64,000 bases of DNA, taken from Halovivax gelatinilyticus (lineage in GTDB: Archaea; Halobacteriota; Halobacteria; Halobacteriales; Natrialbaceae). Below, piece after piece: positions 1 through 64,000 of the stretch. The stretch lies in the NCBI RefSeq assembly GCF_024300625.1, contig NZ_CP101322.1, positions 2,741,992-2,805,991 on the forward strand, in the 5' to 3' direction. Under the pieces are notes generated by a model. It was not told the origin of the DNA and made no database searches. It saw nothing but the letters and a program-made list of their open reading frames with translations. Position 1 is the stretch's first letter; each line of letters opens with the position of its first letter. The position numbers and the translations under genes were made by a program.

Positions 1-471
1 CTCGCCGACCTCACCGGCATCGACGTGGGATATCGAATCAGGCGAGAGTGGGGGATCGACGTCCCGCCGATCATGGAACGGGCGGTCGAGGCGGGAGACT
101 TCGGTCGAACGTCGGGTCGTGGCTACTACGACTACGAAACCGGTTCCGGGCCGGATTACGAAACCGGGGCGGGCGCGGACTTCGATACGCTTCGGGTCGA
201 AGCGAGGATGGTAAACCGCGCCGCGTCGCTCGTCGGCGGCGAGGTCGCCACGGTCGAGGACGTCGACGCGGGCGTTCGACTCGGATTGAATTTCCCCGAG
301 GGAATCTGCCGGCGAGCTGATAACATCGGGCTGGATGTCGTTCTCTCGAAGCTACGAGATGTCCACGAGGAGACGGGTGCTGACCGGTACGACCCGCACC
401 CGCACCTCGAATTACTCGTCGAACGGGGCCACGTCGGTGTCAACGCCAGTCGCGGGTTCTACGAGTATTGA
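1..471 (+). CDS. 3-hydroxyacyl-CoA dehydrogenase, C-terminal part (5' truncated by window)
   Basis: The open frame runs in from the window edge and stops at 469-471, so only about 156 C-terminal residues are visible. They match the all-helical C-terminal dimerisation domain of NAD-dependent 3-hydroxyacyl-CoA dehydrogenases, which oxidise L-3-hydroxyacyl-CoA in beta-oxidation. The domain appears twice in degenerate form: each half ends in the family signature, seen as GRTSGRGYYDY and NASRGFYEY, and the second half contains GLNFPEG. The NAD-binding Rossmann domain must lie upstream, outside the window. Internal ATG or GTG codons would give non-functional proteins. Substrate length preference cannot be read from this part. 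Confidence 0.85.
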   Translation, partial: LADLTGIDVGYRIRREWGIDVPPIMERAVEAGDFGRTSGRGYYDYETGSGPDYETGAGADFDTLRVEARMVNRAASLVGGEVATVEDVDAGVRLGLNFPEGICRRADNIGLDVVLSKLRDVHEETGADRYDPHPHLELLVERGHVGVNASRGFYEY

Positions 472-528
472 CGCGACCGGATACGCCGACGGAAGACGCC
501 CGGCGGTGACGAGGGCCCGCTGTCGTTC

Positions 529-1815
529 TCAACAGTCTGTCCCGCACGCACACTCGACCCGACAGAACGTCGTCTCGTACTCCAGGGATCGCCCGTTCGA
601 TGATCGCACGCCCTCGATCACACGGTCGGCCGGTCTGAGGCGGGCGGCGGTCGCGCCGTAGGGTGCGTCGCCGACCTCGATCGTCGTCACGACCGTTCGG
701 GTGCCGGCGTCGATCACGGCGACGGTATCTGTGGTCTGTACCGGAACGTACAGCTTCTCGCGGGCCGGGTCCCAGGTTCCGGTGAACGCTGATCCTCCGA
801 GGTCGAGTCGGTCCACGACCGTACGTGCCGCCAGATCGACCACGCTCACGTCGTCCGTTCCGGGCGTAAAGACGTAGCCGACATCTGCGTCCGGTCCGAT
901 CTCGCTGGTGAGGGGACTATCGCCGAGGCCGTCGTCGGGCCCGAGGCGTGCGACTTCGACGGGCGCCGCCGGGTCGGTAACGTCCCAGATACTCTCGCTA
1001 CCGGACTCGCCGCCGTCGTTTTCGACGAGCAGGTGCTCGCCGTCCCAGGCGGCGGTCGCCATGTACGGCGCCGGCGGCTCTCCGTCATCGGTCGGTTCGA
1101 CGTCGATCTGCGCGTCGATCTCGAACGACTCGACGTCGACGACGGTGAGCGTATCGCCGTACAGGTCGGGAACGTACGCGTACCGTCCGTTCGGGTGGAC
1201 AGTGACGTCGCAGGGGCCGGGTCCGTCGTGCTCGTCGCGACCGCCCTCGGGACGTCGATCGATCTCGCCGGTGACCTCGCCGAACCGCTCGGCCGTCGGA
1301 TCGGCGTCGATTCGATACTGGCGGTGGATCGGCTCGCGAGCGCTGACGACGAGGTACGTTCCATCGGGGGTTAGCTCCTGCCAGTTCGCGCCGGAACCGG
1401 TCTCGAGGCCGGTCGCCGGTTCCAACGACCCGATCGAGACTGCGCGGACCCCATCGTCGACGTTACACCAGAGGAGATCGTCCGCGGTTTCGACGAGTCG
1501 CGGCGAGAACTGATTCGAGGGGAACGATGCGGTCAGTCCGATCGGGACGGTCGCGATTGCCTCGTCCGTCTCGACGTCGATCACGGTGACGCTCCCGTCG
1601 CCGGTGTTGAAGACGACGACCGTCGGTCTCTCGACGACGTCGGTCGATCCGTCTCCGACGGGTCGATCGATCCCGCGGAGGGGTATGCGGCTCGATGCGG
1701 CGCCCGCGAGCCCCAAGCACCCGCCGGCTACGAGAAATCGTCTGCGAGTGAGCGGTCGCTCGAACCCGGGGGCTCGTTCAGGATCGATCGATCGGGCTGC
1801 GGTTCGTTCGTCCAC
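529..1815 (-). CDS. Tat-exported beta-propeller (YVTN/cytochrome D1-like) repeat protein
   Basis: This 428-residue protein starts at a GTG. It has a twin-arginine signal near residues 22-42 (TRRRFLVAGG followed by a hydrophobic Gly/Ala-rich stretch), so it is probably exported folded. The rest is repeated beta-strand blades, each with a VSVVDLAARTV-like or VTVIDVETDEAIATV-like core and GxxPxG turns. These are characteristic of seven-bladed YVTN-type propellers of archaeal surface proteins. A cysteine in the signal (AGGC) is only a weak lipobox. The C-terminus is cysteine-rich (CRVECACGTDC), which is unusual and could bind metal or form disulfides. The ligand or role is unknown. It is convergent with the upstream dehydrogenase and monocistronic. 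Confidence 0.8.
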   Translation of the reverse strand: MDERTAARSIDPERAPGFERPLTRRRFLVAGGCLGLAGAASSRIPLRGIDRPVGDGSTDVVERPTVVVFNTGDGSVTVIDVETDEAIATVPIGLTASFPSNQFSPRLVETADDLLWCNVDDGVRAVSIGSLEPATGLETGSGANWQELTPDGTYLVVSAREPIHRQYRIDADPTAERFGEVTGEIDRRPEGGRDEHDGPGPCDVTVHPNGRYAYVPDLYGDTLTVVDVESFEIDAQIDVEPTDDGEPPAPYMATAAWDGEHLLVENDGGESGSESIWDVTDPAAPVEVARLGPDDGLGDSPLTSEIGPDADVGYVFTPGTDDVSVVDLAARTVVDRLDLGGSAFTGTWDPAREKLYVPVQTTDTVAVIDAGTRTVVTTIEVGDAPYGATAARLRPADRVIEGVRSSNGRSLEYETTFCRVECACGTDC

Positions 1816-1867
1816 GGGAAACTAGTACGCTGACCGGCGTCTTATTCCCGACCCACGCTCCGGTGGG

Positions 1868-2611
1868 TCAGTAGGTCGATTCGAGGTAGTTGATGAGCGA
1901 TCTCACCCGATCGGGTTCGTCCGTCCAGAAGCCGTAATACGACCCCTCGGCGCGTTCTTCGGCGAGTAGCCCGGACGCGTTAAGATCGCTGCGGCCGCCG
2001 CCGTAGAGGACGAACCAGAACCGACCGATCTCCTCACCCGCCTCGGCGACGATGTCGATCGAATCTTCTAGTCTCTCACCGACGGCTGCCTGCATCGGGT
2101 ACCAGTCGTCGTCGATGAAGATACGAATCGTGAGTTCCCGCTCTCTGGCGATTCTGTCGTAGACCGAAACCTGTGCGTCGAAGGCCGCCGCGTTCTGAAA
2201 TCCGACGTACAGGGTGCCCGTTCCGACCCGCCACGCTCGTTCTTCGATCTCTCGGGTTACGGCCAGCATTTGACGCCGTTCGAAGGAGGTGAAGATCGTG
2301 TTTTCGAGAAAGTCGAGGGCCGGTGCCGTCGATCGATCGTCGGCGTCGATGCGCCACGGCGGATGGGTTTCGGGTGAAATGATCGTCGACAGGTGATCGA
2401 GACCGACCGCCCCGCGGAACTGCCCATCACCATCTTTGACGACCAGAAAGCCCGGCTCGTCGGCTGCCGGAAACGGTTGGTGTTCGACGCGGACGGCACG
2501 AGTCGAAAACTGTCGTGTTAGCTCGGTGACGACCGACTCGCGGTCTGTGTAGACACTGAGCGTGCGTTCGCGAGCTTCGACCGCGTCGAACGCGTCACGC
2601 AGTGAGTCCAT
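1868..2611 (-). CDS. DICT sensory domain protein
   Basis: The protein of 247 residues begins with MDSLRDAFDAVEARERTL. I chose this ATG because it lies 13 bp after the stop of the upstream HTH gene, and sequence further 5' in the frame overlaps that gene with low-complexity Ser/Thr/Arg shadow translation. The body resembles the haloarchaeal DICT domain (diguanylate cyclase- and two-component-associated sensory domain), including the FLENTIFTSFERRQMLAVTREIEERAWR stretch (split here: FLENTIFTSFE, RRQMLAVTREIEERAWR) and a C-terminal FWTDEPDRV segment. It probably senses light or redox for the DUF7344-type regulator cotranscribed upstream. That role is inferred from family context only. Confidence 0.75.
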   Translation of the reverse strand: MDSLRDAFDAVEARERTLSVYTDRESVVTELTRQFSTRAVRVEHQPFPAADEPGFLVVKDGDGQFRGAVGLDHLSTIISPETHPPWRIDADDRSTAPALDFLENTIFTSFERRQMLAVTREIEERAWRVGTGTLYVGFQNAAAFDAQVSVYDRIARERELTIRIFIDDDWYPMQAAVGERLEDSIDIVAEAGEEIGRFWFVLYGGGRSDLNASGLLAEERAEGSYYGFWTDEPDRVRSLINYLESTY

Positions 2612-2624
2612 ATAAGATGTTTCG

Positions 2625-2987
2625 TCAGTGTTCGATTCCAAGCATGGTGTTGACCGCCGGGTGAACGTCGGCCTTCCTGATCGTGAGCGTCTCGACGTCG
2701 AAGTCGATGTAATCGATGTCGTCGAGTTTCGGGAGCACAACGTGGTAGAGCTGAATCTGAACACGTTCTCGCGTCGAGGGGGTCGCGATCGATGCTGACT
2801 CCATGGCCCAGAACCCGGTGACGAAGTCCGTGATCTCGGCCAACGTCGACCGGGGTTCGTGTGCGAGGTAGTACAGCGCGTACCGGCCGTAGCGGTTCGA
2901 GAGGATGTCGAAGACTTCGTCGTACGACGACGATTGCACTCGCGAGTGGCTTGATCCGAGACTGTCTTCGAACTCCTCCCAGTCCAT
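2625..2987 (-). CDS. DUF7344-type winged-helix regulator
   Basis: This 120-residue protein has the layout of haloarchaeal DUF7344 winged-helix proteins: a YDEVFDILSNRYGRYALYYL helix at residues 23-42, then EPRSTLAEITDFV, then VQIQLYHVVLPKLDDIDYIDFD as recognition helix and wing. It is the first gene of a two-gene unit with the DICT protein, separated by 13 bp. This regulator plus sensor pairing is common in halophilic archaea. Target genes are unknown. It may bind its own promoter in the gap that follows. Confidence 0.75.
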   Translation of the reverse strand: MDWEEFEDSLGSSHSRVQSSSYDEVFDILSNRYGRYALYYLAHEPRSTLAEITDFVTGFWAMESASIATPSTRERVQIQLYHVVLPKLDDIDYIDFDVETLTIRKADVHPAVNTMLGIEH

Positions 2988-3366
2988 CGTCGGAAGCTAC
3001 CACGGTGAGATACAAAAAAGCGTCACCTGGTCCGCTCTAGCTCGTCGAACGGACGGCTTCTACCGATTTCCCGGTCTCCGTTTGCTCGGTCGACCCGGAC
3101 GTGGTCCCCGCCCCGACACCCGCTGTCGTGAACTCGATGACAATTATCTCTCTCCGAACGGACGTGGCTACGTCGACTAGGATCACGATCCGTCCGTCGC
3201 GAGCCGCGGTCCCAGATTCGAGGATAGCCGTCGTTGCCCACTCACGTACGGCGTACGCGGGTGAGATTCCGACTTCGCCAGTCGTCGGGTGACAGCGACT
3301 AGACTCGAGCGACGTGGTGGGGCCGCCCTGAGCCCCGTACGCTCGAATGAGTTCTCAGTTCACGGC
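2988..3366. other. Gap with a possible gene remnant
   Basis: No complete gene is convincing here. On the minus strand a frame without an ATG runs from about 3345 to 3050. It contains a plausible folded stretch (AVREWATTAILESGTA, then RIVILVDVATSVRREIIVIE), so a decayed gene is possible, but I cannot name a family. The A/T-rich bases near 3012-3022 probably hold the promoter of the DUF7344/DICT unit. Confidence 0.3.
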
Positions 3367-3831
3367 TCACTCGTCGGACCAGAGGACCCGATGTGCAGAT
3401 CCGTCCTCGTCCGGTTCGTACTCGTACCGAACGGTCACGTCGCCCTCCGGTGCCTCGAAAGCCAGAACGTTTCCGCTCTCTTCGGATTCGTCGTAGCGAT
3501 CGTCGCGATGGTACTCCGTTCGTCGCATCGGACTGTACGTCTGATCGTCGGAAATCAGGGTGAACTCGTTCGCCGGCGGGCGTTCGCCGCTTACGTCGAT
3601 TTCGACGAAGACGAACTCTCCCGAGTGCGTTCCCGATTGGCCAAGAAATCCATCGTACTCGTACTCTGTCGCGTGCTCGTACCCTGAAAGCGTAATCGTC
3701 GGGCCGCCGGGTTTGTCGTACGACTCGCCGAACTCGAGTTCGGTAACGGAGTCGTCCCCACCGGAGCTAGCATTGGTACACCCGGCCAGCGCAGTCATCC
3801 CGACGACAGCGAGGTATCGACGTCGATTCAC
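3367..3831 (-). CDS. Small secreted lipoprotein, function unknown
   Basis: From the GTG at 3829-3831 the protein has 154 residues. Its N-terminus is a signal peptide with basic residues (NRRRYLAVVG) and the lipobox LAGC, so it should be a lipid-anchored exported protein. An ATG further 5' in frame would put 76 implausible residues before the signal, so I rejected it. The mature part is a beta-rich single domain with phrases such as FVFVEIDVSGERPPANEFTL and VTVRYEYEP. This resembles DUF4352-like immunoglobulin-fold lipoproteins of haloarchaea. It is divergent from the histidine kinase gene; the AT-rich intergenic stretch at 3840-3870 suits promoters for both. Confidence 0.7.
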   Translation of the reverse strand: MNRRRYLAVVGMTALAGCTNASSGGDDSVTELEFGESYDKPGGPTITLSGYEHATEYEYDGFLGQSGTHSGEFVFVEIDVSGERPPANEFTLISDDQTYSPMRRTEYHRDDRYDESEESGNVLAFEAPEGDVTVRYEYEPDEDGSAHRVLWSDE

Positions 3832-3990
3832 GGCGGATGGTATACAGTACCAGTAAATAAGTTTGGTGTATCGAGGCACGAATTGAAGCAATCGCCGATT
3901 CTGGGCCGATCGAACCACTCGGTGGGTCCGCGACCGGTTCTCATCGCGACCGACCGGCAACTTATTTCGATCGAACCCGTCGTAGCCCCA

Positions 3991-6342
3991 ATGACCGAGG
4001 AGGACGGATTCTCGAACTCGCCCGTTCCTGAAGGCGAGACCGAGACCGCGACTCACCACGCGAGTCTAGTGAATGCCGTCGACGACGGCATCTACCGACT
4101 CGACGACGAGGGTCGGTTCGTCGCCGTCAACGACGCCATCGTCGAAACGGCGGGCTGGACCCGCGAAGAACTTCTCGGCGAGCACGTCTCGATCGCGATC
4201 GAGGACGACGATGCGCGCCGCCTCGAGCGAGAGATTCGGGCACGATTGGAATCGGGTGAAGATCCGAATACGACGTTCTCGCTGGCCATCGAAACCGCCT
4301 GGGGGACGTCCCTTCCCAGTGAACTCAGATTCAGCCTGCTCGTCGACGACGGTTCGTTCGAGGGCACGGTCGGTGTGGTTCGAACCGTCGAAGACCAGGA
4401 TCGATCGGAGCACCTTCCGTCGATCTGGGAGACCTACGACTCGATCTCGTCGGTAATCGACGAGGCGGACGTCGGCGTCTTCGTTCTGGACGACTCGTTC
4501 GACGTGGTCTGGATCGACGAGACGACCGAGGAGTACTTCGGCATCGATTCGAACGACGTGATCGGTCGCGACAAGCGAACGGTGATCGAAGGGACCATTC
4601 GCGACCGCATGGCGGACCCCGAAACGTTCGAAGAGACCGTTCTCGCGACCTACGACGACAACACGTACGTCGAGCAGTTCGAGTGTCTGATGACGGCCGG
4701 CGCGGATCGGCGAGAGCGGTGGCTCGAACACCGATCGAAACCGATCGAATCGGGACGGTACGCGGGTGGGCGCGTCGAACTCTACTACGACATCACGGAT
4801 CGAAAGGAGTCCGAACGGGCGCGTCTGGAGAGTGAACGGCGGTTACGACGCGAGTACGAACTGACCGAACAAATTCTCGATACCAGTCCGGTCGGGATCG
4901 CCGTGGTACACCGCGACGGCTCGATCGTCCGGGCGAACGAGCACATCGGCGCTCTCCTCGATCCGGCCGTACCCGAGGACGGAGAGCCTACCGAGACGCT
5001 GCCGGCTATGTACGATCTGGACGGTGAGATACTTCCGCCCGATCGTCGGCCGATCGCGAGAGCGTTAGAAACCGGCGAGCCGATATCGGGTCAGGAGATA
5101 TTCGTCGAAGACGGCGACGGCGAGCAACGCTGGCTCTCGATAAACGTCACCCCGATCGGCGACGAACGTCCGCCCGAGCGAGTCGTGGCGGCGGTGACGG
5201 AGATCACCGACGTGAAAGAACTCGCCGAGCGCAGGCGGCGAGCACTCGAAGAACGTGAAAAGGAGCTGATGGGCCTGCAACTCGCGACCAATCTGCTCGA
5301 AACGGTCGATCAACCGGTCGAATCGCTTCTCTCCGAGTTCGTCTCGATACTTCCGCAGTTCTTTCACAATCCCGATCGAACCGTCGCGCGAGTCTCGGTC
5401 GGCGATCACACGGCGACCACGCGCGACGATGCACGGTACCCCGCCGCGGATCGAACGGACGATTCCGATCCTCGGATACTCGCGACGAGTCGAACCGTCG
5501 ACGACGCGCCTATTCGGATCGAGATTTCGCTCGTCGGTGAAACTTCGGCCGCCGAGACGGCCGAAGACGCCTTCATGGACGAAGAGCGCGAGCTGATCGA
5601 GATGCTCGCGACGCTCCTGAAGCTTCACTTCGATCGGCGCGGCTACATCGATGACCTTCAGGAATCGAACGAACGGCTAGAGCAGTTCGCCTACGCCGCC
5701 AGTCACGACTTGCAGGAACCGCTCCGAATGGTCTCTAGCTACCTTTCGTTACTCGAGCGACGGTATGCGGACGAGCTCGACGACGACGCACAAGAGTTCA
5801 TCGAGTACGCCGTCGACGGCGCCGACCGCATGCGCGACATGATCGAAGGGCTGCTGGCGTATTCCCGCGTCGAGACCCGAGGCGAACCCATGGCGCCGAT
5901 CGACCTCGGGTGCGTTCTAAACGACGTCCTCGACGATCTCCAGTTACAGGTAGAAGAGACCGAAGCGTCGGTCGAGGTCGATCCGATGCCCCGCGTCGAG
6001 GGGGATCCAGCACAGCTCAGACAGGTGTTCCAGAACGTACTCGAGAACGCGATCGAGTATCACGGTGATGACTCGCCACGTATCGACGTAACTGCAACGC
6101 GGCTGGACGATCGCTGGCGCATTTCGATTCACGACGAGGGGATCGGCATCCGGCCGGACGACCACGATCGCGTCTTTCGCGTCTTCCAGCGATTGCACTC
6201 ACACGAAGAACACGCCGGGACGGGTATCGGTCTCGCGCTCACTCGCCGCATCGTCGAGCGTCACGGCGGCGAAATCTGGGTCGACTCGGAACCCGGAGAG
6301 GGATCGACGTTTCACCTGACTCTCCCGCCAGTCCAGGAGTAG
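3991..6342 (+). CDS. Multi-PAS sensor histidine kinase
   Basis: The protein has 783 residues from the ATG at 3991; an in-frame TTG at 3883 would add 36 residues with no homology signal. Three PAS-type domains lie in the first half (for example VDDGIYRLDDEGRFVAVND, DVGVFVLDDSFDVVW and SPVGIAVVHRDGSIVRAN), separated by short helical linkers. A GAF-like or linker region follows. The HisKA domain has the phospho-accepting histidine at residue 572 (AASHDLQEP). The ATPase domain has the N box NVLENAIEY, G1 DEGIGIRPDDHDRVF and G2 GTGIGLALT. There are no membrane segments, so it is a cytoplasmic kinase. No response regulator is adjacent, so its partner is unknown. Confidence 0.9.
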   Translation: MTEEDGFSNSPVPEGETETATHHASLVNAVDDGIYRLDDEGRFVAVNDAIVETAGWTREELLGEHVSIAIEDDDARRLEREIRARLESGEDPNTTFSLAIETAWGTSLPSELRFSLLVDDGSFEGTVGVVRTVEDQDRSEHLPSIWETYDSISSVIDEADVGVFVLDDSFDVVWIDETTEEYFGIDSNDVIGRDKRTVIEGTIRDRMADPETFEETVLATYDDNTYVEQFECLMTAGADRRERWLEHRSKPIESGRYAGGRVELYYDITDRKESERARLESERRLRREYELTEQILDTSPVGIAVVHRDGSIVRANEHIGALLDPAVPEDGEPTETLPAMYDLDGEILPPDRRPIARALETGEPISGQEIFVEDGDGEQRWLSINVTPIGDERPPERVVAAVTEITDVKELAERRRRALEEREKELMGLQLATNLLETVDQPVESLLSEFVSILPQFFHNPDRTVARVSVGDHTATTRDDARYPAADRTDDSDPRILATSRTVDDAPIRIEISLVGETSAAETAEDAFMDEERELIEMLATLLKLHFDRRGYIDDLQESNERLEQFAYAASHDLQEPLRMVSSYLSLLERRYADELDDDAQEFIEYAVDGADRMRDMIEGLLAYSRVETRGEPMAPIDLGCVLNDVLDDLQLQVEETEASVEVDPMPRVEGDPAQLRQVFQNVLENAIEYHGDDSPRIDVTATRLDDRWRISIHDEGIGIRPDDHDRVFRVFQRLHSHEEHAGTGIGLALTRRIVERHGGEIWVDSEPGEGSTFHLTLPPVQE

Positions 6343-6453
6343 CTCCTTCGCGTTCGCGCATCCGCATTCGAAGTCGATCCGACAGAACGGTGTGAACTTC
6401 GATCACGTACTGGCGAAACCGAGAGCGATGTCGGCGTTCACGAACCCGACATC

Positions 6454-7299
6454 TCACTCGAGTGAAACGTCGAGGACGACCATGATAGCGATGCCCGCCA
6501 TCGTTCCCAGCGTGGCAATCCGTTCGTGCCCACGTGCGTGGGTTTCCGGAACGATTTCGTCGCTAATGACGAACAACATCGCCCCCGCGGCGAACCCCAT
6601 CGCGTAGGGAAGCAACGGTGTGGCTACTTGAACGGCTGCGGCACCGAAGACGGCCATTGGAATCTCTACGAGCCCGGCTCTGATCCCCACGATCGCCGCG
6701 TAGAAGAGCGATCCGAGTCCCGCGTTCCGCGCGGCGACCGAGACGGCAAATCCCTCCGGGACGTTCTGTATTCCGATCGCGATCATCAGCGGAATCGCAA
6801 TCGAGAGGTCCTCAGCACCGAAGGCGACGCCGACGGCTAGCCCCTCCGGCACGTTGTGGAGCGTGATGGCGACGACGAAGAGGATCACCGCGGAGACGTT
6901 CCGAGACGACGTCTCGGCCGTCCGCCCGGTGGCTCGATTCGACCGATCGTCGTCTACGACTTCGTTCTCGATGCGTCGGCGTCCCGTAATGACGAGGTGG
7001 ACGTGTGGAATCCACCGATCGGCGCGATCGAGCGCGAGGACGCCGATTGCGAACCCGACGAAGACGGGACCGACGCCGCCGATCTCGATCCCGGGTACGA
7101 TGAGGCTCGTAAAACTCGCCGCGAGCATGATCCCGGCTGCGAATCCGAGCGCTCCATCTAGGGCTCGCTCCGACGGATCACGCCACAGCACGATGAGCAG
7201 TGCTCCGAGGAGGTTGAACGTCGCGATGACGATTCCGCCGACCAGCCCGTGGACGACGGGATCCGTGCCGACGAGTTCGACGAATCGTGTCTCGATCAT
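6454..7299 (-). CDS. ZIP family metal transporter
   Basis: This 281-residue membrane protein has about eight predicted helices and the two ZIP metal-site motifs, HNVPEGLAVG in helix IV and QNVPEGFAVS in helix V. A hydrophilic histidine-containing loop (WIPHVHLVITGRRR) sits between helices III and IV, and the C-terminus carries DEIVPETHARGHE. ZIP proteins import divalent metals, usually zinc, into the cytoplasm. In helix V the usual histidine of HxxPEG is Gln (QNVPEG), a known variation within the family. It is divergent from the UspA gene; no metalloregulator is adjacent. Confidence 0.88.
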   Translation of the reverse strand: MIETRFVELVGTDPVVHGLVGGIVIATFNLLGALLIVLWRDPSERALDGALGFAAGIMLAASFTSLIVPGIEIGGVGPVFVGFAIGVLALDRADRWIPHVHLVITGRRRIENEVVDDDRSNRATGRTAETSSRNVSAVILFVVAITLHNVPEGLAVGVAFGAEDLSIAIPLMIAIGIQNVPEGFAVSVAARNAGLGSLFYAAIVGIRAGLVEIPMAVFGAAAVQVATPLLPYAMGFAAGAMLFVISDEIVPETHARGHERIATLGTMAGIAIMVVLDVSLE

Positions 7300-7438
7300 T
7301 CACTCGACGCGACGCCCTATCCACCACGGGCCGTCCCATAAATCGATGCGGGCAAACTGGCCGTGTTGACTCCTCGGTATGTGCGGTTTTCTCGTGCGGG
7401 TCGTGTTTCTTGTCGATCGCCGCCGTAGGTACCGGTCC

Positions 7439-8290
7439 ATGTACGAAACGATCCTCATCCCGGTGGAAGCCGGTGGTCGCGACGAGTCCGCCATCTCGCT
7501 CGGCCTCGACCTCGCTAGCGCGTTCGGGGCCACGGTTCACGCCCTCACGGTCGTCCCGGCGGGGACCGAACCCGCCGGGCTCGATCCCGAAGCCGCCGCC
7601 GAACTAGGGTCGGTCTCGACCGAAGCCGGCGAGGAGGCGACCGCAACCGTCGACGAACGCGCAGACGAACGGGGGCTGGAATCGACGGCTGCCGTCCGAG
7701 ACGGCGTCGTCTACCGAACCGTGCTCGAGTACGCCGCCGATCACGACGTCGATCTGATCGTGATGGGAGCGCGGGGTCAGACCGAGCGGGACAAGGCTAG
7801 ACTCGGTCGTACGACCGAGCGAGTCATCTCGCTCGCCGAGGCACCCGTCCTGGCCGTTCCACCGGGCGGACCGACGACGCTCGATCGTGTCGTCCTCGCG
7901 ACCGACGGCAGCGACGCCGCAGAGCGCGCTGGGGAACACGGTCTCGAACTCGCCGCGGCGACAGACGCGAGGGTTTCGGTCCTGTACGTTGTCGACTCGG
8001 ACACCTACGACTTGAACGACGCTCCGCGTAGCATCGTCGGCCTATTGACCGAGGGCGGTGAGAACGCCGTCGAGGCGCTCGCCGCGGCGGCCCGCGATCG
8101 CGGACTGGCCGTCGACACCAGCGTTCGTCGCGGTCGTCCCGACGAATCGATCACCGCGTTCGCCGACGATCGAGACGCGCTGGTCGTGGTCGGAACCAGC
8201 GGTCGCGGCGGGGCGACCGATCCGATTCTCGGGGCCACCGCTGAGCGGGTACTTCGTCGGACTACCCGTCCGATCCTCACTGTAAACTAG
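7439..8290 (+). CDS. Tandem universal stress protein (two UspA domains)
   Basis: From ATG 7439 (MYETILIPVEAG, the typical UspA start) the protein is 283 residues long. Two UspA folds follow each other: domain one ends with VIMGARGQTERDKARLG plus APVLAVPPGG, and domain two starts at DRVVLATDGSDAAER and ends with VVGTSGRGGATDPILG and PILTVN. Both keep the GxxGxxxxxxxG nucleotide-binding pattern, so both may bind ATP. Such duplicated Usp proteins are common in halophiles. It is transcribed divergently from the ZIP gene, with 139 bp between start codons. Confidence 0.88.
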   Translation: MYETILIPVEAGGRDESAISLGLDLASAFGATVHALTVVPAGTEPAGLDPEAAAELGSVSTEAGEEATATVDERADERGLESTAAVRDGVVYRTVLEYAADHDVDLIVMGARGQTERDKARLGRTTERVISLAEAPVLAVPPGGPTTLDRVVLATDGSDAAERAGEHGLELAAATDARVSVLYVVDSDTYDLNDAPRSIVGLLTEGGENAVEALAAAARDRGLAVDTSVRRGRPDESITAFADDRDALVVVGTSGRGGATDPILGATAERVLRRTTRPILTVN

Positions 8291-8355
8291 GGGTTTGTGA
8301 CCGGGAATTCGATCCCGTCTGCCGGGCGGCAGTGGCGACCGAGCGGCGGATTCGG

Positions 8356-8499
8356 TTACACACCTTCGTGGAGGAACCGACCCTCCTGTTCGTAGATGGC
8401 GACGAGTTCCGTGATGAACTCCTCCATCGTCTCGTCCGCTTCGAGGTGGCTTTCGATCCGCGTGGCGAGTTCGTCGTCGAGTTCGATCGTTCGGCTCAT
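8356..8499 (-). CDS. Small acidic haloarchaeal protein, 47 residues
   Basis: A short frame from ATG 8499 to TAA encodes 47 residues beginning MSRTIELDDELATRIESHLE and ending FLHEGV. It resembles short haloarchaeal proteins with a ribbon-helix-helix or VapB-antitoxin-like N-terminus (TIELDDELATRI beta strand and helix). No toxin partner is adjacent. It is convergent with the UspA gene. Codon use shows the usual strong GC bias at third positions, which supports real coding. Confidence 0.7.
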   Translation of the reverse strand: MSRTIELDDELATRIESHLEADETMEEFITELVAIYEQEGRFLHEGV

Positions 8500-8659
8500 C
8501 GAGGCTCACTAGCGCGCCCAGGCGAATAAACCTCGGCCCAACCGCGATGTGGTGGCTGACACTCACGATTGACAGAGGGTTCGAGAACGGATACTTTCAC
8601 GAAACTATCTGGGAAAAGTACTTTAGCGGCGGGTCCCAACGCCTGATTACGATCAGGTA

Positions 8660-8905
8660 ATGACGAGTGTAGATGGGCTTACCCACGCCGACATGATCCG
8701 GGCGGAACCCGTCGAGAGCGCGATGTACACGATCGTCCCGCTCGGCCTCGCGTTGGCTCAACTGGGAAACAGCGTGATAAACGACCTCTCGTTTCTGCTC
8801 TCGGTGCCGTTCGCACTCGTCCTCGTGGGGTATGCCGTGTTTTTGAATCAGTTCAATTTCGCCAGGTACCGTCGGGAGCGACTCGAACGGGCCATCGGCC
8901 CGTGA
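8660..8905 (+). CDS. Small membrane protein, 81 residues
   Basis: The protein has a charged N-terminus, two predicted transmembrane helices (YTIVPLGLALAQLG and FLLSVPFALVLVGYAVF) and a basic tail (RYRRERLERAIGP). It is a conserved-looking haloarchaeal hypothetical and I do not know its function. An A/T-rich TATA-like stretch (AAAAGTACTTTA) lies at about 8613-8624, some 36-47 bp before the ATG. It appears monocistronic. Confidence 0.65.
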   Translation: MTSVDGLTHADMIRAEPVESAMYTIVPLGLALAQLGNSVINDLSFLLSVPFALVLVGYAVFLNQFNFARYRRERLERAIGP

Positions 8906-9070
8906 GTCGCCTCGCGACCGATCGGCGGTACGACGGCGGTTCACAGCTTCGGCCGGTGAAACTGACCGAAACGGCGAGATCCGCCGTCGGCTGACTGTTT
9001 TTAATACGGTGTTTCCGGCTGGTGCAAGCAACGCCGTTTTTGACGAAACCGATGAAGGTCCACCGGAAAC

Positions 9071-9538
9071 ATGAGCGATACACCAGCGGACACGCCGCCG
9101 AGCGGAGAACCGTCGACCGACCGCGATCCGGGACGAGAGACGGGTCGCGCTCGTGGGTTGAACACGGACGTGATGCAGTGGGTGAGCGCGCTTGCGGCCA
9201 TCGTCGGGCTGTTGATCGTCGCGTCGCCGTTCGTCTACGAAGGCGTGACGGACACGGCCTACTGGAACAACACGCTGGTCGGGACCGGTATCTTCGTTCT
9301 GGCCGGCTACAACTTCTACCGGATGACGCGCGACCAGCTCGCGAGCGTCGCGGCGGCGTCGCTCGCCGTCCTGCTCGGGCTGTGGATCGTCGTCTCGCCG
9401 TTCGCGATCGACATGGGAAGCGACGCGCTCGCGACCAGTACGACGGTCGCGGGGATCGCCGTCGTGGCGCTCTCGGGGTACAACGCCTACGCCAACAGCC
9501 GGGCCGAGACCCCCGAACGTGCGGGCACACGAGCCTGA
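9071..9538 (+). CDS. SPW-repeat membrane protein
   Basis: The 155-residue protein has a hydrophilic acidic N-terminus of about 35 residues and then two copies of the SPW repeat (PF03779-type). Each copy is a helix pair starting with a W-xx-x-GL.I...SPF pattern: MQWVSALAAIVGLLIVASPF, and later LLGLWIVVSPFAIDM. Each is followed by a second helix ending in G-YN (LAGYNFYR and LSGYNAYA). Four membrane helices are predicted. The family is widespread in halophilic archaea and of unknown function. It has no operon partner. Confidence 0.82.
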   Translation: MSDTPADTPPSGEPSTDRDPGRETGRARGLNTDVMQWVSALAAIVGLLIVASPFVYEGVTDTAYWNNTLVGTGIFVLAGYNFYRMTRDQLASVAAASLAVLLGLWIVVSPFAIDMGSDALATSTTVAGIAVVALSGYNAYANSRAETPERAGTRA

Positions 9539-9646
9539 ATATCGGCCCGGAGCCATCGAGCGACCTTCCGGTGTTCAACGGAGCGAGCCATCGTCCCGTC
9601 CTCTTCGGTCGATCGAGCTGCGGTGAGGCTATCGCCTGGCCAGGCC

Positions 9647-9700
9647 GAGTCCGTGGGCTACGTCGAGTCCGTCGGCTGGGTCGAGTCCGTGGGCTACGTC
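9647..9700. repeat. Three tandem 18-bp repeats
   Basis: Three contiguous 18-bp units, GAGTCCGTGGGCTACGTC, its variant with CGGCTGG in the middle, and GAGTCCGTGGGCTACGTC again, occupy this stretch. They would encode ESVGYV/ESVGWV if translated, but the surrounding 69-codon frame has no other support. They lie between the SPW gene and the oxidoreductase promoter region and may be a slippage-prone spacer or a regulatory array. Confidence 0.8.
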
Positions 9701-9766
9701 GATCCAGTGGCCAGGTCGGATCCGTTTCCGGGACCAGCCGAAGTAGGTGCGGTCCCGTCCCATGTA

Positions 9767-9784
9767 GTAACCAGTATCGGTTAC
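9767..9784. promoter_or_regulatory. GTAACC-N6-GGTTAC palindrome before the AOR gene
   Basis: A perfect 6-6-6 inverted repeat (GTAACC AGTATC GGTTAC) lies 45-62 bp upstream of the ATG of the aldehyde ferredoxin oxidoreductase. Its spacing is right for an operator overlapping or just upstream of the core promoter. The identity of the binding protein is unknown. Confidence 0.5.
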
Positions 9785-9828
9785 ATTATCGTGCCAACTT
9801 CTAACACACCACACGTTGTATCGAAACC

Positions 9829-11766
9829 ATGACCGATATCGGCGGTTTTCACGACCGCGTCGCCAGGATCGACCTCTCAACGGGAGACGTCGCGTACGAG
9901 TCGATCGACGACGAAGACGCGAGAAAGTACCTCGGCGCTCGCGGGCTCGGCGTCAAATACGTCTTCGAGGCGGGTCCGGACGTCGATCCGCTCGGACCGG
10001 AGAACCCGCTCGTGTTCATGAACGGCGCGCTCACGGGGACGCAGGTGACGATGAGCGGGCGGATCGCCGTCTGCACGAAGTCCCCGTTGACGGGGACCGT
10101 CACCGACAGCCACCACGGCGGCTGGTCGGGAGCGCGCCTGAAGTGGGCCGGCTTCGACGGACTGTGCTTCGAGGGACAGGCCGACGACCCCGTCTACGCC
10201 TACGTCGAGGACGGCGACGTCGAGCTTCGCGACGCCTCCCACCTCTGGGGCGAGGGCTTTCACGACGCTCGCGACGCCCTCGAATCCGAGGTCGGTGGCA
10301 CGTACGGCCAGGATCTGAGCGTGATGGGGATCGGCCCGGGCGCGGAGAACGAGGTCAGATTCGGCTGCATCGTCAACGAGGACGACCGGGCCTCGGGCCG
10401 GGGCGGCACCGGCTGCGTGATGGGCTCGAAGAACCTCAAGGCCGTCGTCGTGAAGGCGACGACCGACATGCCGGAACCCGCCGATCCGGCAACCTTCGAG
10501 GAGGGCCACGAGCAGGCGATGCAGGCGATTCTGGAGTCCGAGATCACCGGCCCGAACGAGGGCGGTCTCTCGGTGTACGGGACGAACGTTCTGATGAACA
10601 TCACGGAGGAGATGGACGGTCTGCCGACGGCCAACGCCCGCTACACGAGCACCGAAGCGGCGAGCGAGGCGTACGGCGTCGACCTCGACGCCGAGCGCGT
10701 CTCAGGCGAAACCGTTCGGGGAGAGATCCTGGTCGACGAGCCGACCTGTCACTCCTGTCCCGTCGCCTGCAAGAAGGAAGTCGAGGTTAGCTATCGGCAC
10801 AAGGGCGAGGAGATGAACGTCCGGATGGAGAGCTTCGAGTACGAACCCGCGTTCTCGCTTGGGCCGAACTCGATGAACGACGACAAGGAGTCGATCGCGG
10901 TGATGATCGACCGCTGTAACGACCTCACGATAGACGCCATCGAGACCGGGAACATGCTCGCGATGGCGATGGAGCTAACCGAGGCGGACGTACTCGGCGG
11001 TGACGACGAGTACGACGTCGACGGCATCGACTGGGGTGACGACGAGGCGATGATCGACGTCATCGAGCAGATCGGCCGCCGCGACGACGTCGGCGACCTG
11101 CTGGCGGAGGGAGCGAGCCGCGTCGCGGAGCGACTCGACGCGGGCGAGCACTCGCTCGCGGTCAAGGGCCAGACGATGCCGGCCTACGATCCACGCTGCA
11201 TGAAGGGGATGGGAATCGCATACGCCACGTCGAACCGCGGCGCTTGCCACCTCCGGGCGTACACGCCGGCCGCGGAGATCCTCGGCGTTCCCGAAAAGGT
11301 GGATCCCTACGACTGGGAGGGAAAGGGCGAACTCACGGCGGCGTTTCAGGATCTCCACGCCGTCTCCGACAGCTTCGACATCTGCAAGTTCAACGCCTTC
11401 GCCGAGGGCATCGAAGAGTACGTCCTCCAGTACAACGGCATGACGGGCCTCGACGTTACCGAAGACGACCTGCTGAAAGCCGGCGAACGCATCTACACCC
11501 TCGAACGCTACTACAACAACCTCGCCGGCTTCGACGGTGCGGACGATTCCCTTCCAGCGCGCTTTCTGGAGGGTGGGACGCCCGGCCAGGGCGCCAGCGA
11601 GGGAGAGTACTGCGAACTAGAGGCGATGAAACGCGAGTACTACGACCACCGCGGCTGGGTCGATGGCGTCGTCCCGGACGAGAAACTCGCCGAACTGGAG
11701 ATCGATGTCGGACCGGGAACCGGCGTCTCGAACGGCGGGTCGGGCGAAGCCGTCAGTGACGACTGA
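9829..11766 (+). CDS. Aldehyde:ferredoxin oxidoreductase family tungsto/molybdo-pterin enzyme
   Basis: The 645-residue protein has the three AOR domains. N-terminal domain: a beta-rich fold with ARKYLGARGLGVKYVF and TGTVTDSHHGG, which contact the bis-pterin cofactor. [4Fe-4S] ligands are C307, C310 and C314 (CHSCPVAC), with the fourth at C519 (FDICKF). The C-terminal channel domain contains GQTMPAYDPRCMKGMGIAYA. The family oxidises aldehydes to acids with ferredoxin as acceptor, using tungsten or molybdenum. The actual substrate is unknown. Convergent next door are a MoaD/SAMP-like protein and a companion, which fits pterin cofactor sulfur supply. The upstream palindrome suggests dedicated control. 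Confidence 0.9.
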   Translation: MTDIGGFHDRVARIDLSTGDVAYESIDDEDARKYLGARGLGVKYVFEAGPDVDPLGPENPLVFMNGALTGTQVTMSGRIAVCTKSPLTGTVTDSHHGGWSGARLKWAGFDGLCFEGQADDPVYAYVEDGDVELRDASHLWGEGFHDARDALESEVGGTYGQDLSVMGIGPGAENEVRFGCIVNEDDRASGRGGTGCVMGSKNLKAVVVKATTDMPEPADPATFEEGHEQAMQAILESEITGPNEGGLSVYGTNVLMNITEEMDGLPTANARYTSTEAASEAYGVDLDAERVSGETVRGEILVDEPTCHSCPVACKKEVEVSYRHKGEEMNVRMESFEYEPAFSLGPNSMNDDKESIAVMIDRCNDLTIDAIETGNMLAMAMELTEADVLGGDDEYDVDGIDWGDDEAMIDVIEQIGRRDDVGDLLAEGASRVAERLDAGEHSLAVKGQTMPAYDPRCMKGMGIAYATSNRGACHLRAYTPAAEILGVPEKVDPYDWEGKGELTAAFQDLHAVSDSFDICKFNAFAEGIEEYVLQYNGMTGLDVTEDDLLKAGERIYTLERYYNNLAGFDGADDSLPARFLEGGTPGQGASEGEYCELEAMKREYYDHRGWVDGVVPDEKLAELEIDVGPGTGVSNGGSGEAVSDD

Positions 11767-11815
11767 ACGACAGTGAGTCTGGTTCGGTCGACGAACTGGA
11801 CCGATCCGGTGGCGC

Positions 11816-12094
11816 TTATCCGCCCGCTCGCATCGCCTTCTGTGCGAAGGCCGCGACCAGGTCGTCGATAGTGTCGTCGGGGCCCTCGAAGGCGACGGTC
11901 ACCTCGGTGACCCTGAGTGTCGGCCCGATTTCGACCGTCTCCGACTCGATCGTCGCCGTCCAGTAGGGACCACAGACGACGGCACCGTCCGGTCGCTCGT
12001 CCCCGCCCGCTATCACCTCGCCGCCGAGATTCTCGAGGTACCGAACCGCGAGCCGTTCGGAGATGCCGCGAAACGACCGTTCGAGGCGCGCCAT
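11816..12094 (-). CDS. Conserved 92-residue protein ending in Gly-Gly, partner of SAMP-like gene
   Basis: This small alpha/beta protein has phrases such as LAVRYLENLGGEVIAGG and a C-terminal helix ending KAMRAGG. It follows the SAMP1-like gene with 9 bp between stop and start, so the two are cotranscribed. I do not recognise a named family with certainty; it looks like a conserved haloarchaeal companion of the ubiquitin-like gene near AOR. The terminal di-glycine is notable because ubiquitin-fold sulfur carriers end the same way, but the sequence does not otherwise look like a beta-grasp fold. It may assist in molybdopterin/tungstopterin assembly; this is inference from position. Confidence 0.65.
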   Translation of the reverse strand: MARLERSFRGISERLAVRYLENLGGEVIAGGDERPDGAVVCGPYWTATIESETVEIGPTLRVTEVTVAFEGPDDTIDDLVAAFAQKAMRAGG

Positions 12095-12103
12095 CGAATC
12101 TCC

Positions 12104-12382
12104 TCACCCGCCCGCGACGGGCGGGAACACCGACACCTCGTCGCCGGACTCGAGTCGAGTCTCGACGTCCTCTTCGTGGACGACGTTGCGGCCGTTCTGG
12201 AGAACGTTCACCTGCGGCCTGACGCTCCCGTCTGCGAGTAATTGCCCGGAGAGTCCCTCGAACTCCGATTCGAGCGCCTCCAGGACGTCGCCGACGGTCG
12301 ACTCCTCGTCGAATTCGCGAACGAGTTCCTTCGTCCCGACGGCTTCGCGATAGGTGGCGAAAAAGCGAAGCGTAAGTTCCAT
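12104..12382 (-). CDS. MoaD/ThiS-like small archaeal modifier protein (SAMP1-like)
   Basis: The 92-residue beta-grasp protein starts MELTLRFFATYREAVGTKEL and ends FPPVAGG. The FFA.YREA.G start, the TVGDVLEALE motif, the INVLxNG-like NVLQNGRNV and the final VFPPVAGG are characteristic of archaeal MoaD/SAMP1 proteins. These are adenylated and thiocarboxylated at the C-terminal glycine by an E1-like enzyme. They serve both as sulfur carrier for molybdopterin and as a protein modifier. Its position beside an AOR-family enzyme suggests at least the cofactor role here. No E1 or MoaE gene is in the window. Confidence 0.85.
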   Translation of the reverse strand: MELTLRFFATYREAVGTKELVREFDEESTVGDVLEALESEFEGLSGQLLADGSVRPQVNVLQNGRNVVHEEDVETRLESGDEVSVFPPVAGG

Positions 12383-12460
12383 GCCACGGCGTACGGGCCG
12401 CGGGGCCTAAGTGGTATCGACGTGGCCGTTTTTCAGACGGCGTGACGACCGCGGGCCAGA

Positions 12461-12577
12461 TCAGTTCTCGGGGATCAGTATGTCGTCGTCTTCGTTTTCG
12501 ATCTCCGCCAACGCCTCGTCGACTTCTTCCTGCGTCGCTTCCAGGCCACCGGACGGGGCGTCGGATTCCTCGGCCAT
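12461..12577 (-). CDS. Very short acidic protein, 38 residues
   Basis: The frame from ATG 12577 encodes 38 residues, starting MAEESDAPSGGLEATQEEVD and ending DDDILIPEN. It is highly acidic with one predicted amphipathic helix. Codon third positions follow the haloarchaeal GC bias. It resembles short acidic haloarchaeal hypotheticals. No function can be given. Confidence 0.55.
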   Translation of the reverse strand: MAEESDAPSGGLEATQEEVDEALAEIENEDDDILIPEN

Positions 12578-13008
12578 ATCGGAGCCTCTCGTTCGAGCGC
12601 TAAAAGCGTGGGTATCGTTCAGACCGGCGAGATCAGTTCGTGAGCGGTAATTATTGGATTTTTGCTATTCAATCCGACCTTGATCGCCCGACCCGTCGGC
12701 GGTACGTCTGACGGTTACGTTCATTGACGGATACATGGGGTACGGTCGCCGCGTTCTCGACCAACTAGATGCTGCCAACCGCCTCACGTGGCGAACGGCT
12801 CCGTTTCGTGGGCGTGACTCACGCTCGGTTCGATTCGACGAGCAACCTCCTCCACCGGTGGGTATCGCCGAGTCACCGCCGAATTCGCTCGTCGCTGTAG
12901 CCGCGACGGACCGTACCGACTCCGCCCGATAGAAGCGATCGGACTCCGCACCCGGTGGGTGCAACGCAAACCCTGAAGCCCGCGATCGTGGGAGAGTAAA
13001 TTCTGGAC
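12578..13008. other. Intergenic region without a supported gene
   Basis: A 65-codon frame at 12735-12932 on the plus strand and longer minus-strand frames exist, but their translations look like GC-rich shadow sequence (Arg/Ser/Pro runs, no folded motif). An A/T-rich patch at 12651-12670 could hold a promoter or terminator. Otherwise I see nothing. Confidence 0.4.
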
Positions 13009-13443
13009 ATGAGCGAATACGACTCCGATCGATCGGCGGGCGGAATCGAATCCGCCCGCTGCGATGCGTGCGCGCGATCGTTCGCCAACGGAACCTCGGT
13101 CCAACTGACCACACCACCCCCAGACACGGGGGACGAAACCTACGAATTGTGTACCGATTGCCACCACGGCCTCCGCTCGCCAGGATTGGCGATCGATCAG
13201 TCCACTCACGAGTCCGAAGGCGACTCGATCGGCGAGGGCTGGACGGCGACGCAGTACGGGGCAGTCATCCTCACGCTCGTCGCCTGGTACTTTCTGGTCA
13301 CCGTCCCGTTTCGCTTCTCGTCCGGATTCGAGTTCGGCCTGCTCTTTTTCGGCGTCGTCCTCGCGATCTGGACCGCATCGGCCGTTTCCCGGCGGCTGGT
13401 CGGACTGAAGTGGTTTCGGGTTTGGTCGCTCGTCGGCCGGTGA
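13009..13443 (+). CDS. Zinc-ribbon membrane protein
   Basis: The 144-residue protein has an N-terminal zinc ribbon with two Cys pairs (CDACARSF at about 18-25 and CTDCHHG at about 48-54). A hydrophilic linker follows, then two predicted transmembrane helices (YGAVILTLVAWYFLVTVPF and FGLLFFGVVLAIWTASA). The ribbon should face the cytoplasm. It is a typical haloarchaeal hypothetical of unknown role, and no operon partner is seen. Confidence 0.7.
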   Translation: MSEYDSDRSAGGIESARCDACARSFANGTSVQLTTPPPDTGDETYELCTDCHHGLRSPGLAIDQSTHESEGDSIGEGWTATQYGAVILTLVAWYFLVTVPFRFSSGFEFGLLFFGVVLAIWTASAVSRRLVGLKWFRVWSLVGR

Positions 13444-13540
13444 TCCCGGAACGTCGGGCCGATTACTACTGAAAATTAAAATAGCTAGTGGACACGTCTA
13501 CCCATCGGATACATTTGCCGAAAAGCTACCGAGATTTGGC

Positions 13541-13570
13541 ATTTTAGCGGGTAAAATACGATAAACTTTA
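13541..13570. promoter_or_regulatory. AT-rich promoter with ATTTTA/TAAAAT inverted repeat
   Basis: ATTTTA (13541-13546) and TAAAAT (13552-13557) form an inverted repeat, and an AAACTTTA TATA-like box follows at 13563-13570, about 29-36 bp before the ATG at 13599. The A/T content stands out sharply from the flanks. It probably drives the small zinc protein downstream. Confidence 0.5.
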
Positions 13571-13598
13571 GATTACGCACTTTCAATCGGGGTCCGAG

Positions 13599-13772
13599 AT
13601 GCCGGACGGTGGGGAAGATACGCGGTTAATCGGGGTGTGTTCTGCGTGTGAGTCGATCCACACCTGCGTGTTGCTCTCCGACGGGACGATCCGACCGATC
13701 GGTTCCTACGAGTGTCCGTGCGGGTGTCGGGAATTCGAGGCGTTCGACGAGTCGACGGCCGAGGGCGAGTGA
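13599..13772 (+). CDS. Small zinc-finger protein, 57 residues
   Basis: The frame encodes 57 residues with cysteines arranged CSAC (14-17) and CPCGC (39-43), consistent with one zinc-binding site. Small CxxC-type zinc proteins are abundant in haloarchaea, and some influence biofilm or gene expression, but this one cannot be tied to a role. It is preceded by a good AT-rich promoter and is convergent with the PLD-family gene. Confidence 0.65.
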   Translation: MPDGGEDTRLIGVCSACESIHTCVLLSDGTIRPIGSYECPCGCREFEAFDESTAEGE

Positions 13773-13797
13773 GCGCTCGATCGGTCGGTGTGGGTTG

Positions 13798-14454
13798 TTA
13801 GATAAACCGAAACAGCATACTGAGGACGAAAATCGAGAGCACGACCGGTAGCACTCTGAGCGCGACGTTTCGTAGCGGAAGCAATCGGGCCTTGTTCGAC
13901 CAGTTGACGAACGAACTGCCCACCTGAACGGGACCGATCAGGTCACGCCGCCGTAACGGCGTCGAGGCGGCGACGAGGTCTCCACACCATTCGAGAGCGG
14001 GCTTCAGGTCGGGATGACCGGGTGACTCGCGCGTCAGCTCGAGCCCGAGCTCGACGTTGTACTCGAACGCCACTTGCGTAATATTCGCCGATCCGAGGTA
14101 CATCGTCGGCTCCGGGCCGTCGCGAACGTACAGCTTCGCGTGGAGCCCGCGCGGTTGTTTGTACAGGCGCACCTGACCGTCCCGATCGAGGTTCCAGAGA
14201 TCGTAGGCGATCCGCGCTGAGAACTGATCGGAGGCGGGTCCGACGACCACGACGAGTTCGTTCTCTGGCGACCGATCGAGAAACGAGACGACGTCGTCCC
14301 GAATCGTCCGATAGCCCTGGTAGGTGAAGTACCCGGAAACGATGTAGACCGTCCCGTCGCCCGCGAAGATATCCGACAGCGAGTCCTGTACCCGCCGACC
14401 GCCCGCGTCGGAGCCGAGCAGTTGAACGTTCGATTCGACCGTAGCAGCGCTCAT
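13798..14454 (-). CDS. Phospholipase D-like domain protein with C-terminal membrane anchor
   Basis: From ATG 14454 (MSAATVESNVQLLGS) the protein has 218 residues. It carries one HKD-type motif: H-x-K at HAKLYVRD, followed by TMYLGSANIT. This is the usual active site of PLD-superfamily nucleases and phosphodiesterases, which normally need two motifs and so dimerise. The N-terminal part (TVYIVSGYFTYQGYRTI) is the usual first strand and helix. A C-terminal hydrophobic helix (LRVLPVVLSIFVLSMLFRFI) suggests membrane attachment, unusual for a nuclease. A longer start at 14517 is possible but adds an Arg-rich tail. The substrate is unknown. Confidence 0.75.
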   Translation of the reverse strand: MSAATVESNVQLLGSDAGGRRVQDSLSDIFAGDGTVYIVSGYFTYQGYRTIRDDVVSFLDRSPENELVVVVGPASDQFSARIAYDLWNLDRDGQVRLYKQPRGLHAKLYVRDGPEPTMYLGSANITQVAFEYNVELGLELTRESPGHPDLKPALEWCGDLVAASTPLRRRDLIGPVQVGSSFVNWSNKARLLPLRNVALRVLPVVLSIFVLSMLFRFI

Positions 14455-14574
14455 TGGATCCCTATTTGCGGTACGTCTTATGAATCTCGTGACTCGTCGG
14501 TGGTTGGTGCCGGTCACGCGTACGATTCGGCCGAGGTGGTCGTCCGCTGGCCGCAGCCGTCGATTCCCACCGAC

Positions 14575-15912
14575 TTAGTTCGCCCGACGCTCGTGGACCC
14601 GCATCAGGACGTCCTCCTTCGGGCGCGACGTGATCGTGGGGACGATATCGAGCGCTCGATTAGAGGCGAGCTCGAGGTGATACTCCCGGTAGATGGTCGC
14701 GAGCAGGAGTTTCGCCTCCACCATCGCGAACCGGTCGCCGACACAGCGGCGCGGACCGGCAGCGAACGGAAAGTACGCGAGCTGCGGGAGTTCGTCGGCT
14801 ACCTCGTCACTCCAGCGATCCGGTCGGAACGCGAGCGGATCGTCGTACCACCGTCCGTCACGGTGGGTGACCCATTGGCTCAGAAACACCGTGGCGCCGG
14901 CCGGGATTCGGTAGCCACCGATCCTGTCGGGCGTCTTCGCCTCTCGAACGACGCCGGGAACCGGCGGGTACAGCCGCATCGATTCTTTGACGACTCGATC
15001 GACGAACGACCCGTTCGAGACGTCGTCCACCGTCGGGCGATCACGGTCGAGTTCGTCGACGAGCCGTCGCTCGATCTCGGGGTGCTGGGCGAGCAGGTAC
15101 GTCGTGTAGGTGAGCGCCACCGCGGTCGTCTCGTGACCCGCCGTGAGGAGGGTGATCGCCTCGTCCCGGATCTGCTCGTCGGAGAGTGGATTCTCGTTCT
15201 CGTCGCGCGCGGCGAGTAGCATCGAGATCACGTCCGCGTCCCCCGGATCTGCCCGTTTCCGGCGAACGATATCGTCCACGACGTCGGCTAACGTCGCTCT
15301 GGCGCGCGCCATCCGTCGGCGGGCCGGGAGGGGGATCCCCTCGGGAAGCAACAGGTGCGAGAGGCTCGACGTCGCCGGCAGGAAGTCGTTGACCGCAGAC
15401 TCGATGTCGTCGACATAAGGGTCGATATTCACGCCGAAAAGCGCCCGCGAGACGATCCGGAGGGTCAGCTCCATCATGTCGTCGTGAATCGAACGCGTCT
15501 CACCGTCGGTCCAGGCGCCGATCGTCCGCTCGGCTTCCTCGCACATCAACTCGGCGTAGACGTCGATTCGATCCGGGTGGAACGCGGGTTGAATGAGGTG
15601 TCGGTTTCGTCGCCACTCGTCTTCCTCGCTGTTTAAAATGCCATTTCCGGTAAGCGGCCTGAGCGACCGCTGAAACAGTTCGCCTTTGACGTAGTTATCG
15701 TTGTTGTGTACGAGGACGTGCGCGATCGCCTCCGGATCGGAGACCATGTAGTAGTGATCTCCGAGGCCGCTCCAGTGGACGATGTCGCCGTACTCGCGCG
15801 CCACGCGCTCTCTGAACTCCAGCCCGCCCAGAATCGACGCCGGCACCGCCCCGACGATCGGCAACCCGGACGGACCCGGGGGATAGTCGACGGTCGTGGG
15901 ATCCGTAGTCAT
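14575..15912 (-). CDS. Cytochrome P450
   Basis: The protein of about 445 residues carries all P450 signatures: the proline-rich start (PPGPSGLPIVG), the I-helix oxygen-binding AGHETT, the K-helix ExxR (KESMRLYPP), the PERF-like FRPDRW, and the heme loop FPFAAGPRRCVG with the thiolate cysteine near residue 390. There is no membrane anchor, so it is soluble, like bacterial class I P450s and CYP197/CYP174-like haloarchaeal enzymes. No ferredoxin or reductase gene is adjacent, so electrons must come from elsewhere. The substrate is not readable. I start at the ATG 15912; a GTG codon just upstream is an equal alternative. Confidence 0.92.
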   Translation of the reverse strand: MTTDPTTVDYPPGPSGLPIVGAVPASILGGLEFRERVAREYGDIVHWSGLGDHYYMVSDPEAIAHVLVHNNDNYVKGELFQRSLRPLTGNGILNSEEDEWRRNRHLIQPAFHPDRIDVYAELMCEEAERTIGAWTDGETRSIHDDMMELTLRIVSRALFGVNIDPYVDDIESAVNDFLPATSSLSHLLLPEGIPLPARRRMARARATLADVVDDIVRRKRADPGDADVISMLLAARDENENPLSDEQIRDEAITLLTAGHETTAVALTYTTYLLAQHPEIERRLVDELDRDRPTVDDVSNGSFVDRVVKESMRLYPPVPGVVREAKTPDRIGGYRIPAGATVFLSQWVTHRDGRWYDDPLAFRPDRWSDEVADELPQLAYFPFAAGPRRCVGDRFAMVEAKLLLATIYREYHLELASNRALDIVPTITSRPKEDVLMRVHERRAN

Positions 15913-15990
15913 CACCGCTCGGTACGGACGCCCGACTTGTTAGCGTATGGTGTCGATCACGTCCGACACGAAGCCCACCGGTTTTCGACC

Positions 15991-16359
15991 CTACTCTGTT
16001 CGGTCGGACTGGGGCTCCCGGTCGTGACGCTCGATCACGGCGTCGATTCCGGCCCGGATAGCTTCACTCCGATTGGGATAGACGTCGGCCGTGACGAGCG
16101 ACTCGATCGCTTCTAACTGCTCGTCCGTCGTCCGTACCGTCACGCGCTCTCGGGTTCGGCGAGGCTCCAGTCGGGAGTGGCGTCGGCCGTCCGCGTCGGG
16201 AGACGAGCCGTCCGTCACGGTGACTCCGGGTGCCACCGCATCGGTGAGATCACTCGATGCTCGCGAGACGGCCGGTCGCAATTTGGCCCCTCGTCGTCCA
16301 TGGGTGTGAGAGGCGATTCGAGCGGAAAAGGGCTCCCGTAGCGGAGTGAAAGTAAACAT
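15991..16359 (-). CDS. Ribbon-helix-helix (CopG-type) DNA-binding protein
   Basis: The C-terminal 45 residues form a clear RHH domain (ERVTVRTTDEQLEAIESLV followed by YPNRSEAIRAGIDAVIERH). About 70 residues before it are Arg/Pro-rich and poorly structured, so the real start may be an internal GTG rather than the ATG at 16359. RHH proteins dimerise and bind DNA via the ribbon, usually as local repressors. The adjacent P450 and methyltransferase genes are possible targets, but this is inference. Confidence 0.65.
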   Translation of the reverse strand: MFTFTPLREPFSARIASHTHGRRGAKLRPAVSRASSDLTDAVAPGVTVTDGSSPDADGRRHSRLEPRRTRERVTVRTTDEQLEAIESLVTADVYPNRSEAIRAGIDAVIERHDREPQSDRTE

Positions 16360-16461
16360 CCGCCTCGGCGTTCGTGACCGTCACGACCGGGTGTCTGTCG
16401 ATACGTCGCTCGTCGCGAGCGCCGTTGATAGCGTTATTTCGATCGCCGTGTGAGAATTCGT

Positions 16462-16947
16462 ATGCGTGTTTCGAGTGCGTTCTTGAAAACGACTTGCTTT
16501 ACGATACTCGTCCCGGGAACCGTCGCCGTCGGAATTCCACAGCTGCTGACGAGGTGGCGACCCTACCCGCGACTTCCGATCAGTGAGCGCACGGGACGGG
16601 TACTCGGCACGTTCTCTATCGTGGCGGGTGGCGTCGTGTACGTCCACACTGCGTTCCGATTCGGGTCGAAGGGTGGGACGCCCTCGCCGACGGACGAACC
16701 CGACGATCTCGTCACCGGCGGACTCTACGCACACTCGCGCAATCCGATGTACGTCGGGGTGGTACTCGTCATCGTCGGTCAGGCGCTTCGCCGCCGCTCG
16801 ACGTCGATCCTCTGGTGGGCCGCCGGCGCGTGGATCGGCTTTCACAACCGCGTTATCGGGTACGAAGAACCCCACCTCGCCGAGAAACACGGCGACGCGT
16901 ACGAGCAGTATCGCGAGCGGGTGCCGCGGTGGATTTCCCGCCCGTAG
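16462..16947 (+). CDS. Isoprenylcysteine carboxyl methyltransferase-like membrane methyltransferase
   Basis: The 161-residue protein (ATG 16462) has about four membrane helices and the ICMT/PEMT signature. The signature is GGLYAHSRNPMYVGVVL, in which RNPMY marks the SAM-binding region, then a GYEEPHLAEKHGDAYEQYRERVPRW C-terminus (motifs EEPHL and YEQYRERVPRW). Members methylate lipids or small hydrophobic substrates. The true substrate in archaea is unknown. A second family member lies at 20940-21542. The gene is divergent from the RHH regulator. Confidence 0.8.
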   Translation: MRVSSAFLKTTCFTILVPGTVAVGIPQLLTRWRPYPRLPISERTGRVLGTFSIVAGGVVYVHTAFRFGSKGGTPSPTDEPDDLVTGGLYAHSRNPMYVGVVLVIVGQALRRRSTSILWWAAGAWIGFHNRVIGYEEPHLAEKHGDAYEQYRERVPRWISRP

Positions 16948-17146
16948 ACGACGATCGATTCCAGGCCGTTGACACCACCGACCCGCACCAGGTCGGGTTC
17001 CAACCCGGCGTCGAGGTGCGCGACGAGCGACTCCTCGAGTCACTCCACGGTGGGCCGATTTTCGGAGTATCTCGGGAGTTTCGTCTCCCGTTCGTACACG
17101 GTGTCGGCATGGTGGTTTCATGGGTGCACACCATGAATTACCACGT

Positions 17147-17788
17147 ATGACCGTCGATCCGTTCAACCGCGTCAAACACCACGCAGCCGTCGTCGTCGCG
17201 AGTCTCGTGCTGGCCGGGCTGCTATGGGTGGCCGGCTACTCGCTCTCTCGAATCATCGGCGCCGTTCCGTGGTTTTTACTTTTTCTGGTGTTGGTTATCG
17301 GTCCGGTGACGAAAATCTGGCCGCCAATCACCCGGTGGTACGGCGGGAACTTCCCGCTCAACTGGCGGTCGGAACTCGGAATCTGGTTTGTCCTCTGGTC
17401 GCTGGCTCACGTGCTCGTTGTGTTTAGGAACTTCGGGTGGGACATCGCCGGGTTCGTCGTGGGAATGAGCGCCTGGGCGTTCGCCGCCGTCGTCGGCGTT
17501 ATTCTCGCCGTGATCCTGGCGATAACCTCGAATACCTGGGCGTACCAATTCATGGGGCCGAAAGCCTGGAAGTGGCACCAGAGCCACGGAACGTACGTCC
17601 TGTTCTGGCTTCTTTCGGTTCATATCTACGACCAGGTCTTCCTTCGAGGTGGCGCCCCCACGGACGATACGCTCCATCTTTTGTACGTAGCCTCGATCAT
17701 CATCGTCGTTGCACTCCACGTCGGGGCCTTCGTCACGGTCGTCGTCCACTATCGAACGCACGGCGAGTATCCGAGTGGTATCCAGTAG
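17147..17788 (+). CDS. Ferric-reductase-like / MsrQ-type heme membrane protein
   Basis: From ATG 17147 the protein has 213 residues and about six membrane helices. It carries conserved histidines suited to heme ligation (SLAHVLVVF, WHQSHGTYVL, LSVHIYDQV and ALHVGAFV). The layout matches the ferric reductase-like transmembrane domain shared by MsrQ (YedZ) and related b-type cytochromes, which pass electrons across the membrane. There is no flavin domain. The 199 bp before it contain no supported gene; a promoter probably lies near 17125. Confidence 0.7.
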   Translation: MTVDPFNRVKHHAAVVVASLVLAGLLWVAGYSLSRIIGAVPWFLLFLVLVIGPVTKIWPPITRWYGGNFPLNWRSELGIWFVLWSLAHVLVVFRNFGWDIAGFVVGMSAWAFAAVVGVILAVILAITSNTWAYQFMGPKAWKWHQSHGTYVLFWLLSVHIYDQVFLRGGAPTDDTLHLLYVASIIIVVALHVGAFVTVVVHYRTHGEYPSGIQ

Positions 17789-17823
17789 TCTGACGGGCCG
17801 ATCGATACGACGATGTACGACGG

Positions 17824-18624
17824 TTACTTGCTCGAACAGCTCACTTCCGTGTTCACACTCAGTTCGCCGCTGTGCCGCTCACTGCGTACGTCTGACTCGG
17901 CCGTCGACTCTCGTGTGCAAATGGTATCCCGATTCCACAGTACGGCGAGCACGCCGCCGAGATAGGTTCCGTTGATGATCGTGAGCGCCCCGACGGTCAC
18001 GACTCGCTCAGAGTCCGGTAGGTCCGGTGTGGCGAACGGAAGGTCTACCGGCAGGTCGAACGCACCAGTGAGGATGACGAACACCATCGGCGAGAGGAAC
18101 GCGATGGCGTAGGAAGTCCCTCGCGGCGCGCGTACCACGAGTCGGATACACCGGTAGGGCAGGTGGACGAGTTCGTACAGCCCGTACAGCATGATTGCGA
18201 CCAGGAGGAGGCCGAGAACGACGCCGGTACCGCCGCTCGGTTCCGGAAACGCTTCGTAGTGGCCGATCAGGAAGACGGCGTTGACGGCCACGACCGCCAC
18301 AACCCCGCTCACAGCGAACGAGTACGTCTCGTCGGTTCCGTTCACGATCGCGTTCGCCTTCTCCGCCGAATAGGGGCCGATACGCGTGAGCACCCAGCCG
18401 CCGAGGACGACGCCGGCCGGGACGGTCACGGGCGGATACACCATGAAGAACGGACGAACGAACCCGTACGTGAGATTCCACGCGTACGAGAACGCTTCGA
18501 AGACGGCCCAGATAGCGAGCATGATACCTGCGAATACAGCCAGAAAGACAACGAGCGCGCCGCTCCCACCGCCGTCTCCGGACGAGAGCCATCGATACGC
18601 CGCGTACTTGCCAAGGAGTCCCAT
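17824..18624 (-). CDS. Polytopic membrane protein, unknown function
   Basis: The 266-residue protein has an N-terminal MGLLGKYAAYRWLSSGDGGG and roughly six hydrophobic helices (for example ALVVFLAVFAGIMLAIW, VSGVVAVVAVNAVFLIG and VVLGLLLVAIMLYGLYELV). It ends in a hydrophilic tail of about 35 residues. No catalytic motif is recognisable. It is convergent with the heme membrane protein and upstream of the nitroreductase on the same strand, with a 141-bp gap to it. Confidence 0.6.
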   Translation of the reverse strand: MGLLGKYAAYRWLSSGDGGGSGALVVFLAVFAGIMLAIWAVFEAFSYAWNLTYGFVRPFFMVYPPVTVPAGVVLGGWVLTRIGPYSAEKANAIVNGTDETYSFAVSGVVAVVAVNAVFLIGHYEAFPEPSGGTGVVLGLLLVAIMLYGLYELVHLPYRCIRLVVRAPRGTSYAIAFLSPMVFVILTGAFDLPVDLPFATPDLPDSERVVTVGALTIINGTYLGGVLAVLWNRDTICTRESTAESDVRSERHSGELSVNTEVSCSSK

Positions 18625-18765
18625 ATACGAACAGACGATATCGGGTGCGTTCGTTAGTTCTTGTGGCAGAACGGGACCCTGCGGATCGTCGCCGGGGCCG
18701 ATCTTCGCGGACGGTCGAGTTCGTAGGACGATATGGGACGATACTGGCGGCGGACCGATGCGCTC

Positions 18766-19365
18766 TCAGCGGAACGCCGTCCCCCAGTCGCCGCCGTGGA
18801 CGATGTCTTCTACGTCCCGTCGGTCGCGGGTGTCGGCCGAACTCTCGACCTCCTCGTCGCCGGGGTGGCCGACGACGATCGCTCCGATGGGGTCGTACTC
18901 CTCGGGAACGTCGAAAGCGTCGCGAAACGCCGGCCAGTCTTCGGTCGGGAGGCCGAAAAAGAGCGCGCCTAGATCTTCGACGATGGCCGCGTGGAGGACG
19001 TTCAGGGCAGCCATTCCCGTGTCGATGTACCAGTACGGCACCGGCCAGCGCGACTCGTCGCGGTCGGTCCACCCCTTGTCCGGCTCGGCGTACCGGTCGA
19101 GATAGTCGTCCTTGCAGGCGAGGGGGACGATCACGAGCGGTGCACGCCGGACCCGCTCGGGCTGGTCGTTGTGTGCGTTGGTCGCCCAGAAGCGCTCAAG
19201 TTCGTCAGGCGACTCCAGCGCGAGGAAGGCGAATCCCTGGCTGAACCCGGCCGACGGGCCCTGCAGGCCCGCGCTGACGATCCGTTCGACCGCGTCATCG
19301 TCGATGGGGTCGTCGCGGAAGGTACGCATCATGCGGCGGCGGTGGATGACATCGTAGTACTCCAT
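18766..19365 (-). CDS. Nitroreductase family FMN oxidoreductase
   Basis: The 199-residue protein begins MEYYDVIHRRRMMRTFRDDP, the typical nitroreductase start in which the RRMxRxF Arg residues hold the FMN phosphate. GLQGPSAGFSQGFAFL and a C-terminal GAIVVGHPGDEE match the family. The middle (GALFFGLP, and DTGMAALNVLHAAIVEDLGA) supplies the dimer and flavin contacts. Members reduce nitro compounds, quinones or act as BluB-like or F420-associated enzymes. The exact reaction is unknown. I chose ATG 19365 because the family starts there. Confidence 0.85.
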   Translation of the reverse strand: MEYYDVIHRRRMMRTFRDDPIDDDAVERIVSAGLQGPSAGFSQGFAFLALESPDELERFWATNAHNDQPERVRRAPLVIVPLACKDDYLDRYAEPDKGWTDRDESRWPVPYWYIDTGMAALNVLHAAIVEDLGALFFGLPTEDWPAFRDAFDVPEEYDPIGAIVVGHPGDEEVESSADTRDRRDVEDIVHGGDWGTAFR

Positions 19366-19638
19366 GTGAGATCGGTTCACGACCGCCCACAATAGACGTG
19401 TAGGGTAGCTTTACGGGTGCGGGTGGTGAACGATCGCTTCTGTGTTTTTCCGTCTTCGGTCTCTCTGCGTCTGGACTATGGCGCTCCATCGTTGCCCGTG
19501 TCGACGGACACCGGATCTACCCGAATGAACGGCTCATCCGATTTACGCACCCGAGATACGACGCGGATGGTGACACGTCTTGTAAGATTCTAACGTTCCT
19601 GGCCTCTCACGGCGTTCGATCGTCACGAGATGGCCTAC

Positions 19639-20166
19639 TCAATCGCTTTCGACTGTCGATCCGTAGATCGGTTTTCGAAGCCACGACGCACCCACGAACA
19701 GGACAATCGCAATGAACGTCAGAAACCATATCCAAACGTTCATTTCTAATAAAATAAAGTACGCTACGATCAAACCGGTGCTCGATCCGATCACGTACGT
19801 CGGTGAAATGCCGTACGCGTTTTTGTAGAATCGAACGAGGAGGACTGCAGAAACGATCCCGGCCATAATGTAGATGAAAAACGTCGAATCGCCCGCACTG
19901 GATCGCCCCTCAAACATCGGATCCGGTAGGAATATGCCGACACCACCGAACCAGAGCGCTCCGGCTAGCACGCCGAATACGTACGCCAAACCGTCGAGTC
20001 CCACGCTCCTTCGAATCGTGGCCGTCAGATCGGATTCATCTCGTGACCTCGATAACTCGCGTACGTCGTACTGTGGTTTTTCTTGCTTCGAACCTCCACG
20101 TGATTCTACTATCTCCTCGATCGCCACCGGCTCACGCTCTTCTGGTTCCGTATCGTTATTCCCCAC
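19639..20166 (-). CDS. Membrane protein, downstream partner of 20156-20476
   Basis: The protein has about 175 residues from the GTG at 20164-20166, which overlaps the upstream stop by 11 bp; an ATG at 20226 would overlap more. An acidic hydrophilic N-terminus of about 70 residues precedes four membrane helices (YVFGVLAGALWFGGVGIFL, FFIYIMAGIVSAVLLVRF, STGLIVAYFILLEM and IWFLTFIAIVLFVGAS). No known family is recognised. It is translationally coupled to the gene before it. Confidence 0.6.
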   Translation of the reverse strand: MGNNDTEPEEREPVAIEEIVESRGGSKQEKPQYDVRELSRSRDESDLTATIRRSVGLDGLAYVFGVLAGALWFGGVGIFLPDPMFEGRSSAGDSTFFIYIMAGIVSAVLLVRFYKNAYGISPTYVIGSSTGLIVAYFILLEMNVWIWFLTFIAIVLFVGASWLRKPIYGSTVESD

Positions 20167-20476
20167 GCTCTCCACCCCCGGTTTCTGGGGTCGTTGATTC
20201 TTCTCGCGCGAATCCGAGCGCACCATCTTCTAACTGCGTCAGTCTGGTCAGAATCAGCGTATCGGCGTGTCTGAAAAGGAGCATCACAACGAGATACGAG
20301 ACGCCGATAGAGAGCAACGCCAGGAGAACCAGCCCGTCCGTTCCCGTCTCGGCTATCACGAATACCGCGATGATGTACGCCGCAATCTGGATAGCTACCA
20401 CTTCGAAGAAGAATCGATTCGCTCTCTTTCTGTGTGCGTTCTTGATTTCGTGCGCTGACGTCGACTCGGTAGCCAT
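20156..20476 (-). CDS. Small membrane protein, upstream partner
   Basis: From ATG 20476 the protein is 106 residues: a basic N-terminus (HEIKNAHRKRANRFFF), two membrane helices (IAAYIIAVFVIAETG and GLVLLALLSIGVSYLVVMLLF) and a hydrophilic tail ending GGGERGE. Its stop overlaps the start of the next membrane protein, so the two form a coupled pair. Function is unknown. Confidence 0.6.
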   Translation of the reverse strand: MATESTSAHEIKNAHRKRANRFFFEVVAIQIAAYIIAVFVIAETGTDGLVLLALLSIGVSYLVVMLLFRHADTLILTRLTQLEDGALGFAREESTTPETGGGERGE

Positions 20477-20861
20477 GGGTGGACCTGTGAATGCGATGGC
20501 GAAATACCTCTCTGTCAACAATCGCGACAGTGGCCACAGAATTATTCGATGTGTCGATGCACACCGACACGAGCGTCATGTGCGTCCTCAATGGCTCGCT
20601 CCGACAAATGTGTAATCAGAACTCACGCTTCGTTCCCACTTTCGCGTAGTCACCGACCGAGTTGGGGACGAGTCTGTGTTTCTCGCCCGCATTCTCACGG
20701 CCACTCTCTGTCAGCGTTTGTGCCAGCTCGCTCAAATTATCGTACGAAAGTGAGCTACTTGCTCGAAAGCCGGGCTCACAACGTACGGACTTGCGGACGT
20801 ACTCAGCACACTCGGGCGACCCGGGTCCTGAAGGCGAGCGACGGCCCGATCGTTTTTTGAC
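20477..20861. other. Intergenic region without a supported gene
   Basis: Several plus-strand frames cover this stretch, but their translations lack folded motifs. The first 60 bp (A/T-rich, around 20536-20548) probably contain the promoter of the small membrane gene pair. It marks the left margin of the decayed accessory zone. Confidence 0.35.
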
Positions 20862-20924
20862 TTACTCTCTGCGGCTCATCCCAATGCGATCTTCTAGTTC
20901 TCGGACGGTCTCTTCGACGTTCAC
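20862..20924 (-). pseudogene. Truncated copy of a short peptide gene (paralogue of 29014-29121)
   Basis: The frame from GTG 20924 reads VNVEETVRELEDRIGMSRRE and stops. The same order of residues (V-N-x-x-E-T-V-x-E-L-E-x-R-x-G-M-S-x-R-E) occurs in a longer 35-residue frame at 29014-29121. The copy here is shortened by a premature TAA. The family is unknown to me. The two copies flank accessory DNA, which suggests they travel with mobile elements. Confidence 0.4.
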
Positions 20925-20939
20925 AACCGTCGAACCGTG

Positions 20940-21542
20940 CTACTGCTCGTTCTCGGAGGTACGCCACTCAAATAGTGTAGATATGCTTTCCGTTCCCACG
21001 AACCGAGGGATCTGCCCGGCATATTTCTCATATTCTTCACCGTACCGTTCTTCGAGCCATGGCTCCTCGGCAAATGGAAGCGCGACCCACCACCCGAGAT
21101 AAATCACCATTAGAATCGTTACTTGCGGGGCATTGGCGAGAAGCGCACACCCGACACACGCCATAATATATCCGACGTACTGGGGATTTCGGGAGTACCG
21201 ATACCATCCGGTCGTTCGTAGGTCCCCGTCTAATCCCAGCGTTTCTTCAACCCCGAGATTGAAGCCGGCTGCAACCGCAATCCCAAACCCGACACCGGTT
21301 AGAACAACCCCGGGAAGTAAGAATTCCAGCGGTGCCACCCATTCCCCCGGATCAGCGACATAGGCAACGAGAATAGCGAGATTGAAGATCTGTGACCCGA
21401 TCCAGTGAACGTAATAGTTCCAGTTACGTTCTCCAGGTGGCCAGTACGAGCCGATTCCAAGTGCGCTCGTAACGATCCCGATAAGAATGCTGGCGCCGAC
21501 GACGGCGGCGATGATGAACGCCGCTGTTCCAATTGTACTCAT
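20940..21542 (-). CDS. Isoprenylcysteine methyltransferase / phospholipid methyltransferase-like membrane protein
   Basis: From ATG 21542 the protein has 200 residues and about five membrane helices. It carries the family signature GWYRYSRNPQYVGYIMA and then EEPWLEERYGEEYEKYAGQIPRF (motifs EEPWLE and YEKYAGQIPRF), which bind SAM. Longer in-frame starts add shadow-like sequence. It is the second family member in the window and is more A/T-rich at synonymous sites than the first. The substrate is unknown. It lies at the edge of decayed accessory DNA and may have been acquired. Confidence 0.78.
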   Translation of the reverse strand: MSTIGTAAFIIAAVVGASILIGIVTSALGIGSYWPPGERNWNYYVHWIGSQIFNLAILVAYVADPGEWVAPLEFLLPGVVLTGVGFGIAVAAGFNLGVEETLGLDGDLRTTGWYRYSRNPQYVGYIMACVGCALLANAPQVTILMVIYLGWWVALPFAEEPWLEERYGEEYEKYAGQIPRFVGTESISTLFEWRTSENEQ

Positions 21543-21781
21543 CGTCGATTCACCGCCGAAGAGGGGTACGTTGAGAGCGTAATCGAAGTCCGTACGGAGA
21601 GTTCCATATCTCTTTGAGTGGTCAGTGTCACCCTTCCGCATTTTCACGGCTCTACTAGTGTTTTTATACGTACCTTCTACAACGAGGAGGTGTACTATAT
21701 CTGAACGTTCGTCTCGGGTAGCCGAGCTGGAACCTCCATTCACCGCTGAAACCTCCGGGTGAGAAGGTGCGTACGAGGTCG

Positions 21782-21873
21782 ACGGACACATTGATCTCGA
21801 GCCGCTGAGTGGTGTATCCACGCCGGATCGGGTGTGGCGTCACGCTGGTCGGACACGGCGACGCGCTGAACGG
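21782..21873 (-). pseudogene. Fragment of an XerC/D-type integrase C-terminus
   Basis: A minus-strand frame reads CPTSVTPHPIRRGYTTQ, nearly identical to the catalytic HxxR region CPASVTPHPIRRGYITK of the integrase at 32553-33656. The sequence before and after does not continue the homology, and the catalytic tyrosine region is missing. It is a remnant left by an earlier element. Confidence 0.7.
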
Positions 21874-21914
21874 CCCTGACCGTGGCCTACTCGTACGGTT
21901 CGAGGTTCTTCCCC

Positions 21915-22010
21915 CTGCATCTCCCGGACGTCGGCGAGGGTGAGTCCGCAGCCACATGACTGGAGGATGTGGCCTATGGAGGTGATGGCGACGACCGGCG
22001 CCTCACAGAA
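21915..22010 (-). pseudogene. Fragment of a phage/plasmid-type zinc-finger protein
   Basis: The frame reads FCEAPVVAITSIG, then CGCGLTLADVREMQG. This matches the C-terminal two thirds of the intact protein at 25695-25853 (FCETPVVAITSTG, CGCGLTLTDVQEMQG). The N-terminal CPFPRCP part is gone and the frame continues past the homologous stop. It is a decayed paralogue next to an integrase remnant. Confidence 0.65.
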
Positions 22011-22131
22011 TATTGTATCATCTTCCTCCCTTCGGGGACTTCCCCACGGATACGAACCAGCCAGTGAGTCCTGAATTCACGACCAGTGTCCGAAACCACC
22101 GAGTCATTATCGAGATAATCATCACCCAGCG

Positions 22132-22317
22132 TATGACCGTTTGCGACCGAACCGACGATCTCGATGCATACAGGACCGCGTTTGAATCACCCGGTGTGCG
22201 TTCTTCGTCATCTACGGCCGACGCCGGGTCGGCAACACAGAACTGATCAGGGAGTTTTGCGCCGAACGGCCCCACATCTATTTCTTGCCAGCACAGGAGG
22301 CTGAAGCCGGGAGTTGA
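22132..22317 (+). pseudogene. Frameshifted fragment of an archaeal AAA ATPase (PF01637/DUF234 type)
   Basis: Frame one from ATG 22132 reads RTDDLDAYRTAFESPG, the usual start of archaeal PF01637 ATPases. After a shift at about 22200 another frame reads AFFVIYGRRRVGNTELIRE and FCAERPHIYFLPAQEAE and then stops. The P-loop is GRRRVGNT, so the invariant lysine is Asn. Only about 60 residues of a protein that is normally over 400 remain. It is clearly non-functional. Confidence 0.7.
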
Positions 22318-22372
22318 GTGTTTGATGTGCGGTCTGTGCATATGTACGCGGCGGGCTTCGCGAGCTGCGCCG

Positions 22373-22691
22373 TCAGGACTCACGCCACCCGTGGCCGCAC
22401 TCGACGCAGGTGAACAGCCGAACCTCGTAGGAACCGCCCGGCTTCGGCAGCATCTCGTAGCAGGCCCGGTCGCTGTCGCAGCCCTCGGCCGGACGGGGCT
22501 CTTGCATCGTGTCGGCGGAGCCCTTGGGTCGCGTCGGCCACGGCGGGTGTCCCGTCGTCTCGCTGTCCATCCTGGGTCGCCATCGGCGCGTCCGCGTGCG
22601 AGTCCGGCGGCTCCTCGTTCTCACAGGAGCGACACATCCACGTGTCGTTCCGTGTGTCCATCATCGAACCACACTCGTCACAGAATTGCAT
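22373..22691 (-). pseudogene. TFS (TFIIS/RpoM-like) transcription factor gene with a frameshift
   Basis: From ATG 22691 one frame reads MQFCDECGSMMDTRNDTWMC to about ADATQ; after one extra base the next frame reads SADTMQEPRP, CDSDRACYEMLPKPGG and FTCVECGHGWRES. Together they give a full-length archaeal TFS with both zinc ribbons (CDEC/CRSC and C..C/CVEC). TFS stimulates RNA cleavage by archaeal RNA polymerase. In the C-ribbon the usual acidic pair near the tip is not obvious. The shift lies at a run of G (GGG near 22523-22527), so slippage or a sequencing error is possible, but neighbouring genes are also broken. Confidence 0.7.
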
Positions 22692-22809
22692 ATACCGGAG
22701 GAATACGCGATTGTCGGATTTATGCGTTAACTTCAGATCCGTCGTGGATTTCGGGCAACTGCTCGTGCTGACTGTTCTGAGCGAACCAGACCGTTCTGGT
22801 TCTCGATGG

Positions 22810-22839
22810 GCGACATTCACGCCCTGTATTCAGCACGCC
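22810..22839. repeat. Relic sequence shared with 35783-35812
   Basis: This 30-bp stretch matches 35783-35812 in 26 of 30 positions (for example the shared core TATTCAGC). The other copy adjoins an inverted-repeat end resembling an IS5-type terminus. I read both as relics of the same type of insertion sequence end. Confidence 0.45.
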
Positions 22840-22972
22840 TCTCTCAACACCGCGTTTAGCTGATAGAAGAGATGGCATAGGATCGCGCACGAACTGTTCG
22901 ATGTTCTCCGGTACACGACCCTCAGATAATTCTATCATCCCCGCTTATGGAGCGAGGTGAAGTCTTTTCTCT

Positions 22973-23689
22973 ATGGCCGATTCGAGTAGCGACGAATTCG
23001 ACCCAACCGCGCGGGACCAGCGGGAGATCGGCCGCGAAATGGTCGACGAGAGCACGGGACTCGGCTCGGTGATGGCTCACGCCTATCGCGGAGAGATCGA
23101 CCGTGTGGGAACGTGGCGCCAGCGCCTCGACGAGACGACGACGTGGGCGGTGACGCTGATGGCAGCGATCCTGACGTGGGCGTTTTCGAGTACCGACAAC
23201 CCACACTATATCTTGCTGATCGGGATCGTCGTCGTCACCATCTTTCTGGGCATCGAAGCCCGGCGGTACCGGGACTACGACGTCTTTCGATCTCGTGCTC
23301 GAGTCATCCAGGAGAACCTGTTCGCAAACGCCCTCGATCCATCTCAGGGCACCGAAAGTCACGACTGGCGAGCGGAACTCAGCAAGGACTATCGCAGGCC
23401 CACGCTGAAAGTCTCGCTATCCGAAGCACTCGCAAACCGGCTCCGACGCGTGTACCTCGCGCTGCTCGGAATCCTAGTGGTCGCGTGGATCTTCAGGATT
23501 ACAGCGTTCGCGCCGCGCGAGGCCTGGCTGACAACCGCTGGAATCGCCCGTCTCCCAGGCGTTACGGTGGTTGCCGTCGTGGCTGTGTTCTACCTCGTAC
23601 TGCTGGCCGTCTCCTTCTGGCCCCGCGAGCGCCACGCCAAAGGTGAGTTCCGTGAAGGAGACCCGGAAGACTGGAAAGAGACAGAGTAG
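22973..23689 (+). CDS. DUF2270 family membrane protein
   Basis: The 238-residue protein has the DUF2270 layout. A hydrophilic N-terminus with MVDESTGLGSVMAHAYRGE comes first, then two helices (TTWAVTLMAAILTWAFSS and YILLIGIVVVTIFLGIEARR), and the RYRDYDVFRSRARVIQENLF motif (RYRDYDVF, RARVIQENLF). Two C-terminal helices and a charged tail follow. The family is widespread in haloarchaea and some bacteria and has no known function. It is intact and GC-rich although its neighbours on both sides are decayed. Confidence 0.85.
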   Translation: MADSSSDEFDPTARDQREIGREMVDESTGLGSVMAHAYRGEIDRVGTWRQRLDETTTWAVTLMAAILTWAFSSTDNPHYILLIGIVVVTIFLGIEARRYRDYDVFRSRARVIQENLFANALDPSQGTESHDWRAELSKDYRRPTLKVSLSEALANRLRRVYLALLGILVVAWIFRITAFAPREAWLTTAGIARLPGVTVVAVVAVFYLVLLAVSFWPRERHAKGEFREGDPEDWKETE

Positions 23690-23993
23690 GGAATCCGTTC
23701 TCTGAATTGAGCGATCACCACGTTCGCAGGTCGAGCCGAAACCGTGTCACATTCGCGCGCCGTTTCTTGTACGGCAATACAAATATCAGCCGAAACTGGT
23801 AGGAATCCCAGTGGCCAGTACGCAAGCACATCGCCTGGTTTTTTATTATCGGCCCGAATATGGATTTCCACTCATACTCACCGCTCTATACGGAGCGCCA
23901 AGGACAGGGAAACTAATCGGAGTGAAGAATATTTCGGGCAGGGTTCTACCAGTCCGCGGTGCAATTATATAGACCGACTGAGATAATTGTGCC
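23690..23993. other. Intergenic region, no gene seen
   Basis: This region is mixed in composition, with A/T-rich patches near 23836-23860 and 23960-23985. The second could be the promoter of the broken nuclease-like gene downstream. I see no RNA gene or conserved frame. Confidence 0.35.
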
Positions 23994-24030
23994 GTGAACG
24001 TAGACGTCGACCCGAGCGGCTGACTGGAAA

Positions 24031-24345
24031 TCGATCCGTGGTGGGCGACGTACGCACAACTTCGATCGATCGCCCAACGTTCGGACAGCGCGAGAGCGGT
24101 CGACGTCGATCGATTGACTCGGTGCTGGGACGATCTCGATCCGTGGTCGCGCGAATACACCGACTCGTCTCCCGTGGAAATCGAGCCCGCCATGGGAGCG
24201 GTGATCGGCTCGAACTGGTTGGCAGATGGATGGACCGACCTCGACCCGTGGTGGGACGAATACGCCGATATTGGTCACGAAACGGCGATTGAGCTCGCGA
24301 ACCTCCTCGAGCGATCCACTGACGAGTGGACGAACTCCAACGCAC
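24031..24345. repeat. Three degenerate 105-bp (35-residue) tandem repeats
   Basis: TCGATCCGTG at 24031 and 24136, and TCGACCCGTG at 24241, are spaced exactly 105 bp apart. Each starts a unit with the translated pattern (E/D)-(I/L)-D-P-W-x-x-x-Y. The rest of each unit is diverged. This is a triplicated N-terminal module in the nuclease-like gene; the first unit lies downstream of the first stop. Confidence 0.6.
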
Positions 24346-25025
24346 CCTTCGACACCGATCCGCTCGCTGCGAATTTGACGCAAACTCAACTGTCGCGAGG
24401 TCCGCTGCAACCGGGCAACGAGGTCGAGTGGTCGCGGTGGCTCGCGCAGTTGCTGTACCCATCGAAAGCCCTCGTATCAGAGTTGTTCGAAGTATCGGTC
24501 GAGACTCCGCCAAGCGAGGTTATCCGAGAGGATCGCTTATCGAAGCACGCGGGTGGATTTCGCCGTCCGGATATCCTGGTCTGTCACGCCGACCGTGGCA
24601 TCTCGATCGAGGTCAAACTGGACGACGAGAACTATCGTAAGACTCCGGAGACGGCTGCACTCGTCGAGCAGCACTACGCCGATCGAGAGTGGCCTCACAC
24701 GTTACTCCTCCCAAAGCGACAGACTGGCCGCCTCGAGTCGATCGTCGATCCCTCGCTCGAAACTGATTCCGACGGAAAACGGTCCCTCGATTGGGAGACA
24801 CCCGGCCCGATCCGAGTGCTCGACTGGCAAGACGTGACTGCGGCCATCCGCTCGGTTCTCCGACAGGGCGCTGCCGTTGACGACCACTGGGCAGCAAACG
24901 CGTTCTTGTTCTGTGCGGTCGCTGAGCAGCACATTTCGGGCTTTCAGTCGGAACCGAGCGTGCGGCGGTTGGCAGAACCCCGTACCATCGTCGACGCGAC
25001 CGTCTCAGTTGGGGTGGCAACCAGT

Positions 25026-25119
25026 CTGGCAGAACAACTAACGTACCTCCGTGAGTCTGTGGACGAAACTCCCTCCGAGACGCATCTCGCTGGCAGAACA
25101 ACTAACGTACCTCCGTGAG
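25026..25119. repeat. 30-bp direct repeat, 64 bp apart, carrying the premature stop
   Basis: The identical 30 bp that begin CTGGCAGAACAACTAACG occur at 25026-25055 and 25090-25119. Similarity continues a few bases beyond (GTGGACG in both). The offset of 64 bp puts the second copy in another frame and creates the TGA at 25116-25118. It looks like a recent local duplication that broke the gene. Confidence 0.8.
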
Positions 25120-25694
25120 AGGGTGGACGCAAAACGGACGAGTTTCTCACGGAAGGGCTCCGGAACGGCCGATACCTGAAAGCGATCCGGCTGATCGACC
25201 AGTTCGAGAAGGAGATGGAGGCGCCGTTACGCGAGTTCGGTCAGCGAATGGTCGACGAGCATCCCGATCTGTTTGGACCGAGCGTCGACCCTCACGTTCG
25301 GAGTCGTCGCGACTCTGGCAGCTCGCTCGCCCACCAGCGAATTAACTACCAGATGCACGGCGTCGAGGTGCCGGACGACGAGAACTCCCAGTACCTCAAC
25401 GTCCACCTCTACTGGATGCCGCCGGCGGAGTACGCCCGAACCGATATCGACGGCGCACTGCGGGCGTTTGGCTATAAAATAACGAACGCCGATCCGACCG
25501 TCGACGACAGGGTAGTTCAACAGACCCGATCTTCGGACTGGCCGCTACGGACCTCGGACAATCCGTTCGATTCTAACACCGTCTTCTACAGACACGTCGA
25601 CTCGGCCGCGGACATCGAGGAAACGGCAACCACGCTCGTCGAGCACTTCTCGGAGTTCGGGACGGCGTATGCGAGACGCTGAGTCGCCGCCGGA

Positions 25695-25853
25695 CTACCC
25701 CTGCATCTCCTGGACGTCGGTAAGTGTGAGCCCACAGCCACAGGGACTGGCGGAATGTGAGTGTGGCCCGGTGGAGGTGATGGCGACGACCGGCGTCTCA
25801 CAGAACGGACACCGCGGAAACGGGCAGTCTGCCAGGTCGGGTGTGTCCGTCAT
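25695..25853 (-). CDS. Small zinc-finger protein of phage/plasmid type
   Basis: From ATG 25853 the protein has 52 residues: MTDTPDLADCPFPRCPFCET, then VVAITSTGPHSHSASPCGCG and TLTDVQEMQG. Cysteines C10, C15, C18 and CGC with two histidines suggest one or two zinc sites. The start overlaps the stop of the upstream relative (ATGA), so the two are translationally coupled. Similar small proteins occur in haloarchaeal proviruses and plasmids. Function is unknown. A decayed copy is at 21915-22010. Confidence 0.7.
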   Translation of the reverse strand: MTDTPDLADCPFPRCPFCETPVVAITSTGPHSHSASPCGCGLTLTDVQEMQG

Positions 25854-26197
25854 CTGTTGGTCCCTCGCAGGAAGTGCGCGACCGTGTGGGCGTCGAGCTC
25901 GCAGCCGCAGGGATCCGCGGTGTGCTGGTTCGGTCCGAGCGTTCTGATCGTGATTACGGGCTCCGTGCAACTCGGACACGGTGGGTAGTACTCGCGAGAG
26001 ACGATGCCGTATCGATACGGGTCGGTCGGGCGGGCAATCTGGATGTAGAGCGGGTCTTCTGTGGGACCCGTGACTGTGTGGATGACTGCGGTATCGGTGG
26101 TGGAGTGTCTCGGATTGAGAGACTCGTGAGTAGTCGTGTAGTGGGGATACGCGGGCTGTGCGCGGGGTTTATGGTGGTCTGGTGTATAGCGTGTCAT
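25850..26197 (-). CDS. Zinc-finger protein of phage/plasmid type, longer partner
   Basis: From ATG 26197 the protein is 115 residues. The C-terminal half, YPPCPSCTEPVITIRTLGPN, then TADPCGCELDAHTVAHFLRG, has the same architecture as the downstream partner (CPxC, VxxI.T.GP, H, PCGC, L). The two genes are therefore tandem paralogues sharing an ATGA junction. The N-terminal half is Pro/His/Thr-rich. Role unknown. Confidence 0.65.
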   Translation of the reverse strand: MTRYTPDHHKPRAQPAYPHYTTTHESLNPRHSTTDTAVIHTVTGPTEDPLYIQIARPTDPYRYGIVSREYYPPCPSCTEPVITIRTLGPNQHTADPCGCELDAHTVAHFLRGTNR

Positions 26198-26227
26198 GGC
26201 TTTCGGTAAAACCCTGGGACGGGTTTC

Positions 26228-26301
26228 GGAAGCCACGTCTCGGGTGCTCCAACACCCGGGGCAATTCTGCCCACTCTGGCAAGCCAGAGCGAGTGGCTTC
26301 C
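26228..26301. other. Cloverleaf-like structured element (three hairpins inside a 9-bp stem)
   Basis: The outer arms GGAAGCCAC (26228-26236) and GTGGCTTCC (26293-26301) pair perfectly. Inside are three adjacent perfect hairpins: CGGGTG/CACCCG with loop CTCCAA (26241-26258), GGGCA/TGCCC with loop ATTC (26259-26272), and CTCTGG/CCAGAG with loop CAAG (26274-26289). This is far more structure than chance. It has no tRNA sequence signatures. The most likely explanation is the folded end, or guide-RNA-like transcript, of an IS200/IS605 (TnpB) element that has lost its gene. A free-standing RNA is the alternative. Confidence 0.6.
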
Positions 26302-26542
26302 ACGTGGGTTGATGGACTACAGCGTATTATATCTGCTGGAAATTAGGATGGTTTTAGGAACGAAACTGTGGACCGTTTTCACGTTAGGAAATTGGATCGT
26401 GTTGTTCATTGTTCCAACTGGTACCGGGTTTAGCTCCGTACCACTTTGAAAGCCAAATGTTTGACTCATCTATTCATCTGTCAAAGCAGTGTGGAACGAT
26501 CGTGTTTGAAATATGTGCAAAGCTGTGGTAGTGGGGTGTGGC

Positions 26543-27619
26543 ATGACGGGGCAACAATCTGACAGGGGACGCACGCTACACGAGACCGAAGATGCTGGCT
26601 GTCCACCGTTGGCAACACGCCGTCGACAACGAGTCACAGCACTCCGTCGAATACGTCACCGGGCGACAGTCAATCGTCGAACGTTCCTGCTCGGTCTTGT
26701 TCCGGTCGTAACCGCTGGACTGGGCAGTTCCGTCTCCGCAACTGCCAGTGGTGGTACAATTGACGATCATGATTCAGAGGTGGAAGCGGTGGTAGGAGAG
26801 CTGATCGAAGGGGATGCCCTTCAGCTCGTCGTCGAGGACGTCTCGACGACCCGCGAACTCGACGAGTTTACCGAGGCCGACGCGGGTAATGAGTTTCTCG
26901 TCGTTCGATTGGCGTACAAAAACATCAGCGACGAGTTTCACTCGGTGAGCGGGTGGCTCAGCACCCGGGTTCGTGATGCTGAGGCCTACATCTACGATCA
27001 GAGTCTGTTCGGGACGGGAGAGTCCTTGAATGACGGCGAGATCGCGCCCGGAGAAGTCGAACGCGGTGACGTCGTCTACGAAGTCCCCGAGGATGCATCG
27101 GAATTCGTCCTCAAGTTCGACTTCGAGCGTGGCCTCTTCGAGGAGTTAGAACGAGCGACGATCGATCTCGAGGCGGAGAGCGACGACCCACACGTCCTCG
27201 AGCAAGAACTGGGAGTCGAGGTCTACGAAATCGGTGACAGCGTCGAACACGAGGGCACGACCGTGACGGTCAATGAAATCGCCACGGAGACCCAGCTTGA
27301 CGACTTTACGGAGGCGGAAGACGGCTTCGAGTACCTCATCGTGGACATCACCGTTGGGAACGAAACTGGTGAAGAACACCGGGTTTCGACAATACTTCAG
27401 ATGCAACTCAAAGACCAATCCGGACTGAGCTACGGCGAAGATTTCGGGGCATCGACCGCCCTCGACCGAGCATTCGATGAAGGTTCGCCGATCGCAGACG
27501 GAGACGAACGGCGCGGACAGATCACATACGAAATCGAGGACGGACTCGAACCGCTGTACTGGGTGTTCGAATTTGCGCTGTTCGCCGACGGTGACAAGAC
27601 GTTCTGGCAGCTTCGATAA
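26543..27619 (+). CDS. Tat-signal protein with two DUF4352-like domains
   Basis: The protein has about 358 residues from ATG 26543 (an ATG at 26513 is also possible). A twin-arginine signal, NRRTFLLGLVPVVTAGLG, sits about 45 residues in, which is a long n-region. Two related beta-sandwich domains follow. Each begins with a short acidic strand and contains a T.L.(D/E)FTEA..G.E(F/Y)L(V/I)V signature: TTRELDEFTEADAGNEFLVV and TQLDDFTEAEDGFEYLIVD. Each ends with a GD..RG...YE(V/I) motif. This duplicated telokin-like or DUF4352 fold is typical of exported haloarchaeal proteins of unknown function. It lies just outside the left end of the tRNA-Arg island. Confidence 0.75.
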   Translation: MTGQQSDRGRTLHETEDAGCPPLATRRRQRVTALRRIRHRATVNRRTFLLGLVPVVTAGLGSSVSATASGGTIDDHDSEVEAVVGELIEGDALQLVVEDVSTTRELDEFTEADAGNEFLVVRLAYKNISDEFHSVSGWLSTRVRDAEAYIYDQSLFGTGESLNDGEIAPGEVERGDVVYEVPEDASEFVLKFDFERGLFEELERATIDLEAESDDPHVLEQELGVEVYEIGDSVEHEGTTVTVNEIATETQLDDFTEAEDGFEYLIVDITVGNETGEEHRVSTILQMQLKDQSGLSYGEDFGASTALDRAFDEGSPIADGDERRGQITYEIEDGLEPLYWVFEFALFADGDKTFWQLR

Positions 27620-27718
27620 TTTATTTTGGGGCCAATTTCTCTGCTGTGGGAATCGCTCATTTGGCAACCGAACGTACGCTACGGCGCGTAGAACGACTCT
27701 GTTATAAGCGATTTGCTA

Positions 27719-27765
27719 CCGTCCCTTGGATCCGAATCAACCGGAAAACGAGTGGGCGCTGCAGG
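27719..27765. repeat. attL: copy of the tRNA-Arg 3' end and flank
   Basis: These 47 bp match 60506-60552 at about 41 positions, including an identical 15-bp block (CCGTCCCTTGGATCC) and an identical 13-bp block TGGGCGCTGCAGG. The last 12 bases are the 3' end of tRNA-Arg(UCG), read on the minus strand. The integrase start is 167 bp to the right. This is the left boundary of the island. Confidence 0.8.
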
Positions 27766-27931
27766 GAGAATGCGCTGCGCTGGAAGAATTGGTAATTCAC
27801 CGAATCGGGAGACGGCGACGGGTTTGGCCGCAAACCGGCTGTTGGCCGCCTGGCGCTGTGTATCCAGTTCGTTAGAATTACGAGTGAGCGCATTCTTCTG
27901 TGGCGATCGTGCGGTTCGCAGATTCCAACCC

Positions 27932-28942
27932 ATGAATCTCGAACCGATAGCACCGGAACTGGCAGTCGAACTGTTCATCGCAGACAAGGAAGCCGAGTAC
28001 CGCTGGGCGACGCTCCAGTCCTATCAGTCGCGGCTGGGCTACTTCACCGAGTGGTGTGACGAGCGCGGGATCAACAACTGCAACGAGCTTAACGGCCGGT
28101 TGCTCCACGAATACCGCATTTGGCGCCGTAGCCAAGGCGAGTACTCCCCGGCGACCCAGAAGACCCACTTGGACAGCATCCGCGTCTTCATCCGCTGGCT
28201 CGGGACGGTCGACGGCGTGCATCCTGACCTACACCTGAAAGTCCGCTCGCCGAAGCTCACGCCCGACGAGAACTCCCGGTCGGTGACGCTCGAGAGCGAG
28301 GACGCCGAGGCGATGCTGGCCTACCTCGAACGCTACGAATACGCCTCGACCCAGCACGTCTCGCTCTCGCTCCTCTGGCACACGATGCTCCGACTCGGTG
28401 CGGTATACGCGCTCGACCTGGACGACTACGATCGCGAGGAGCGGTTCCTGTCGATCGTCCACCGACCGGACACCGGAACGCCGATCAAGAACGGCAGGAG
28501 CGGACAGCGGCTCGTCGCGCTTTCGGGGGAGATCTGTACGCTCCTCGACGACTACATCCTCGGCCGCCGGAAGGACGAGACGGACGAGCACGGCCGGAAG
28601 CCGCTGCTCACCAGCGTCCACGGTCGCATGTCGAAGAATACGATCCGCAGGTACTGCTACGACTACTCGCGACCCTGTATGACCGGGCAGGACTGTCCGC
28701 ACGGACGCGAGCCGGACACGTGTGAGTTCGTTCCGGACGAAAAGTCCTCTAAGTGCCCCTCGAGCGTGAGCCCGCATCCATTCCGGCGGGGCGGGATCAC
28801 GCACTACCTCGCGAACGACGTACCGGAGACGACCGTGAGCCAACGGGCGAACGTTAGCCCGGACGTGATCGAACAGCACTACGACCAACGGACCGCGAAG
28901 GAGAAGATGGAGCAGCGACGGCAGTACCTGGGGAACATCTAA
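27932..28942 (+). CDS. Tyrosine recombinase/integrase of the tRNA-Arg island
   Basis: From ATG 27932 (MNLEPIAPELAVELFIADKE) the protein has 336 residues. The N-terminal SAM-like core-binding domain ends near KTHLDSIRVFIRWLG. The catalytic domain has the first Arg in LLWHTMLRLGAVYALD, the HxxR box HPFRRGGITHYL and the nucleophilic Tyr in VIEQHYDQRT. A Cys-rich insert (CMTGQDCPHGREPDTC) precedes HxxR, a feature of haloarchaeal integrases. It lies just inside attL and should catalyse island excision and integration at tRNA-Arg. It is paralogous to the integrase at 32553-33656. Confidence 0.9.
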   Translation: MNLEPIAPELAVELFIADKEAEYRWATLQSYQSRLGYFTEWCDERGINNCNELNGRLLHEYRIWRRSQGEYSPATQKTHLDSIRVFIRWLGTVDGVHPDLHLKVRSPKLTPDENSRSVTLESEDAEAMLAYLERYEYASTQHVSLSLLWHTMLRLGAVYALDLDDYDREERFLSIVHRPDTGTPIKNGRSGQRLVALSGEICTLLDDYILGRRKDETDEHGRKPLLTSVHGRMSKNTIRRYCYDYSRPCMTGQDCPHGREPDTCEFVPDEKSSKCPSSVSPHPFRRGGITHYLANDVPETTVSQRANVSPDVIEQHYDQRTAKEKMEQRRQYLGNI

Positions 28943-29013
28943 AGCGCCCTTTGTGAGGAGAGACTTCCCGAGGCCACCTTCTGTCGATCAAATGGAGAGC
29001 TAATCTGAGAAGC

Positions 29014-29121
29014 TCAGTCCTGGAGCCGAGCAAACATCCGACCGGTCTCTTCGACTTCCTCGCGCAGGCTCATCCCGAGGCGGCATTCTAGTTCGGGGAC
29101 GGTCTCATCGAGATTAATCAC
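29014..29121 (-). CDS. 35-residue peptide, conserved with a truncated copy at 20862-20924
   Basis: From GTG 29121 the frame reads VINLDETVPELECRLGMSLR, EEVEETGRMFARLQD, then stops. It is predicted to be helical. A shorter relative lies at 20862-20924. The upstream sequence in frame is also open for some codons (RPTVIN), so this could be the C-terminal remnant of a larger protein rather than a complete peptide. Confidence 0.35.
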   Translation of the reverse strand: MINLDETVPELECRLGMSLREEVEETGRMFARLQD

Positions 29122-29255
29122 CGTGGGGCGATAATTGGCGGAGAAATAAATGCACCGGAATAGGTTATTTTCGTGAAGAATAAGCGCCATCCAAATGATA
29201 GGGTAGTGGTGTTTGTGCCTTAAACTAAAAGTTTGTCAATTCGCTGGATTGCAGA

Positions 29256-29264
29256 AATTATAAC
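29256..29264 (+). promoter_or_regulatory. TATA-like box of the OLD-type gene
   Basis: AATTATAAC lies 25-33 bp before the ATG at 29289, in a strongly A/T-rich stretch. This spacing fits an archaeal promoter with a very short or absent leader. Confidence 0.5.
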
Positions 29265-29288
29265 ATAGGCTATTGAGAATACGCCAAC

Positions 29289-32200
29289 ATGACTGACGTT
29301 TCGTTGCCGCTGACCCGGTTCACCGCCGAAACCCACATGCAATCCCTGAAGGGATTGGTGGATAGGTACGAACATGAAGGCGAGCCAATCCACTACAAAA
29401 AAGCAGCCACTGAAGTTTCAGAAACCACCTGTTCCAGCTGCCTAAAGTACTTCAGCAAAATAGGGCTAATCGAACCTGAAAAACAAGGTGTCTACACACC
29501 GTCTCAACCGATCATTGATTATTTCACAAAAGTTCGAGAGTCACGTGAAAAAGCAGTTCAACGTATAATTTCAAAATTACGCGAAGATTCTGTTTTTAAA
29601 GAGGTCACATTCCACATTAGTGAAGAAGGTGTAGGTGTGAAGGAGTTGGCAGAAAAAACAGCTGGTGGAATAGGCATAAGCAAAGATGAGATACCGAAAA
29701 TTGAGCGAGCAATTGAAATTTTTGCGGAGTTAGAAGCGCTTTCAATTGGTGAAGATGACCAGGTAACTTTACGAACGGAAGGGAAGCACGAGCCCAATTC
29801 CGATGAGTCTGAAGCAGGTGGAGCCAAAGATGGTTCTCAGCAAGAAATCCGTTTAGAGAAGCCTCGTGATCCGTCTGAGCTAGATCCTGAAGAATTAGAT
29901 TTACCGCCGACAAAAGGTGATCCTGAAAGCCTTCATCAGGTGTGTACACAGTTGAAAGCTGGCGGGAAGTGGTCCGCTGAGGAAATCTCTGAAGAAACCG
30001 AATTTGCAAAACGTAAGGTGCAAGGTCAGGTACGGTACGGGGTAGAACTCGGATTTATTGACCGGTCTGATGATGGTTATTCACCGACTCAACGCGGATA
30101 TGATCTCGGATTCGAAACAGGATTGAACAAAACAACGGAAGAACTGTTTCTCGAAGGTGTTCTCGAATCCGACATTTATATATCGCTTTTGTCACGCTGC
30201 CTCGACCACGCTGACGAGGAAGAAGGTTCACGGGCGATAAAATCAAGCCATTGTGAACGGGAATTACGCACGTATTTTGGATTTACTGAAGAATCTGAAG
30301 ATACGCTCAAAGACGCGATTAATACGTTTCTGCAAACTATTGAAGCGGCGGGGCACGGGAATTACATCATTGGTCGTAGAGGTTTGGAGACCCGGATTGA
30401 ATTCTCACAAAACGAATTGGATGGTCTACGCCGAATTATCCGGGTAGAAGTAATCGAACAACCAGCTGATAAACCAGAAACAGAGAATGGAGTCAACGAA
30501 GTAGACCGTGAAGAAAAATCAAAATCAGATGAGAAACCTGACCAAAGAAAGGGACTGTTAAAGCAACACCTATCGAACGGGAAACCAGAGGGCGGCCCTC
30601 CGCTCCGCATTTCCTCACTCAGAATTCAGAATTATAGGAATATCCAGGACTCGGAGGAAATCCGACTCAAACCCATCACTACGTTCATTGGGAAGAATGA
30701 ATCGGGAAAAACATCTACGCTCGAAGCAATCAACTCGTTTTCAAAAGACGGTGAATACAGTGACCGAGACATTTGTAACGATATCGATTACGAATCTAAG
30801 GAAAATCTGCCCATTATTTCGCTCACGTTCGAAATCACAGAGGAAATTGCTAAGGAATACTACGCTGATGATGGTCTGAATGAGGATTTCCCAGTGAAAT
30901 ACCGTGTAACAAAATATGCTGACGGCCATGTTGAAGACGAGACGGATTTGAATATTTCACCACCGTCCCCGGATATCGTGTATTATAACGAATACGACCT
31001 AATATCAGACGTCCTGTATATTGGTGAAGGGAATGATGATGATAATGAAGACAGTACGTTCTGGAATTTACTTCAAATTGGTGATTTGACTGAGGAGAAG
31101 ATTGTGGGGACCACCGGACGAGCACATGATCAAGCGATTGAGAACGCGGAAAACAAAATTGAGGATCGATTAAACGATGCGTGGTCGCAGAAAGACATCC
31201 AAGTCAAACTCAGCTACAGTGACGGGGAGAATTGCTTACGGCTATACATTCAAGATGAAATCCAGAATGAGGAGCGCGAATTAACCCATCCCTCGCAGCG
31301 CAGTGAAGGGTTTCAGTGGTTCTTTTCATTCTACGTGAATATGCTCGCTGAGACCGAGGGAGATAGTGAAGGGTATAAAATCCTGCTTTTAGATGATCCA
31401 GCTGTTCACCTTCACCCGTCCGGGAAACAAGACTGGTTGGAGACGCTGGAGGAAATTGCTCGGGAAGAACAAGTCCTGTACACCTCGCATTCACCGTATT
31501 TAATCGAGAAACAATATCCGGCCCGCATCAGGACAGTGGAAGACTCCCCAAACGGGACACAAATTAACGCCGATATTTTCGATGCTGACACTGGTACACT
31601 CGAACCATTACGGAACGCTCTCGGGATTGATTTGAGCGCGTCACCCTTCGTTTCAGAAGGACAATTACTGGTAGAAGGACCGTCGGAATACTATATCCTG
31701 TCAGCCGTTGGGACATACATGGATAGCGTGCTAGACCGTGGCTTCATCGATTGGCGGAAAATATCGCTTATGCCAGTCCGCGGCGCGGATGATGTTGTCG
31801 GAAAAGCAAGCTGGTTAGAGTCTGAAAACCTGGAATACGTTATTCTACTTGACAGCGACGAACAAGGCCGAAGCGTGCAGGAACGCATTCAAGAGCATCA
31901 TAAGCATATTGAAAATGATCGAGTTCAATTGCTATCACGGCGACCACACGACGAAGATGTTGTGATAGAGGATATTTTCGATCCAGAATTCTACGTCGCA
32001 GCTGCCAACGAATTCTACACGGGACTAATGGAGGATTTTGAACCAATTTCAATCAACAGAGTCGATCCGAATAAGTGGGAGATAGGTAGGGAAGAATACG
32101 AAGGGCAGCGAATTGATAAGGTTCTGGTGAACGAGCTTAGACGTCAAGATATTGCAGAGGATCTCGAAAATGACGATGGTGAAATTGAACTGGCGAAACG

Positions 32201-32312
32201 ACCAATCGCCGAAGTAATCTCCGAGAAAATTAATAACGGGGATGTCGAACCGGATGATTTGGATTTCTTCAATGAACTTCTAGGAAACATTAATTCTAGA
32301 CTATCTCCGTGA
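29289..32312 (+). CDS. OLD-family ATPase-TOPRIM protein with duplicated winged-helix N-terminus
   Basis: The 1007-residue protein has three parts. Residues about 1-165 and 205-380 are two related modules, each a winged helix (YKKAATEVSETTCSSCLKYF; AEEISEETEFAKRKVQGQVR) followed by a helical domain. A charged linker follows. From about 438 there is an ABC/OLD-type ATPase: Walker A FIGKNESGKTST near 466, signature-like LTHPSQRSEGFQW, and Walker B KILLLDDPAVHLHP near 697. The C-terminus is a TOPRIM nuclease: LLVEGPSEYYIL near 792 and ILLDSDEQG near 853. OLD proteins such as GajA are DNA nucleases in phage defence. The N-terminal DNA-binding duplication is uncommon. Codon use is A/T-rich, unlike the flanks, suggesting transfer. 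No UvrD-like GajB partner is present. Confidence 0.85.
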   Translation: MTDVSLPLTRFTAETHMQSLKGLVDRYEHEGEPIHYKKAATEVSETTCSSCLKYFSKIGLIEPEKQGVYTPSQPIIDYFTKVRESREKAVQRIISKLREDSVFKEVTFHISEEGVGVKELAEKTAGGIGISKDEIPKIERAIEIFAELEALSIGEDDQVTLRTEGKHEPNSDESEAGGAKDGSQQEIRLEKPRDPSELDPEELDLPPTKGDPESLHQVCTQLKAGGKWSAEEISEETEFAKRKVQGQVRYGVELGFIDRSDDGYSPTQRGYDLGFETGLNKTTEELFLEGVLESDIYISLLSRCLDHADEEEGSRAIKSSHCERELRTYFGFTEESEDTLKDAINTFLQTIEAAGHGNYIIGRRGLETRIEFSQNELDGLRRIIRVEVIEQPADKPETENGVNEVDREEKSKSDEKPDQRKGLLKQHLSNGKPEGGPPLRISSLRIQNYRNIQDSEEIRLKPITTFIGKNESGKTSTLEAINSFSKDGEYSDRDICNDIDYESKENLPIISLTFEITEEIAKEYYADDGLNEDFPVKYRVTKYADGHVEDETDLNISPPSPDIVYYNEYDLISDVLYIGEGNDDDNEDSTFWNLLQIGDLTEEKIVGTTGRAHDQAIENAENKIEDRLNDAWSQKDIQVKLSYSDGENCLRLYIQDEIQNEERELTHPSQRSEGFQWFFSFYVNMLAETEGDSEGYKILLLDDPAVHLHPSGKQDWLETLEEIAREEQVLYTSHSPYLIEKQYPARIRTVEDSPNGTQINADIFDADTGTLEPLRNALGIDLSASPFVSEGQLLVEGPSEYYILSAVGTYMDSVLDRGFIDWRKISLMPVRGADDVVGKASWLESENLEYVILLDSDEQGRSVQERIQEHHKHIENDRVQLLSRRPHDEDVVIEDIFDPEFYVAAANEFYTGLMEDFEPISINRVDPNKWEIGREEYEGQRIDKVLVNELRRQDIAEDLENDDGEIELAKRPIAEVISEKINNGDVEPDDLDFFNELLGNINSRLSP

Positions 32313-32337
32313 TTATATGTTCCGAATTGTTAAATAA

Positions 32338-32421
32338 GTCGATTCGGCCGCAGACATCGCGGTAACTGCAGACACGTTAGTCGATCACTTTTCGGAGTTT
32401 GTCGATGAGTATGCAAGGCGC
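32338..32421 (+). pseudogene. C-terminal relic of the PD-(D/E)XK-like gene
   Basis: The frame reads VDSAADIAVTADTLVDHFSE, FVDEYARR. This aligns with the C-terminus of the broken nuclease-like protein at 25682 (VDSAADIEETATTLVEHFSE, FGTAYARR). Only 28 residues are homologous, preceded by unrelated A/T-rich DNA. It marks an old junction where a related gene was cut. Confidence 0.65.
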
Positions 32422-32552
32422 TGGGAAATTGGTGTTTTCCGTGAAAACCGACGACGTTCAATATTTGATCCAAATTGCTTCAGTATTGCTGTGTCGTAGT
32501 GAGGTAGATACCTAGCAGTACTCGGACTGGACCACCCCACCGGTCTCTCAAC

Positions 32553-33656
32553 TCAGTCTAACGTCCCAAGAAGAACCTCATGCCGCTGTTCCATCTTCTC
32601 GTTCGCAGACCGAACGTCGTAGTGCTGCTCGATGACCGCCGGTGAGACGTTACACCGATCACTCACCACCTCGATCGGGACGCCGGCCCCGAGCAGCTTG
32701 GTGATGTATCCGCGACGGATCGGGTGCGGCGTCACGCTGGCCGGGCACTTCGACGCCTGGTCGAGGTCGATTGCGGCGTCGCACTCGTCGGGATCACGGC
32801 CCTCTGGGCAGCGTTGACCGACCACACACGGCCGAGACCACTTGTAGACGTACGTCCGGATGCTGGACTTCGAGAGCCGGCCTCGGCCGGACGCGAGTAG
32901 TGGCCGTCGCCCGTGCTCGTCGGTCACGTCGGGGCGGCGGTGATCGAGGTAGTCGTCGATGACGGTACAAACGTCCTCGTCGATCGCGACCGGACGTTCG
33001 CCCTTCGGGCCGTTTTTGATCGGCGTGTCCGTCTCTGGGCGGTGGAGCACGACCAGGTGCGGGTGGTCTACGTCTGTTCGGTAGTCCTCGACATCGAGTG
33101 CGTGTGCGGCGCCCATCCGCATTCCCGTTTCGCTCAGTATGAGCCAGGTAACGTGCTCAATGGTGGCGTACTCGAACCGACCGAGGTGCTCGAGGATCTC
33201 GGTGGCCTCGGCGGTGTGGAGTACGGTGTCGTCGACGTTGCCGCCGTCGGGGATCACCGGCGATTTGACCTTCTTGAACAACCCCGGTTTGACAGCGTCG
33301 ATGGTCTCACACCACTCGAAGAAGACCCGGAGCGTGTCCATCTGTGTCTTCTCGGTGGCGACGCTGAGATCCTCTCGTCGCCAGACGCGGAACTCGTGGA
33401 GGTCCCGGGCGGTGACGTCGTTGAGGTTGTCGAGCTCCCGATCGTCACACCAGTCGAGGAAGAACCCGAGTCTGGATCGGTGTGAGTTGACCGTCGACTT
33501 GCGACACTCCCGAGCTTTGTCCTCAAGGTAGAGATGGAGCGCTTCTTCGGGATGGATCGGCTCGAGCCTGGTGTCAGCCGCTTCTTGGAGGTGTCGGACC
33601 AACGTTTCGGCATCCAGGTCCTCGGCGAGTTCCGGGACATCGTTGGTCCGCGTCAT
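32553..33656 (-). CDS. Second tyrosine recombinase/integrase
   Basis: From ATG 33656 (MTRTNDVPELAEDLDAETLV) the protein has 367 residues. The catalytic Arg is in GMRMGAAHALD, the HxxR box is HPIRRGYITKLL and the Tyr is in VIEQHYDVRSANEKMEQR. A Cys-rich insert CVVGQRCPEGRDPDEC precedes the HxxR. Its start overlaps the stop of the RHH gene (ATGA), so the two form one unit. It is a paralogue of the integrase at 27932-28942. It probably belonged to a separate element nested in or joined to the island. The fragment at 21782-21873 is closer to this protein than to the other. Confidence 0.9.
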   Translation of the reverse strand: MTRTNDVPELAEDLDAETLVRHLQEAADTRLEPIHPEEALHLYLEDKARECRKSTVNSHRSRLGFFLDWCDDRELDNLNDVTARDLHEFRVWRREDLSVATEKTQMDTLRVFFEWCETIDAVKPGLFKKVKSPVIPDGGNVDDTVLHTAEATEILEHLGRFEYATIEHVTWLILSETGMRMGAAHALDVEDYRTDVDHPHLVVLHRPETDTPIKNGPKGERPVAIDEDVCTVIDDYLDHRRPDVTDEHGRRPLLASGRGRLSKSSIRTYVYKWSRPCVVGQRCPEGRDPDECDAAIDLDQASKCPASVTPHPIRRGYITKLLGAGVPIEVVSDRCNVSPAVIEQHYDVRSANEKMEQRHEVLLGTLD

Positions 33657-33862
33657 CCGCACAACTCCTCCACGAACGCCGCGAACGAATCGTCCGGGTA
33701 GAACGCCTCGATTCGGTCGGGGTTCTCCTCGATGTAGTGCTCGACGGACCGAGCGACGAGCTGGGATTTGGTGAGGGCGGTCTCATTGGCCGCTCGATTG
33801 AGGCGCGATACCACGTCGGCCGGCACTCGGCCGGAAACTGCCTTTGTTTGGATCCGCTCCAT
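33653..33862 (-). CDS. Ribbon-helix-helix regulator coupled to integrase 2
   Basis: This 69-residue protein has an RHH fold: TKAVSGRVPADVVSRLNRAA (strand and helix A) and LTKSQLVARSVEHYIEEN (helix B). An acidic C-terminal tail ends VEELCG. Small RHH proteins overlapping an integrase gene usually control integrase expression or act as excisionase-like factors. The AATTGGTGG repeats upstream are candidate binding sites. Confidence 0.75.
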   Translation of the reverse strand: MERIQTKAVSGRVPADVVSRLNRAANETALTKSQLVARSVEHYIEENPDRIEAFYPDDSFAAFVEELCG

Positions 33863-34515
33863 AGCAGCGCCGTTTAGCTACGGGTACATAACTTGCCATT
33901 TAGAATTGGGGGTTGGTGATGGTGGTTCGGCCATTGAATTGGTGGATCAGCGCAAACCCGCAGACGGCAGAGGATAATTGGTGGAGAGAAATGGTGGATC
34001 GGGATGTTGGCCATCGAAAAGTTCGGTGTTGATACCTCTTTGGTCATCATTGAACCCGTCTCTTCGAGAGATTTTCATAGAATTTTGCGCTCGGGCGCGG
34101 CAGTGCTCTCGAATGAATCCGGTCAATATCCGAATACGGCCGAATTCGACCAATTAATTGGTGGCTTAAACCTGTTCTAGCGGCATTCGCTGCGATCTCA
34201 GTTCCCCGGTTTTGGAGACTTGGTCATTGATCCCCTACCCGGGTTCCTAGCCAGCCGGCTCTGTTGAAATCATTGAGTGATGACATGATTTGGAGTGCGT
34301 GGTGACAATACAGGCTGAGTTCAGCACGGTGTCTTCGTTTGTTTCACATCGAAAACGTCGAACCATACGCTTACTACACGTTCGAATTGACCAGCGAGTG
34401 TTCTATCAGGTTCAAGTGAGTTCCGTAGCATCGTGCTGAATAGATGGCGCGAATTCATCATCAGAGAATATTGGGCGACTAGAGGGGTTCGGTCAATCTT
34501 TGGGGGGTGTTTGAG
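33863..34515. repeat. Intergenic region with dispersed AATTGGTGG repeats
   Basis: AATTGGTGG occurs in direct orientation at 33937-33945, 33976-33984 and 34156-34164, with a near copy AATGGTGG at 33990-33997. A GGTTGGTGATGG variant lies near 33911. They lie upstream of the RHH/integrase unit and could be binding sites for either. No coding frame is convincing here. An IS-end-like sequence is at 34257-34271. Confidence 0.5.
34257..34271. repeat. IS-like terminal inverted repeat, left
   Basis: GGCTCTGTTGAAATC matches, in inverted orientation, GATTTCAAAAGAGCC at 35831-35845 (14 of 15 positions). The sequence is of the type found at IS5-family ends in haloarchaea. The 1.6 kb between the ends carry an HNH protein and no transposase. 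Confidence 0.5.
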
Positions 34516-35619
34516 TTACTGGTCCGGTTCGAAATCCACTCGAGTGAACCCTTTCGGTGGCCTTTCCTCGAAACTTCGGTTAACCCATTCATCCCAGAAC
34601 TCTGATTGGCCTTCGTACTCAACAGAGTCCCAGTCAGCCGCAGAATATCCACGGTCAGTGGGTGCTCCGCCACCATGTGCATAGTAATGACAGTCAGCGC
34701 ATAGTGTGGCTAAGTTTGCAGTCTCGTTTTTCCCACCCTGACTTCGAGGGATGATGTGATGAACTTGGAGTTCATCCTCACTGCCACAGCTGACACAGGT
34801 GTTATCGTCCCGTTCAAGCACTTCGTCTCGGCGTTTGCTCTTTGTTTCTCGATTTGCCACACCCTTTCCCGGGATATACTTGAACTTGTTAGCGTAACTG
34901 ATAGAACTATCCGTAGCCTCAGTCACGAGCTTGGTGTTGGCTCGTAAGTACGGAAAAGCGCTTTTCAACTCAATGATTTCACCCTTTTTATACTGGAATT
35001 TCCTGTCTTTATCGGCTAAGTGAGTCTGGTAGATATCGATGAGCTCCTTGTCAATTTTCCTGAGTTCCTGCACCAACCCGATCCAGTCAGGATCTACCCG
35101 TCGCATTTCGTATTTCACCCTCTCTTCCTTCTGCTTCAGTTCCTCTTGTAGTGCCGCCATTTCCGTTGTCCAATTGATCCCGCGGATATCCCCATCGTCA
35201 CGGAGCTCCGTTGTACTATCAGTCGGCGCGGCAGCCCGCCACACGGATTCGAGGTGAATGGACTGGATCCCGTTAGAACTGTACTCACTTCGGAATTCCT
35301 TCCAATCTGATTCATGGACCAAATATACCCCATCGGTTCTTCTGGTGCACCACCGCTTGAGATGTTGCACCCACTCCTTCTCACGGTCTTCCAGCTCAGG
35401 GGAGATCCGCTCTCGCCGACTGATCAACTCAAGATAGTTGTTAGGACCATTTCGGCCGAGCGTCTCTTTGAGTACCTCCACGTCACCGATATTCCGTTCC
35501 CACGAAAATGCAGTAGACCATGGAACCTTAAATTCCTGAGCGATGGCTTTGGTGGACTCGCTCAAATAATGTTCACTATCCAACTCCATCAAACGATCCT
35601 CCATCGTCTGAACAATCAC
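34516..35619 (-). CDS. HNH endonuclease domain protein
   Basis: The 367-residue protein has an N-terminal helical region (ISPELEDREKEWVQHLKRW), then a central coiled-coil-prone region (EMAALQEELKQKEERVKYEM). The HNH nuclease lies at about 270-325: CVSCGSEDELQVHHIIPRSQ, then NLATLCADCHYYAH. The two CxxC pairs bind structural zinc and the HHIIP histidine is catalytic. The C-terminal 50 residues are acidic. It is A/T-rich relative to the core genes. HNH proteins in such islands are usually restriction or homing nucleases; no cognate methyltransferase is adjacent. Flanking IS-like inverted repeats suggest it may have moved as a unit or lies between two IS relics. Confidence 0.8.
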   Translation of the reverse strand: MIVQTMEDRLMELDSEHYLSESTKAIAQEFKVPWSTAFSWERNIGDVEVLKETLGRNGPNNYLELISRRERISPELEDREKEWVQHLKRWCTRRTDGVYLVHESDWKEFRSEYSSNGIQSIHLESVWRAAAPTDSTTELRDDGDIRGINWTTEMAALQEELKQKEERVKYEMRRVDPDWIGLVQELRKIDKELIDIYQTHLADKDRKFQYKKGEIIELKSAFPYLRANTKLVTEATDSSISYANKFKYIPGKGVANRETKSKRRDEVLERDDNTCVSCGSEDELQVHHIIPRSQGGKNETANLATLCADCHYYAHGGGAPTDRGYSAADWDSVEYEGQSEFWDEWVNRSFEERPPKGFTRVDFEPDQ

Positions 35620-35782
35620 CTTTACCGGATATGAAACTACGGCTATTTGGATTATCCTGTTGAACTCATCTTCTATATTCAGCAGGTACTTTTTGATATA
35701 TGATAGTTCGATAGCTGCTTCGGTAACTACTTGACCTTTACTGAGCGATCAAGGCCTTCACAAATCGAGCCCCCAATCTCGT

Positions 35783-35845
35783 GCGGCATTCGCGCCCTCT
35801 ATTCAGCGCGCCATTTGTATCAGCCGCTGAGATTTCAAAAGAGCC
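35783..35845. repeat. IS-end relic with terminal inverted repeat, right
   Basis: 35783-35812 matches 22810-22839 (26 of 30 bp), and 35831-35845 is the inverted partner of 34257-34271. The block looks like the last part of an insertion sequence whose transposase has been lost. Confidence 0.5.
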
Positions 35846-36787
35846 AGCCAGACCGTTTCGAGTTCTCAGAGGGGTCATCTCTATGCCGAAACCACGGATC
35901 AGCTACAATGGCCAGAGGTCAATCGGCTTATCGAGAAAACCGACTCGGTGGACCGGCCCTATCAGCTCAGTATCGAGACGTCGCTTCGATCGAGAACAGG
36001 AATTCTCGTCGGTTGAAACGGCCATTCTACTGGCATGGTCCGACGGTTGCTGAAAGCGCTTGAGTCGAATGCTAAAGGTCGGGTGATTCCGTCGGTCGAA
36101 AAGGTCGGTCTGACGAGGAGTTGAGAGTATAGTTCGATCATCGACCCGACGACATCCACCGAGTTACTGGCCGAGGGTCTGGTGGCTCCCGAAGCCGAGA
36201 AAACCGACACTCCCGTCGGTCGAAACGGCAGAATTCATTTTTCGAGAGAGAATCGATGGCAATCGCCTCGAGTCGTCCGACAATCCGGCTCACCCTGTCG
36301 GGCAAGTGAATACGATATTGATAGCTCGAGAGACCTAGGGAGTGCGCGACCCGGTCCTCGGACCCGGTCATCCCGGACTGGGTGATGAGACGAATACCGG
36401 CATTTTCGTCGGTCGAAATAACGAAATTCAACGCTTGGGGTAACTCCGGTATCTGACCCATAGTGTCGGTCCCGATAGTCGGGTGAAAAGGTCGGTCAGA
36501 GGAGGCCCCACTGGCAGATCTAGCATTGCAGCAGTATTCTGGTCCCACGATCTACGTGCCATCGTCCGTCGCGGTAGACCTCTGAGTCGGCAATCCGGAC
36601 ATCTTCACCGGTCGAAATGCCTAAAATTCCGGTATTCGGGTACGACGGAAGGGCCGGGAGATTCCACGGCAGATAATCACCGACCGTCGGGTCCAGGCGT
36701 CGGTCTATAGTCCGGTCAAACGACCGGTCCGGTACCGGTCCTCTGGTATGCCAAAAACCTTGAATCTGGGACGTTAAACGGTGTTAC
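35846..36787. repeat. Long non-coding region with dispersed GTCGGTCGAAA motifs
   Basis: No supported gene occurs in about 940 bp. GTCGGTYGAAA occurs at 36008-36018, 36091-36101, 36215-36225 and 36408-36418, with ACCGGTCGAAA at 36607-36617, all in the same orientation. Most are followed within 3-7 bases by an AATTC-like or ATTC-like sequence (CGGCAGAATTC, TAACGAAATTC, TGCCTAAAATTC). A related block, GTCGGGTGA...AAAGGTCGGTC, occurs at about 36079-36110 and 36479-36497. GGTC/GACC-rich inverted sequence is at 36711-36740. Possible roles are a binding-site array, a decayed repeat cluster or a non-coding RNA. Confidence 0.5.
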
Positions 36788-37798
36788 ATGGCAAATCCAT
36801 TATTCTCGACGTATGCCCAGGGCGAGAACCGCGTCACGTCCACGCTAATGGCCGTACTCGAGAACATCAACAACCAGTTGACCGAGGACTTGCTCGAAGC
36901 AGTCCTCGACGAGTCCGACCTCGCACTGGTCACTTTCGATAACCAGCTCGTCGGTGATGGGTCCGTCCCGGATGCCGGAATCCGAAGCTCGGCATCGTTG
37001 TTGTTCGAGACGAAGACGCGCCCGAACGAAGTCGACGTGGGCCAGCTGCGTGAGCACCTTTCGTATCTGGACGATGAGGATGCGGATACCGAACGGCTTG
37101 TCGTACTAACTCCCGACCACGAGGAGCCGCCAGCGCTAGGCGACATAGACGATCGAGTGGTTTGGGCGAATTTCGACAATGTGGTAAATGCGGTCGAGTC
37201 GATTCTAGCCCGTGATCCGGGCAGCACCGAGCAATCGTTCGCCGTCCCGACCGAACGGGAGGCGTTCCTGCTCCGGGAACTCGTCCGGTTCCTCTACGAA
37301 GACGCAGGTGGACAGCTGGTGAGTGGAGAGGAGGATCGGGTGCTGGTGGTCGGTGCAAGGAAAGCGTGGCCGGAGTTCGAAGCCCACGGACTCTATTTCT
37401 GCCAGCCGAACCGGTCGTTCAAGCCGTCCCGATACCTCGCGTTCTACACCGACGGGGAGATCAAACCGATCGTACCAAAGATCACTGATTCGATCGAGAC
37501 CGTCGAATTGACCCGGGAGGGCGTGGAAAACGCGACGTCGGTCACTGAGGTGCAACGTGAGGCTCTGCGAAATGCGGTGGACGGACTTGAGGCAGCAGAT
37601 GCAGACCGGTACGGAAGCGATCAAAAGGTCATATTCTTGGATGAGGACTCGGAAATCAAACTCGACGGACCAGTTTCGAACGACAAGACTGCTGAAGGGT
37701 CCGATCGGACCGTTGCGTTTGTCCAGGGCCATCGGTACGTGTCGGCTTCGGCGTTACGAGAGAGTCCCTTGACGACATCCGCGCTGGAAGACAGCTGA
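36788..37798 (+). CDS. PD-(D/E)XK nuclease-like protein of the defence island
   Basis: The 336-residue protein begins MANPLFSTYAQGENRVTSTL, typical of a family in which an N-terminal EN(R/Q)VT motif precedes the nuclease fold. The active-site-like residues are Asp near 63 (SVPDAGI) and E-x-K at about 74-76 in LLFETKTRPNEVDVGQLREH, followed by the conserved Gln in GQL. The middle and C-terminal parts (VVGARKAWPEFEAHGLYFCQ; RYLAFYTDGEIKPIVPKI) form a second alpha/beta domain. It is likely a DNA nuclease in defence, but no modification partner is adjacent. It is convergent with the next gene and separated by 16 bp. Confidence 0.7.
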   Translation: MANPLFSTYAQGENRVTSTLMAVLENINNQLTEDLLEAVLDESDLALVTFDNQLVGDGSVPDAGIRSSASLLFETKTRPNEVDVGQLREHLSYLDDEDADTERLVVLTPDHEEPPALGDIDDRVVWANFDNVVNAVESILARDPGSTEQSFAVPTEREAFLLRELVRFLYEDAGGQLVSGEEDRVLVVGARKAWPEFEAHGLYFCQPNRSFKPSRYLAFYTDGEIKPIVPKITDSIETVELTREGVENATSVTEVQREALRNAVDGLEAADADRYGSDQKVIFLDEDSEIKLDGPVSNDKTAEGSDRTVAFVQGHRYVSASALRESPLTTSALEDS

Positions 37799-37814
37799 GT
37801 AAGGGCAAAGAAGG

Positions 37815-39506
37815 TCAGTAGAGGATGCCGACTAGGATGCAGCGCTCCTGATTCTCTCCGATAGGTAAATTCACCAGTTCAAAGTCTGTGTAGTTCATGT
37901 CACGTTCCTCCAGCCGATCCAACACGTGCTTCTGGATGCTCGATACGCGGTCGTCGCCCCATCGCCCTTTGCGAAGACCGTCGACACGCCGGCTCCCTTC
38001 GTCGATTCCCCAGAGGAAGACCTTCTCGTCGTGGTTCCGACTCTCCTTTTCGATGTTGTCGACGATGCTCGTTGCGGTGTCCTCTTTCCCGAGGTCGTCT
38101 TTGTCCTTGTACTCGATCAGGCCGTCACCCTCCTGTTCCTTGGTCGTAACCACGTCATGTTGCCGGGTAGCGCCGTGGTTCAAGTTGATCAGTTGATTGA
38201 GGCCATTCTTGTACCCGATGCTGACGCATTCGGAATCGGCGAGGGCGTGAAGGAAGACGAACCCGAGACAACGACGGAGCGTTTGTCCCGTTGCGTTATC
38301 GAGATGGTCGTGGATCGTGTTGAGCAACTGCGCTCTCTCGGGGGCGATTTCCTCTATGTCGATGTTGAGGAGCGAGAGCCCATTGAGGACGTATTCGTTC
38401 GAGGCGAAGGGCTCTGATGGATGATACAGTGAGAAATCCGTGGTATCAATTAAGTCATGAAAGATGTCTTCGGCGAAGTTGGCGCCGAGCCTGATCGTAT
38501 TGTTCGCGTACATCACGTGGATGTGGTCCGGGAGTTCGCCTTTGGGGCGGATGTCCCGCTGACCCTCATCGTCCTCGATGATGACTTCGGTCTTCCGGTC
38601 GACAATGTCGATGCCGTCACCGTAGATGGAGGCGACCTCTTCGCCGGGGAGACGTCTGAGGTCGTTGTACCGGCGCCCCTGTCCGTCGAGCTCGTAGCTG
38701 TATTCCTTGAACTCGCTCATGAAAGATTGGGGTACCTCGTAGGTGCTGCGACCCCATCGGATCTCCTTGATGTTGTGCGACCGGCCGTTTGAGAGGTCGA
38801 GTTTTCCGTTCTGGAACCGGAGCGACTCTTGTTGAAGCCACCGCTCCTCCATCTGATCGTTCCCGAACTCGAATTTGCACTCAACGCCGCTCTTGCCCTC
38901 GTAGTGGCAAATAATCTGGACGCTCTTCCGCCGGTAGTTGAACCGCTTCTGGCTGACGCCGAGGAAGTTGCGGAAAGAGCCCGAGTCTGTGTCGGTGAAG
39001 TGAGAAAACTTAATCTCAGGTCCCAAGTCCTCGAAGTAGGCGGCACTGAGGATGTTGTCGACGTCAAGGAAGCGACGCACTAGCTCCACGTCGCCGCTCT
39101 CCTCCTGTATCGACATCCCCCGCTCTGTCTTCACGTGGGCGAGCAGGAAATCCGAGCAGTAGCAAACCAGCATCGCGTACTTGTCCTTCGTCCGCTGTTT
39201 GGACTGCAAGGAGTCACAGAAGTTGGCGAGGAACAACTTGACATTAGTGTTGGTATTCGGGCCGTTTTCTATTATGTCGGAAGCGGAGTCGTAGGCGACC
39301 TCCCCCATATTCGCCTCGTCGAGGCTGGTCGGGTACTTCAGCTTCTTGTCCTTGATGTATTCCAGTAGATCCTCGACCTCGGCAGTTTGGGGAACTGTCG
39401 TTTCGTCCGGCTTTGGGATGCCGCGTGCATCGATCTTGATCGGACGAAAATACACCCGGGCAACCTCGGGGGCGGCTTCCTCGCCGAACGTCTGCTGTTT
39501 CGACAT
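37815..39506 (-). CDS. Large protein with a possible Schlafen/AlbA_2-like C-terminus
   Basis: From ATG 39506 (MSKQQTFGEEAAPEVARVYF) the protein has 563 residues. The first 430 residues have no family I can name; they include DNSxT-like segments and many aromatic and acidic strands. The C-terminal 130 residues read DGLIEYKDKDDLGKEDTATS, then VFLWGIDEGSRRVDGLRKG. This resembles AlbA_2/Schlafen domains (an E-x-K start, a helix, then a hydrophobic strand and G(I/V)D-G). Schlafen-type domains are nucleic-acid-binding or tRNA-cleaving. The assignment is tentative. It lies between two other candidate defence genes. Confidence 0.45.
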   Translation of the reverse strand: MSKQQTFGEEAAPEVARVYFRPIKIDARGIPKPDETTVPQTAEVEDLLEYIKDKKLKYPTSLDEANMGEVAYDSASDIIENGPNTNTNVKLFLANFCDSLQSKQRTKDKYAMLVCYCSDFLLAHVKTERGMSIQEESGDVELVRRFLDVDNILSAAYFEDLGPEIKFSHFTDTDSGSFRNFLGVSQKRFNYRRKSVQIICHYEGKSGVECKFEFGNDQMEERWLQQESLRFQNGKLDLSNGRSHNIKEIRWGRSTYEVPQSFMSEFKEYSYELDGQGRRYNDLRRLPGEEVASIYGDGIDIVDRKTEVIIEDDEGQRDIRPKGELPDHIHVMYANNTIRLGANFAEDIFHDLIDTTDFSLYHPSEPFASNEYVLNGLSLLNIDIEEIAPERAQLLNTIHDHLDNATGQTLRRCLGFVFLHALADSECVSIGYKNGLNQLINLNHGATRQHDVVTTKEQEGDGLIEYKDKDDLGKEDTATSIVDNIEKESRNHDEKVFLWGIDEGSRRVDGLRKGRWGDDRVSSIQKHVLDRLEERDMNYTDFELVNLPIGENQERCILVGILY

Positions 39507-39614
39507 AGGACGGCGACCTCGTTCACCATGCACTTCTTACTGAAACATCATTACTGTTGTGTGACCACTCATTCGAGTCCGACTATATCAATCAGTGAGG
39601 GTGTCCCAATATGG

Positions 39615-40349
39615 TCAGGCGTGGAGGAGCGCCCACTGGAAGACTTCCAACACCAACAAGTAGAGGACGAAGAGAACGCTCAACGCGGTGAACGCTGGTA
39701 TGGCTACCTCCTTGGCGTGTTGCCATGAATACATTTTATATGCCGGCTTTTTCGTCTCAGCGTTGACCTCCTCAGGCAGTTTTGAGACGACTCCATCCAA
39801 ATGCTTGCCGCCGACGATTGCGACCACCCGGTCGGCGCCCTCCGCCGCCTCAACGATCTTGTTTGCCATTATCTGGTCCCTATTAACCTCGTCGTCCGAT
39901 CGCTCCATGTCGTGAACTCTAAGGACAAAGACCGGGAGAATCGCCGCAGCGAGCAAGAGGACAGCACCGCCTAGTGTATCCCCTGTGAAGAGTCCCCAAA
40001 ACACGCTCACTGTGAAGATGCCATAGAATAGGACTGCTGCCACGACCTCCACCAGCGGATTCGCGTTCTTGACCAGTTCAGCATCAGACTCTCGCGTTGC
40101 GTAGACCTCGGCCTCCTGAGCGTCAGCGAGATCCACGAGTATGCGGTGGTCCGAGTAGAGAGTCTCGAACAGAATGAGGCCGACGATGAACATGGCGGTG
40201 GCGTACCAACTCCGCAGAAGCCCGTACTCTGCGTCTTCTCGTTCTCCCTCGAGGACGAGTGCATCGATTCCCTCAACCAGCAACTCGCGTTCCTCAGCAA
40301 GGTCACTCTCGCTAGTGTGAATTTCCCCTTTAATGACTACTTCTGTCAC
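39615..40349 (-). CDS. TraB/TIKI-like membrane protein
   Basis: I use the GTG at 40347-40349 (VTEVVIKGEIHTSESDLAEE) because the TATA box of the divergent gene overlaps the longer ATG start at 40436; this gives 244 residues. The N-terminal segment VVIKGEIHTSESD, followed by EGIDALVLEGERED, and the later GADRVVAIVGGKHLDGVV match the conserved G-x-x-H and (V)GxxH motifs of the TraB/PrgY/TIKI superfamily, proposed metalloproteases or regulators. Four membrane helices are present, two in the middle and two around the final motif (VAIPAFTALSVLFVLYLLVL). Its presence in a defence island suggests a membrane-acting effector, but this is inference. Confidence 0.55.
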   Translation of the reverse strand: MTEVVIKGEIHTSESDLAEERELLVEGIDALVLEGEREDAEYGLLRSWYATAMFIVGLILFETLYSDHRILVDLADAQEAEVYATRESDAELVKNANPLVEVVAAVLFYGIFTVSVFWGLFTGDTLGGAVLLLAAAILPVFVLRVHDMERSDDEVNRDQIMANKIVEAAEGADRVVAIVGGKHLDGVVSKLPEEVNAETKKPAYKMYSWQHAKEVAIPAFTALSVLFVLYLLVLEVFQWALLHA

Positions 40350-40428
40350 AATTGCCAAAGAGCAGGTTGAGGCTATTAGTTTTTCTCGAAGCGATAAGAA
40401 AACCGGCGATGCCCATCGCAACTGCGCT

Positions 40429-40434
40429 ATATTC
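40429..40434 (+). promoter_or_regulatory. TATA box of the NucS-EVE gene
   Basis: TATATT lies 27-32 bp before the ATG at 40461 in an A/T-rich context. It would give a very short leader. The position argues against the 40436 start for the divergent TraB-like gene. Confidence 0.5.
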
Positions 40435-40460
40435 ATAAGAACCTGATAGAGAATTACCGT

Positions 40461-41540
40461 ATGCCAATTGAGTTCGGACTCTGGCGGATCGATGGCGATG
40501 AAAGACGACTCTCCTCGACGAAACTTGATCAGGAGTCGAGGCTAGAGGACCTCATCGAGAAGGACCCAAACCTTCTCGGCCGAGATCTGCTGATAATCGG
40601 TCGGCAGGTCAGAACCGCCAGTGGAAACTTCATCGATCTGTTGGGGATCGACGCCGACGGCGACCTCCACGTGATCGAGCTCAAGCGCGATCGAACGCCC
40701 CGAGACGTCGTCGCACAGGCGCTCGATTACGCATCGTGGGTTCGGGGACAGACGTACAACGACATCAAGGAGATTCACGACAGCTACGCCGACGGAGAGG
40801 CCTTCGAATCCGCATTTGGAGAACGGTTCAACTCGGCCCGTCCGGAGGACGAATCGGGTGTCCCCGAGGACGTCAATCAGAGGCACACGGTGACGATCGT
40901 CTCCTCAGAACTCGACGCTGCGACCGAGCGTATCATCCAGTACCTCTCGGAGGAGTACAGCGTGCCCATCAATGCGGTCCGGTTCAACTACTACGAGGAC
41001 AACAATCGAGAGTACATCGGACGGACGTGGCTCATCGATCCCAAAGAGACCTCCGAGCAACCAGGGAAGAAAGAATCATGGAACGGACGTGATTACTACG
41101 TTTCGTTTGGCGAGTCACCTCAACGATCCTGGGAAGATGCGAGAAAATACGGTTTCATTTCGGGAGGACAAGGTGAATGGTATAGTCGAACCCTCGGTCA
41201 ACTCTCGCCCGGAGACCGCGTTTTCGTTCACGCTCCCTCAGAAGGGTACGTCGGCGTTGGAGAGGTCACCCGGGAGAAGACGCCGGTCAAGGAGTTCACC
41301 GTGGACGAGGATGGGGAGCGGAGCATTCTCAAGGAGGATCTCGATGCTGACCGGATTGACGAAAACATGGAGGATCCCGAACAACGCGAGTATCTCGTGG
41401 GTGTCGACTGGACCGACACCCGACCAATATCCGAGGCGTATTGGGAGACTGGAATGTACGCAAACCAAAATACGGTAACTAAGCTCCGGAATCAGTTCAC
41501 GCTCAATCGGCTATACGACGTATTCGACGTTTCCGAGTAG
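40461..41540 (+). CDS. NucS-like nuclease fused to an EVE/PUA-like domain
   Basis: The 359-residue protein has an N-terminal half similar to archaeal NucS/DUF91 nucleases. LEDLIEKDPNLLGRDLLIIG is followed by the PD-(D/E)XK core FIDLLGIDADGDLHVIELKR (Asp, then Glu-x-Lys) and the conserved DVVAQALDYASWV helix. The C-terminal part from about residue 205 (YYVSFGESPQRSWEDARKYG, then LSPGDRVFVHAPSEGYVGVG) resembles EVE/PUA-like domains, which read modified bases. The combination suggests a nuclease that recognises modified DNA, as in type IV restriction. It is a single-gene unit with its own promoter and is convergent with the Mrr-like gene. Confidence 0.75.
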   Translation: MPIEFGLWRIDGDERRLSSTKLDQESRLEDLIEKDPNLLGRDLLIIGRQVRTASGNFIDLLGIDADGDLHVIELKRDRTPRDVVAQALDYASWVRGQTYNDIKEIHDSYADGEAFESAFGERFNSARPEDESGVPEDVNQRHTVTIVSSELDAATERIIQYLSEEYSVPINAVRFNYYEDNNREYIGRTWLIDPKETSEQPGKKESWNGRDYYVSFGESPQRSWEDARKYGFISGGQGEWYSRTLGQLSPGDRVFVHAPSEGYVGVGEVTREKTPVKEFTVDEDGERSILKEDLDADRIDENMEDPEQREYLVGVDWTDTRPISEAYWETGMYANQNTVTKLRNQFTLNRLYDVFDVSE

Positions 41541-41573
41541 TCGTCCAAAACCGGATGACAGAGGGTTCAGAAA

Positions 41574-42437
41574 CTAGTCAGTATCGACAAGTAAGATATC
41601 ACGTTTCACGTCGCCAAGTGATCGATGCGCTCTCTCGTCATCCAGCGGATCGACAAGCTTGATTTCGAACTGATCAGCAATATCGATCAGGTAGCTGGAG
41701 GATACAGCTCTGGATGGGTTTTCCTGTGATACTCCTTCCAGCAGCGTGTAGCGCGTGTCGTCGATCTTCACCTGCTCGTCATTGAACTCCGTGCATATCT
41801 TCCCGGTCTTTGAAGCAGATTCCGTCGCCGCATTGAGGTGTTCTCGGACCGTTTCACCGACCGGATAGCCGTTGGCATCCAGAATCTCGGTATCCCATGG
41901 TTCGGTGCCGTGATGAACGTCACGAAGCCTGGTCCAGTTTCCGTGAGGGTCTTGACCTGCAGGACAAACACGAACGACGTGCCGGTACTTCGGATACTTG
42001 ATAGTGAGATCTAATTCCGTGGAAATCGGCTGCGGTTCCACCTCCTCGTCGTCAACCTCGTCGATCTGGAAGATCCGGATATCGCATCCTTTCGCGATCT
42101 CCCGTGCGCCTTTATGGAATCCACTTTTCGACACCACGACTGCCTGGTCTGCATCCGAGTACTGGAGATAGAAGGCCATGCTCGCGAGGATGTCCTGATC
42201 GATCGGGTCCTTGTGCAGTTTGCACTCGACCAGGGTTGTGATCTCGTCTTCAGCACCCTCGCTTTCGACGAGAACATCGATCTGCTTCTCGCCGAACGCG
42301 TAGGAATATTGCTCGTCGTGGGCTACGTTGTGAATGCCTGGTTCGTGTTTGAGCTGGCCGGCGATGATCGCGGACACCATCCGCTCGTACTCCTCGGCCT
42401 CGACATCCTCCCAGTCATCGACGTCAAACTCAGCCAT
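41574..42437 (-). CDS. Mrr-like restriction endonuclease domain protein
   Basis: From ATG 42437 the protein has 287 residues. The nuclease domain has the core KQIDVLVESEGAEDEITTLV followed by ECKLHKDPIDQDILASM (Asp, then Glu-x-Lys) and a C-terminal ADQAVVVSKSGFHKGARE strand and helix, as in Mrr_cat proteins. EEYERMVSAIIAG at the N-terminus is the usual first helix. The second half (from PISTELDLTIKYP) is an extra alpha/beta region perhaps for substrate recognition. Mrr-type enzymes cut modified DNA. It is convergent with the NucS-EVE gene, whose predicted role is similar. Confidence 0.75.
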   Translation of the reverse strand: MAEFDVDDWEDVEAEEYERMVSAIIAGQLKHEPGIHNVAHDEQYSYAFGEKQIDVLVESEGAEDEITTLVECKLHKDPIDQDILASMAFYLQYSDADQAVVVSKSGFHKGAREIAKGCDIRIFQIDEVDDEEVEPQPISTELDLTIKYPKYRHVVRVCPAGQDPHGNWTRLRDVHHGTEPWDTEILDANGYPVGETVREHLNAATESASKTGKICTEFNDEQVKIDDTRYTLLEGVSQENPSRAVSSSYLIDIADQFEIKLVDPLDDERAHRSLGDVKRDILLVDTD

Positions 42438-43020
42438 GACTTCGGTCGTTAGCAATAATCAGTACGTGGGTGGACATAAATGGTGAGAAATACGGGAACA
42501 GGCCGGCTACCATTCGTGTTCGGTTAATCTTACTTCCCACTTCAATCCTGGCTATCCGAGATGGTGAAACGATCGAGAGACTGCGCGATCTTTTCACTCC
42601 AAGTCGAGCAAGGAATCGACGAGTAATAATGTGGGATAATAGACAAAAAACCTGGCCAGAACGTACCAATCGTACGACTCTCTATCCTCTCATATCCAAA
42701 TACTGCCTTCGAATACGTGTATATCGTGGCTCACTCTTTCGATTACCTCCCGAAAATACACCTACGGGAGTAGGACTAAGCAAAGATTATACTATTCGGG
42801 CTTAGTGATGGGTACATCTGATGCCTCGAAAGCAAATTGCGAATACTATGTGGCGCCTTACTCGGGGTACCCTCACTGGATTCGGTTTCACTGTTTTTGA
42901 CATCCATGGGTCCCGGGAAGTGAAAGCTTCCAAATCCCAAAGTGCCACTCAAACGATCATCGGCAATAATGATTATAAGGAGTTGGTGATCGTATCAAAA
43001 CACGACCACGGGGGCGGAAT
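42438..43020. other. A/T-rich intergenic region before the DUF499 operon
   Basis: About 580 bp, clearly A/T-richer than the coding DNA on the right. A 67-codon frame at 42821-43024 has its stop overlapping the DUF499 ATG (ATGA), which could mean a short leader gene, but its translation has no family resemblance and starts within promoter-like sequence. GGGGGCGGA just before 43021 is a good ribosome-binding site. Otherwise nothing is seen. Confidence 0.35.
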
Positions 43021-46000
43021 ATGAGTTCCAAAGAGTATCCAAGCCTATTCAAAGCGTGCACACCTCGAGAGGATGTCCTAGAAGGAACGCTCCAAGAAGA
43101 CCAGTTCGCGGCAAGCCTGGCAACTGTCGCGCACTCTCCGGACGATGCCGCACCGGTCTACCGCGATCCCGGGAAGTTCTTCGAGATGACGTACCCGACG
43201 GATGGGCTCAGGACGTTACTCAGTAACCTCACGGGACGCTTCCTCGCTGGTGAGGAGTATGGAGACCGGTACTCCAGTAGCATTCTGTGTCTCGACACTC
43301 GGTTCGGTGGCGGGAAAACACACGATCTCATCGCGTCGTATCACCTCGCAACGGATCCAACGAGTGTCGAGAACCTCGAGAGACATCTCAAAGACGATGA
43401 CGAGGAACTCGCTACAACGTATCGGGATGCTGTCGAAGATGGGCTTTCCGTCGACACAGCAGTTTTCATTGGTGGAAAAGTCGACGCCCTTAACGCACGT
43501 AGCGGACGGTTGGATCCGAATGCACCGAACACCCGAACAATGTGGGGTGAAATTGCGTACCAACTTTACGGTCTCAACGGATACGAATACCTCAAAGAGC
43601 ACGACCAGGGTCGGAACGCGCCAGGTGGAAACACGCTCAGAGGACTCTTCGAAATTGGCGACGGACCGGCACTGATACTCATCGACGAGATCGCCGCCTA
43701 TCTCGAGGCGGCGCACGCTATCGAAGTTGGCAACACGACACTCGCGAGCCAGACGCTGACGTTCATGCTCGGCCTATTAGAAACTGCCTCAGAGGTCGAC
43801 GATGTCACTGTCGTATACAGCATCGCGGACACTGCATTTGAAGAGGAAGCCGAAGAGATTCGATCGCTTGCCGACGATCTCAACCAGATCGGCCGTCGCC
43901 AGCACAAGACCGTTACTCCGACATCCGAAAACGAGGTCGGAAAGGTACTCCAGCATCGGCTCTTCGAAGACATCGACCGAGAAGAAGCCGGAGCGGTGAC
44001 AGAATCGTACTTCCAGTTCTACACGGATAGTGACCGACAATTCCCCCAGGAAGCCACCGACGCGAGCTTCGTCGATCGCCTCGAACGAGAGTATCCGTTC
44101 CACCCGACGATCATCGATACGCTCACTGAGAAGATCGACACAATCCCCAAGTTCCAGCGAACGCGAGGGGCATTGAAGCTCCTCGCTCGATCGGTCTACT
44201 ACCTCTGGAATCATCAGCCCGAACACTACGATCGCCACTGGATTCGGTTGTACGATCTCACCCCCGCGGACAATGCGCCCGACGGGAGTATCGACTCGAC
44301 ACTTCACGAGACGCTGTTCGAGTTCGTCGACCTGAGTGCAGCGGTCTCCGCAGACATCTACAACGACGAGGAGACTGCACACGCCCAGCTCGAGGATCGA
44401 AAGTGGACGGAGAAGGGCATTCCCCGTCTCGGCAGTCATCTCACGACCACCGTCCTCTGGCACAGTCTCGCCTACGGTGAGCAAGCAACCGGGCTCACGC
44501 GAGCGGAGATGAACGCAGCACTCGGTCATCCAGACATCCGCTTCGACAATTACGACTCCGCACTAGAGGCGTTAGCGGGCGGCGATATGACCGTGGCGTG
44601 TTACTACCTATACGACGAGGAACGGGTGCGTTTCAAGTCCGATCCGAACCTGATCCGGATCATCGATCAGCGTGTCGATAACACGCCCGATGCACACGCC
44701 CGAGCGCGGTTCAAGTCTCGACTAGAGAACGAGGTCGGTTCTGGAGGCTTCGAAACGGTGGAGTTTCCGGAAGCATCGGCCGATCTGGAAGACAAAGTGT
44801 CGATGCCACAGCTTGCGATCATGCACATGGATACGGCGCCGGTCGGGGACGGCGGCTCTGAGGTGCCGGACAAGATCCAGACACTATACGAAAAGTCCGC
44901 CTCGAAACACGGTGGACAGGTCCAGAGCCGCGTCTACAAGAACTACGTCCTCTTCCTCGCACCCGACGAAGAACGAGTCCGGAGTGGGATCGACGAAGCC
45001 AGACAGCTCGAGGCGATCGAGGCGTTGCTCGATGATTCCCAGCAGACTGCGGACCTATCGACCGAACAGATCGAGGAACTCAGGGAGCGCAGAGACCGGA
45101 CGCACGGGCTTCTCGGCGAACTTGTGCGAGGGGTCTACCGGCATCTCTTCTACGTCGATCGGGACGGGCTCACCCACATCACGATCAACGCAACCGAGGC
45201 CAACGGCGGGACGACGCTCGTTAACGCGGTCGAGGAGACGCTCGAGGACCGGTTGATCCGCGCCGACGCGAGCGCGAAGGGGACGGCGTTTTTCAAACAG
45301 AAGCTTTGGCAGCAGACCCAGGACAACATGACGACCCAGCAGCTCGTCACCCAGTTCGCGAAGAAACCCGGCCTGCCCTATCTCTTAAATACGAAGCCGC
45401 TGCGAAAGACGGTAGAACGCATGGTCGACGATTCGGGATACGTCTACTGGGACGGAGATAGCGGGACGGTCTACTGGGATGGGGACGAAGACGACAATCC
45501 GGCGAACTGGAACGAGCCGGGGCCACTCTCCGAGTCACCCGACGTCCGGACGTCGATCCAGAACTCGGACGTCGCGATCGGTGACGAGTACGTCGTCTAT
45601 ACGGACATCGAAGCGTTCCTCGACGTTCACGGTGAGACGATCGAACGGCCGGAAGTGCCCGACTCAGAGGGGGAAGAAGTATCCGACGAGGACACGGGTT
45701 CCGTTGGGACGACTATCGGCGGAACGTCGGCAGACGGAGATACCGACCAAATAGAGATCGGAACGAGCGTGGATACGGCAGCACCGTCCGAGTGGGATCA
45801 CGCGACGAGCCTGATGGCCGCCTCGAGAGCATTCAAAGAGGTCCGGGCGGAAGCCCTGTCCAGTGAAGGATCCGACAGAGGTCCCGGACTGTCGCGAGTG
45901 ACGCTCGAGGTCGGAGGTGAGGACCAGCTCTCGAAAGGCTCGTTCATCGCCCAGCAGGGCCCGTTCAAGGAACGAGCCGAGGACGTCTCGGTCAGGATGC

Positions 46001-46275
46001 GCTACGAAACGGCATCCCCGTCGGACGCGACCTACGAAGCGACGTTCCAGGGCGGCATCGACGAGTTCTCCCGAGTCACGAATCAGCCGGACCCCTTCGG
46101 TGACACGGTGCGAGTTGACCTGAAGTTCAGAGTCGATATGACCGAACCTGAGCCGATCACGGACGAGGAGGAAGATTTACTCGCGGAACTCGAAGCCGCG
46201 CTTGGACAGACCAACATCGACGTGAAGTTACAGGCTCAAGGGCCGACCGAGATGACCCACGAGGTCGAGCAATGA
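43021..46275 (+). CDS. DUF499 AAA+ ATPase, anti-phage-associated
   Basis: The 1084-residue protein starts MSSKEYPSLFKACTPREDVL, as in DUF499 (COG1483) ATPases. Walker A is RFGGGKTH at about 94-101, the characteristic DUF499 version, and Walker B is ALILIDEIAAYLEAA at about 215-230. Residues 350-600 hold the family's helical region with YPFHPTIIDTLTEKI and RTRGALKLLARSVYYLW. The C-terminal 300 residues are variable and acidic, with a domain ending QAQGPTEMTHEVEQ. DUF499 proteins are the ATPases of BREX-like and DUF1156-linked defence systems. It overlaps the next gene by 4 bp and heads the operon with the DUF1156 methyltransferase. Confidence 0.88.
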   Translation: MSSKEYPSLFKACTPREDVLEGTLQEDQFAASLATVAHSPDDAAPVYRDPGKFFEMTYPTDGLRTLLSNLTGRFLAGEEYGDRYSSSILCLDTRFGGGKTHDLIASYHLATDPTSVENLERHLKDDDEELATTYRDAVEDGLSVDTAVFIGGKVDALNARSGRLDPNAPNTRTMWGEIAYQLYGLNGYEYLKEHDQGRNAPGGNTLRGLFEIGDGPALILIDEIAAYLEAAHAIEVGNTTLASQTLTFMLGLLETASEVDDVTVVYSIADTAFEEEAEEIRSLADDLNQIGRRQHKTVTPTSENEVGKVLQHRLFEDIDREEAGAVTESYFQFYTDSDRQFPQEATDASFVDRLEREYPFHPTIIDTLTEKIDTIPKFQRTRGALKLLARSVYYLWNHQPEHYDRHWIRLYDLTPADNAPDGSIDSTLHETLFEFVDLSAAVSADIYNDEETAHAQLEDRKWTEKGIPRLGSHLTTTVLWHSLAYGEQATGLTRAEMNAALGHPDIRFDNYDSALEALAGGDMTVACYYLYDEERVRFKSDPNLIRIIDQRVDNTPDAHARARFKSRLENEVGSGGFETVEFPEASADLEDKVSMPQLAIMHMDTAPVGDGGSEVPDKIQTLYEKSASKHGGQVQSRVYKNYVLFLAPDEERVRSGIDEARQLEAIEALLDDSQQTADLSTEQIEELRERRDRTHGLLGELVRGVYRHLFYVDRDGLTHITINATEANGGTTLVNAVEETLEDRLIRADASAKGTAFFKQKLWQQTQDNMTTQQLVTQFAKKPGLPYLLNTKPLRKTVERMVDDSGYVYWDGDSGTVYWDGDEDDNPANWNEPGPLSESPDVRTSIQNSDVAIGDEYVVYTDIEAFLDVHGETIERPEVPDSEGEEVSDEDTGSVGTTIGGTSADGDTDQIEIGTSVDTAAPSEWDHATSLMAASRAFKEVRAEALSSEGSDRGPGLSRVTLEVGGEDQLSKGSFIAQQGPFKERAEDVSVRMRYETASPSDATYEATFQGGIDEFSRVTNQPDPFGDTVRVDLKFRVDMTEPEPITDEEEDLLAELEAALGQTNIDVKLQAQGPTEMTHEVEQ

Positions 46276-46904
46276 CGTCACAGTCGTCACTGGAGTCGGC
46301 ACTAACCCCATCAAAGGGCCAGCTCGGAGCTGGAAGACTCGGCAGTAGCGTCTACGGTGGGCGTCCAAATTTCGTACTTGTTCGGCGTGACGATGCTGAG
46401 GGGGCTACGCATACGCTGTATGAGCTATTGCCCGCGGAGCAGGCGACGGCCCGAAGCGATCGACTCGAACGAACGGTTCAGAATCGTCAACTTGTGATCG
46501 AACCCTTCGAGGATGTCCTGGTCGAGTCGGACTCCCCCGAGGTCGATCGCTGGGATTGGGAAGACTGGACGGCGGTGAAGATTAGACGACTATCCGGCAG
46601 TCGATTGCGGTCGATCCTGCCGCTGATTCACGAGACACTGGACGCTGCAGGAGTCAACGACTCGAGTGTGGTGGGCTCCGGACAGGGTGAGGCATTTCTC
46701 CCAGAGTCCGCCGGGATCCGGCTCGCGCTGGGCTTTCTCGGCGTGAAGCCGATCCAGCGAGTCGATCGGATGCGGTCGTTCTGTCGGGGGATCGCACGGA
46801 TGAGCGACGAGGAGTGTTACTACTGGCACGCAAAGTGTCGGTCCCCCTCAAGTCCGAATGGGGAGAAGGCACTTCGAGTTCTGTTAACTGACCATATCAA
46901 TTAA
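46272..46904 (+). CDS. Small subunit between DUF499 ATPase and DUF1156 methyltransferase
   Basis: This 210-residue protein is coupled on both sides: its ATG overlaps the DUF499 stop and the methyltransferase starts 2 bp after it. I see two halves, a beta-rich N-terminus (GRPNFVLVRRDDAEGATHTL) and a helical C-terminus (RLALGFLGVKPIQRVDRMRS, then CYYWHAKCRSPSS), with no catalytic motif. In comparable systems a small protein (for example DUF3780) occupies the same slot. This one may be a haloarchaeal equivalent or belong to DUF7680; I cannot decide. It is probably a structural or adaptor subunit. Confidence 0.7.
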   Translation: MTSQSSLESALTPSKGQLGAGRLGSSVYGGRPNFVLVRRDDAEGATHTLYELLPAEQATARSDRLERTVQNRQLVIEPFEDVLVESDSPEVDRWDWEDWTAVKIRRLSGSRLRSILPLIHETLDAAGVNDSSVVGSGQGEAFLPESAGIRLALGFLGVKPIQRVDRMRSFCRGIARMSDEECYYWHAKCRSPSSPNGEKALRVLLTDHIN

Positions 46905-46906
46905 CC

Positions 46907-49780
46907 ATGACTGAACAACCTTGCTTTTCGAAAGAACTGGAGTCGCTTGCGATCGAGGGGAATATTCCACTAAAAGCAGTTGGTGTTGAGAATCTTAAAG
47001 AAGCAAATCCTAGTTCTATGCCGCCCCATCGTTATCTTCACCCCTGGTTTGCCCGGCGACCTACACCTGCCTCACGGCTTGCGATTCTAACTTCCATATT
47101 ACCTGCCTCCACCACTTCAGATGAACTTCTACAGCTAATGCAAATAGGGCCGAATGAAGATATTGATGGAAGTATTGAAGAATATGTCACAGAGAAGAAG
47201 TTGACTGAAGATGAACGTAGTGGAAATCTCAGAGATCATTATGGATATCCTCGTCTACATGTCCAAACACCGACAGAAAAGGAGATAGAATCATTCCATC
47301 AGATACTTCGAGAGACGTGGGATGGAGAATTGCCGACTGTAATGGATCCGACAGCAGGGGGTGGCGTCATTCCATTCGAATCATTGCGTTACGAGTTGCC
47401 AACTAAAGCAAATGAACTCAATCCTGTCCCAACCGTAATCCTGCGAATAATGTTGGAATATGCGCCTAATGTTGGTTCGTTAGATCAGGAAATTCGAAAA
47501 TGGGCTGAAAGGATCGATGAAAAGGCTCAGGAACAATTATCAGAATATTTCCCCAATAACGACTCTGAGAATAAAATTGACTGTTACGTTTGTACGCATA
47601 CGATAGAATGTCCTACCTGTGGTACTAAGATTCCTCTTGTGTCAAAATGGTCACTCCGCACAAGGTGGGATGCTAATGACGTGTTCATCCGACCTGAAGT
47701 AAATGACGATGGTTCTGTCAGCTATCATCACGTCAAGGAAGATGGTAATGAAGACAGTAGCGACTTTGACCATGGAAACGGTCCCGTTTCACGTGGAGGA
47801 GACGCTGAATGTCTTGACTGTGGTGTCGTAACAGAATCTGAGGAGGTCAGGAATAAGTTCAAAAATGGTGAATTTGAGTTCGAAACGTATGCGGTTAGAT
47901 ACCTAACGAGTTCTGGTGATCATGGTTTCCGTGCGCCACAGAAGGAGGATATCGAGGCTTTAGAAAAAATAAATGGTCGAACGGAATCCGACTACGAGTT
48001 GGCTACCTTCCTTACAACACCTATTCCTGATGGAGCAAAAACGACAGAGCCAAAGAAACATGGACTAACGCATTGGAGAGATGCATTCAGCCCTCGTCAA
48101 TTAGTTTCGTTTTTTGAATATCTGGAATCATATAACCATTTTAAGGGTGATATTCGGGATGAATATGATAACGAAACTGCAGATGCAATATTGGCGATAC
48201 TATCTCTTGTAGCGGGCAAAGTAATCGATCGAAATTCTCGATTTGCTCCTTGGGATACTACAAAAGGTGTCCCATCAAATGCCCTCGGTGGTAAGCATCT
48301 AACTCTCCAGAAGTCTTTCCCAGTCGTGAACATGTCGACCCAGGGTATTGGAAGCTATCTATCCTCAATGAACCGAATTATCGAATCGTATGAGGAACTT
48401 GTGAATTACTTGCCGGCTGGAAGTGACCCCGCTGAAGTCGTTTGTGGAGATGCTGCAGACCTACCGTTTGACGACGACAGTATACAGGCCGCAATTATGG
48501 ATCCGCCGTACTATAGCAGTGTAATGTATGCCGAACTTTCAGATATATTTTATGTTCTATTAAAAGAACACCTTGAAGATGTTTTTCCGTTGAATTTTGA
48601 TACTGACTTGACTAATAAGGATGAAGAAGCTGTGGCGAATCCTAGTCGCTTTGAAGCCATAGCTAGTGCCAACTCATCAAATAGAGAACTCGCAAGCGAG
48701 CATTACGAAAAGAAAATGAGCGACATCTTTTCTGAAGTCTACCGTGTGCTTGAACCCGGTGGTGTGATGACTGTCATGTTCACTCATAAAGAGACTGATG
48801 CGTGGGATACTTTAACTATGTCGCTGATAAATTCAGGCTTTACAATCACTTCCACACATCCAATTACGAGTGAAATGCCAGCTCGGATCGACACACAGGG
48901 AAGCGGGTCTGCTGATAGTACATTGTTCTTAGTCGGGAGAAAACCGGTTTCAGAGTTGACTACCGATAATACTCCATCACTATGGACCGACGTGAAATCA
49001 GATACACGTAACGTCGCTAAGAGAGCAGCTCGAGACCTCATCGACTCCACTCTGAATCTCACAAAAACGGATGTTATAATTAGTGCGTTTGGACCCACGT
49101 TACGGACATTTGCTGAGTCATATCCCGTCGTCGACGACGAAGACAACGAAGTGCAACCGCGACGTGCTCTCGAGGAAGCCCGCGAGGCCGTCACGCAAGT
49201 CCTTGTCGACGAATACCTTGCGGCAGAGGGAATCAACGAACTCGACGACGTGACCGAGTGGTACATCCTCTGCTGGCTCGTTCACGAGGCCGAGACGTTC
49301 TCCTACGATGAGGGCCACCAACTTGGGCTCGGGATCGGCGTCGACATCGACGAGATCAAGCGCTCCACGAAGACCTGGCGTAAGAGCCGTGGGGACATCT
49401 CCCTTCGCGGCCACGACGATCGCGTTCAGAACATAAACGAGAAGCCAGAGAACCGCTCGAGTCGTATCCCTGTGAACCCTGACGATCTCTCCTTCAGCCT
49501 CGCGCTGGACAAAGTCCACGCCGCGATGCACGTCTACGATGTCCAGGGCGAGAGCGCCTGCTGTGACTGGCTCCGAGAACGGAATTTCGACACCGACTCA
49601 ACGTTCAAAGCGACACTCAAAGCACTCCTCCAGGTGCTCCCCCACGATCACGATGACTGGGAGTTGGCGCGTGATCTTGCTGTCGGACGAACGCGGGACA
49701 TGCTCAATCTCCAGTTCAGTCCGAATGTCTTCGCTGACGAGAACAACGAGACGAAGCAGTCGAAGTTGGGTGACCACTGA
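46907..49780 (+). CDS. DUF1156 adenine-specific DNA methyltransferase
   Basis: The 957-residue protein has the DUF1156 (COG1743) N-terminus: IPLKAVGVENLKEANPSSMP, then PPHRYLHPWFARRPTPASRL. SAM motif I is VMDPTAGGGVIPFESL near 145. A zinc-ribbon region, CYVCTHTIECPTC, lies near 225-240. The catalytic motif IV, MDPPYYSSVMYAE, starts near residue 531. The family methylates adenine and works with DUF499 in defence, presumably marking host DNA. Composition is mosaic: about the first 738 codons are A/T-rich with frequent TAT/AAT/GAA use, and the rest (from DDEDNEVQPRRALEEAREAV) has the GC-rich haloarchaeal bias. This suggests exchange of the recognition part. Confidence 0.88.
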   Translation: MTEQPCFSKELESLAIEGNIPLKAVGVENLKEANPSSMPPHRYLHPWFARRPTPASRLAILTSILPASTTSDELLQLMQIGPNEDIDGSIEEYVTEKKLTEDERSGNLRDHYGYPRLHVQTPTEKEIESFHQILRETWDGELPTVMDPTAGGGVIPFESLRYELPTKANELNPVPTVILRIMLEYAPNVGSLDQEIRKWAERIDEKAQEQLSEYFPNNDSENKIDCYVCTHTIECPTCGTKIPLVSKWSLRTRWDANDVFIRPEVNDDGSVSYHHVKEDGNEDSSDFDHGNGPVSRGGDAECLDCGVVTESEEVRNKFKNGEFEFETYAVRYLTSSGDHGFRAPQKEDIEALEKINGRTESDYELATFLTTPIPDGAKTTEPKKHGLTHWRDAFSPRQLVSFFEYLESYNHFKGDIRDEYDNETADAILAILSLVAGKVIDRNSRFAPWDTTKGVPSNALGGKHLTLQKSFPVVNMSTQGIGSYLSSMNRIIESYEELVNYLPAGSDPAEVVCGDAADLPFDDDSIQAAIMDPPYYSSVMYAELSDIFYVLLKEHLEDVFPLNFDTDLTNKDEEAVANPSRFEAIASANSSNRELASEHYEKKMSDIFSEVYRVLEPGGVMTVMFTHKETDAWDTLTMSLINSGFTITSTHPITSEMPARIDTQGSGSADSTLFLVGRKPVSELTTDNTPSLWTDVKSDTRNVAKRAARDLIDSTLNLTKTDVIISAFGPTLRTFAESYPVVDDEDNEVQPRRALEEAREAVTQVLVDEYLAAEGINELDDVTEWYILCWLVHEAETFSYDEGHQLGLGIGVDIDEIKRSTKTWRKSRGDISLRGHDDRVQNINEKPENRSSRIPVNPDDLSFSLALDKVHAAMHVYDVQGESACCDWLRERNFDTDSTFKATLKALLQVLPHDHDDWELARDLAVGRTRDMLNLQFSPNVFADENNETKQSKLGDH

Positions 49781-49793
49781 GCGCTGCGATCGT

Positions 49794-52361
49794 TTACACT
49801 GTTCGCCGATACTTCTCGTTTCGACGTTTGAACGCTTGTTCACCGCCTTCGAGGATATTCTGGGCCAGTTGTTTTACTTTCTCGTCATCGATAGATCCGC
49901 ATCTCCGATAGAAACCAGCTGTGGCGTTCGATTTCATGACGATGATCTGCTCTGCATCACCGAGTACTGGAATGTTTGCGTTGTGAGTGGCAGAAATGAT
50001 CTGTCGATCGTGCTTTATCGATCGAATAAGTTTAACGACTTCTGTGAAGATGAACTTGTTATCTAGCATGTCCTCCGGCTGGTCGATTATCAATGGCACG
50101 TCTCGCTCAACCATTATGATTGAGAGTAGCGCCGTACACTGCTGGCCATCTGACATTTCTGAGAGTTCTTTCCATCCTCCGTCGTTGAGCTCGATGACGG
50201 GCAGATCTCGTATTTCTAGCAGCTCTAATTTGACGAGCTGCTCGTTCAGGTCGTCGTGAGTAACAAAGTTTTTCGCACCAGTAGGGCTGATATCGGTCTT
50301 CTTGAGCAACAGCTCTGCATCATCATTCCGAACGATCTCTGCGAGCTCCGGTGGATCGAAGGTTGCCGTGATTTGTTCTTTGTCGCTCGTGTAGACTCTG
50401 GAGCCTTCGAGAACGTGGTTCACCCAACCGGTGTACTCTGCTCGATTTGCGCGAGGCTGGAGCGAAACACGGACATCGTTCAGTTCCCCGTTGAGTGATG
50501 TAACGCCCCTCTGTCTCGCCTCAGTCAGTTTCTGGCGTGCTTCTTCAAGTTGTTCGAACAGCTCTGCCTTTTTTGCTTTTGCATCCTCAAGATTCGACTG
50601 TTCTTCCTCCAACTCGTCTCCAATCCCGCGAAGCTTCTCCATCTCTGTCTGTTTGGAGAAAAATTCCTCGATGTCGACTCCTATTTCATCCTCGATCTCG
50701 TCAGCGAGCTCTTCGTGCTTGGCTTCCCGCTCCTCATTTGCCTCGTTCCATTCTCTCCGTATTCGATCAATTTCCTCTCGGGCCTCTTCGACCGTATTCA
50801 GCAGCTTCGATTGCTGGTCGTTCAGTTCCTCATTCAACGATTGGATCGTTTTCTGAGCAGAAGTGAGCAGGCCATCATTCGGTCCCTCTTCAACCTCGAT
50901 TACGTCCACAATTCCCGCCAGATCCAATGTGTCGACGATCTCTTCTAATTCATCGAATTCGCTTACCGTATTAGCGAGACTAGCGCGCTCTCGTTCCCAC
51001 TCCTCTTGTCCTTCGACGAACCTCACAACACCCTTCTCTTTCATCACCTCGACTTGCTGCTCGAGCGTATCGAACCGGTGTTTTTTCTCCTCGAGATCCG
51101 CTACCCTCTCCTCTAGGCTAGCGATCTCTCTCGATTTTTCCTTGATCAGTTGCTTCACAGATTCTCGCTGGTTCTGCGGCTCACCGATGTCGAAATACGA
51201 ATCTAATAGGTCTAGCTGGTCTGTCTGATTCCGAGCTATTTCGAGGAGCTCGCGTTGGCTATGGATTTCAACGTCGAAGAATTCACTTCGAAATTGCTCG
51301 ATTGGTATCTCTATCTTCTGGGGCTCACTCGAGTCACCGCCCGGAACTCGCTTGATTTCAGGTTCTTCGCCGTACTCTCGACTGATCATGTACTGATCAC
51401 CGTTGTTACCCGTGAGCAAGACCTGAACCTCGCCACTGTCTCCCAATGTGGAGCGAATTAACCCTCGGAACTCCTTCTCGATCGTCTCTGATCGGGGCTC
51501 GATATCTAGTGCGTATCTGATATGCTCTATCACCGATGACTTCCCCGTCCCTTTCCCACCTATCAAACAATTCAGATTTTTGTTGAATTGAAGGTGACGA
51601 TTCTGTAGGAACCCGTCTTCGACCAGCAGACCATCAACACTCGGGTGAGTTGTGTGCTTGCCTTCGAGAGAAACCCTTGATTCCGGATCGGAGAGTGCAG
51701 TCCGCAACCCCTCAAACGATGGTGTACTCATTTTGAGGTAGGTGTAACCCCGTCCCAACTGGGAGAGTGAATGTGCATCAGAGGAGCGAATGTGGGTAAA
51801 CTCTGGGAATTCGGATTCCGTCTCGAGAGAGATGATTTCCAGCGCTGTAACCTTCTCATTATCAAAAACGTTCTGACGAGTTGGATTCTTCCGCTTCGAA
51901 AGTTCGTGGTGCGCCCCAGCGTTAGCATCAATATGGGCGAGTATCGGAAGTCCATCAAACTCGCGAACTGCGTCACAAATTCCTGGTATCGTTTTATCAG
52001 CAATCGCCTCCTCTGGCTCACCCTCCACTCCAATTTCATACAGAAGGTTGTCGATAGCATCAGCTTGTTCCGGAGGGAAAATCGCAGTCATGTGAATTTG
52101 GTGCTCACCGCTCTGTCCGGTCGTTATTTCGACACCTGGAAGCACCGTAACTGAGGACCCTTCGGCTGCCGCTGCCAGTTTATCGTAATACTCGGCAGTG
52201 TTGTGGTCCGTCACTGCGACCAGTTCAAGCCCCTTCTCTTCAAATGCATCTACCAATTCCTCAGCACTGACATTGTCCTCGTAGTCGTACGAGCCTGGAC
52301 TGTGTACGTGAAGGTCTGCTTTGATGAATCGTGCTCCCCCCGAAGTATCGAACGTAACCAT
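49794..52361 (-). CDS. PHP-domain SMC-like ATPase (TrlF-type)
   Basis: The 855-residue protein starts with a PHP phosphoesterase domain (1-230): DLHVHSPGSYDYED, VTDHNTAEY, PGVEITTGQ, AHIDANAG and RSSDAHSL supply the metal ligands. A split ATPase follows: Walker A GGKGTGKSS near 265-275, a coiled coil from about 385 to 640, signature EMSDGQQCTALLS and Walker B VPLIIDQPEDMLDN near 758. A HDRQIISATHNANI motif follows. This arrangement defines TrlF-type proteins, which occur in defence clusters. It is encoded on the opposite strand inside the DUF499/DUF1156/helicase locus, convergent with the methyltransferase (13 bp apart) and divergent from the helicase. Confidence 0.85.
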   Translation of the reverse strand: MVTFDTSGGARFIKADLHVHSPGSYDYEDNVSAEELVDAFEEKGLELVAVTDHNTAEYYDKLAAAAEGSSVTVLPGVEITTGQSGEHQIHMTAIFPPEQADAIDNLLYEIGVEGEPEEAIADKTIPGICDAVREFDGLPILAHIDANAGAHHELSKRKNPTRQNVFDNEKVTALEIISLETESEFPEFTHIRSSDAHSLSQLGRGYTYLKMSTPSFEGLRTALSDPESRVSLEGKHTTHPSVDGLLVEDGFLQNRHLQFNKNLNCLIGGKGTGKSSVIEHIRYALDIEPRSETIEKEFRGLIRSTLGDSGEVQVLLTGNNGDQYMISREYGEEPEIKRVPGGDSSEPQKIEIPIEQFRSEFFDVEIHSQRELLEIARNQTDQLDLLDSYFDIGEPQNQRESVKQLIKEKSREIASLEERVADLEEKKHRFDTLEQQVEVMKEKGVVRFVEGQEEWERERASLANTVSEFDELEEIVDTLDLAGIVDVIEVEEGPNDGLLTSAQKTIQSLNEELNDQQSKLLNTVEEAREEIDRIRREWNEANEEREAKHEELADEIEDEIGVDIEEFFSKQTEMEKLRGIGDELEEEQSNLEDAKAKKAELFEQLEEARQKLTEARQRGVTSLNGELNDVRVSLQPRANRAEYTGWVNHVLEGSRVYTSDKEQITATFDPPELAEIVRNDDAELLLKKTDISPTGAKNFVTHDDLNEQLVKLELLEIRDLPVIELNDGGWKELSEMSDGQQCTALLSIIMVERDVPLIIDQPEDMLDNKFIFTEVVKLIRSIKHDRQIISATHNANIPVLGDAEQIIVMKSNATAGFYRRCGSIDDEKVKQLAQNILEGGEQAFKRRNEKYRRTV

Positions 52362-52467
52362 TGGTACCTGATTATAACCCGAACATATAATTATGCCGGC
52401 CTATTTGGCGATTGGATCTATCTATGGTTATAAGTGAACCGGGAAAACAAGACTACAACCACGATAA
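52362..52467. promoter_or_regulatory. Divergent promoter region between TrlF-like and helicase genes
   Basis: For the plus strand, GGTTATAAG at 52426-52434 lies 34-42 bp before ATG 52468. For the minus strand, an ATAATTATATG-like box (52385-52394) lies about 24-33 bp before the TrlF ATG. Both fit archaeal TATA placement. Confidence 0.5.
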
Positions 52468-55400
52468 ATGTCCTCGCTTCTGTCCTACACCTGGGATTCA
52501 ATCTACGAGAGCCGACACGACGGGGCCGGTTCCCACCTCGTCGAGGACTTCTACGTCCCCGCGCTGGAACGCAGCGTACGTTACGATCGAATCGCTGGCT
52601 ACTTCTCGAGCAGTGCTCTCGCAGTCGCTTCGCGAGGAATCGAATCTCTTCTTCAGAACGATGGTGAGATGCGTCTTGTCGTTGGTGCAGAGTTGTACGA
52701 AACGGACCGCCCGGTCCTTGAGGCGCTCACTGACGAACTAGAGGACTCGCTGGAGGAACTCGACGACGAAAGGTTGAACGCTCAACTGGTGCTCCTCGCT
52801 CGACTCCTCCGCGAAGAACGGCTCCACATCAAAGTCGCGATCCCCAGAGAGGGGAATTGGCGTATCTTCCATCCGAAGGTTGGGATTTTCCACGACGATG
52901 ACGAGAACGCGCTCTCCTTCGAGGGAAGCATCAACGAGACGATCGGCGGCTGGCAGGAGAATTACGAGCGCTTCAAGGTTCACTGCTCGTGGATCGACGA
53001 ACAACAATCGTACGTCGAGGCCGATATCGAGACGTTTGATCAACTCTGGTCCGACGAGCATCCGTACGTCGAAGTACACGACCTCCCCGAGGCGATCGAA
53101 CGGGAACTTATCGACTGGAAGGATCCCGAATCAGACGCGCAACTCGAGAAGGCGATCCAGATCGCTCGCGGAGAGGCCCCGCTGACCGAGCGGGACAAAG
53201 CGAATATCATCGCAGACGGCAACCTTTCTCCAGGTGGTCTCGCACTCGCCGAAGAAGCCAGCACGATCACGCCGTGGCCACACCAGCGCGTCGTCTCCGA
53301 TACCCTCGTCAACACCTACCCGAATAGCTTTTTGCTGTGTGACGAAGTCGGGCTCGGGAAGACGATCGAAGCTGGTCTCACGCTCTCCAGGCTCGGTCTC
53401 ACTGAGGAACTCGACACCGGACTACTGCTCGTTCCGGCGAGCCTGCCCGTCCAGTGGCAGGAGGAGCTCTGGGAGAAGTTCAACCTGAACGCGTATCGGT
53501 ACGACCGAGGGAGCGACTACGAGTACGCGTTCATCGACGCGTTTGATCGAGAGCATTCGCCGCCGGATCCAGCCGATCTCGATCTCGACGAAAATAGATG
53601 CGAGGAGGCGTGGGTCGAGAGTCCGATCTGGCGGTTCCTCCACGATCACCAGACCGACCAGGATAGGGACGGCCCCGCGGTCGTCATCATGTCCTGGCAC
53701 ACCGCTCGCTTGAAAGGCCGGTGGGACCAGGTTGCGCCACGAGATAACGGACGAGTTCGGACACGAGCTGACGTCCCAGCGAGTTGTCGCGGACGACCGA
53801 GAACGAACAGGGAAGGGGTCTGGGACGCCGTCGTCGTGGACGAGGCACACAACGGCCGCAAGGGTAGCAACTTCTACTCGATGCTCGAACGGCTCCGGGA
53901 TCACACCCAGACCTACTATCTGTTGACCGCGACGCCGATGCAGCTGCATACGGGTGAGCTGTACGACCTGATGGCCTTGCTGGACCTTCCCGGTGCGTGG
54001 GACGATCAGGACGCGTTCGTCGAGTTCTTCGAGACCAGACGCGCCCTGTCGGCAGCGATCGATGCCGTACACGGAGACGCCGGTGGATCTACTGCCGACG
54101 ATTCGTGGTCTGCCCAAGCTACGCTCACGGAAGGCCACTACCAGGACCGACTTGCGGGAGATCGAAGCCTCTCGGATCGCATCCTCGACGCTGTCGCTAC
54201 CGAACTCGAAATCAGTGACGATCAACAAGGTCGGTCGATTGCGAAACAATGCCTCCTGCGGGCCTGTGATCTCGCCAGTGAGTACGGCGAGCACTACGAC
54301 GGCTATATCGACACGTTCGAAGCAGCACTGGCGGACCACGACGTCGATCCGTACAACGCGAGGGAAGACGAGAAGCTCAAGTTCCTCCTCTATCCCGACT
54401 GGAAGGCCGAAGAGGAGTGGCTCACGCCGTCCCGGAACGATCGGCTCAACGCGCTGGACGAACTCACCGAGGCGGGCTGGCAGGTCGTCCAGGACGTTTT
54501 CGCCTCGTCGACGCCGGTCGATGCGCTCATCCATCGCAACACCCGGGATACGCTGCGAAAGTACGAACGCGTGGGCCTTCTCGACACGACGGTTCCGGAT
54601 CGCGATCCGGACCAGCGCAAGATCGAACTCACGGATGAGACTCGGGAGGTGTACGACCGTATCGACGAGTACACTCGGAAGTTCTACAAGCTCGCCCAGC
54701 AGTCCGACGAGGCCGAGTCCCGCGCAATCGGCTTCGTGATGACCACGTATCGTCAGCGACTGACTAGTAGCGTCTACGCTATCTCACAGAGCCTCCAGAC
54801 CCGCCTGGAGAAGCTCCGCAGTCAGAAAGCAGTCCTGGAGGGGCGGAAACGAGCCGAAGACCGATCGTATGGGGACTCCCAACAGGTAATACTCGAGACG
54901 CTTACCGAGTACGATCTCGACGACATAGATGCCCTCGACGAGCTCGATGGCGACCTCGAGGATGCAGACCTCTCGGAGATCATCCCGAACGTGACGGACG
55001 AGGGGTTGCATCTTCTGGAACAGGAGATCGAGGAACTGGAGTCGTTCGTCGACGTGCTAGCCGAGATCAATCAGGATCCAAAAATCGGCCAGCTCAAAGC
55101 TGATCTCGACGAACTGACTCGCCAAGGTCACAATCGGGCGATCGTCTTCACACAGTACACCGATACGATGGACTTCATCCGAGAGGGTCTTCTGTCTGTT
55201 CACGGTGAGACGGTTGCGACCTACTCCGGCCGTGGTGGCGAAATCTACGATAGCGATACGGAGAGCTGGGTGCAAGTCGGCAAGGAACGTGTCAAGCGGG
55301 AGTTCGCAGCTGAAGGCGGTCAGGTCGAGATCCTCGTCTGTACCGATTCCGCCAGCGAGGGACTGAACCTCCAGGAGTGTGGTGCGCTGATAAATTACGA

Positions 55401-56424
55401 TCTGCCCTGGAACCCGATGCGTGTCGAACAACGTATCGGGCGTATCGATCGTATTGGCCAGGAGTTCCCCGAAGTGACGATACTCAACTACAGTTACGAG
55501 GACACGGTTGAGACGGATATCTACGAACGTCTAGACGCCAGGATTGGCCTCTTCGAAAACGTCGTTGGTGATATGCAGCCGATTCTATCCGGTGTTAGTA
55601 GTCAGATCCGCTCTGCAACCCTGGAAACTGATCGAGACGAAAGTGGTACGGCGGTCGAAGAAGCTGATCAGGAACTCTCTACCAAGATCGACCAGCAGGA
55701 ACAGAGTGATCGTGTCGAAGTCAGAGAGTCACTGGAAACCGTCGATGAACTCGTCGAACAGGACGTCATCGACGAGGCGAAGCTGGACGCCTGGCAGTCG
55801 TACGCACACCCAGACATCGAAGACGTTGGGGACGAAGATTACACCTATCCCATCCCATACACGGCAGACGCACTTGAGGCGGTCCTCGTCGGGAACAAGT
55901 GGCTCGAAGAGATCGGGATCTCGTTGACGCCAGTTGAGGAGCTGAATCTCACTGCAACTGACGGAGAGTCGATGGATGGGTTCGATTTCGAACGTTCGAC
56001 CTATCGACTTCAACTTGGCGAGCTCGAAGTGCCGGAGTCAGACGGAGAGCAAACAATTGCGCGAGTTATCGCTCCGGAATCGAATGCGATTGCTGTTACG
56101 TTCTCAGCCGAGTGCGCCGACGCCTTCCCTTCGATTCACTATCTCGCTCCAGGGAATCCCTTGCTCGACCAACTCATCACTTCGATCGAAGAAACGTGCG
56201 AGGAACCAAATCGGTTATCGAAGCAGATCGTACCACGCCAAGAGCACGACGGTCTCCCAGTTGTCTGTGGCTGGGCTCGTAACGGTGCAATTGCGATGCT
56301 CGACGATGACGGGATAACCAAAGAAGCGTTAGAAGCCGACATTCTCTTTGCCTGGAATGAAACGTACCTAAGCACTCGAGAGCAGCGGGAGGTTCTACCC
56401 GTTAGTGGCTCTCTAAGCAACTGA
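52468..56424 (+). CDS. PLD-nuclease / SNF2-type helicase fusion
   Basis: The 1318-residue protein has an N-terminal PLD-like domain (RIAGYFSSSALAVASRGIES, then FHPKVGIFHDDDENALSFEG at about 133-153, an HxK motif). The SNF2-type DEAD-like motor follows: Walker A CDEVGLGKTIEAGL near 291, DEAH box VVVDEAHNGRKGS near 455, motif III LLTATPMQLHTGELYDL and helicase C motif VI RIGRIDRIGQ near 990-1000. A C-terminal acidic region of about 280 residues completes it. Such PLD-SNF2 proteins are the helicase component of DISARM-like and DUF1156-linked defence. It probably works with the DUF499 ATPase and methyltransferase upstream. It is GC-rich, unlike the adjacent TrlF-like gene. Confidence 0.88.
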   Translation: MSSLLSYTWDSIYESRHDGAGSHLVEDFYVPALERSVRYDRIAGYFSSSALAVASRGIESLLQNDGEMRLVVGAELYETDRPVLEALTDELEDSLEELDDERLNAQLVLLARLLREERLHIKVAIPREGNWRIFHPKVGIFHDDDENALSFEGSINETIGGWQENYERFKVHCSWIDEQQSYVEADIETFDQLWSDEHPYVEVHDLPEAIERELIDWKDPESDAQLEKAIQIARGEAPLTERDKANIIADGNLSPGGLALAEEASTITPWPHQRVVSDTLVNTYPNSFLLCDEVGLGKTIEAGLTLSRLGLTEELDTGLLLVPASLPVQWQEELWEKFNLNAYRYDRGSDYEYAFIDAFDREHSPPDPADLDLDENRCEEAWVESPIWRFLHDHQTDQDRDGPAVVIMSWHTARLKGRWDQVAPRDNGRVRTRADVPASCRGRPRTNREGVWDAVVVDEAHNGRKGSNFYSMLERLRDHTQTYYLLTATPMQLHTGELYDLMALLDLPGAWDDQDAFVEFFETRRALSAAIDAVHGDAGGSTADDSWSAQATLTEGHYQDRLAGDRSLSDRILDAVATELEISDDQQGRSIAKQCLLRACDLASEYGEHYDGYIDTFEAALADHDVDPYNAREDEKLKFLLYPDWKAEEEWLTPSRNDRLNALDELTEAGWQVVQDVFASSTPVDALIHRNTRDTLRKYERVGLLDTTVPDRDPDQRKIELTDETREVYDRIDEYTRKFYKLAQQSDEAESRAIGFVMTTYRQRLTSSVYAISQSLQTRLEKLRSQKAVLEGRKRAEDRSYGDSQQVILETLTEYDLDDIDALDELDGDLEDADLSEIIPNVTDEGLHLLEQEIEELESFVDVLAEINQDPKIGQLKADLDELTRQGHNRAIVFTQYTDTMDFIREGLLSVHGETVATYSGRGGEIYDSDTESWVQVGKERVKREFAAEGGQVEILVCTDSASEGLNLQECGALINYDLPWNPMRVEQRIGRIDRIGQEFPEVTILNYSYEDTVETDIYERLDARIGLFENVVGDMQPILSGVSSQIRSATLETDRDESGTAVEEADQELSTKIDQQEQSDRVEVRESLETVDELVEQDVIDEAKLDAWQSYAHPDIEDVGDEDYTYPIPYTADALEAVLVGNKWLEEIGISLTPVEELNLTATDGESMDGFDFERSTYRLQLGELEVPESDGEQTIARVIAPESNAIAVTFSAECADAFPSIHYLAPGNPLLDQLITSIEETCEEPNRLSKQIVPRQEHDGLPVVCGWARNGAIAMLDDDGITKEALEADILFAWNETYLSTREQREVLPVSGSLSN

Positions 56425-56493
56425 TTCGGGAAAACTGAAAATTATCGTTTCGAAGGGGAGTGTTTGGTAGGCGAAAACCGGTCGGCCGCCGTC

Positions 56494-56608
56494 GGGCGGG
56501 ACTGAAAGGGGCGAGACTCTCGAGGTGCGAAGCGACGCAAGGATCGCAGGACGCAGGCCGGGGACCGCAGCGAGCTGTAGCCCTCGAGAGTCTCGGGGCT
56601 TTCTGCCC
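56494..56608. other. Strong three-part hairpin, candidate structured RNA or palindromic repeat
   Basis: GAGACTCTCGAGG (56513-56525) and CCTCGAGAGTCTC (56582-56594) are perfect 13-bp complements. GAAAG (56504-56508) pairs with CTTTC (56599-56603), and GGGC (56494-56497) with GCCC (56605-56608), extending one stem. The loop of 56 nt is GC-rich with repeated GCGA/GCAGG units. It lies after the helicase stop. It could be a terminator-like structure, a mobile palindromic repeat or a non-coding RNA. I recall similar GACTGAAAG...GGGCTTTC elements in haloarchaea but cannot verify that here. Confidence 0.5.
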
Positions 56609-56991
56609 GGTAGTGTAGCTGTAGATAGCAGATCAGACTAAATTAAACACCATAGGATGGTGAGCGCGTAGGATCAATTGAGGGGCTTCCGGGATGTCTA
56701 GAACATGTTAAATTGGAAATGCATTGGGGGAAAAGGCGTTGCAAGGGCTGCACTAAACGAATTCATCACTCTGAGTCGAGAGCATAGTGTTACTAAGGTC
56801 ACGACAAATAACGCAACCCGTCCGCAATGGAACACATCCTCGAAACGGAGGGATTTGAGGAGAGTTTCGATGGCATCGGTTGAGAAAAGGAGGTTTGACC
56901 ACATATTGGCTGGGCCAATGCCGAAGATGGCTAACTACTCTGCGATCCCCCCGATACACTTAATTGCTATTAATACAAATAGACCGACACT
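56609..56991. other. A/T-rich region before the HIRAN/PfkB/QueC operon
   Basis: No supported gene. The short frames on both strands lack folded motifs. An ATTAATAC box near 56971-56978 lies about 14-21 bp before ATG 56992, and earlier A/T-rich sequence (ACTTAATTGC) near 56957; either could be the TATA element of the operon. Confidence 0.4.
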
Positions 56992-57954
56992 ATGGGTGGA
57001 GGAGGAGGCGGATATGACCGTCCGTCTAGTAACGGTGGATCGAGAGAAGGTTCTGGGGATTCTGATGAAGACGGATCTAGTAGCGTTCCTCCTCCCGAAC
57101 CAGATCCTGAAGAGGAGACCACCGGAGATCAGTCTGATGAGTCAAATGGAACAGACGACGAAGCGACTCCAGAGGGCTCACCAGCAACTGGTGGTGGTAT
57201 CGGTGCATCAGTAGTGGACCCTGGAGAAGGGCCTAACGGCACGCCTGAAGAGGATGATTCAGAGGCTGAGGAGGAAGATACCGACTCTAAAACAGATGAG
57301 CATGAGAGCGGTCAAGAAGATTGTGAAGTGGAGCATGAAGAAGAGAGAGACGATGAGGACACTGAAAATGATGACAATGATCAGGAAGAAGATGAAGAGG
57401 ATGACAAGGACGATGATGAAGAAGACGAATGCCTGATTGCAGAATTAACACTTCTCCACTCGCCTAACCCGGAACCGTTAGGAGATGCAACTGAGGGGGA
57501 TATCTGTTCAGTACGTTTTCAAGAGAAGGCGGTTTGTGTTGTAGATTCACAAGGAAGGACTATCGGTGCCATCGCTGAACCGTGGGTTAGTACATTGAAG
57601 GAGTGTATCGAACAAGGGCGACAATATCGTGCTCGGATTCTTGATATCGATGGTGGGAAATGCGAAGTTCGAGTGACCAATAAGTGCCTGGTCCACCAGG
57701 CCATCAATCTGACCTCTGTGAATACTGCAGTACGGGACCAGCTGCATCCGGAGCTATTCCTGTCAGTTGAAACAACGAGCGAAGAGGTGTTTGTTGTCAC
57801 AGCTGACGAATCCAGAGTCGGCGACGTTCCTGAGCCGTGGGCTCAACTTCTCAAAGAGTGTATTGAGCAAGGACGATCATACCAGGCAGAGGTTCGTGAC
57901 GTTACACCGGAGTATTGCAAAATCAACATCCGGAACGGAACAGGGGACGAATGA
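56992..57954 (+). CDS. Acidic protein with two HIRAN-like repeats
   Basis: The 320-residue protein begins MGGGGGGYDRPSSNGGSREG, then has about 130 residues rich in Asp/Glu and Ser (a disordered, possibly DNA-mimicking or interaction segment). Two repeats of about 75 residues follow. Repeat one contains VCVVDSQGRTIGAIAEPWVS, then LKECIEQGRQYRARILDIDG. Repeat two contains VTADESRVGDVPEPWAQLLK, then CIEQGRSYQAEVRDVTPEYC. The V.(D/E)..G..(I/V)G.(I/V)...W...LKECIEQGR.Y.A.(I/V) pattern resembles the C-terminal half of HIRAN domains, which bind DNA ends or damaged DNA. The stop overlaps the next start (ATGA). It is the first gene of a coupled three-gene unit. Confidence 0.6.
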   Translation: MGGGGGGYDRPSSNGGSREGSGDSDEDGSSSVPPPEPDPEEETTGDQSDESNGTDDEATPEGSPATGGGIGASVVDPGEGPNGTPEEDDSEAEEEDTDSKTDEHESGQEDCEVEHEEERDDEDTENDDNDQEEDEEDDKDDDEEDECLIAELTLLHSPNPEPLGDATEGDICSVRFQEKAVCVVDSQGRTIGAIAEPWVSTLKECIEQGRQYRARILDIDGGKCEVRVTNKCLVHQAINLTSVNTAVRDQLHPELFLSVETTSEEVFVVTADESRVGDVPEPWAQLLKECIEQGRSYQAEVRDVTPEYCKINIRNGTGDE

Positions 57955-59171
57955 TTATTGCAGGTGGCGCGTATCACGAAACGTGCCAGTTCCCTCCTGA
58001 CACAGCATTCTTCGGATCAGGTGTACGAGCAGCCGCGGCTACCGAGACTATCGTTTCCTCTCGTAACCAACTCCACACATGCATCGGCTCTGCCGACAAT
58101 GAGACACTCGAAACTTACGCGGCCACGTTTGACTTCGGGGTCCACATAACCGAAGTTCCGGAGACAGTTAGCTTCGATTATCTGCATAACCATTCAAATC
58201 CTGTGTTCTCTCCACCAGAGGCATCCAACTATAATTATGAACTCTCAGGAATAAGTGGAGACGCAATCCTTCGATTTGGGCTCCTTGAAGGGTCTGCAAT
58301 TGTGTCCGGTGAGCGCGTAGTCTATGATCCTCAATCAGCAGATCCTGTTCCGTTTTCTGAGAACGGCTCGACTGCCGAGGAACTCGCCCTCGTTCTGAAC
58401 TATGACGAAGCTGTGAAACTAGCTAGTGAAGACGATGTAGAGGCCATTTTTACAGAACTCATGGCAGGTACTACTGCAGCAGACGTGGTCGTCCTCAAGC
58501 GGGGAGCGGAAGGGGCAATCGTCAGGACACCAAGAACAACGACCCGAATCCCGGTTTTTCAGACGGAGTCCGTTTGGGGAATTGGAAGTGGGGATGTGTT
58601 CAGCGCTATCTTTGCTGGCGAGTGGGCAGAAAACGGTGAATCTGCAGCAGAAGCTGCATTGACCGCTTCGAAGGCGACAGCATACTACTGTAAGCACCGC
58701 CATCTACCCATTTCCCGAGAACTCATCGAATCGGTACCCAACACTAGTTCATCGACATTCATCCCACCAGACGCTACTCCTCCGACGGTATATCTGGCAG
58801 GGCCGTTCTTCGACATTGGCGAACGGTTCGTTGTTGAGGAAGTCAAACATCTCTTGGAGAGCGAGGGAGTTGAAGTGATTTCCCCCGCTCACGATATTGG
58901 TCGAGCTGCTGAATACGATAGTCCAGAGGAGGTGGCGCAGCAGGATCTCGACGCCATTGAGAAAGCAGATTTAGTATTTGCGTTATTGGACCATTTGGAT
59001 TCCGGAACGCACTTTGAGTTAGGATATGCTCGGAAAGATGGAACACCGGTTATCGGGTACACGAATGATTTCGAGACAAGCAGTGAAACTATGCTATTAG
59101 GATCTGGGTGTGAGGTGTACGAGGATCTATCCTCGGCGGTCTATCATGCAATCTGGAGGGCATATGCCTGA
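57951..59171 (+). CDS. PfkB-family kinase fused to nucleoside 2-deoxyribosyltransferase
   Basis: From ATG 57951 (MIIAGGAYHETCQFPPDTAF) the protein has 406 residues. Residues about 1-265 resemble PfkB/ribokinase-family sugar or nucleoside kinases: VVLKRGAEGAIVRTP, and VWGIGSGDVFSAIFAGEWAE with the catalytic Asp (Ser replaces the second residue of the usual GAGD). Residues 279-406 are a nucleoside 2-deoxyribosyltransferase: TVYLAGPFFDIGERFVVEEV, DLDAIEKADLVFALLD and the SGTHFELGYA nucleophile Glu near 356. Such enzymes cleave or exchange the base of (deoxy)nucleosides. The fusion suggests one pathway that acts on nucleosides or nucleotides. It is coupled to both neighbours by overlaps of 4 and 8 bp. 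Confidence 0.8.
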   Translation: MIIAGGAYHETCQFPPDTAFFGSGVRAAAATETIVSSRNQLHTCIGSADNETLETYAATFDFGVHITEVPETVSFDYLHNHSNPVFSPPEASNYNYELSGISGDAILRFGLLEGSAIVSGERVVYDPQSADPVPFSENGSTAEELALVLNYDEAVKLASEDDVEAIFTELMAGTTAADVVVLKRGAEGAIVRTPRTTTRIPVFQTESVWGIGSGDVFSAIFAGEWAENGESAAEAALTASKATAYYCKHRHLPISRELIESVPNTSSSTFIPPDATPPTVYLAGPFFDIGERFVVEEVKHLLESEGVEVISPAHDIGRAAEYDSPEEVAQQDLDAIEKADLVFALLDHLDSGTHFELGYARKDGTPVIGYTNDFETSSETMLLGSGCEVYEDLSSAVYHAIWRAYA

Positions 59172-59751
59172 GTCCGTTCTATTACTATCGGGTGGTCTCG
59201 ATTCTGCGACACTCGCATATACTCATAATCCGGACCTCACGGTGACTGTTGATTACGGACAGTGCTGCGCGGACGCAGAGATTCAAGCCTCAGAACAGAT
59301 TGCCGATCAACTGAATCTTGAGCACGAAGTCATCGAGGTGGATTGTAGAAGTTTAGGTGCTGGTACAATGGCAGGAAAGCGGGAGACCAAGCTCAATAGT
59401 GCTCCGGAATGGTGGCCATACCGGAATCAACTCGTGATCACGCTAGTCGCAATGGATGTCGTTCGTCGAGGAGCAGATCGGCTATTGATCGGCGCAGTTG
59501 CCGATGATCAAGATCACGCTGATGGGAAGGAGGAGTTCTTCGAGCTGATAGATTCTCTCCTATCATTTCAAGAAGGAAACCTTCGGGTTAAGGCTCCAGC
59601 AATAGATAGCACAACGGAAGAGTTTGTACGCGAAGCGAACCCCCCTGAATCACTCCTCGGATGGACTCACTCTTGTACAGCATCGAACGCCGCATGCGGC
59701 GAATGCGGCAGTTGTAAGAAACGACAACGGGTCCTCAGCCGCGTTTTCTAG
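59164..59751 (+). CDS. QueC-like PP-loop enzyme
   Basis: The 195-residue protein starts MPESVLLLSGGLDSATLAYT with the SGGxDS PP-loop. It has VTVDYGQCCADAEIQASEQI and the WWPYRNQLVITLVAMD helix corresponding to the QueC (Y)VPxRN region. The C-terminal zinc-type cysteines are in CTASNAACGECGSCKKR. QueC makes 7-cyano-7-deazaguanine from CDG using ATP and ammonia. Here the DxSGYPDCRxxF segment is replaced by DDQDHADGKEEFF, so the substrate may differ. QueC-like proteins also occur in Qat and type IV CBASS defence. No other queuosine genes are in the window. Confidence 0.75.
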   Translation: MPESVLLLSGGLDSATLAYTHNPDLTVTVDYGQCCADAEIQASEQIADQLNLEHEVIEVDCRSLGAGTMAGKRETKLNSAPEWWPYRNQLVITLVAMDVVRRGADRLLIGAVADDQDHADGKEEFFELIDSLLSFQEGNLRVKAPAIDSTTEEFVREANPPESLLGWTHSCTASNAACGECGSCKKRQRVLSRVF

Positions 59752-59831
59752 TTCACCCACAGACACAGCCGCGAATTACACACCCTGAATGATTTTCTAC
59801 TGGCAAACCATCTCGTTTCGACCGTCGTCCT

Positions 59832-60239
59832 CTACTCCTCTGTTTCTTCTTTTAGGATTTCTCGAGCGCGCTCTTCCCCCACTTTACCGATTAGATTTGA
59901 TAGTGACTCGCGAGAGACGGTGTCAAGATACTCCTGAGAATGAACGTACATCTCTACACGCGTTCCGGTCTCCTCGGCGACGGCCCGTGCTGCTTCAAAT
60001 GCAGCTTGGTTATCCCGATCCGCGTCCTTGTCGTCAAACGAACTCCCCCATCGTCCCGGTATGTAGATAGGGCCGACCCCGTCTTCACCTCGATTGTACT
60101 GGAATCGAAACTGACCGACACGGTTGTAGTGCTCGTACAGACCAAGATAGACCTCTATTGAGACGTCAATGTCGTCTCCACGTACAATCTCCTCGATTTT
60201 CCACTGCTTAAATTCCGGGTTGGATGTTTCTGAACCCAT
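59832..60239 (-). CDS. Conserved hypothetical protein at the island's right end
   Basis: The 135-residue protein begins MGSETSNPEFKQWKIEEIVR and is a mostly alpha/beta acidic protein with a YIPGRWGSSFDDKDADRDNQ segment and a C-terminal helix ending REILKEETEE. I do not recognise a family. It is convergent with the QueC-like gene, 80 bp apart. The next 270 bp before attR hold no gene. Confidence 0.6.
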   Translation of the reverse strand: MGSETSNPEFKQWKIEEIVRGDDIDVSIEVYLGLYEHYNRVGQFRFQYNRGEDGVGPIYIPGRWGSSFDDKDADRDNQAAFEAARAVAEETGTRVEMYVHSQEYLDTVSRESLSNLIGKVGEERAREILKEETEE

Positions 60240-60505
60240 AGACCCTACTTTCAGAACGGCTCTATTAGTGTTCCGATGGGCACACTGTGGCTCTAATGAA
60301 GGAATTGCTGTGCTATGAAGGTCGCCAAACTTTCAACCCGGATGCTGCAAATGTGGGATAGTTCCTCGACCGACATCCACCCGCACCATTATGTGATTCC
60401 GACTCAATCTTGTATCCAGCGAACCGCACGATGGCGACGAACCCCATTCGGCAAACGAACGAACTCAACGGCGCACAGAGTGACTCCTTTATAAACAAGT
60501 CACCG

Positions 60506-60552
60506 CCGTCCCTTGGATCCCAACCATCCAGAAAACAAATGGGCGCTGCAGG
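60506..60552. repeat. attR: tRNA-Arg 3' end and flank
   Basis: This is the right-hand copy of the 47-bp repeat at 27719-27765. It overlaps the last 12 bases of the intact tRNA-Arg(UCG) and continues 35 bp beyond the gene's 3' end. Mismatches with attL are spread over the flank, so either the element is old or it brought a slightly different sequence. Confidence 0.8.
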
Positions 60553-60614
60553 ATTTGAACCCGCGACAACTTGGTCCGAAGCCAAGCACTCTGTCCAGAC
60601 TGAGCTAAGCGCCC
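60541..60614 (-). tRNA. tRNA-Arg (anticodon UCG)
   Basis: The 74-nt cloverleaf on the minus strand reads: acceptor GGGCGCT pairing with AGCGCCC, D arm GCTC...GAGT, anticodon stem CTTGG/CCAAG with loop CTTCGGA (anticodon TCG), and T arm GCGGG TTCAAAT CCTGC. TTCAAAT is the standard T loop. It carries no encoded CCA. It is the integration target of the island at 27719-60552. Confidence 0.92.
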
Positions 60615-60731
60615 TCAGCGGGTAGTTCCGGGTGGTCGGGTATAAGTCACTCGATTTGTCGACTACGGATAGCGGCAGACTATCGCTCCTTCGGTCAGTT
60701 TAAGTCCGTAGGCGGTCTGGTATCTTTTACC

Positions 60732-60911
60732 ATGTCCGTACACGACGGATCCGTTGGTCGGTCGGTCGCACAGCGCGACGAGCTCGAGCTTCTCACCGAC
60801 GACGAGCGGGTATGGACAGCCGTCCCGGTCGACGCCGAGGGAGAACAGCGGCTCACGCAGTGGCTCTCGGTCGAGGCCGATCTCCTCTGCGAGCTCGACG
60901 AGTGGCGATAG
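60732..60911 (+). CDS. Small acidic haloarchaeal protein, 59 residues
   Basis: From ATG 60732 the frame encodes 59 residues with the phrase DDERVWTAVPVDAEGEQRLT followed by QWLSVEADLLCELDEWR. This pattern (a W-x-x-V/I-P-V-D... strand, then a W-L-S-V-(E/D)-AD helix and ending LxEWR) is common among small haloarchaeal proteins of unknown function. An opposite-strand frame of 89 codons overlaps it but is less convincing. It is 50 bp upstream of the UbiA gene and probably cotranscribed. Confidence 0.6.
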   Translation: MSVHDGSVGRSVAQRDELELLTDDERVWTAVPVDAEGEQRLTQWLSVEADLLCELDEWR

Positions 60912-60961
60912 GGTCGCCGCGGATCGGACCATTTTTACTGACCCGTTGAGCAGGCAGAGCC

Positions 60962-61816
60962 ATGTCGGTCGTCGAGACGAGTCGCGGGTTGTGGGAACTG
61001 TTACGGCCGGTCAACTCGTTCGCCGCGGCGGTGTTGACGCTGATCGGCGGGTTCGTCGCGGGCGGGCTTCCGGCCGAGGCGGTTGTGGTGACGGCCGCGG
61101 CCGTCGCGACGTTTCTCGGGACGGGCGCGGGCAACGCGATCAACGATTACTTCGATCGCGATATCGACGCGCACAACAAGCCGAATCGCCCGATCCCGCG
61201 GGGTGCGGTCACCCCGGCGCAGTCATTGTGGTTCTCAATCGCCTGTTTTGCCGTCGCCGTCGCCCTCGCTCTGACGTTGCCGTGGCTCGCCATCGCGATC
61301 GCGGGGGTCAATCTGCTCGCGCTCGTCAGCTACACGCAGGTGTTCAAGGGGTTGCCCGGTGCCGGGAACGTCGTGGTGGCGTACCTCGTCGGGAGTACGT
61401 TTCTCTTCGGGGCGGCCGCAGCGGGGGACGTCGAGCCGGCGATCGTGTTGTTCGTTCTCGCCGCGCTTTCGACGGTGAGTCGCGAGATCGTAAAGGACGT
61501 CGAGGACGTCGCTGGCGATCGAAAGGAGGGATTGAACACGCTCCCGATCGCCTACGGCGAGCGGACCTCGCTCTGGGTCGCGACGGCGTTTTTGCTCGTG
61601 GCCATCCTCGCGAGCCCGCTTCCGTACCTGCTCGGACACTTCACGGAGGCCTACCTGGTCGTCGTCGTGCCCGCGTCCGCCTACATGTTGTTTGCCGCCA
61701 GGGCGAGTTTTCGTGATCCGGCGGTCGGTCAGTCCTATCTCAAGTACGGAATGTTTCTGGCGGCGCTCGCGTTCATCGTCGGCCGCGCCGCGATGTACGT
61801 CGACGTGCCCATCTAA
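60962..61816 (+). CDS. Digeranylgeranylglyceryl phosphate synthase (UbiA family)
   Basis: The 284-residue protein has nine predicted helices and the UbiA Asp-rich motifs NDYFDRDIDAHNKPNRPIPR (about 60-80) and DVEDVAGDRKEGLNTLP (about 180-197), which bind Mg-diphosphate. The start MSVVETSRGLWELLRPVNSF and the GNVVVAYLVGSTFLFGAA region are typical of the archaeal enzyme that attaches the second geranylgeranyl chain to geranylgeranylglyceryl phosphate in membrane lipid synthesis (EC 2.5.1.42). This supports an archaeal chromosome outside the island. Confidence 0.9.
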   Translation: MSVVETSRGLWELLRPVNSFAAAVLTLIGGFVAGGLPAEAVVVTAAAVATFLGTGAGNAINDYFDRDIDAHNKPNRPIPRGAVTPAQSLWFSIACFAVAVALALTLPWLAIAIAGVNLLALVSYTQVFKGLPGAGNVVVAYLVGSTFLFGAAAAGDVEPAIVLFVLAALSTVSREIVKDVEDVAGDRKEGLNTLPIAYGERTSLWVATAFLLVAILASPLPYLLGHFTEAYLVVVVPASAYMLFAARASFRDPAVGQSYLKYGMFLAALAFIVGRAAMYVDVPI

Positions 61817-62098
61817 CCGCCCGACGTGGCGATCTGGTCGGGATGGTTGCCACACTGATTTGTTGCGGTTCAGACACACCCGATCGAAACGTCGGTGCGG
61901 TGATGGCGTGAGTCGCGGACCGAGCGACCCGTCGAAGTCGAAATTGCCGTTCGTTCGGCCGTAGCGGTAATCTCCTGACCAAACTACCGTGCGGGCATCT
62001 GTGTAATCAAAAGGAATATAACCTGTTCCCCGTATCTGTTTCAATAGGCAGCCGAGCCCCGACCGACGTGATACGACGAGAGGAAGTGAGTATCTGGC

Positions 62099-62722
62099 AT
62101 GTATGACCTCGCAGACGTCACCGCCGGAGCAGATCTGGATCCCGGGACGAACGTACTCATCGCGGGTCCGCCACTGACTGGAAAGCGCGATCTCGCACTC
62201 GACATTCTTTCGACCGGTGCCGAACGGGGCGACGGATCGATCGTCGTCACGACGAAAGACAGCGCCGATAAGATCTTAGACGAGTTCTCCTCGCGGACGA
62301 ACGTGACCGACCCGGACATCGGTGTCGTCGACTGTGTGACGAAACAGCGCGGCATCGGTACCGTCGACGACGATCCGCGCATTCGATATGCCTCCTCGCC
62401 CGTCGACATGACGGGAATCGGGATCAAGCTCTCCGAGTACCTTCAGGAGTTCTACGAGGCCCGCGGGCTCACCGAGAATCGTATCTTGCTACACTCCGTC
62501 TCGACGCTTCTCATGTACTCGGACCTCCAGACGGTGTTTCGCTTCCTGCACGTCTTTACCGGCCGGATTCAGAGCGCCGACGCGCTCGGGCTCTGCGTCA
62601 TCGACTCGACCGCCCACGACGATCAGACGATGAACACGTTGAAGCAGCTGTTCGACGTGGTCGTCGAGATCGAAGAGGGTGAGGGCGGAGAACCGACTAT
62701 CCGGACGGCCGGGCTCTCGTAA
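62099..62722 (+). CDS. RecA-superfamily ATPase (RAD55/KaiC/GvpD-like)
   Basis: The 207-residue protein has Walker A IAGPPLTGKRDLALDIL at about 21-36 and Walker B-like LGLCVIDSTAHDDQ near 161-174, with the middle SVDTLL-like HSVSTLLMYSDLQTVFRF. This matches the short haloarchaeal KaiC/RAD55-like family. Membership suggests a regulatory or recombination-linked ATPase, but its partner is unknown. A TATA-like AATATAAC lies near 62015-62022. It stands alone. Confidence 0.7.
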   Translation: MYDLADVTAGADLDPGTNVLIAGPPLTGKRDLALDILSTGAERGDGSIVVTTKDSADKILDEFSSRTNVTDPDIGVVDCVTKQRGIGTVDDDPRIRYASSPVDMTGIGIKLSEYLQEFYEARGLTENRILLHSVSTLLMYSDLQTVFRFLHVFTGRIQSADALGLCVIDSTAHDDQTMNTLKQLFDVVVEIEEGEGGEPTIRTAGLS

Positions 62723-62832
62723 GGGGTTCGATCTATTCTGCGGTCGTTGGCCGCGTCGCCCGTTCTGAGTGAACAGTGCGTTTCCAGCAGTACTATCCGG
62801 GGAGTTTTCATTGCGGCCGTTTAGTCTCTCGT

Positions 62833-63243
62833 ATGCCAGTCGAGAGCGACGAAGCGGTACAAGAAATTCTCGGGTTGCGTCGCGTCGGCGTCGTCGGCTG
62901 TTCGCGGACGCCGGGGAAAGCCGCCCACGAGGTACCCGCCTACCTCGACGCGAACGGATACGAGGTGGTCCCCGTGAATCCGAACGCGGACGAACTCTTC
63001 GGTCGCGAGGCGGTCGATACGCTCGCCGACGTCGGCGAACCGATCGACGTGGTGACGGTCTTCCGGCCGAGCGAGGAGGTCGCTTCGATCGTCGACGCGG
63101 CGATCGAGCGCGACGACGTCAGCGTCGTCTGGACGCAACTGGGTATTCGCGACGAGGCGGCCTTCGAGCGCGCCGAGGCGGCGGGGCTCACCGTCGTCGC
63201 CGACCGGTGTATGAAGGTCGAGCACCGCCGCCTCTACGGCTGA
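62833..63243 (+). CDS. CoA-binding domain protein (YccU-type)
   Basis: From ATG 62833 the protein has 136 residues and one Rossmann-type CoA-binding domain (CoA_binding_2): VGVVGCSRTPGKAAHEVPAY, VVPVNPNADELFGREAVDTL, DVVTVFRPSEEV and WTQLGIRDEAAFERAEAAGL, ending with DRCMKVEHRRLYG. Members of the family bind CoA or acyl-CoA in the cytoplasm; their role is mostly unknown. It is convergent with the next gene, 6 bp apart. Confidence 0.85.
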   Translation: MPVESDEAVQEILGLRRVGVVGCSRTPGKAAHEVPAYLDANGYEVVPVNPNADELFGREAVDTLADVGEPIDVVTVFRPSEEVASIVDAAIERDDVSVVWTQLGIRDEAAFERAEAAGLTVVADRCMKVEHRRLYG

Positions 63244-63249
63244 CCCCGT

Positions 63250-63921
63250 TCACCGACGACGCGCGCCGTCTACCACCGCCGAGCCGAGTGCGCCGAGCGT
63301 CGACGCGTAGAGCCGCGGCGCTCGTCGTCGTGATCCTTCGAGCGCGTCGACGAGCGCCTCGGTCGCCTTCTCGGTCACCGGCGAGCCGTGACCGACCAGC
63401 ACGACTCGCGGAACGAAGTCGGCCAGCGGGACGCGGGGAGGAGTGACTCGCATCGTCGGGTGCACCCCGAGTCGTTCGGTTCCGGTGACGAAGTACGACG
63501 ACGTCCCGAGACTCTCGGGAACGACCAGGATTTCCCGGTCGGCGTCGTAGAGGGCCGCCTCTCGCCAGAATCGGTGGTTCACGACTGGGTGCGATTCGAT
63601 CCCCGTCTCGGCCAGTGTCGCTCCGAACCGTTCGATCGGCGCGTCGAACTCGCCGTCGGGCTCGTCGAACCAGTCCGGAATCCAGGTGGAGACGTCGTGG
63701 CGCTGTGCCAGGGCGTCGGCGTCGCGATAGTGGCGGTCGAGACAGACCACGACGCCGGCTACTTCCCCGTACTCGGCGAGCAGTTCGTCCAGCCCATCCG
63801 TATCGACGGGATCGATCAGCCACGCTCCGTCGTCGACGGCGAGCGCGTGACTCGCTCGCTGCATCGTCTCTTTGGGGTGGGCGATCCAGCTACAGCCTCC
63901 GTCGAAGCGTTCGACGTCCAT
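63250..63921 (-). CDS. Metallo-beta-lactamase-fold-like protein, degenerate
   Basis: From ATG 63921 (MDVERFDGGCSWIAHPKETM) the protein has 223 residues; an ATG at 63954 is also possible. The order of elements recalls an MBL fold: ALAVDDGAWLIDPVDTDGLD, then VVVCLDRHYRDADALAQRH, DREILVVPESLG and VLVGHGSPV. The HxHxDH site is reduced to LDRHYRDAD, so hydrolytic activity is uncertain. It appears conserved in haloarchaea. Function is unknown. Confidence 0.65.
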   Translation of the reverse strand: MDVERFDGGCSWIAHPKETMQRASHALAVDDGAWLIDPVDTDGLDELLAEYGEVAGVVVCLDRHYRDADALAQRHDVSTWIPDWFDEPDGEFDAPIERFGATLAETGIESHPVVNHRFWREAALYDADREILVVPESLGTSSYFVTGTERLGVHPTMRVTPPRVPLADFVPRVVLVGHGSPVTEKATEALVDALEGSRRRAPRLYASTLGALGSAVVDGARRR

Positions 63922-64000
63922 CGCGGCGTCGGATTCGTCGGCGCGTACTGGCATGTCGCTCTGTACAACGACGAGTGAGAAATAATCCGGGAGTCGCCGT

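What the first reader, a model, noticed from the sequence alone, without database searches (positions are those of the whole stretch)
56992..59751. Coupled trio: HIRAN-like acidic protein, PfkB-NDT fusion and divergent QueC-like enzyme
Seen: three genes joined by 4- and 8-bp overlaps. The first has a long acidic stretch and two HIRAN-like repeats. The second fuses a ribokinase-type kinase to a nucleoside 2-deoxyribosyltransferase. The third is QueC-like but has the CDG-binding DxSGYPDCR-type segment replaced. Known: QueC-like proteins act in Qat and type IV CBASS defence, and HIRAN domains bind DNA ends. Inference: a module that makes or moves a modified base or nucleoside, or depletes nucleotides on phage infection, with the HIRAN-like protein as DNA sensor or target. 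I know no described system with this gene set.
Basis: partly seen in the sequence, partly recalled or inferred. Interest (0 to 1): 0.9.

Follow-up and report, generated by a model that had tools for sequence, protein, structure and literature searches.

The report
HIRAN–PfkB/NDT–QueC nucleobase-conjugation immune trio
Three overlapping genes on a mobile defence island in a salt-loving archaeon form a three-gene unit that recurs across archaea and bacteria, and its parts suggest that one enzyme attaches a DNA-like base to the front end of a DNA-sensing protein, a recently discovered style of antiviral protein modification.

Summary
In detail: three genes (56992-57954, 57951-59171, 59164-59751), 4- and 8-bp overlaps, two HIRAN-fold repeats, a PfkB-NDT fusion and a divergent QueC. 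The gene set is a real unit. In 94 loci from Halobacteria, Pseudomonadota and other phyla, a QueC-like gene accompanies every PfkB-NDT, and a short HIRAN-like gene lies directly upstream in at least 92. The new point is that gene 1 starts with a conserved flexible tail (MGGGGGGY here, MSGSG in most bacteria; Gly3 in 90/92; strict motif 81/92 against 6/1247 background ORFs). It resembles the N-termini that QueC-family enzymes conjugate to 7-amido-7-deazaguanine in type IV CBASS (MGGS), and are proposed to modify in Qat (MGTS). My reading: gene 3 is a protein-nucleobase ligase, gene 1 its substrate and DNA sensor, and PfkB-NDT acts on the attached base or is the effector. Defence context is strong: a tRNA-Arg island, P2-like prophages, and neighbours rich in defence families (173 against 10 in a control). 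The QueC/PfkB-NDT pair was published in 2026 as 'purine salvage'; the HIRAN partner and tail seem unreported. Five trio-bearing genomes appear unable to make the deazaguanine precursor, so the base is unsettled. Nothing was tested biochemically.

The parts
56957..56963 (+). CACTTAA promoter-like box about 30 nt before gene 1
   Evidence: Conserved CTTAA box at about the same distance before gene 1 in L031-L035 and L039; the function is inferred
56992..57954 (+). Gene 1: N-terminal Gly-rich tail, long acidic linker, two HIRAN-fold repeats
56992..57015 (+). Codons for the tail MGGGGGGY, proposed conjugation site (Gly2 after Met removal)
   Evidence: Gly3 in 90/92 homologues, strict motif 81/92 against 6/1247 background ORFs; type IV CBASS CD-NTase in L238 starts MGGSGGGFF
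57427..57684 (+). HIRAN-fold repeat 1 (the one aligned with the single domain of bacterial homologues)
   Evidence: HamB Z 7.7
57688..57942 (+). HIRAN-fold repeat 2
   Evidence: lp_0118 Z 11.9, HLTF Z 9.3
57951..59171 (+). Gene 2: PfkB (ribokinase-fold) kinase fused to nucleoside 2-deoxyribosyltransferase (about 58779-59168)
59164..59751 (+). Gene 3: QueC-like ATP-dependent ligase (SGGLDS loop, WWPxRN, HxDG, four Cys)
60540..60614 (-). tRNA-Arg(TCG), integration site of the island
60445..60552 (+). Right copy of a 108-nt direct repeat reaching into the tRNA 3' end (attR-like)
   Evidence: 78% to 27658-27765
27658..27765 (+). Left copy of the direct repeat (attL-like)
27713..28942 (+). Tyrosine integrase next to the left repeat; island spans about 27.7-60.5 kb
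   Evidence: ORF, assigned as integrase by reading its residues by eye; homologue in another trio locus

Best explanation
The trio is the minimal core of a mobile anti-virus module that works by conjugating a nucleobase to a protein. Gene 3 (QueC-like) activates a carboxylated purine-like base with ATP and joins it to the exposed N-terminal amine of gene 1, as Cap9 does to the CD-NTase in type IV CBASS. Gene 1 is the tagged protein and carries HIRAN domains that would bind DNA ends during infection. The NDT half of gene 2, a base/deoxyribose exchange enzyme, and its kinase half act on the tagged base, or are switched by it to attack the nucleotide pool. Shown here: gene set, co-conservation, domain folds, intact catalytic motifs, conserved tail, defence and mobile context. 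Inferred: the conjugation, its chemistry, the role of gene 2 and the antiviral output.
For: Co-conservation: QueC-like gene in 94/94 loci, gene 1 directly upstream in at least 92. Reciprocally, all 24 plasmid records whose QueC-like matches are at least 40% identical also carry PfkB-NDT. Tail. Type IV CBASS reference locus: CD-NTase MGGSGGGFF next to Cap9 and Cap10-type genes; the Gly tails are modified (CBASS) or essential (Qat) in the literature (PMC11996544, PMC13279940). Divergent variant L256 (QueC about 27% identical) has an unannotated ORF in the expected place, with an MGSTGSG start and a HIRAN-like C-terminus. Bridging rhizobial system: PfkB homologue with ruined NDT motif, TIR-TGT (Cap10-type), HhH-GPD, QueC and a ThsB-like TIR starting MGGGSSG/MGGGGGG. 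Defence context: 173 against 10 PADLOC families in neighbours and control; 22 of 5426 E. coli, the three examined in a prophage and two tRNA islands; three-gene version beside P2-like repressor/Cox genes in L103 and L125 (read by eye).
Against: No biochemical evidence; conjugation is by analogy. Most bacterial homologues expose Ser2, not Gly2. The substrate-binding YPDC of QueC and Cap9 is HxDG here, and the clade is distinct from Cap9, so the substrate may differ. In 5 of 20 trio genomes checked, no canonical QueC, QueD or QueE was found, which argues against 7-carboxy-7-deazaguanine as the obligatory base. Defence is inferred from context only.
Confidence: 0.6

Rival explanations
1. Purine or nucleoside salvage: PfkB-NDT and the QueC-like enzyme recover a purine, and gene 1 is an accessory. 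This is the published suggestion for QueC 'Cluster 4'.
For: PF00294-PF05014 neighbour in 89% of Cluster 4 neighbourhoods (PMC13329287); active-site residues conserved; the PfkB part is closest to pseudouridine kinase.
Against: Patchy distribution: 6 of 391 Halobacteria genomes, none of 4 congeners, 22 of 5426 E. coli. Defence-island and prophage location. A near-universal HIRAN-like partner with a conserved tail has no evident role in salvage.
Confidence: 0.12
2. DNA modification or restriction: the enzymes make a 7-deazapurine nucleotide for DNA, and HIRAN and glycosylase proteins read it.
For: Bacterial loci add an HhH-GPD 8-oxoguanine-type glycosylase (83/94) and often a Dam methylase (38/94); 7-deazaguanine DNA islands exist (Dpd, established).
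Against: No DNA-inserting transglycosylase (DpdA/TGT) in the core; haloarchaeal and prophage versions lack glycosylase and methylase; does not explain the gene 1 tail.
Confidence: 0.1
3. Nucleotide-depletion abortive system: HIRAN senses DNA ends and PfkB-NDT destroys (deoxy)nucleosides; the QueC-like enzyme only licenses the complex. Overlaps with the best explanation on the output side.
For: NDT-fold relatives include nucleotide hydrolases (CMP N-glycosidase 4jen); dGTPase genes are the commonest defence neighbour (6 of 125).
Against: Does not by itself need a QueC ligase or a Gly tail; no toxicity data.
Confidence: 0.15

Closest known systems
Type IV CBASS (Cap9 QueC-like, Cap10 TGT-like, CD-NTase with MGGS N-terminus)
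   Same: QueC-family ligase plus a nucleobase/sugar-exchange enzyme plus a protein with a Gly-rich unstructured N-terminus; minimal QueC about 190-200 aa with the [YF]GQ(x)5E spacing
   Different: No CD-NTase and no TGT; the tagged protein is HIRAN-fold; NDT-PfkB in place of Cap10; QueC-like clade separate from Cap9; YPDC replaced by HxDG
Qat (QatABCD)
   Same: QueC-family protein with a partner that has an essential N-terminal Gly motif on a flexible tail (QatB MGTS)
   Different: No QatA ATPase or QatD nuclease; QatC is about 400 aa with a remodelled active site; partner unrelated
PF06508 Cluster 4 (Libby et al. 2026, PMC13329287)
   Same: QueC-like gene in operon with PF00294-PF05014
   Different: Published as purine salvage, mainly Proteobacteria; no mention found of the HIRAN gene, its tail, the SagB-like gene or the glycosylase
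HIRAN domains of HLTF/Rad5 and Hachiman HamB
   Same: Fold (Z 7.7-9.4); HLTF HIRAN is a known DNA 3'-end binder
   Different: Stand-alone protein with a conserved tail, not part of a helicase

Membership tests
Type IV CBASS | CD-NTase gene in the operon | tested here: not met
   Trio operons consist of gene 1, PfkB-NDT, QueC-like plus or minus SagB-like, HhH-GPD and Dam genes; no CD-NTase in them. One haloarchaeal locus (L034) has a CD-NTase-like gene next door, read by eye
Type IV CBASS | Cap9-clade QueC | tested here: not met
   Trio clade SH-aLRT 99, Cap9 falls outside it (only two Cap9 rows, on long branches)
Type IV CBASS | N-terminal deazaguanylation of the partner | not testable with these tools
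   Only the tail motif was tested; it is present
Qat | QatA KAP ATPase and QatD TatD nuclease in the operon | tested here: not met
   Not among the trio neighbours examined
Canonical QueC (7-cyano-7-deazaguanine synthase) | TIGR00364 cut-off 150.3 bits | tested here: not met
   76.3 bits; a separate canonical QueC exists in the same genome (L221)
Canonical QueC (7-cyano-7-deazaguanine synthase) | YPDC substrate motif | tested here: not met
   Replaced by invariant HxDG
PF06508 Cluster 4 | Operon with PF00294-PF05014 | tested here: met
PF06508 Cluster 4 | CH(x)5CxxCxGCxK and YGQ(x)6E motifs | tested here: inconclusive
   Window protein has CT(x)5CxxCxSCxK and YGQ(x)5E; L035 matches CH(x)5CxxCxGC; the paper's network was not rebuilt
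HIRAN domain | HIRAN fold | tested here: met
   HLTF Z 9.3, rmsd 2.1-2.2, 84 aligned
HIRAN domain | Pfam PF08797 cut-off | tested here: not met
   13.8 against 24.7 bits
Nucleoside 2-deoxyribosyltransferase | PF05014 and conserved catalytic Glu | tested here: met
   69 bits; E356 invariant
PfkB/ribokinase | GxGD catalytic motif and fold | tested here: met
   G212-S213-G214-D215 invariant; fold matches pseudouridine kinase and ribokinase

The most novel reading that the evidence does not exclude
The three enzymatic activities act in series to build a nucleotide on a protein: the QueC-like ligase joins a base to the N-terminus of the HIRAN protein, the NDT domain adds deoxyribose to the base, and the PfkB domain phosphorylates it. 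The result is a protein-linked deoxynucleotide on a DNA-end sensor. In bacterial versions a SagB-like dehydrogenase, found only where residue 2 is Ser or Thr (77 of 83; 0 of 8 with Gly or Cys), may oxidise an oxazoline formed from that residue.
Probability: 0.22. Interest if true: 0.95.

Novelty: new variant of a known kind. Interest (0 to 1): 0.83.

Why it matters
Protein-nucleobase conjugation has so far been shown only in type IV CBASS and proposed for Qat. A third, wider family spanning archaea and bacteria, with a DNA-end-binding protein as the tagged partner and an NDT-kinase in place of the TGT, would make this a general immune chemistry with exchangeable parts (CD-NTase, QatB, TIR, HIRAN). 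It also turns a group recently labelled purine salvage into a testable defence hypothesis, and E. coli carries natural copies, so the test is easy in laboratory strains.

Tried and rejected
PADLOC, NCBIfam and Pfam alone do not identify the system. No full-length PfkB-NDT was found in the phage collection; in IMG/VR only three, the other hits being plain NDT. A sequence search of the PDB with the gene 1 profile found nothing credible; the fold comparison did. 7-carboxy-7-deazaguanine as the obligatory base was tested by looking for QueD, QueE and canonical QueC in trio genomes: 5 of 20 lack all three, so I do not assert it. Modelling the gene 1-gene 3 complex was not possible with single-chain prediction. 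Literature searches for HIRAN + QueC and for QueC + glycosylase + nitroreductase gave nothing relevant.

Full report
WHAT IS THERE. The window lies at 2741992-2805991 of a 3.70-Mb one-contig haloarchaeal genome. The three genes are at 56992-57954, 57951-59171 and 59164-59751. Genes 1 and 2 share 4 bp (ATGA) and genes 2 and 3 share 8 bp; close haloarchaeal relatives keep the same arrangement. Gene 2 is PfkB (32.7 bits, cut-off 25.8) plus NDT (69.2 bits, cut-off 28.8) and gene 3 is PF06508 (91 bits). Gene 3 scores only 76 bits against the 150-bit cut-off for true QueC, and the genome has a separate canonical QueC.

GENE 1 IS HIRAN-FOLD. Sequence evidence is weak (Pfam E=0.05; PADLOC PDC-M03B E=1e-6). 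The AlphaFold2 model of residues 137-320 (pLDDT 88) gives two similar domains. The second matches Lactobacillus lp_0118 (Z 11.9) and the HIRAN domains of HLTF and Rad5 (Z 9.0-9.4), and the first matches the C-terminal part of Hachiman HamB (Z 7.7). HLTF HIRAN is a DNA-end binder (established knowledge). DNA binding of gene 1 is inferred.

THE TRIO IS A CONSERVED UNIT. Of 391 Halobacteria genomes, 6 carry a full-length PfkB-NDT, one (G180) a remnant, and none of four congeners any. All six have gene 1 and gene 3 adjacent. A plasmid search, a scan of 84,980 species genomes that returned its best 80 loci and IMG/VR extend it to Pseudomonadota, Cyanobacteria, Spirochaetota, Verrucomicrobiota, Myxococcota and Desulfobacterota. 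In 94 loci chosen by PfkB-NDT alone, a QueC-like gene is found in 94, directly downstream in nearly all. Gene 1 is directly upstream in at least 92; the two others are not called (L063's reading frame gives only a shortened HIRAN-like part, L066's PfkB match is partial). Conversely, the 24 plasmid records with QueC-like matches of at least 40% identity are all among the PfkB-NDT records. Bacterial gene 1 is 100-130 aa with one HIRAN-like domain. The haloarchaeal form has a duplicated domain and, in the window's close relatives, a long acidic linker. Bacterial operons usually add a nitroreductase-fold gene (81/94), an HhH-GPD glycosylase (83/94) and often Dam (38/94). The nitroreductase's best curated match is the SagB peptide dehydrogenase family (E=1e-11 to 1e-14, below cut-off).

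THE TAIL. Gene 1 starts M-[S/G/T/C]-G-[S/G]-G: Gly3 in 90 of 92, the strict motif in 81 of 92 against 6 of 1247 other ORFs from the same loci. The starts are supported by Shine-Dalgarno-like sequences (82 of 85 bacterial or viral) and by a conserved CTTAA box in haloarchaea. The rest of the linker is highly variable. In type IV CBASS, Cap9 conjugates 7-amido-7-deazaguanine to the N-terminal Gly of the CD-NTase (PMC11996544; MGGS motif). In Qat the QatB MGTS tail is essential (PMC13279940). A type IV CBASS locus fetched here has a CD-NTase starting MGGSGGGFF, very close to MGGGGGGY (window), MGGSGGDP (L127) and MSGSGGGF (L061). This is a similarity, not proof of modification.

TWO INDEPENDENT VARIANTS AGREE. 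In Neotabrizicola (L256) the QueC-like protein is only about 27% identical. The expected gene 1 was not annotated, but an ORF beginning MGSTGSGSF with a HIRAN-like C-terminus overlaps PfkB-NDT by ATGA. In Rhizobium and Agrobacterium plasmids (L044, L257, L258) the PfkB protein is homologous (39%) but its NDT half has lost the catalytic motif and the Pfam match. The same operons contain a TIR-TGT protein that matches the type IV CBASS TGT model (E=1.8e-22) and the Cap10-type protein of L238, an HhH-GPD glycosylase, QueC, and a ThsB-like TIR protein starting MGGGSSGSW or MGGGGGGDG. So the TGT appears where the NDT is ruined, and the tail moves to a different partner. This is the main reason to think that NDT and TGT act on the tag (inference).

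QueC-LIKE ENZYME. The ATP loop, Tyr-Gly-Gln, RN and the four cysteines are invariant, but YPDC is replaced by HxDG. The trio clade is separate from canonical QueC and Cap9 (SH-aLRT 99; Cap9 branches are long). Substrate specificity is therefore probably changed. Of 51 trio genomes, 10 lack QueD. Of 20 examined further, 5 lack canonical QueC, QueD and QueE (three are MAGs, completeness not given). The base may not be 7-carboxy-7-deazaguanine.

CONTEXT. The window island is bounded by tRNA-Arg (60540-60614) and a 108-nt repeat (27658-27765 / 60445-60552, 78%) with an integrase at the left end. It holds Hma-like genes (HmaC E=2e-88, HmaB E=5e-54, a PLD-SNF2 helicase), a TrlF/Ppl-like ATPase, an OLD/Gabija-like ATPase and PDC-S11. 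In E. coli 22 of 5426 genomes have a match; the three examined lie in a prophage, at tRNA-Sec and at tRNA-Thr (the last one truncated), near anti-phage dGTPase, NACHT and HEPN genes. Near 32 bacterial loci, 125 neighbour ORFs hit 173 PADLOC families at 1e-15, against 10 families for 118 ORFs from arbitrary regions of mostly the same genomes (families, not proteins, are counted, so redundancy inflates both). The three-gene form sits next to P2-like repressor and Cox genes in L103 and L125 (read by eye), a known defence cargo spot (established).

HOW IT MOST LIKELY WORKS. Shown: gene set, conservation, folds, motifs, tail, context. Inferred: gene 3 adenylates a carboxylated base and transfers it to the N-terminal amine of gene 1; the NDT and kinase domains act on that base or are controlled by it; HIRAN domains bring DNA-end sensing; the output stops virus replication. 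The three-gene prophage and haloarchaeal forms have no other obvious effector, so PfkB-NDT is the best effector candidate.

NOVELTY. Libby et al. 2026 reported the QueC-like/PfkB-NDT pair and suggested purine salvage. I found no report of the HIRAN partner, the tail, the SagB-like gene or the rhizobial bridge (open-access library only).

Noticed in passing
L044 7001-11363; L257 6001-10401; L258 5953-10364: Rhizobial/agrobacterial plasmid system: PfkB with degenerate NDT, TIR-TGT fusion, HhH-GPD glycosylase, QueC and a ThsB-like TIR protein starting MGGGSSG/MGGGGGG. Looks like a Thoeris/type IV CBASS hybrid with a Gly-tagged TIR protein.
   Followed up: partly
L256 4281-7297: Divergent Neotabrizicola version with an unannotated gene 1 (MGSTGSGSF..., HIRAN-like end), PfkB-NDT, QueC and a possible HhH-GPD gene.
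   Followed up: partly
bacterial loci L045-L124, about 1.8-2.5 kb after the PfkB start: SagB-like dehydrogenase occurs only in operons whose gene 1 has Ser or Thr at residue 2 (77 of 83; 0 of 8 with Gly or Cys; one called Ala is probably a wrong start). Confounded by clade.
   Followed up: partly
window 43021-56424: Hma-like defence cluster (HmaC, small unassigned gene, HmaB, PLD-SNF2 helicase) with a TrlF/Ppl-like PHP-ATPase on the opposite strand between methylase and helicase.
   Followed up: partly
window 29289-32312: 1007-aa OLD/Gabija-like ATPase with a long extra N-terminal part, beside the left integrase.
   Followed up: no
window 59832-60239, minus strand: 135-aa protein of unknown family just after the trio, conserved (83%) at the same place in L031.
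   Followed up: no
L034, 2.0-5.5 kb after the PfkB start: CD-NTase-like gene followed by a second gene (CBASS-like) directly downstream of a haloarchaeal trio; read by eye.
   Followed up: no
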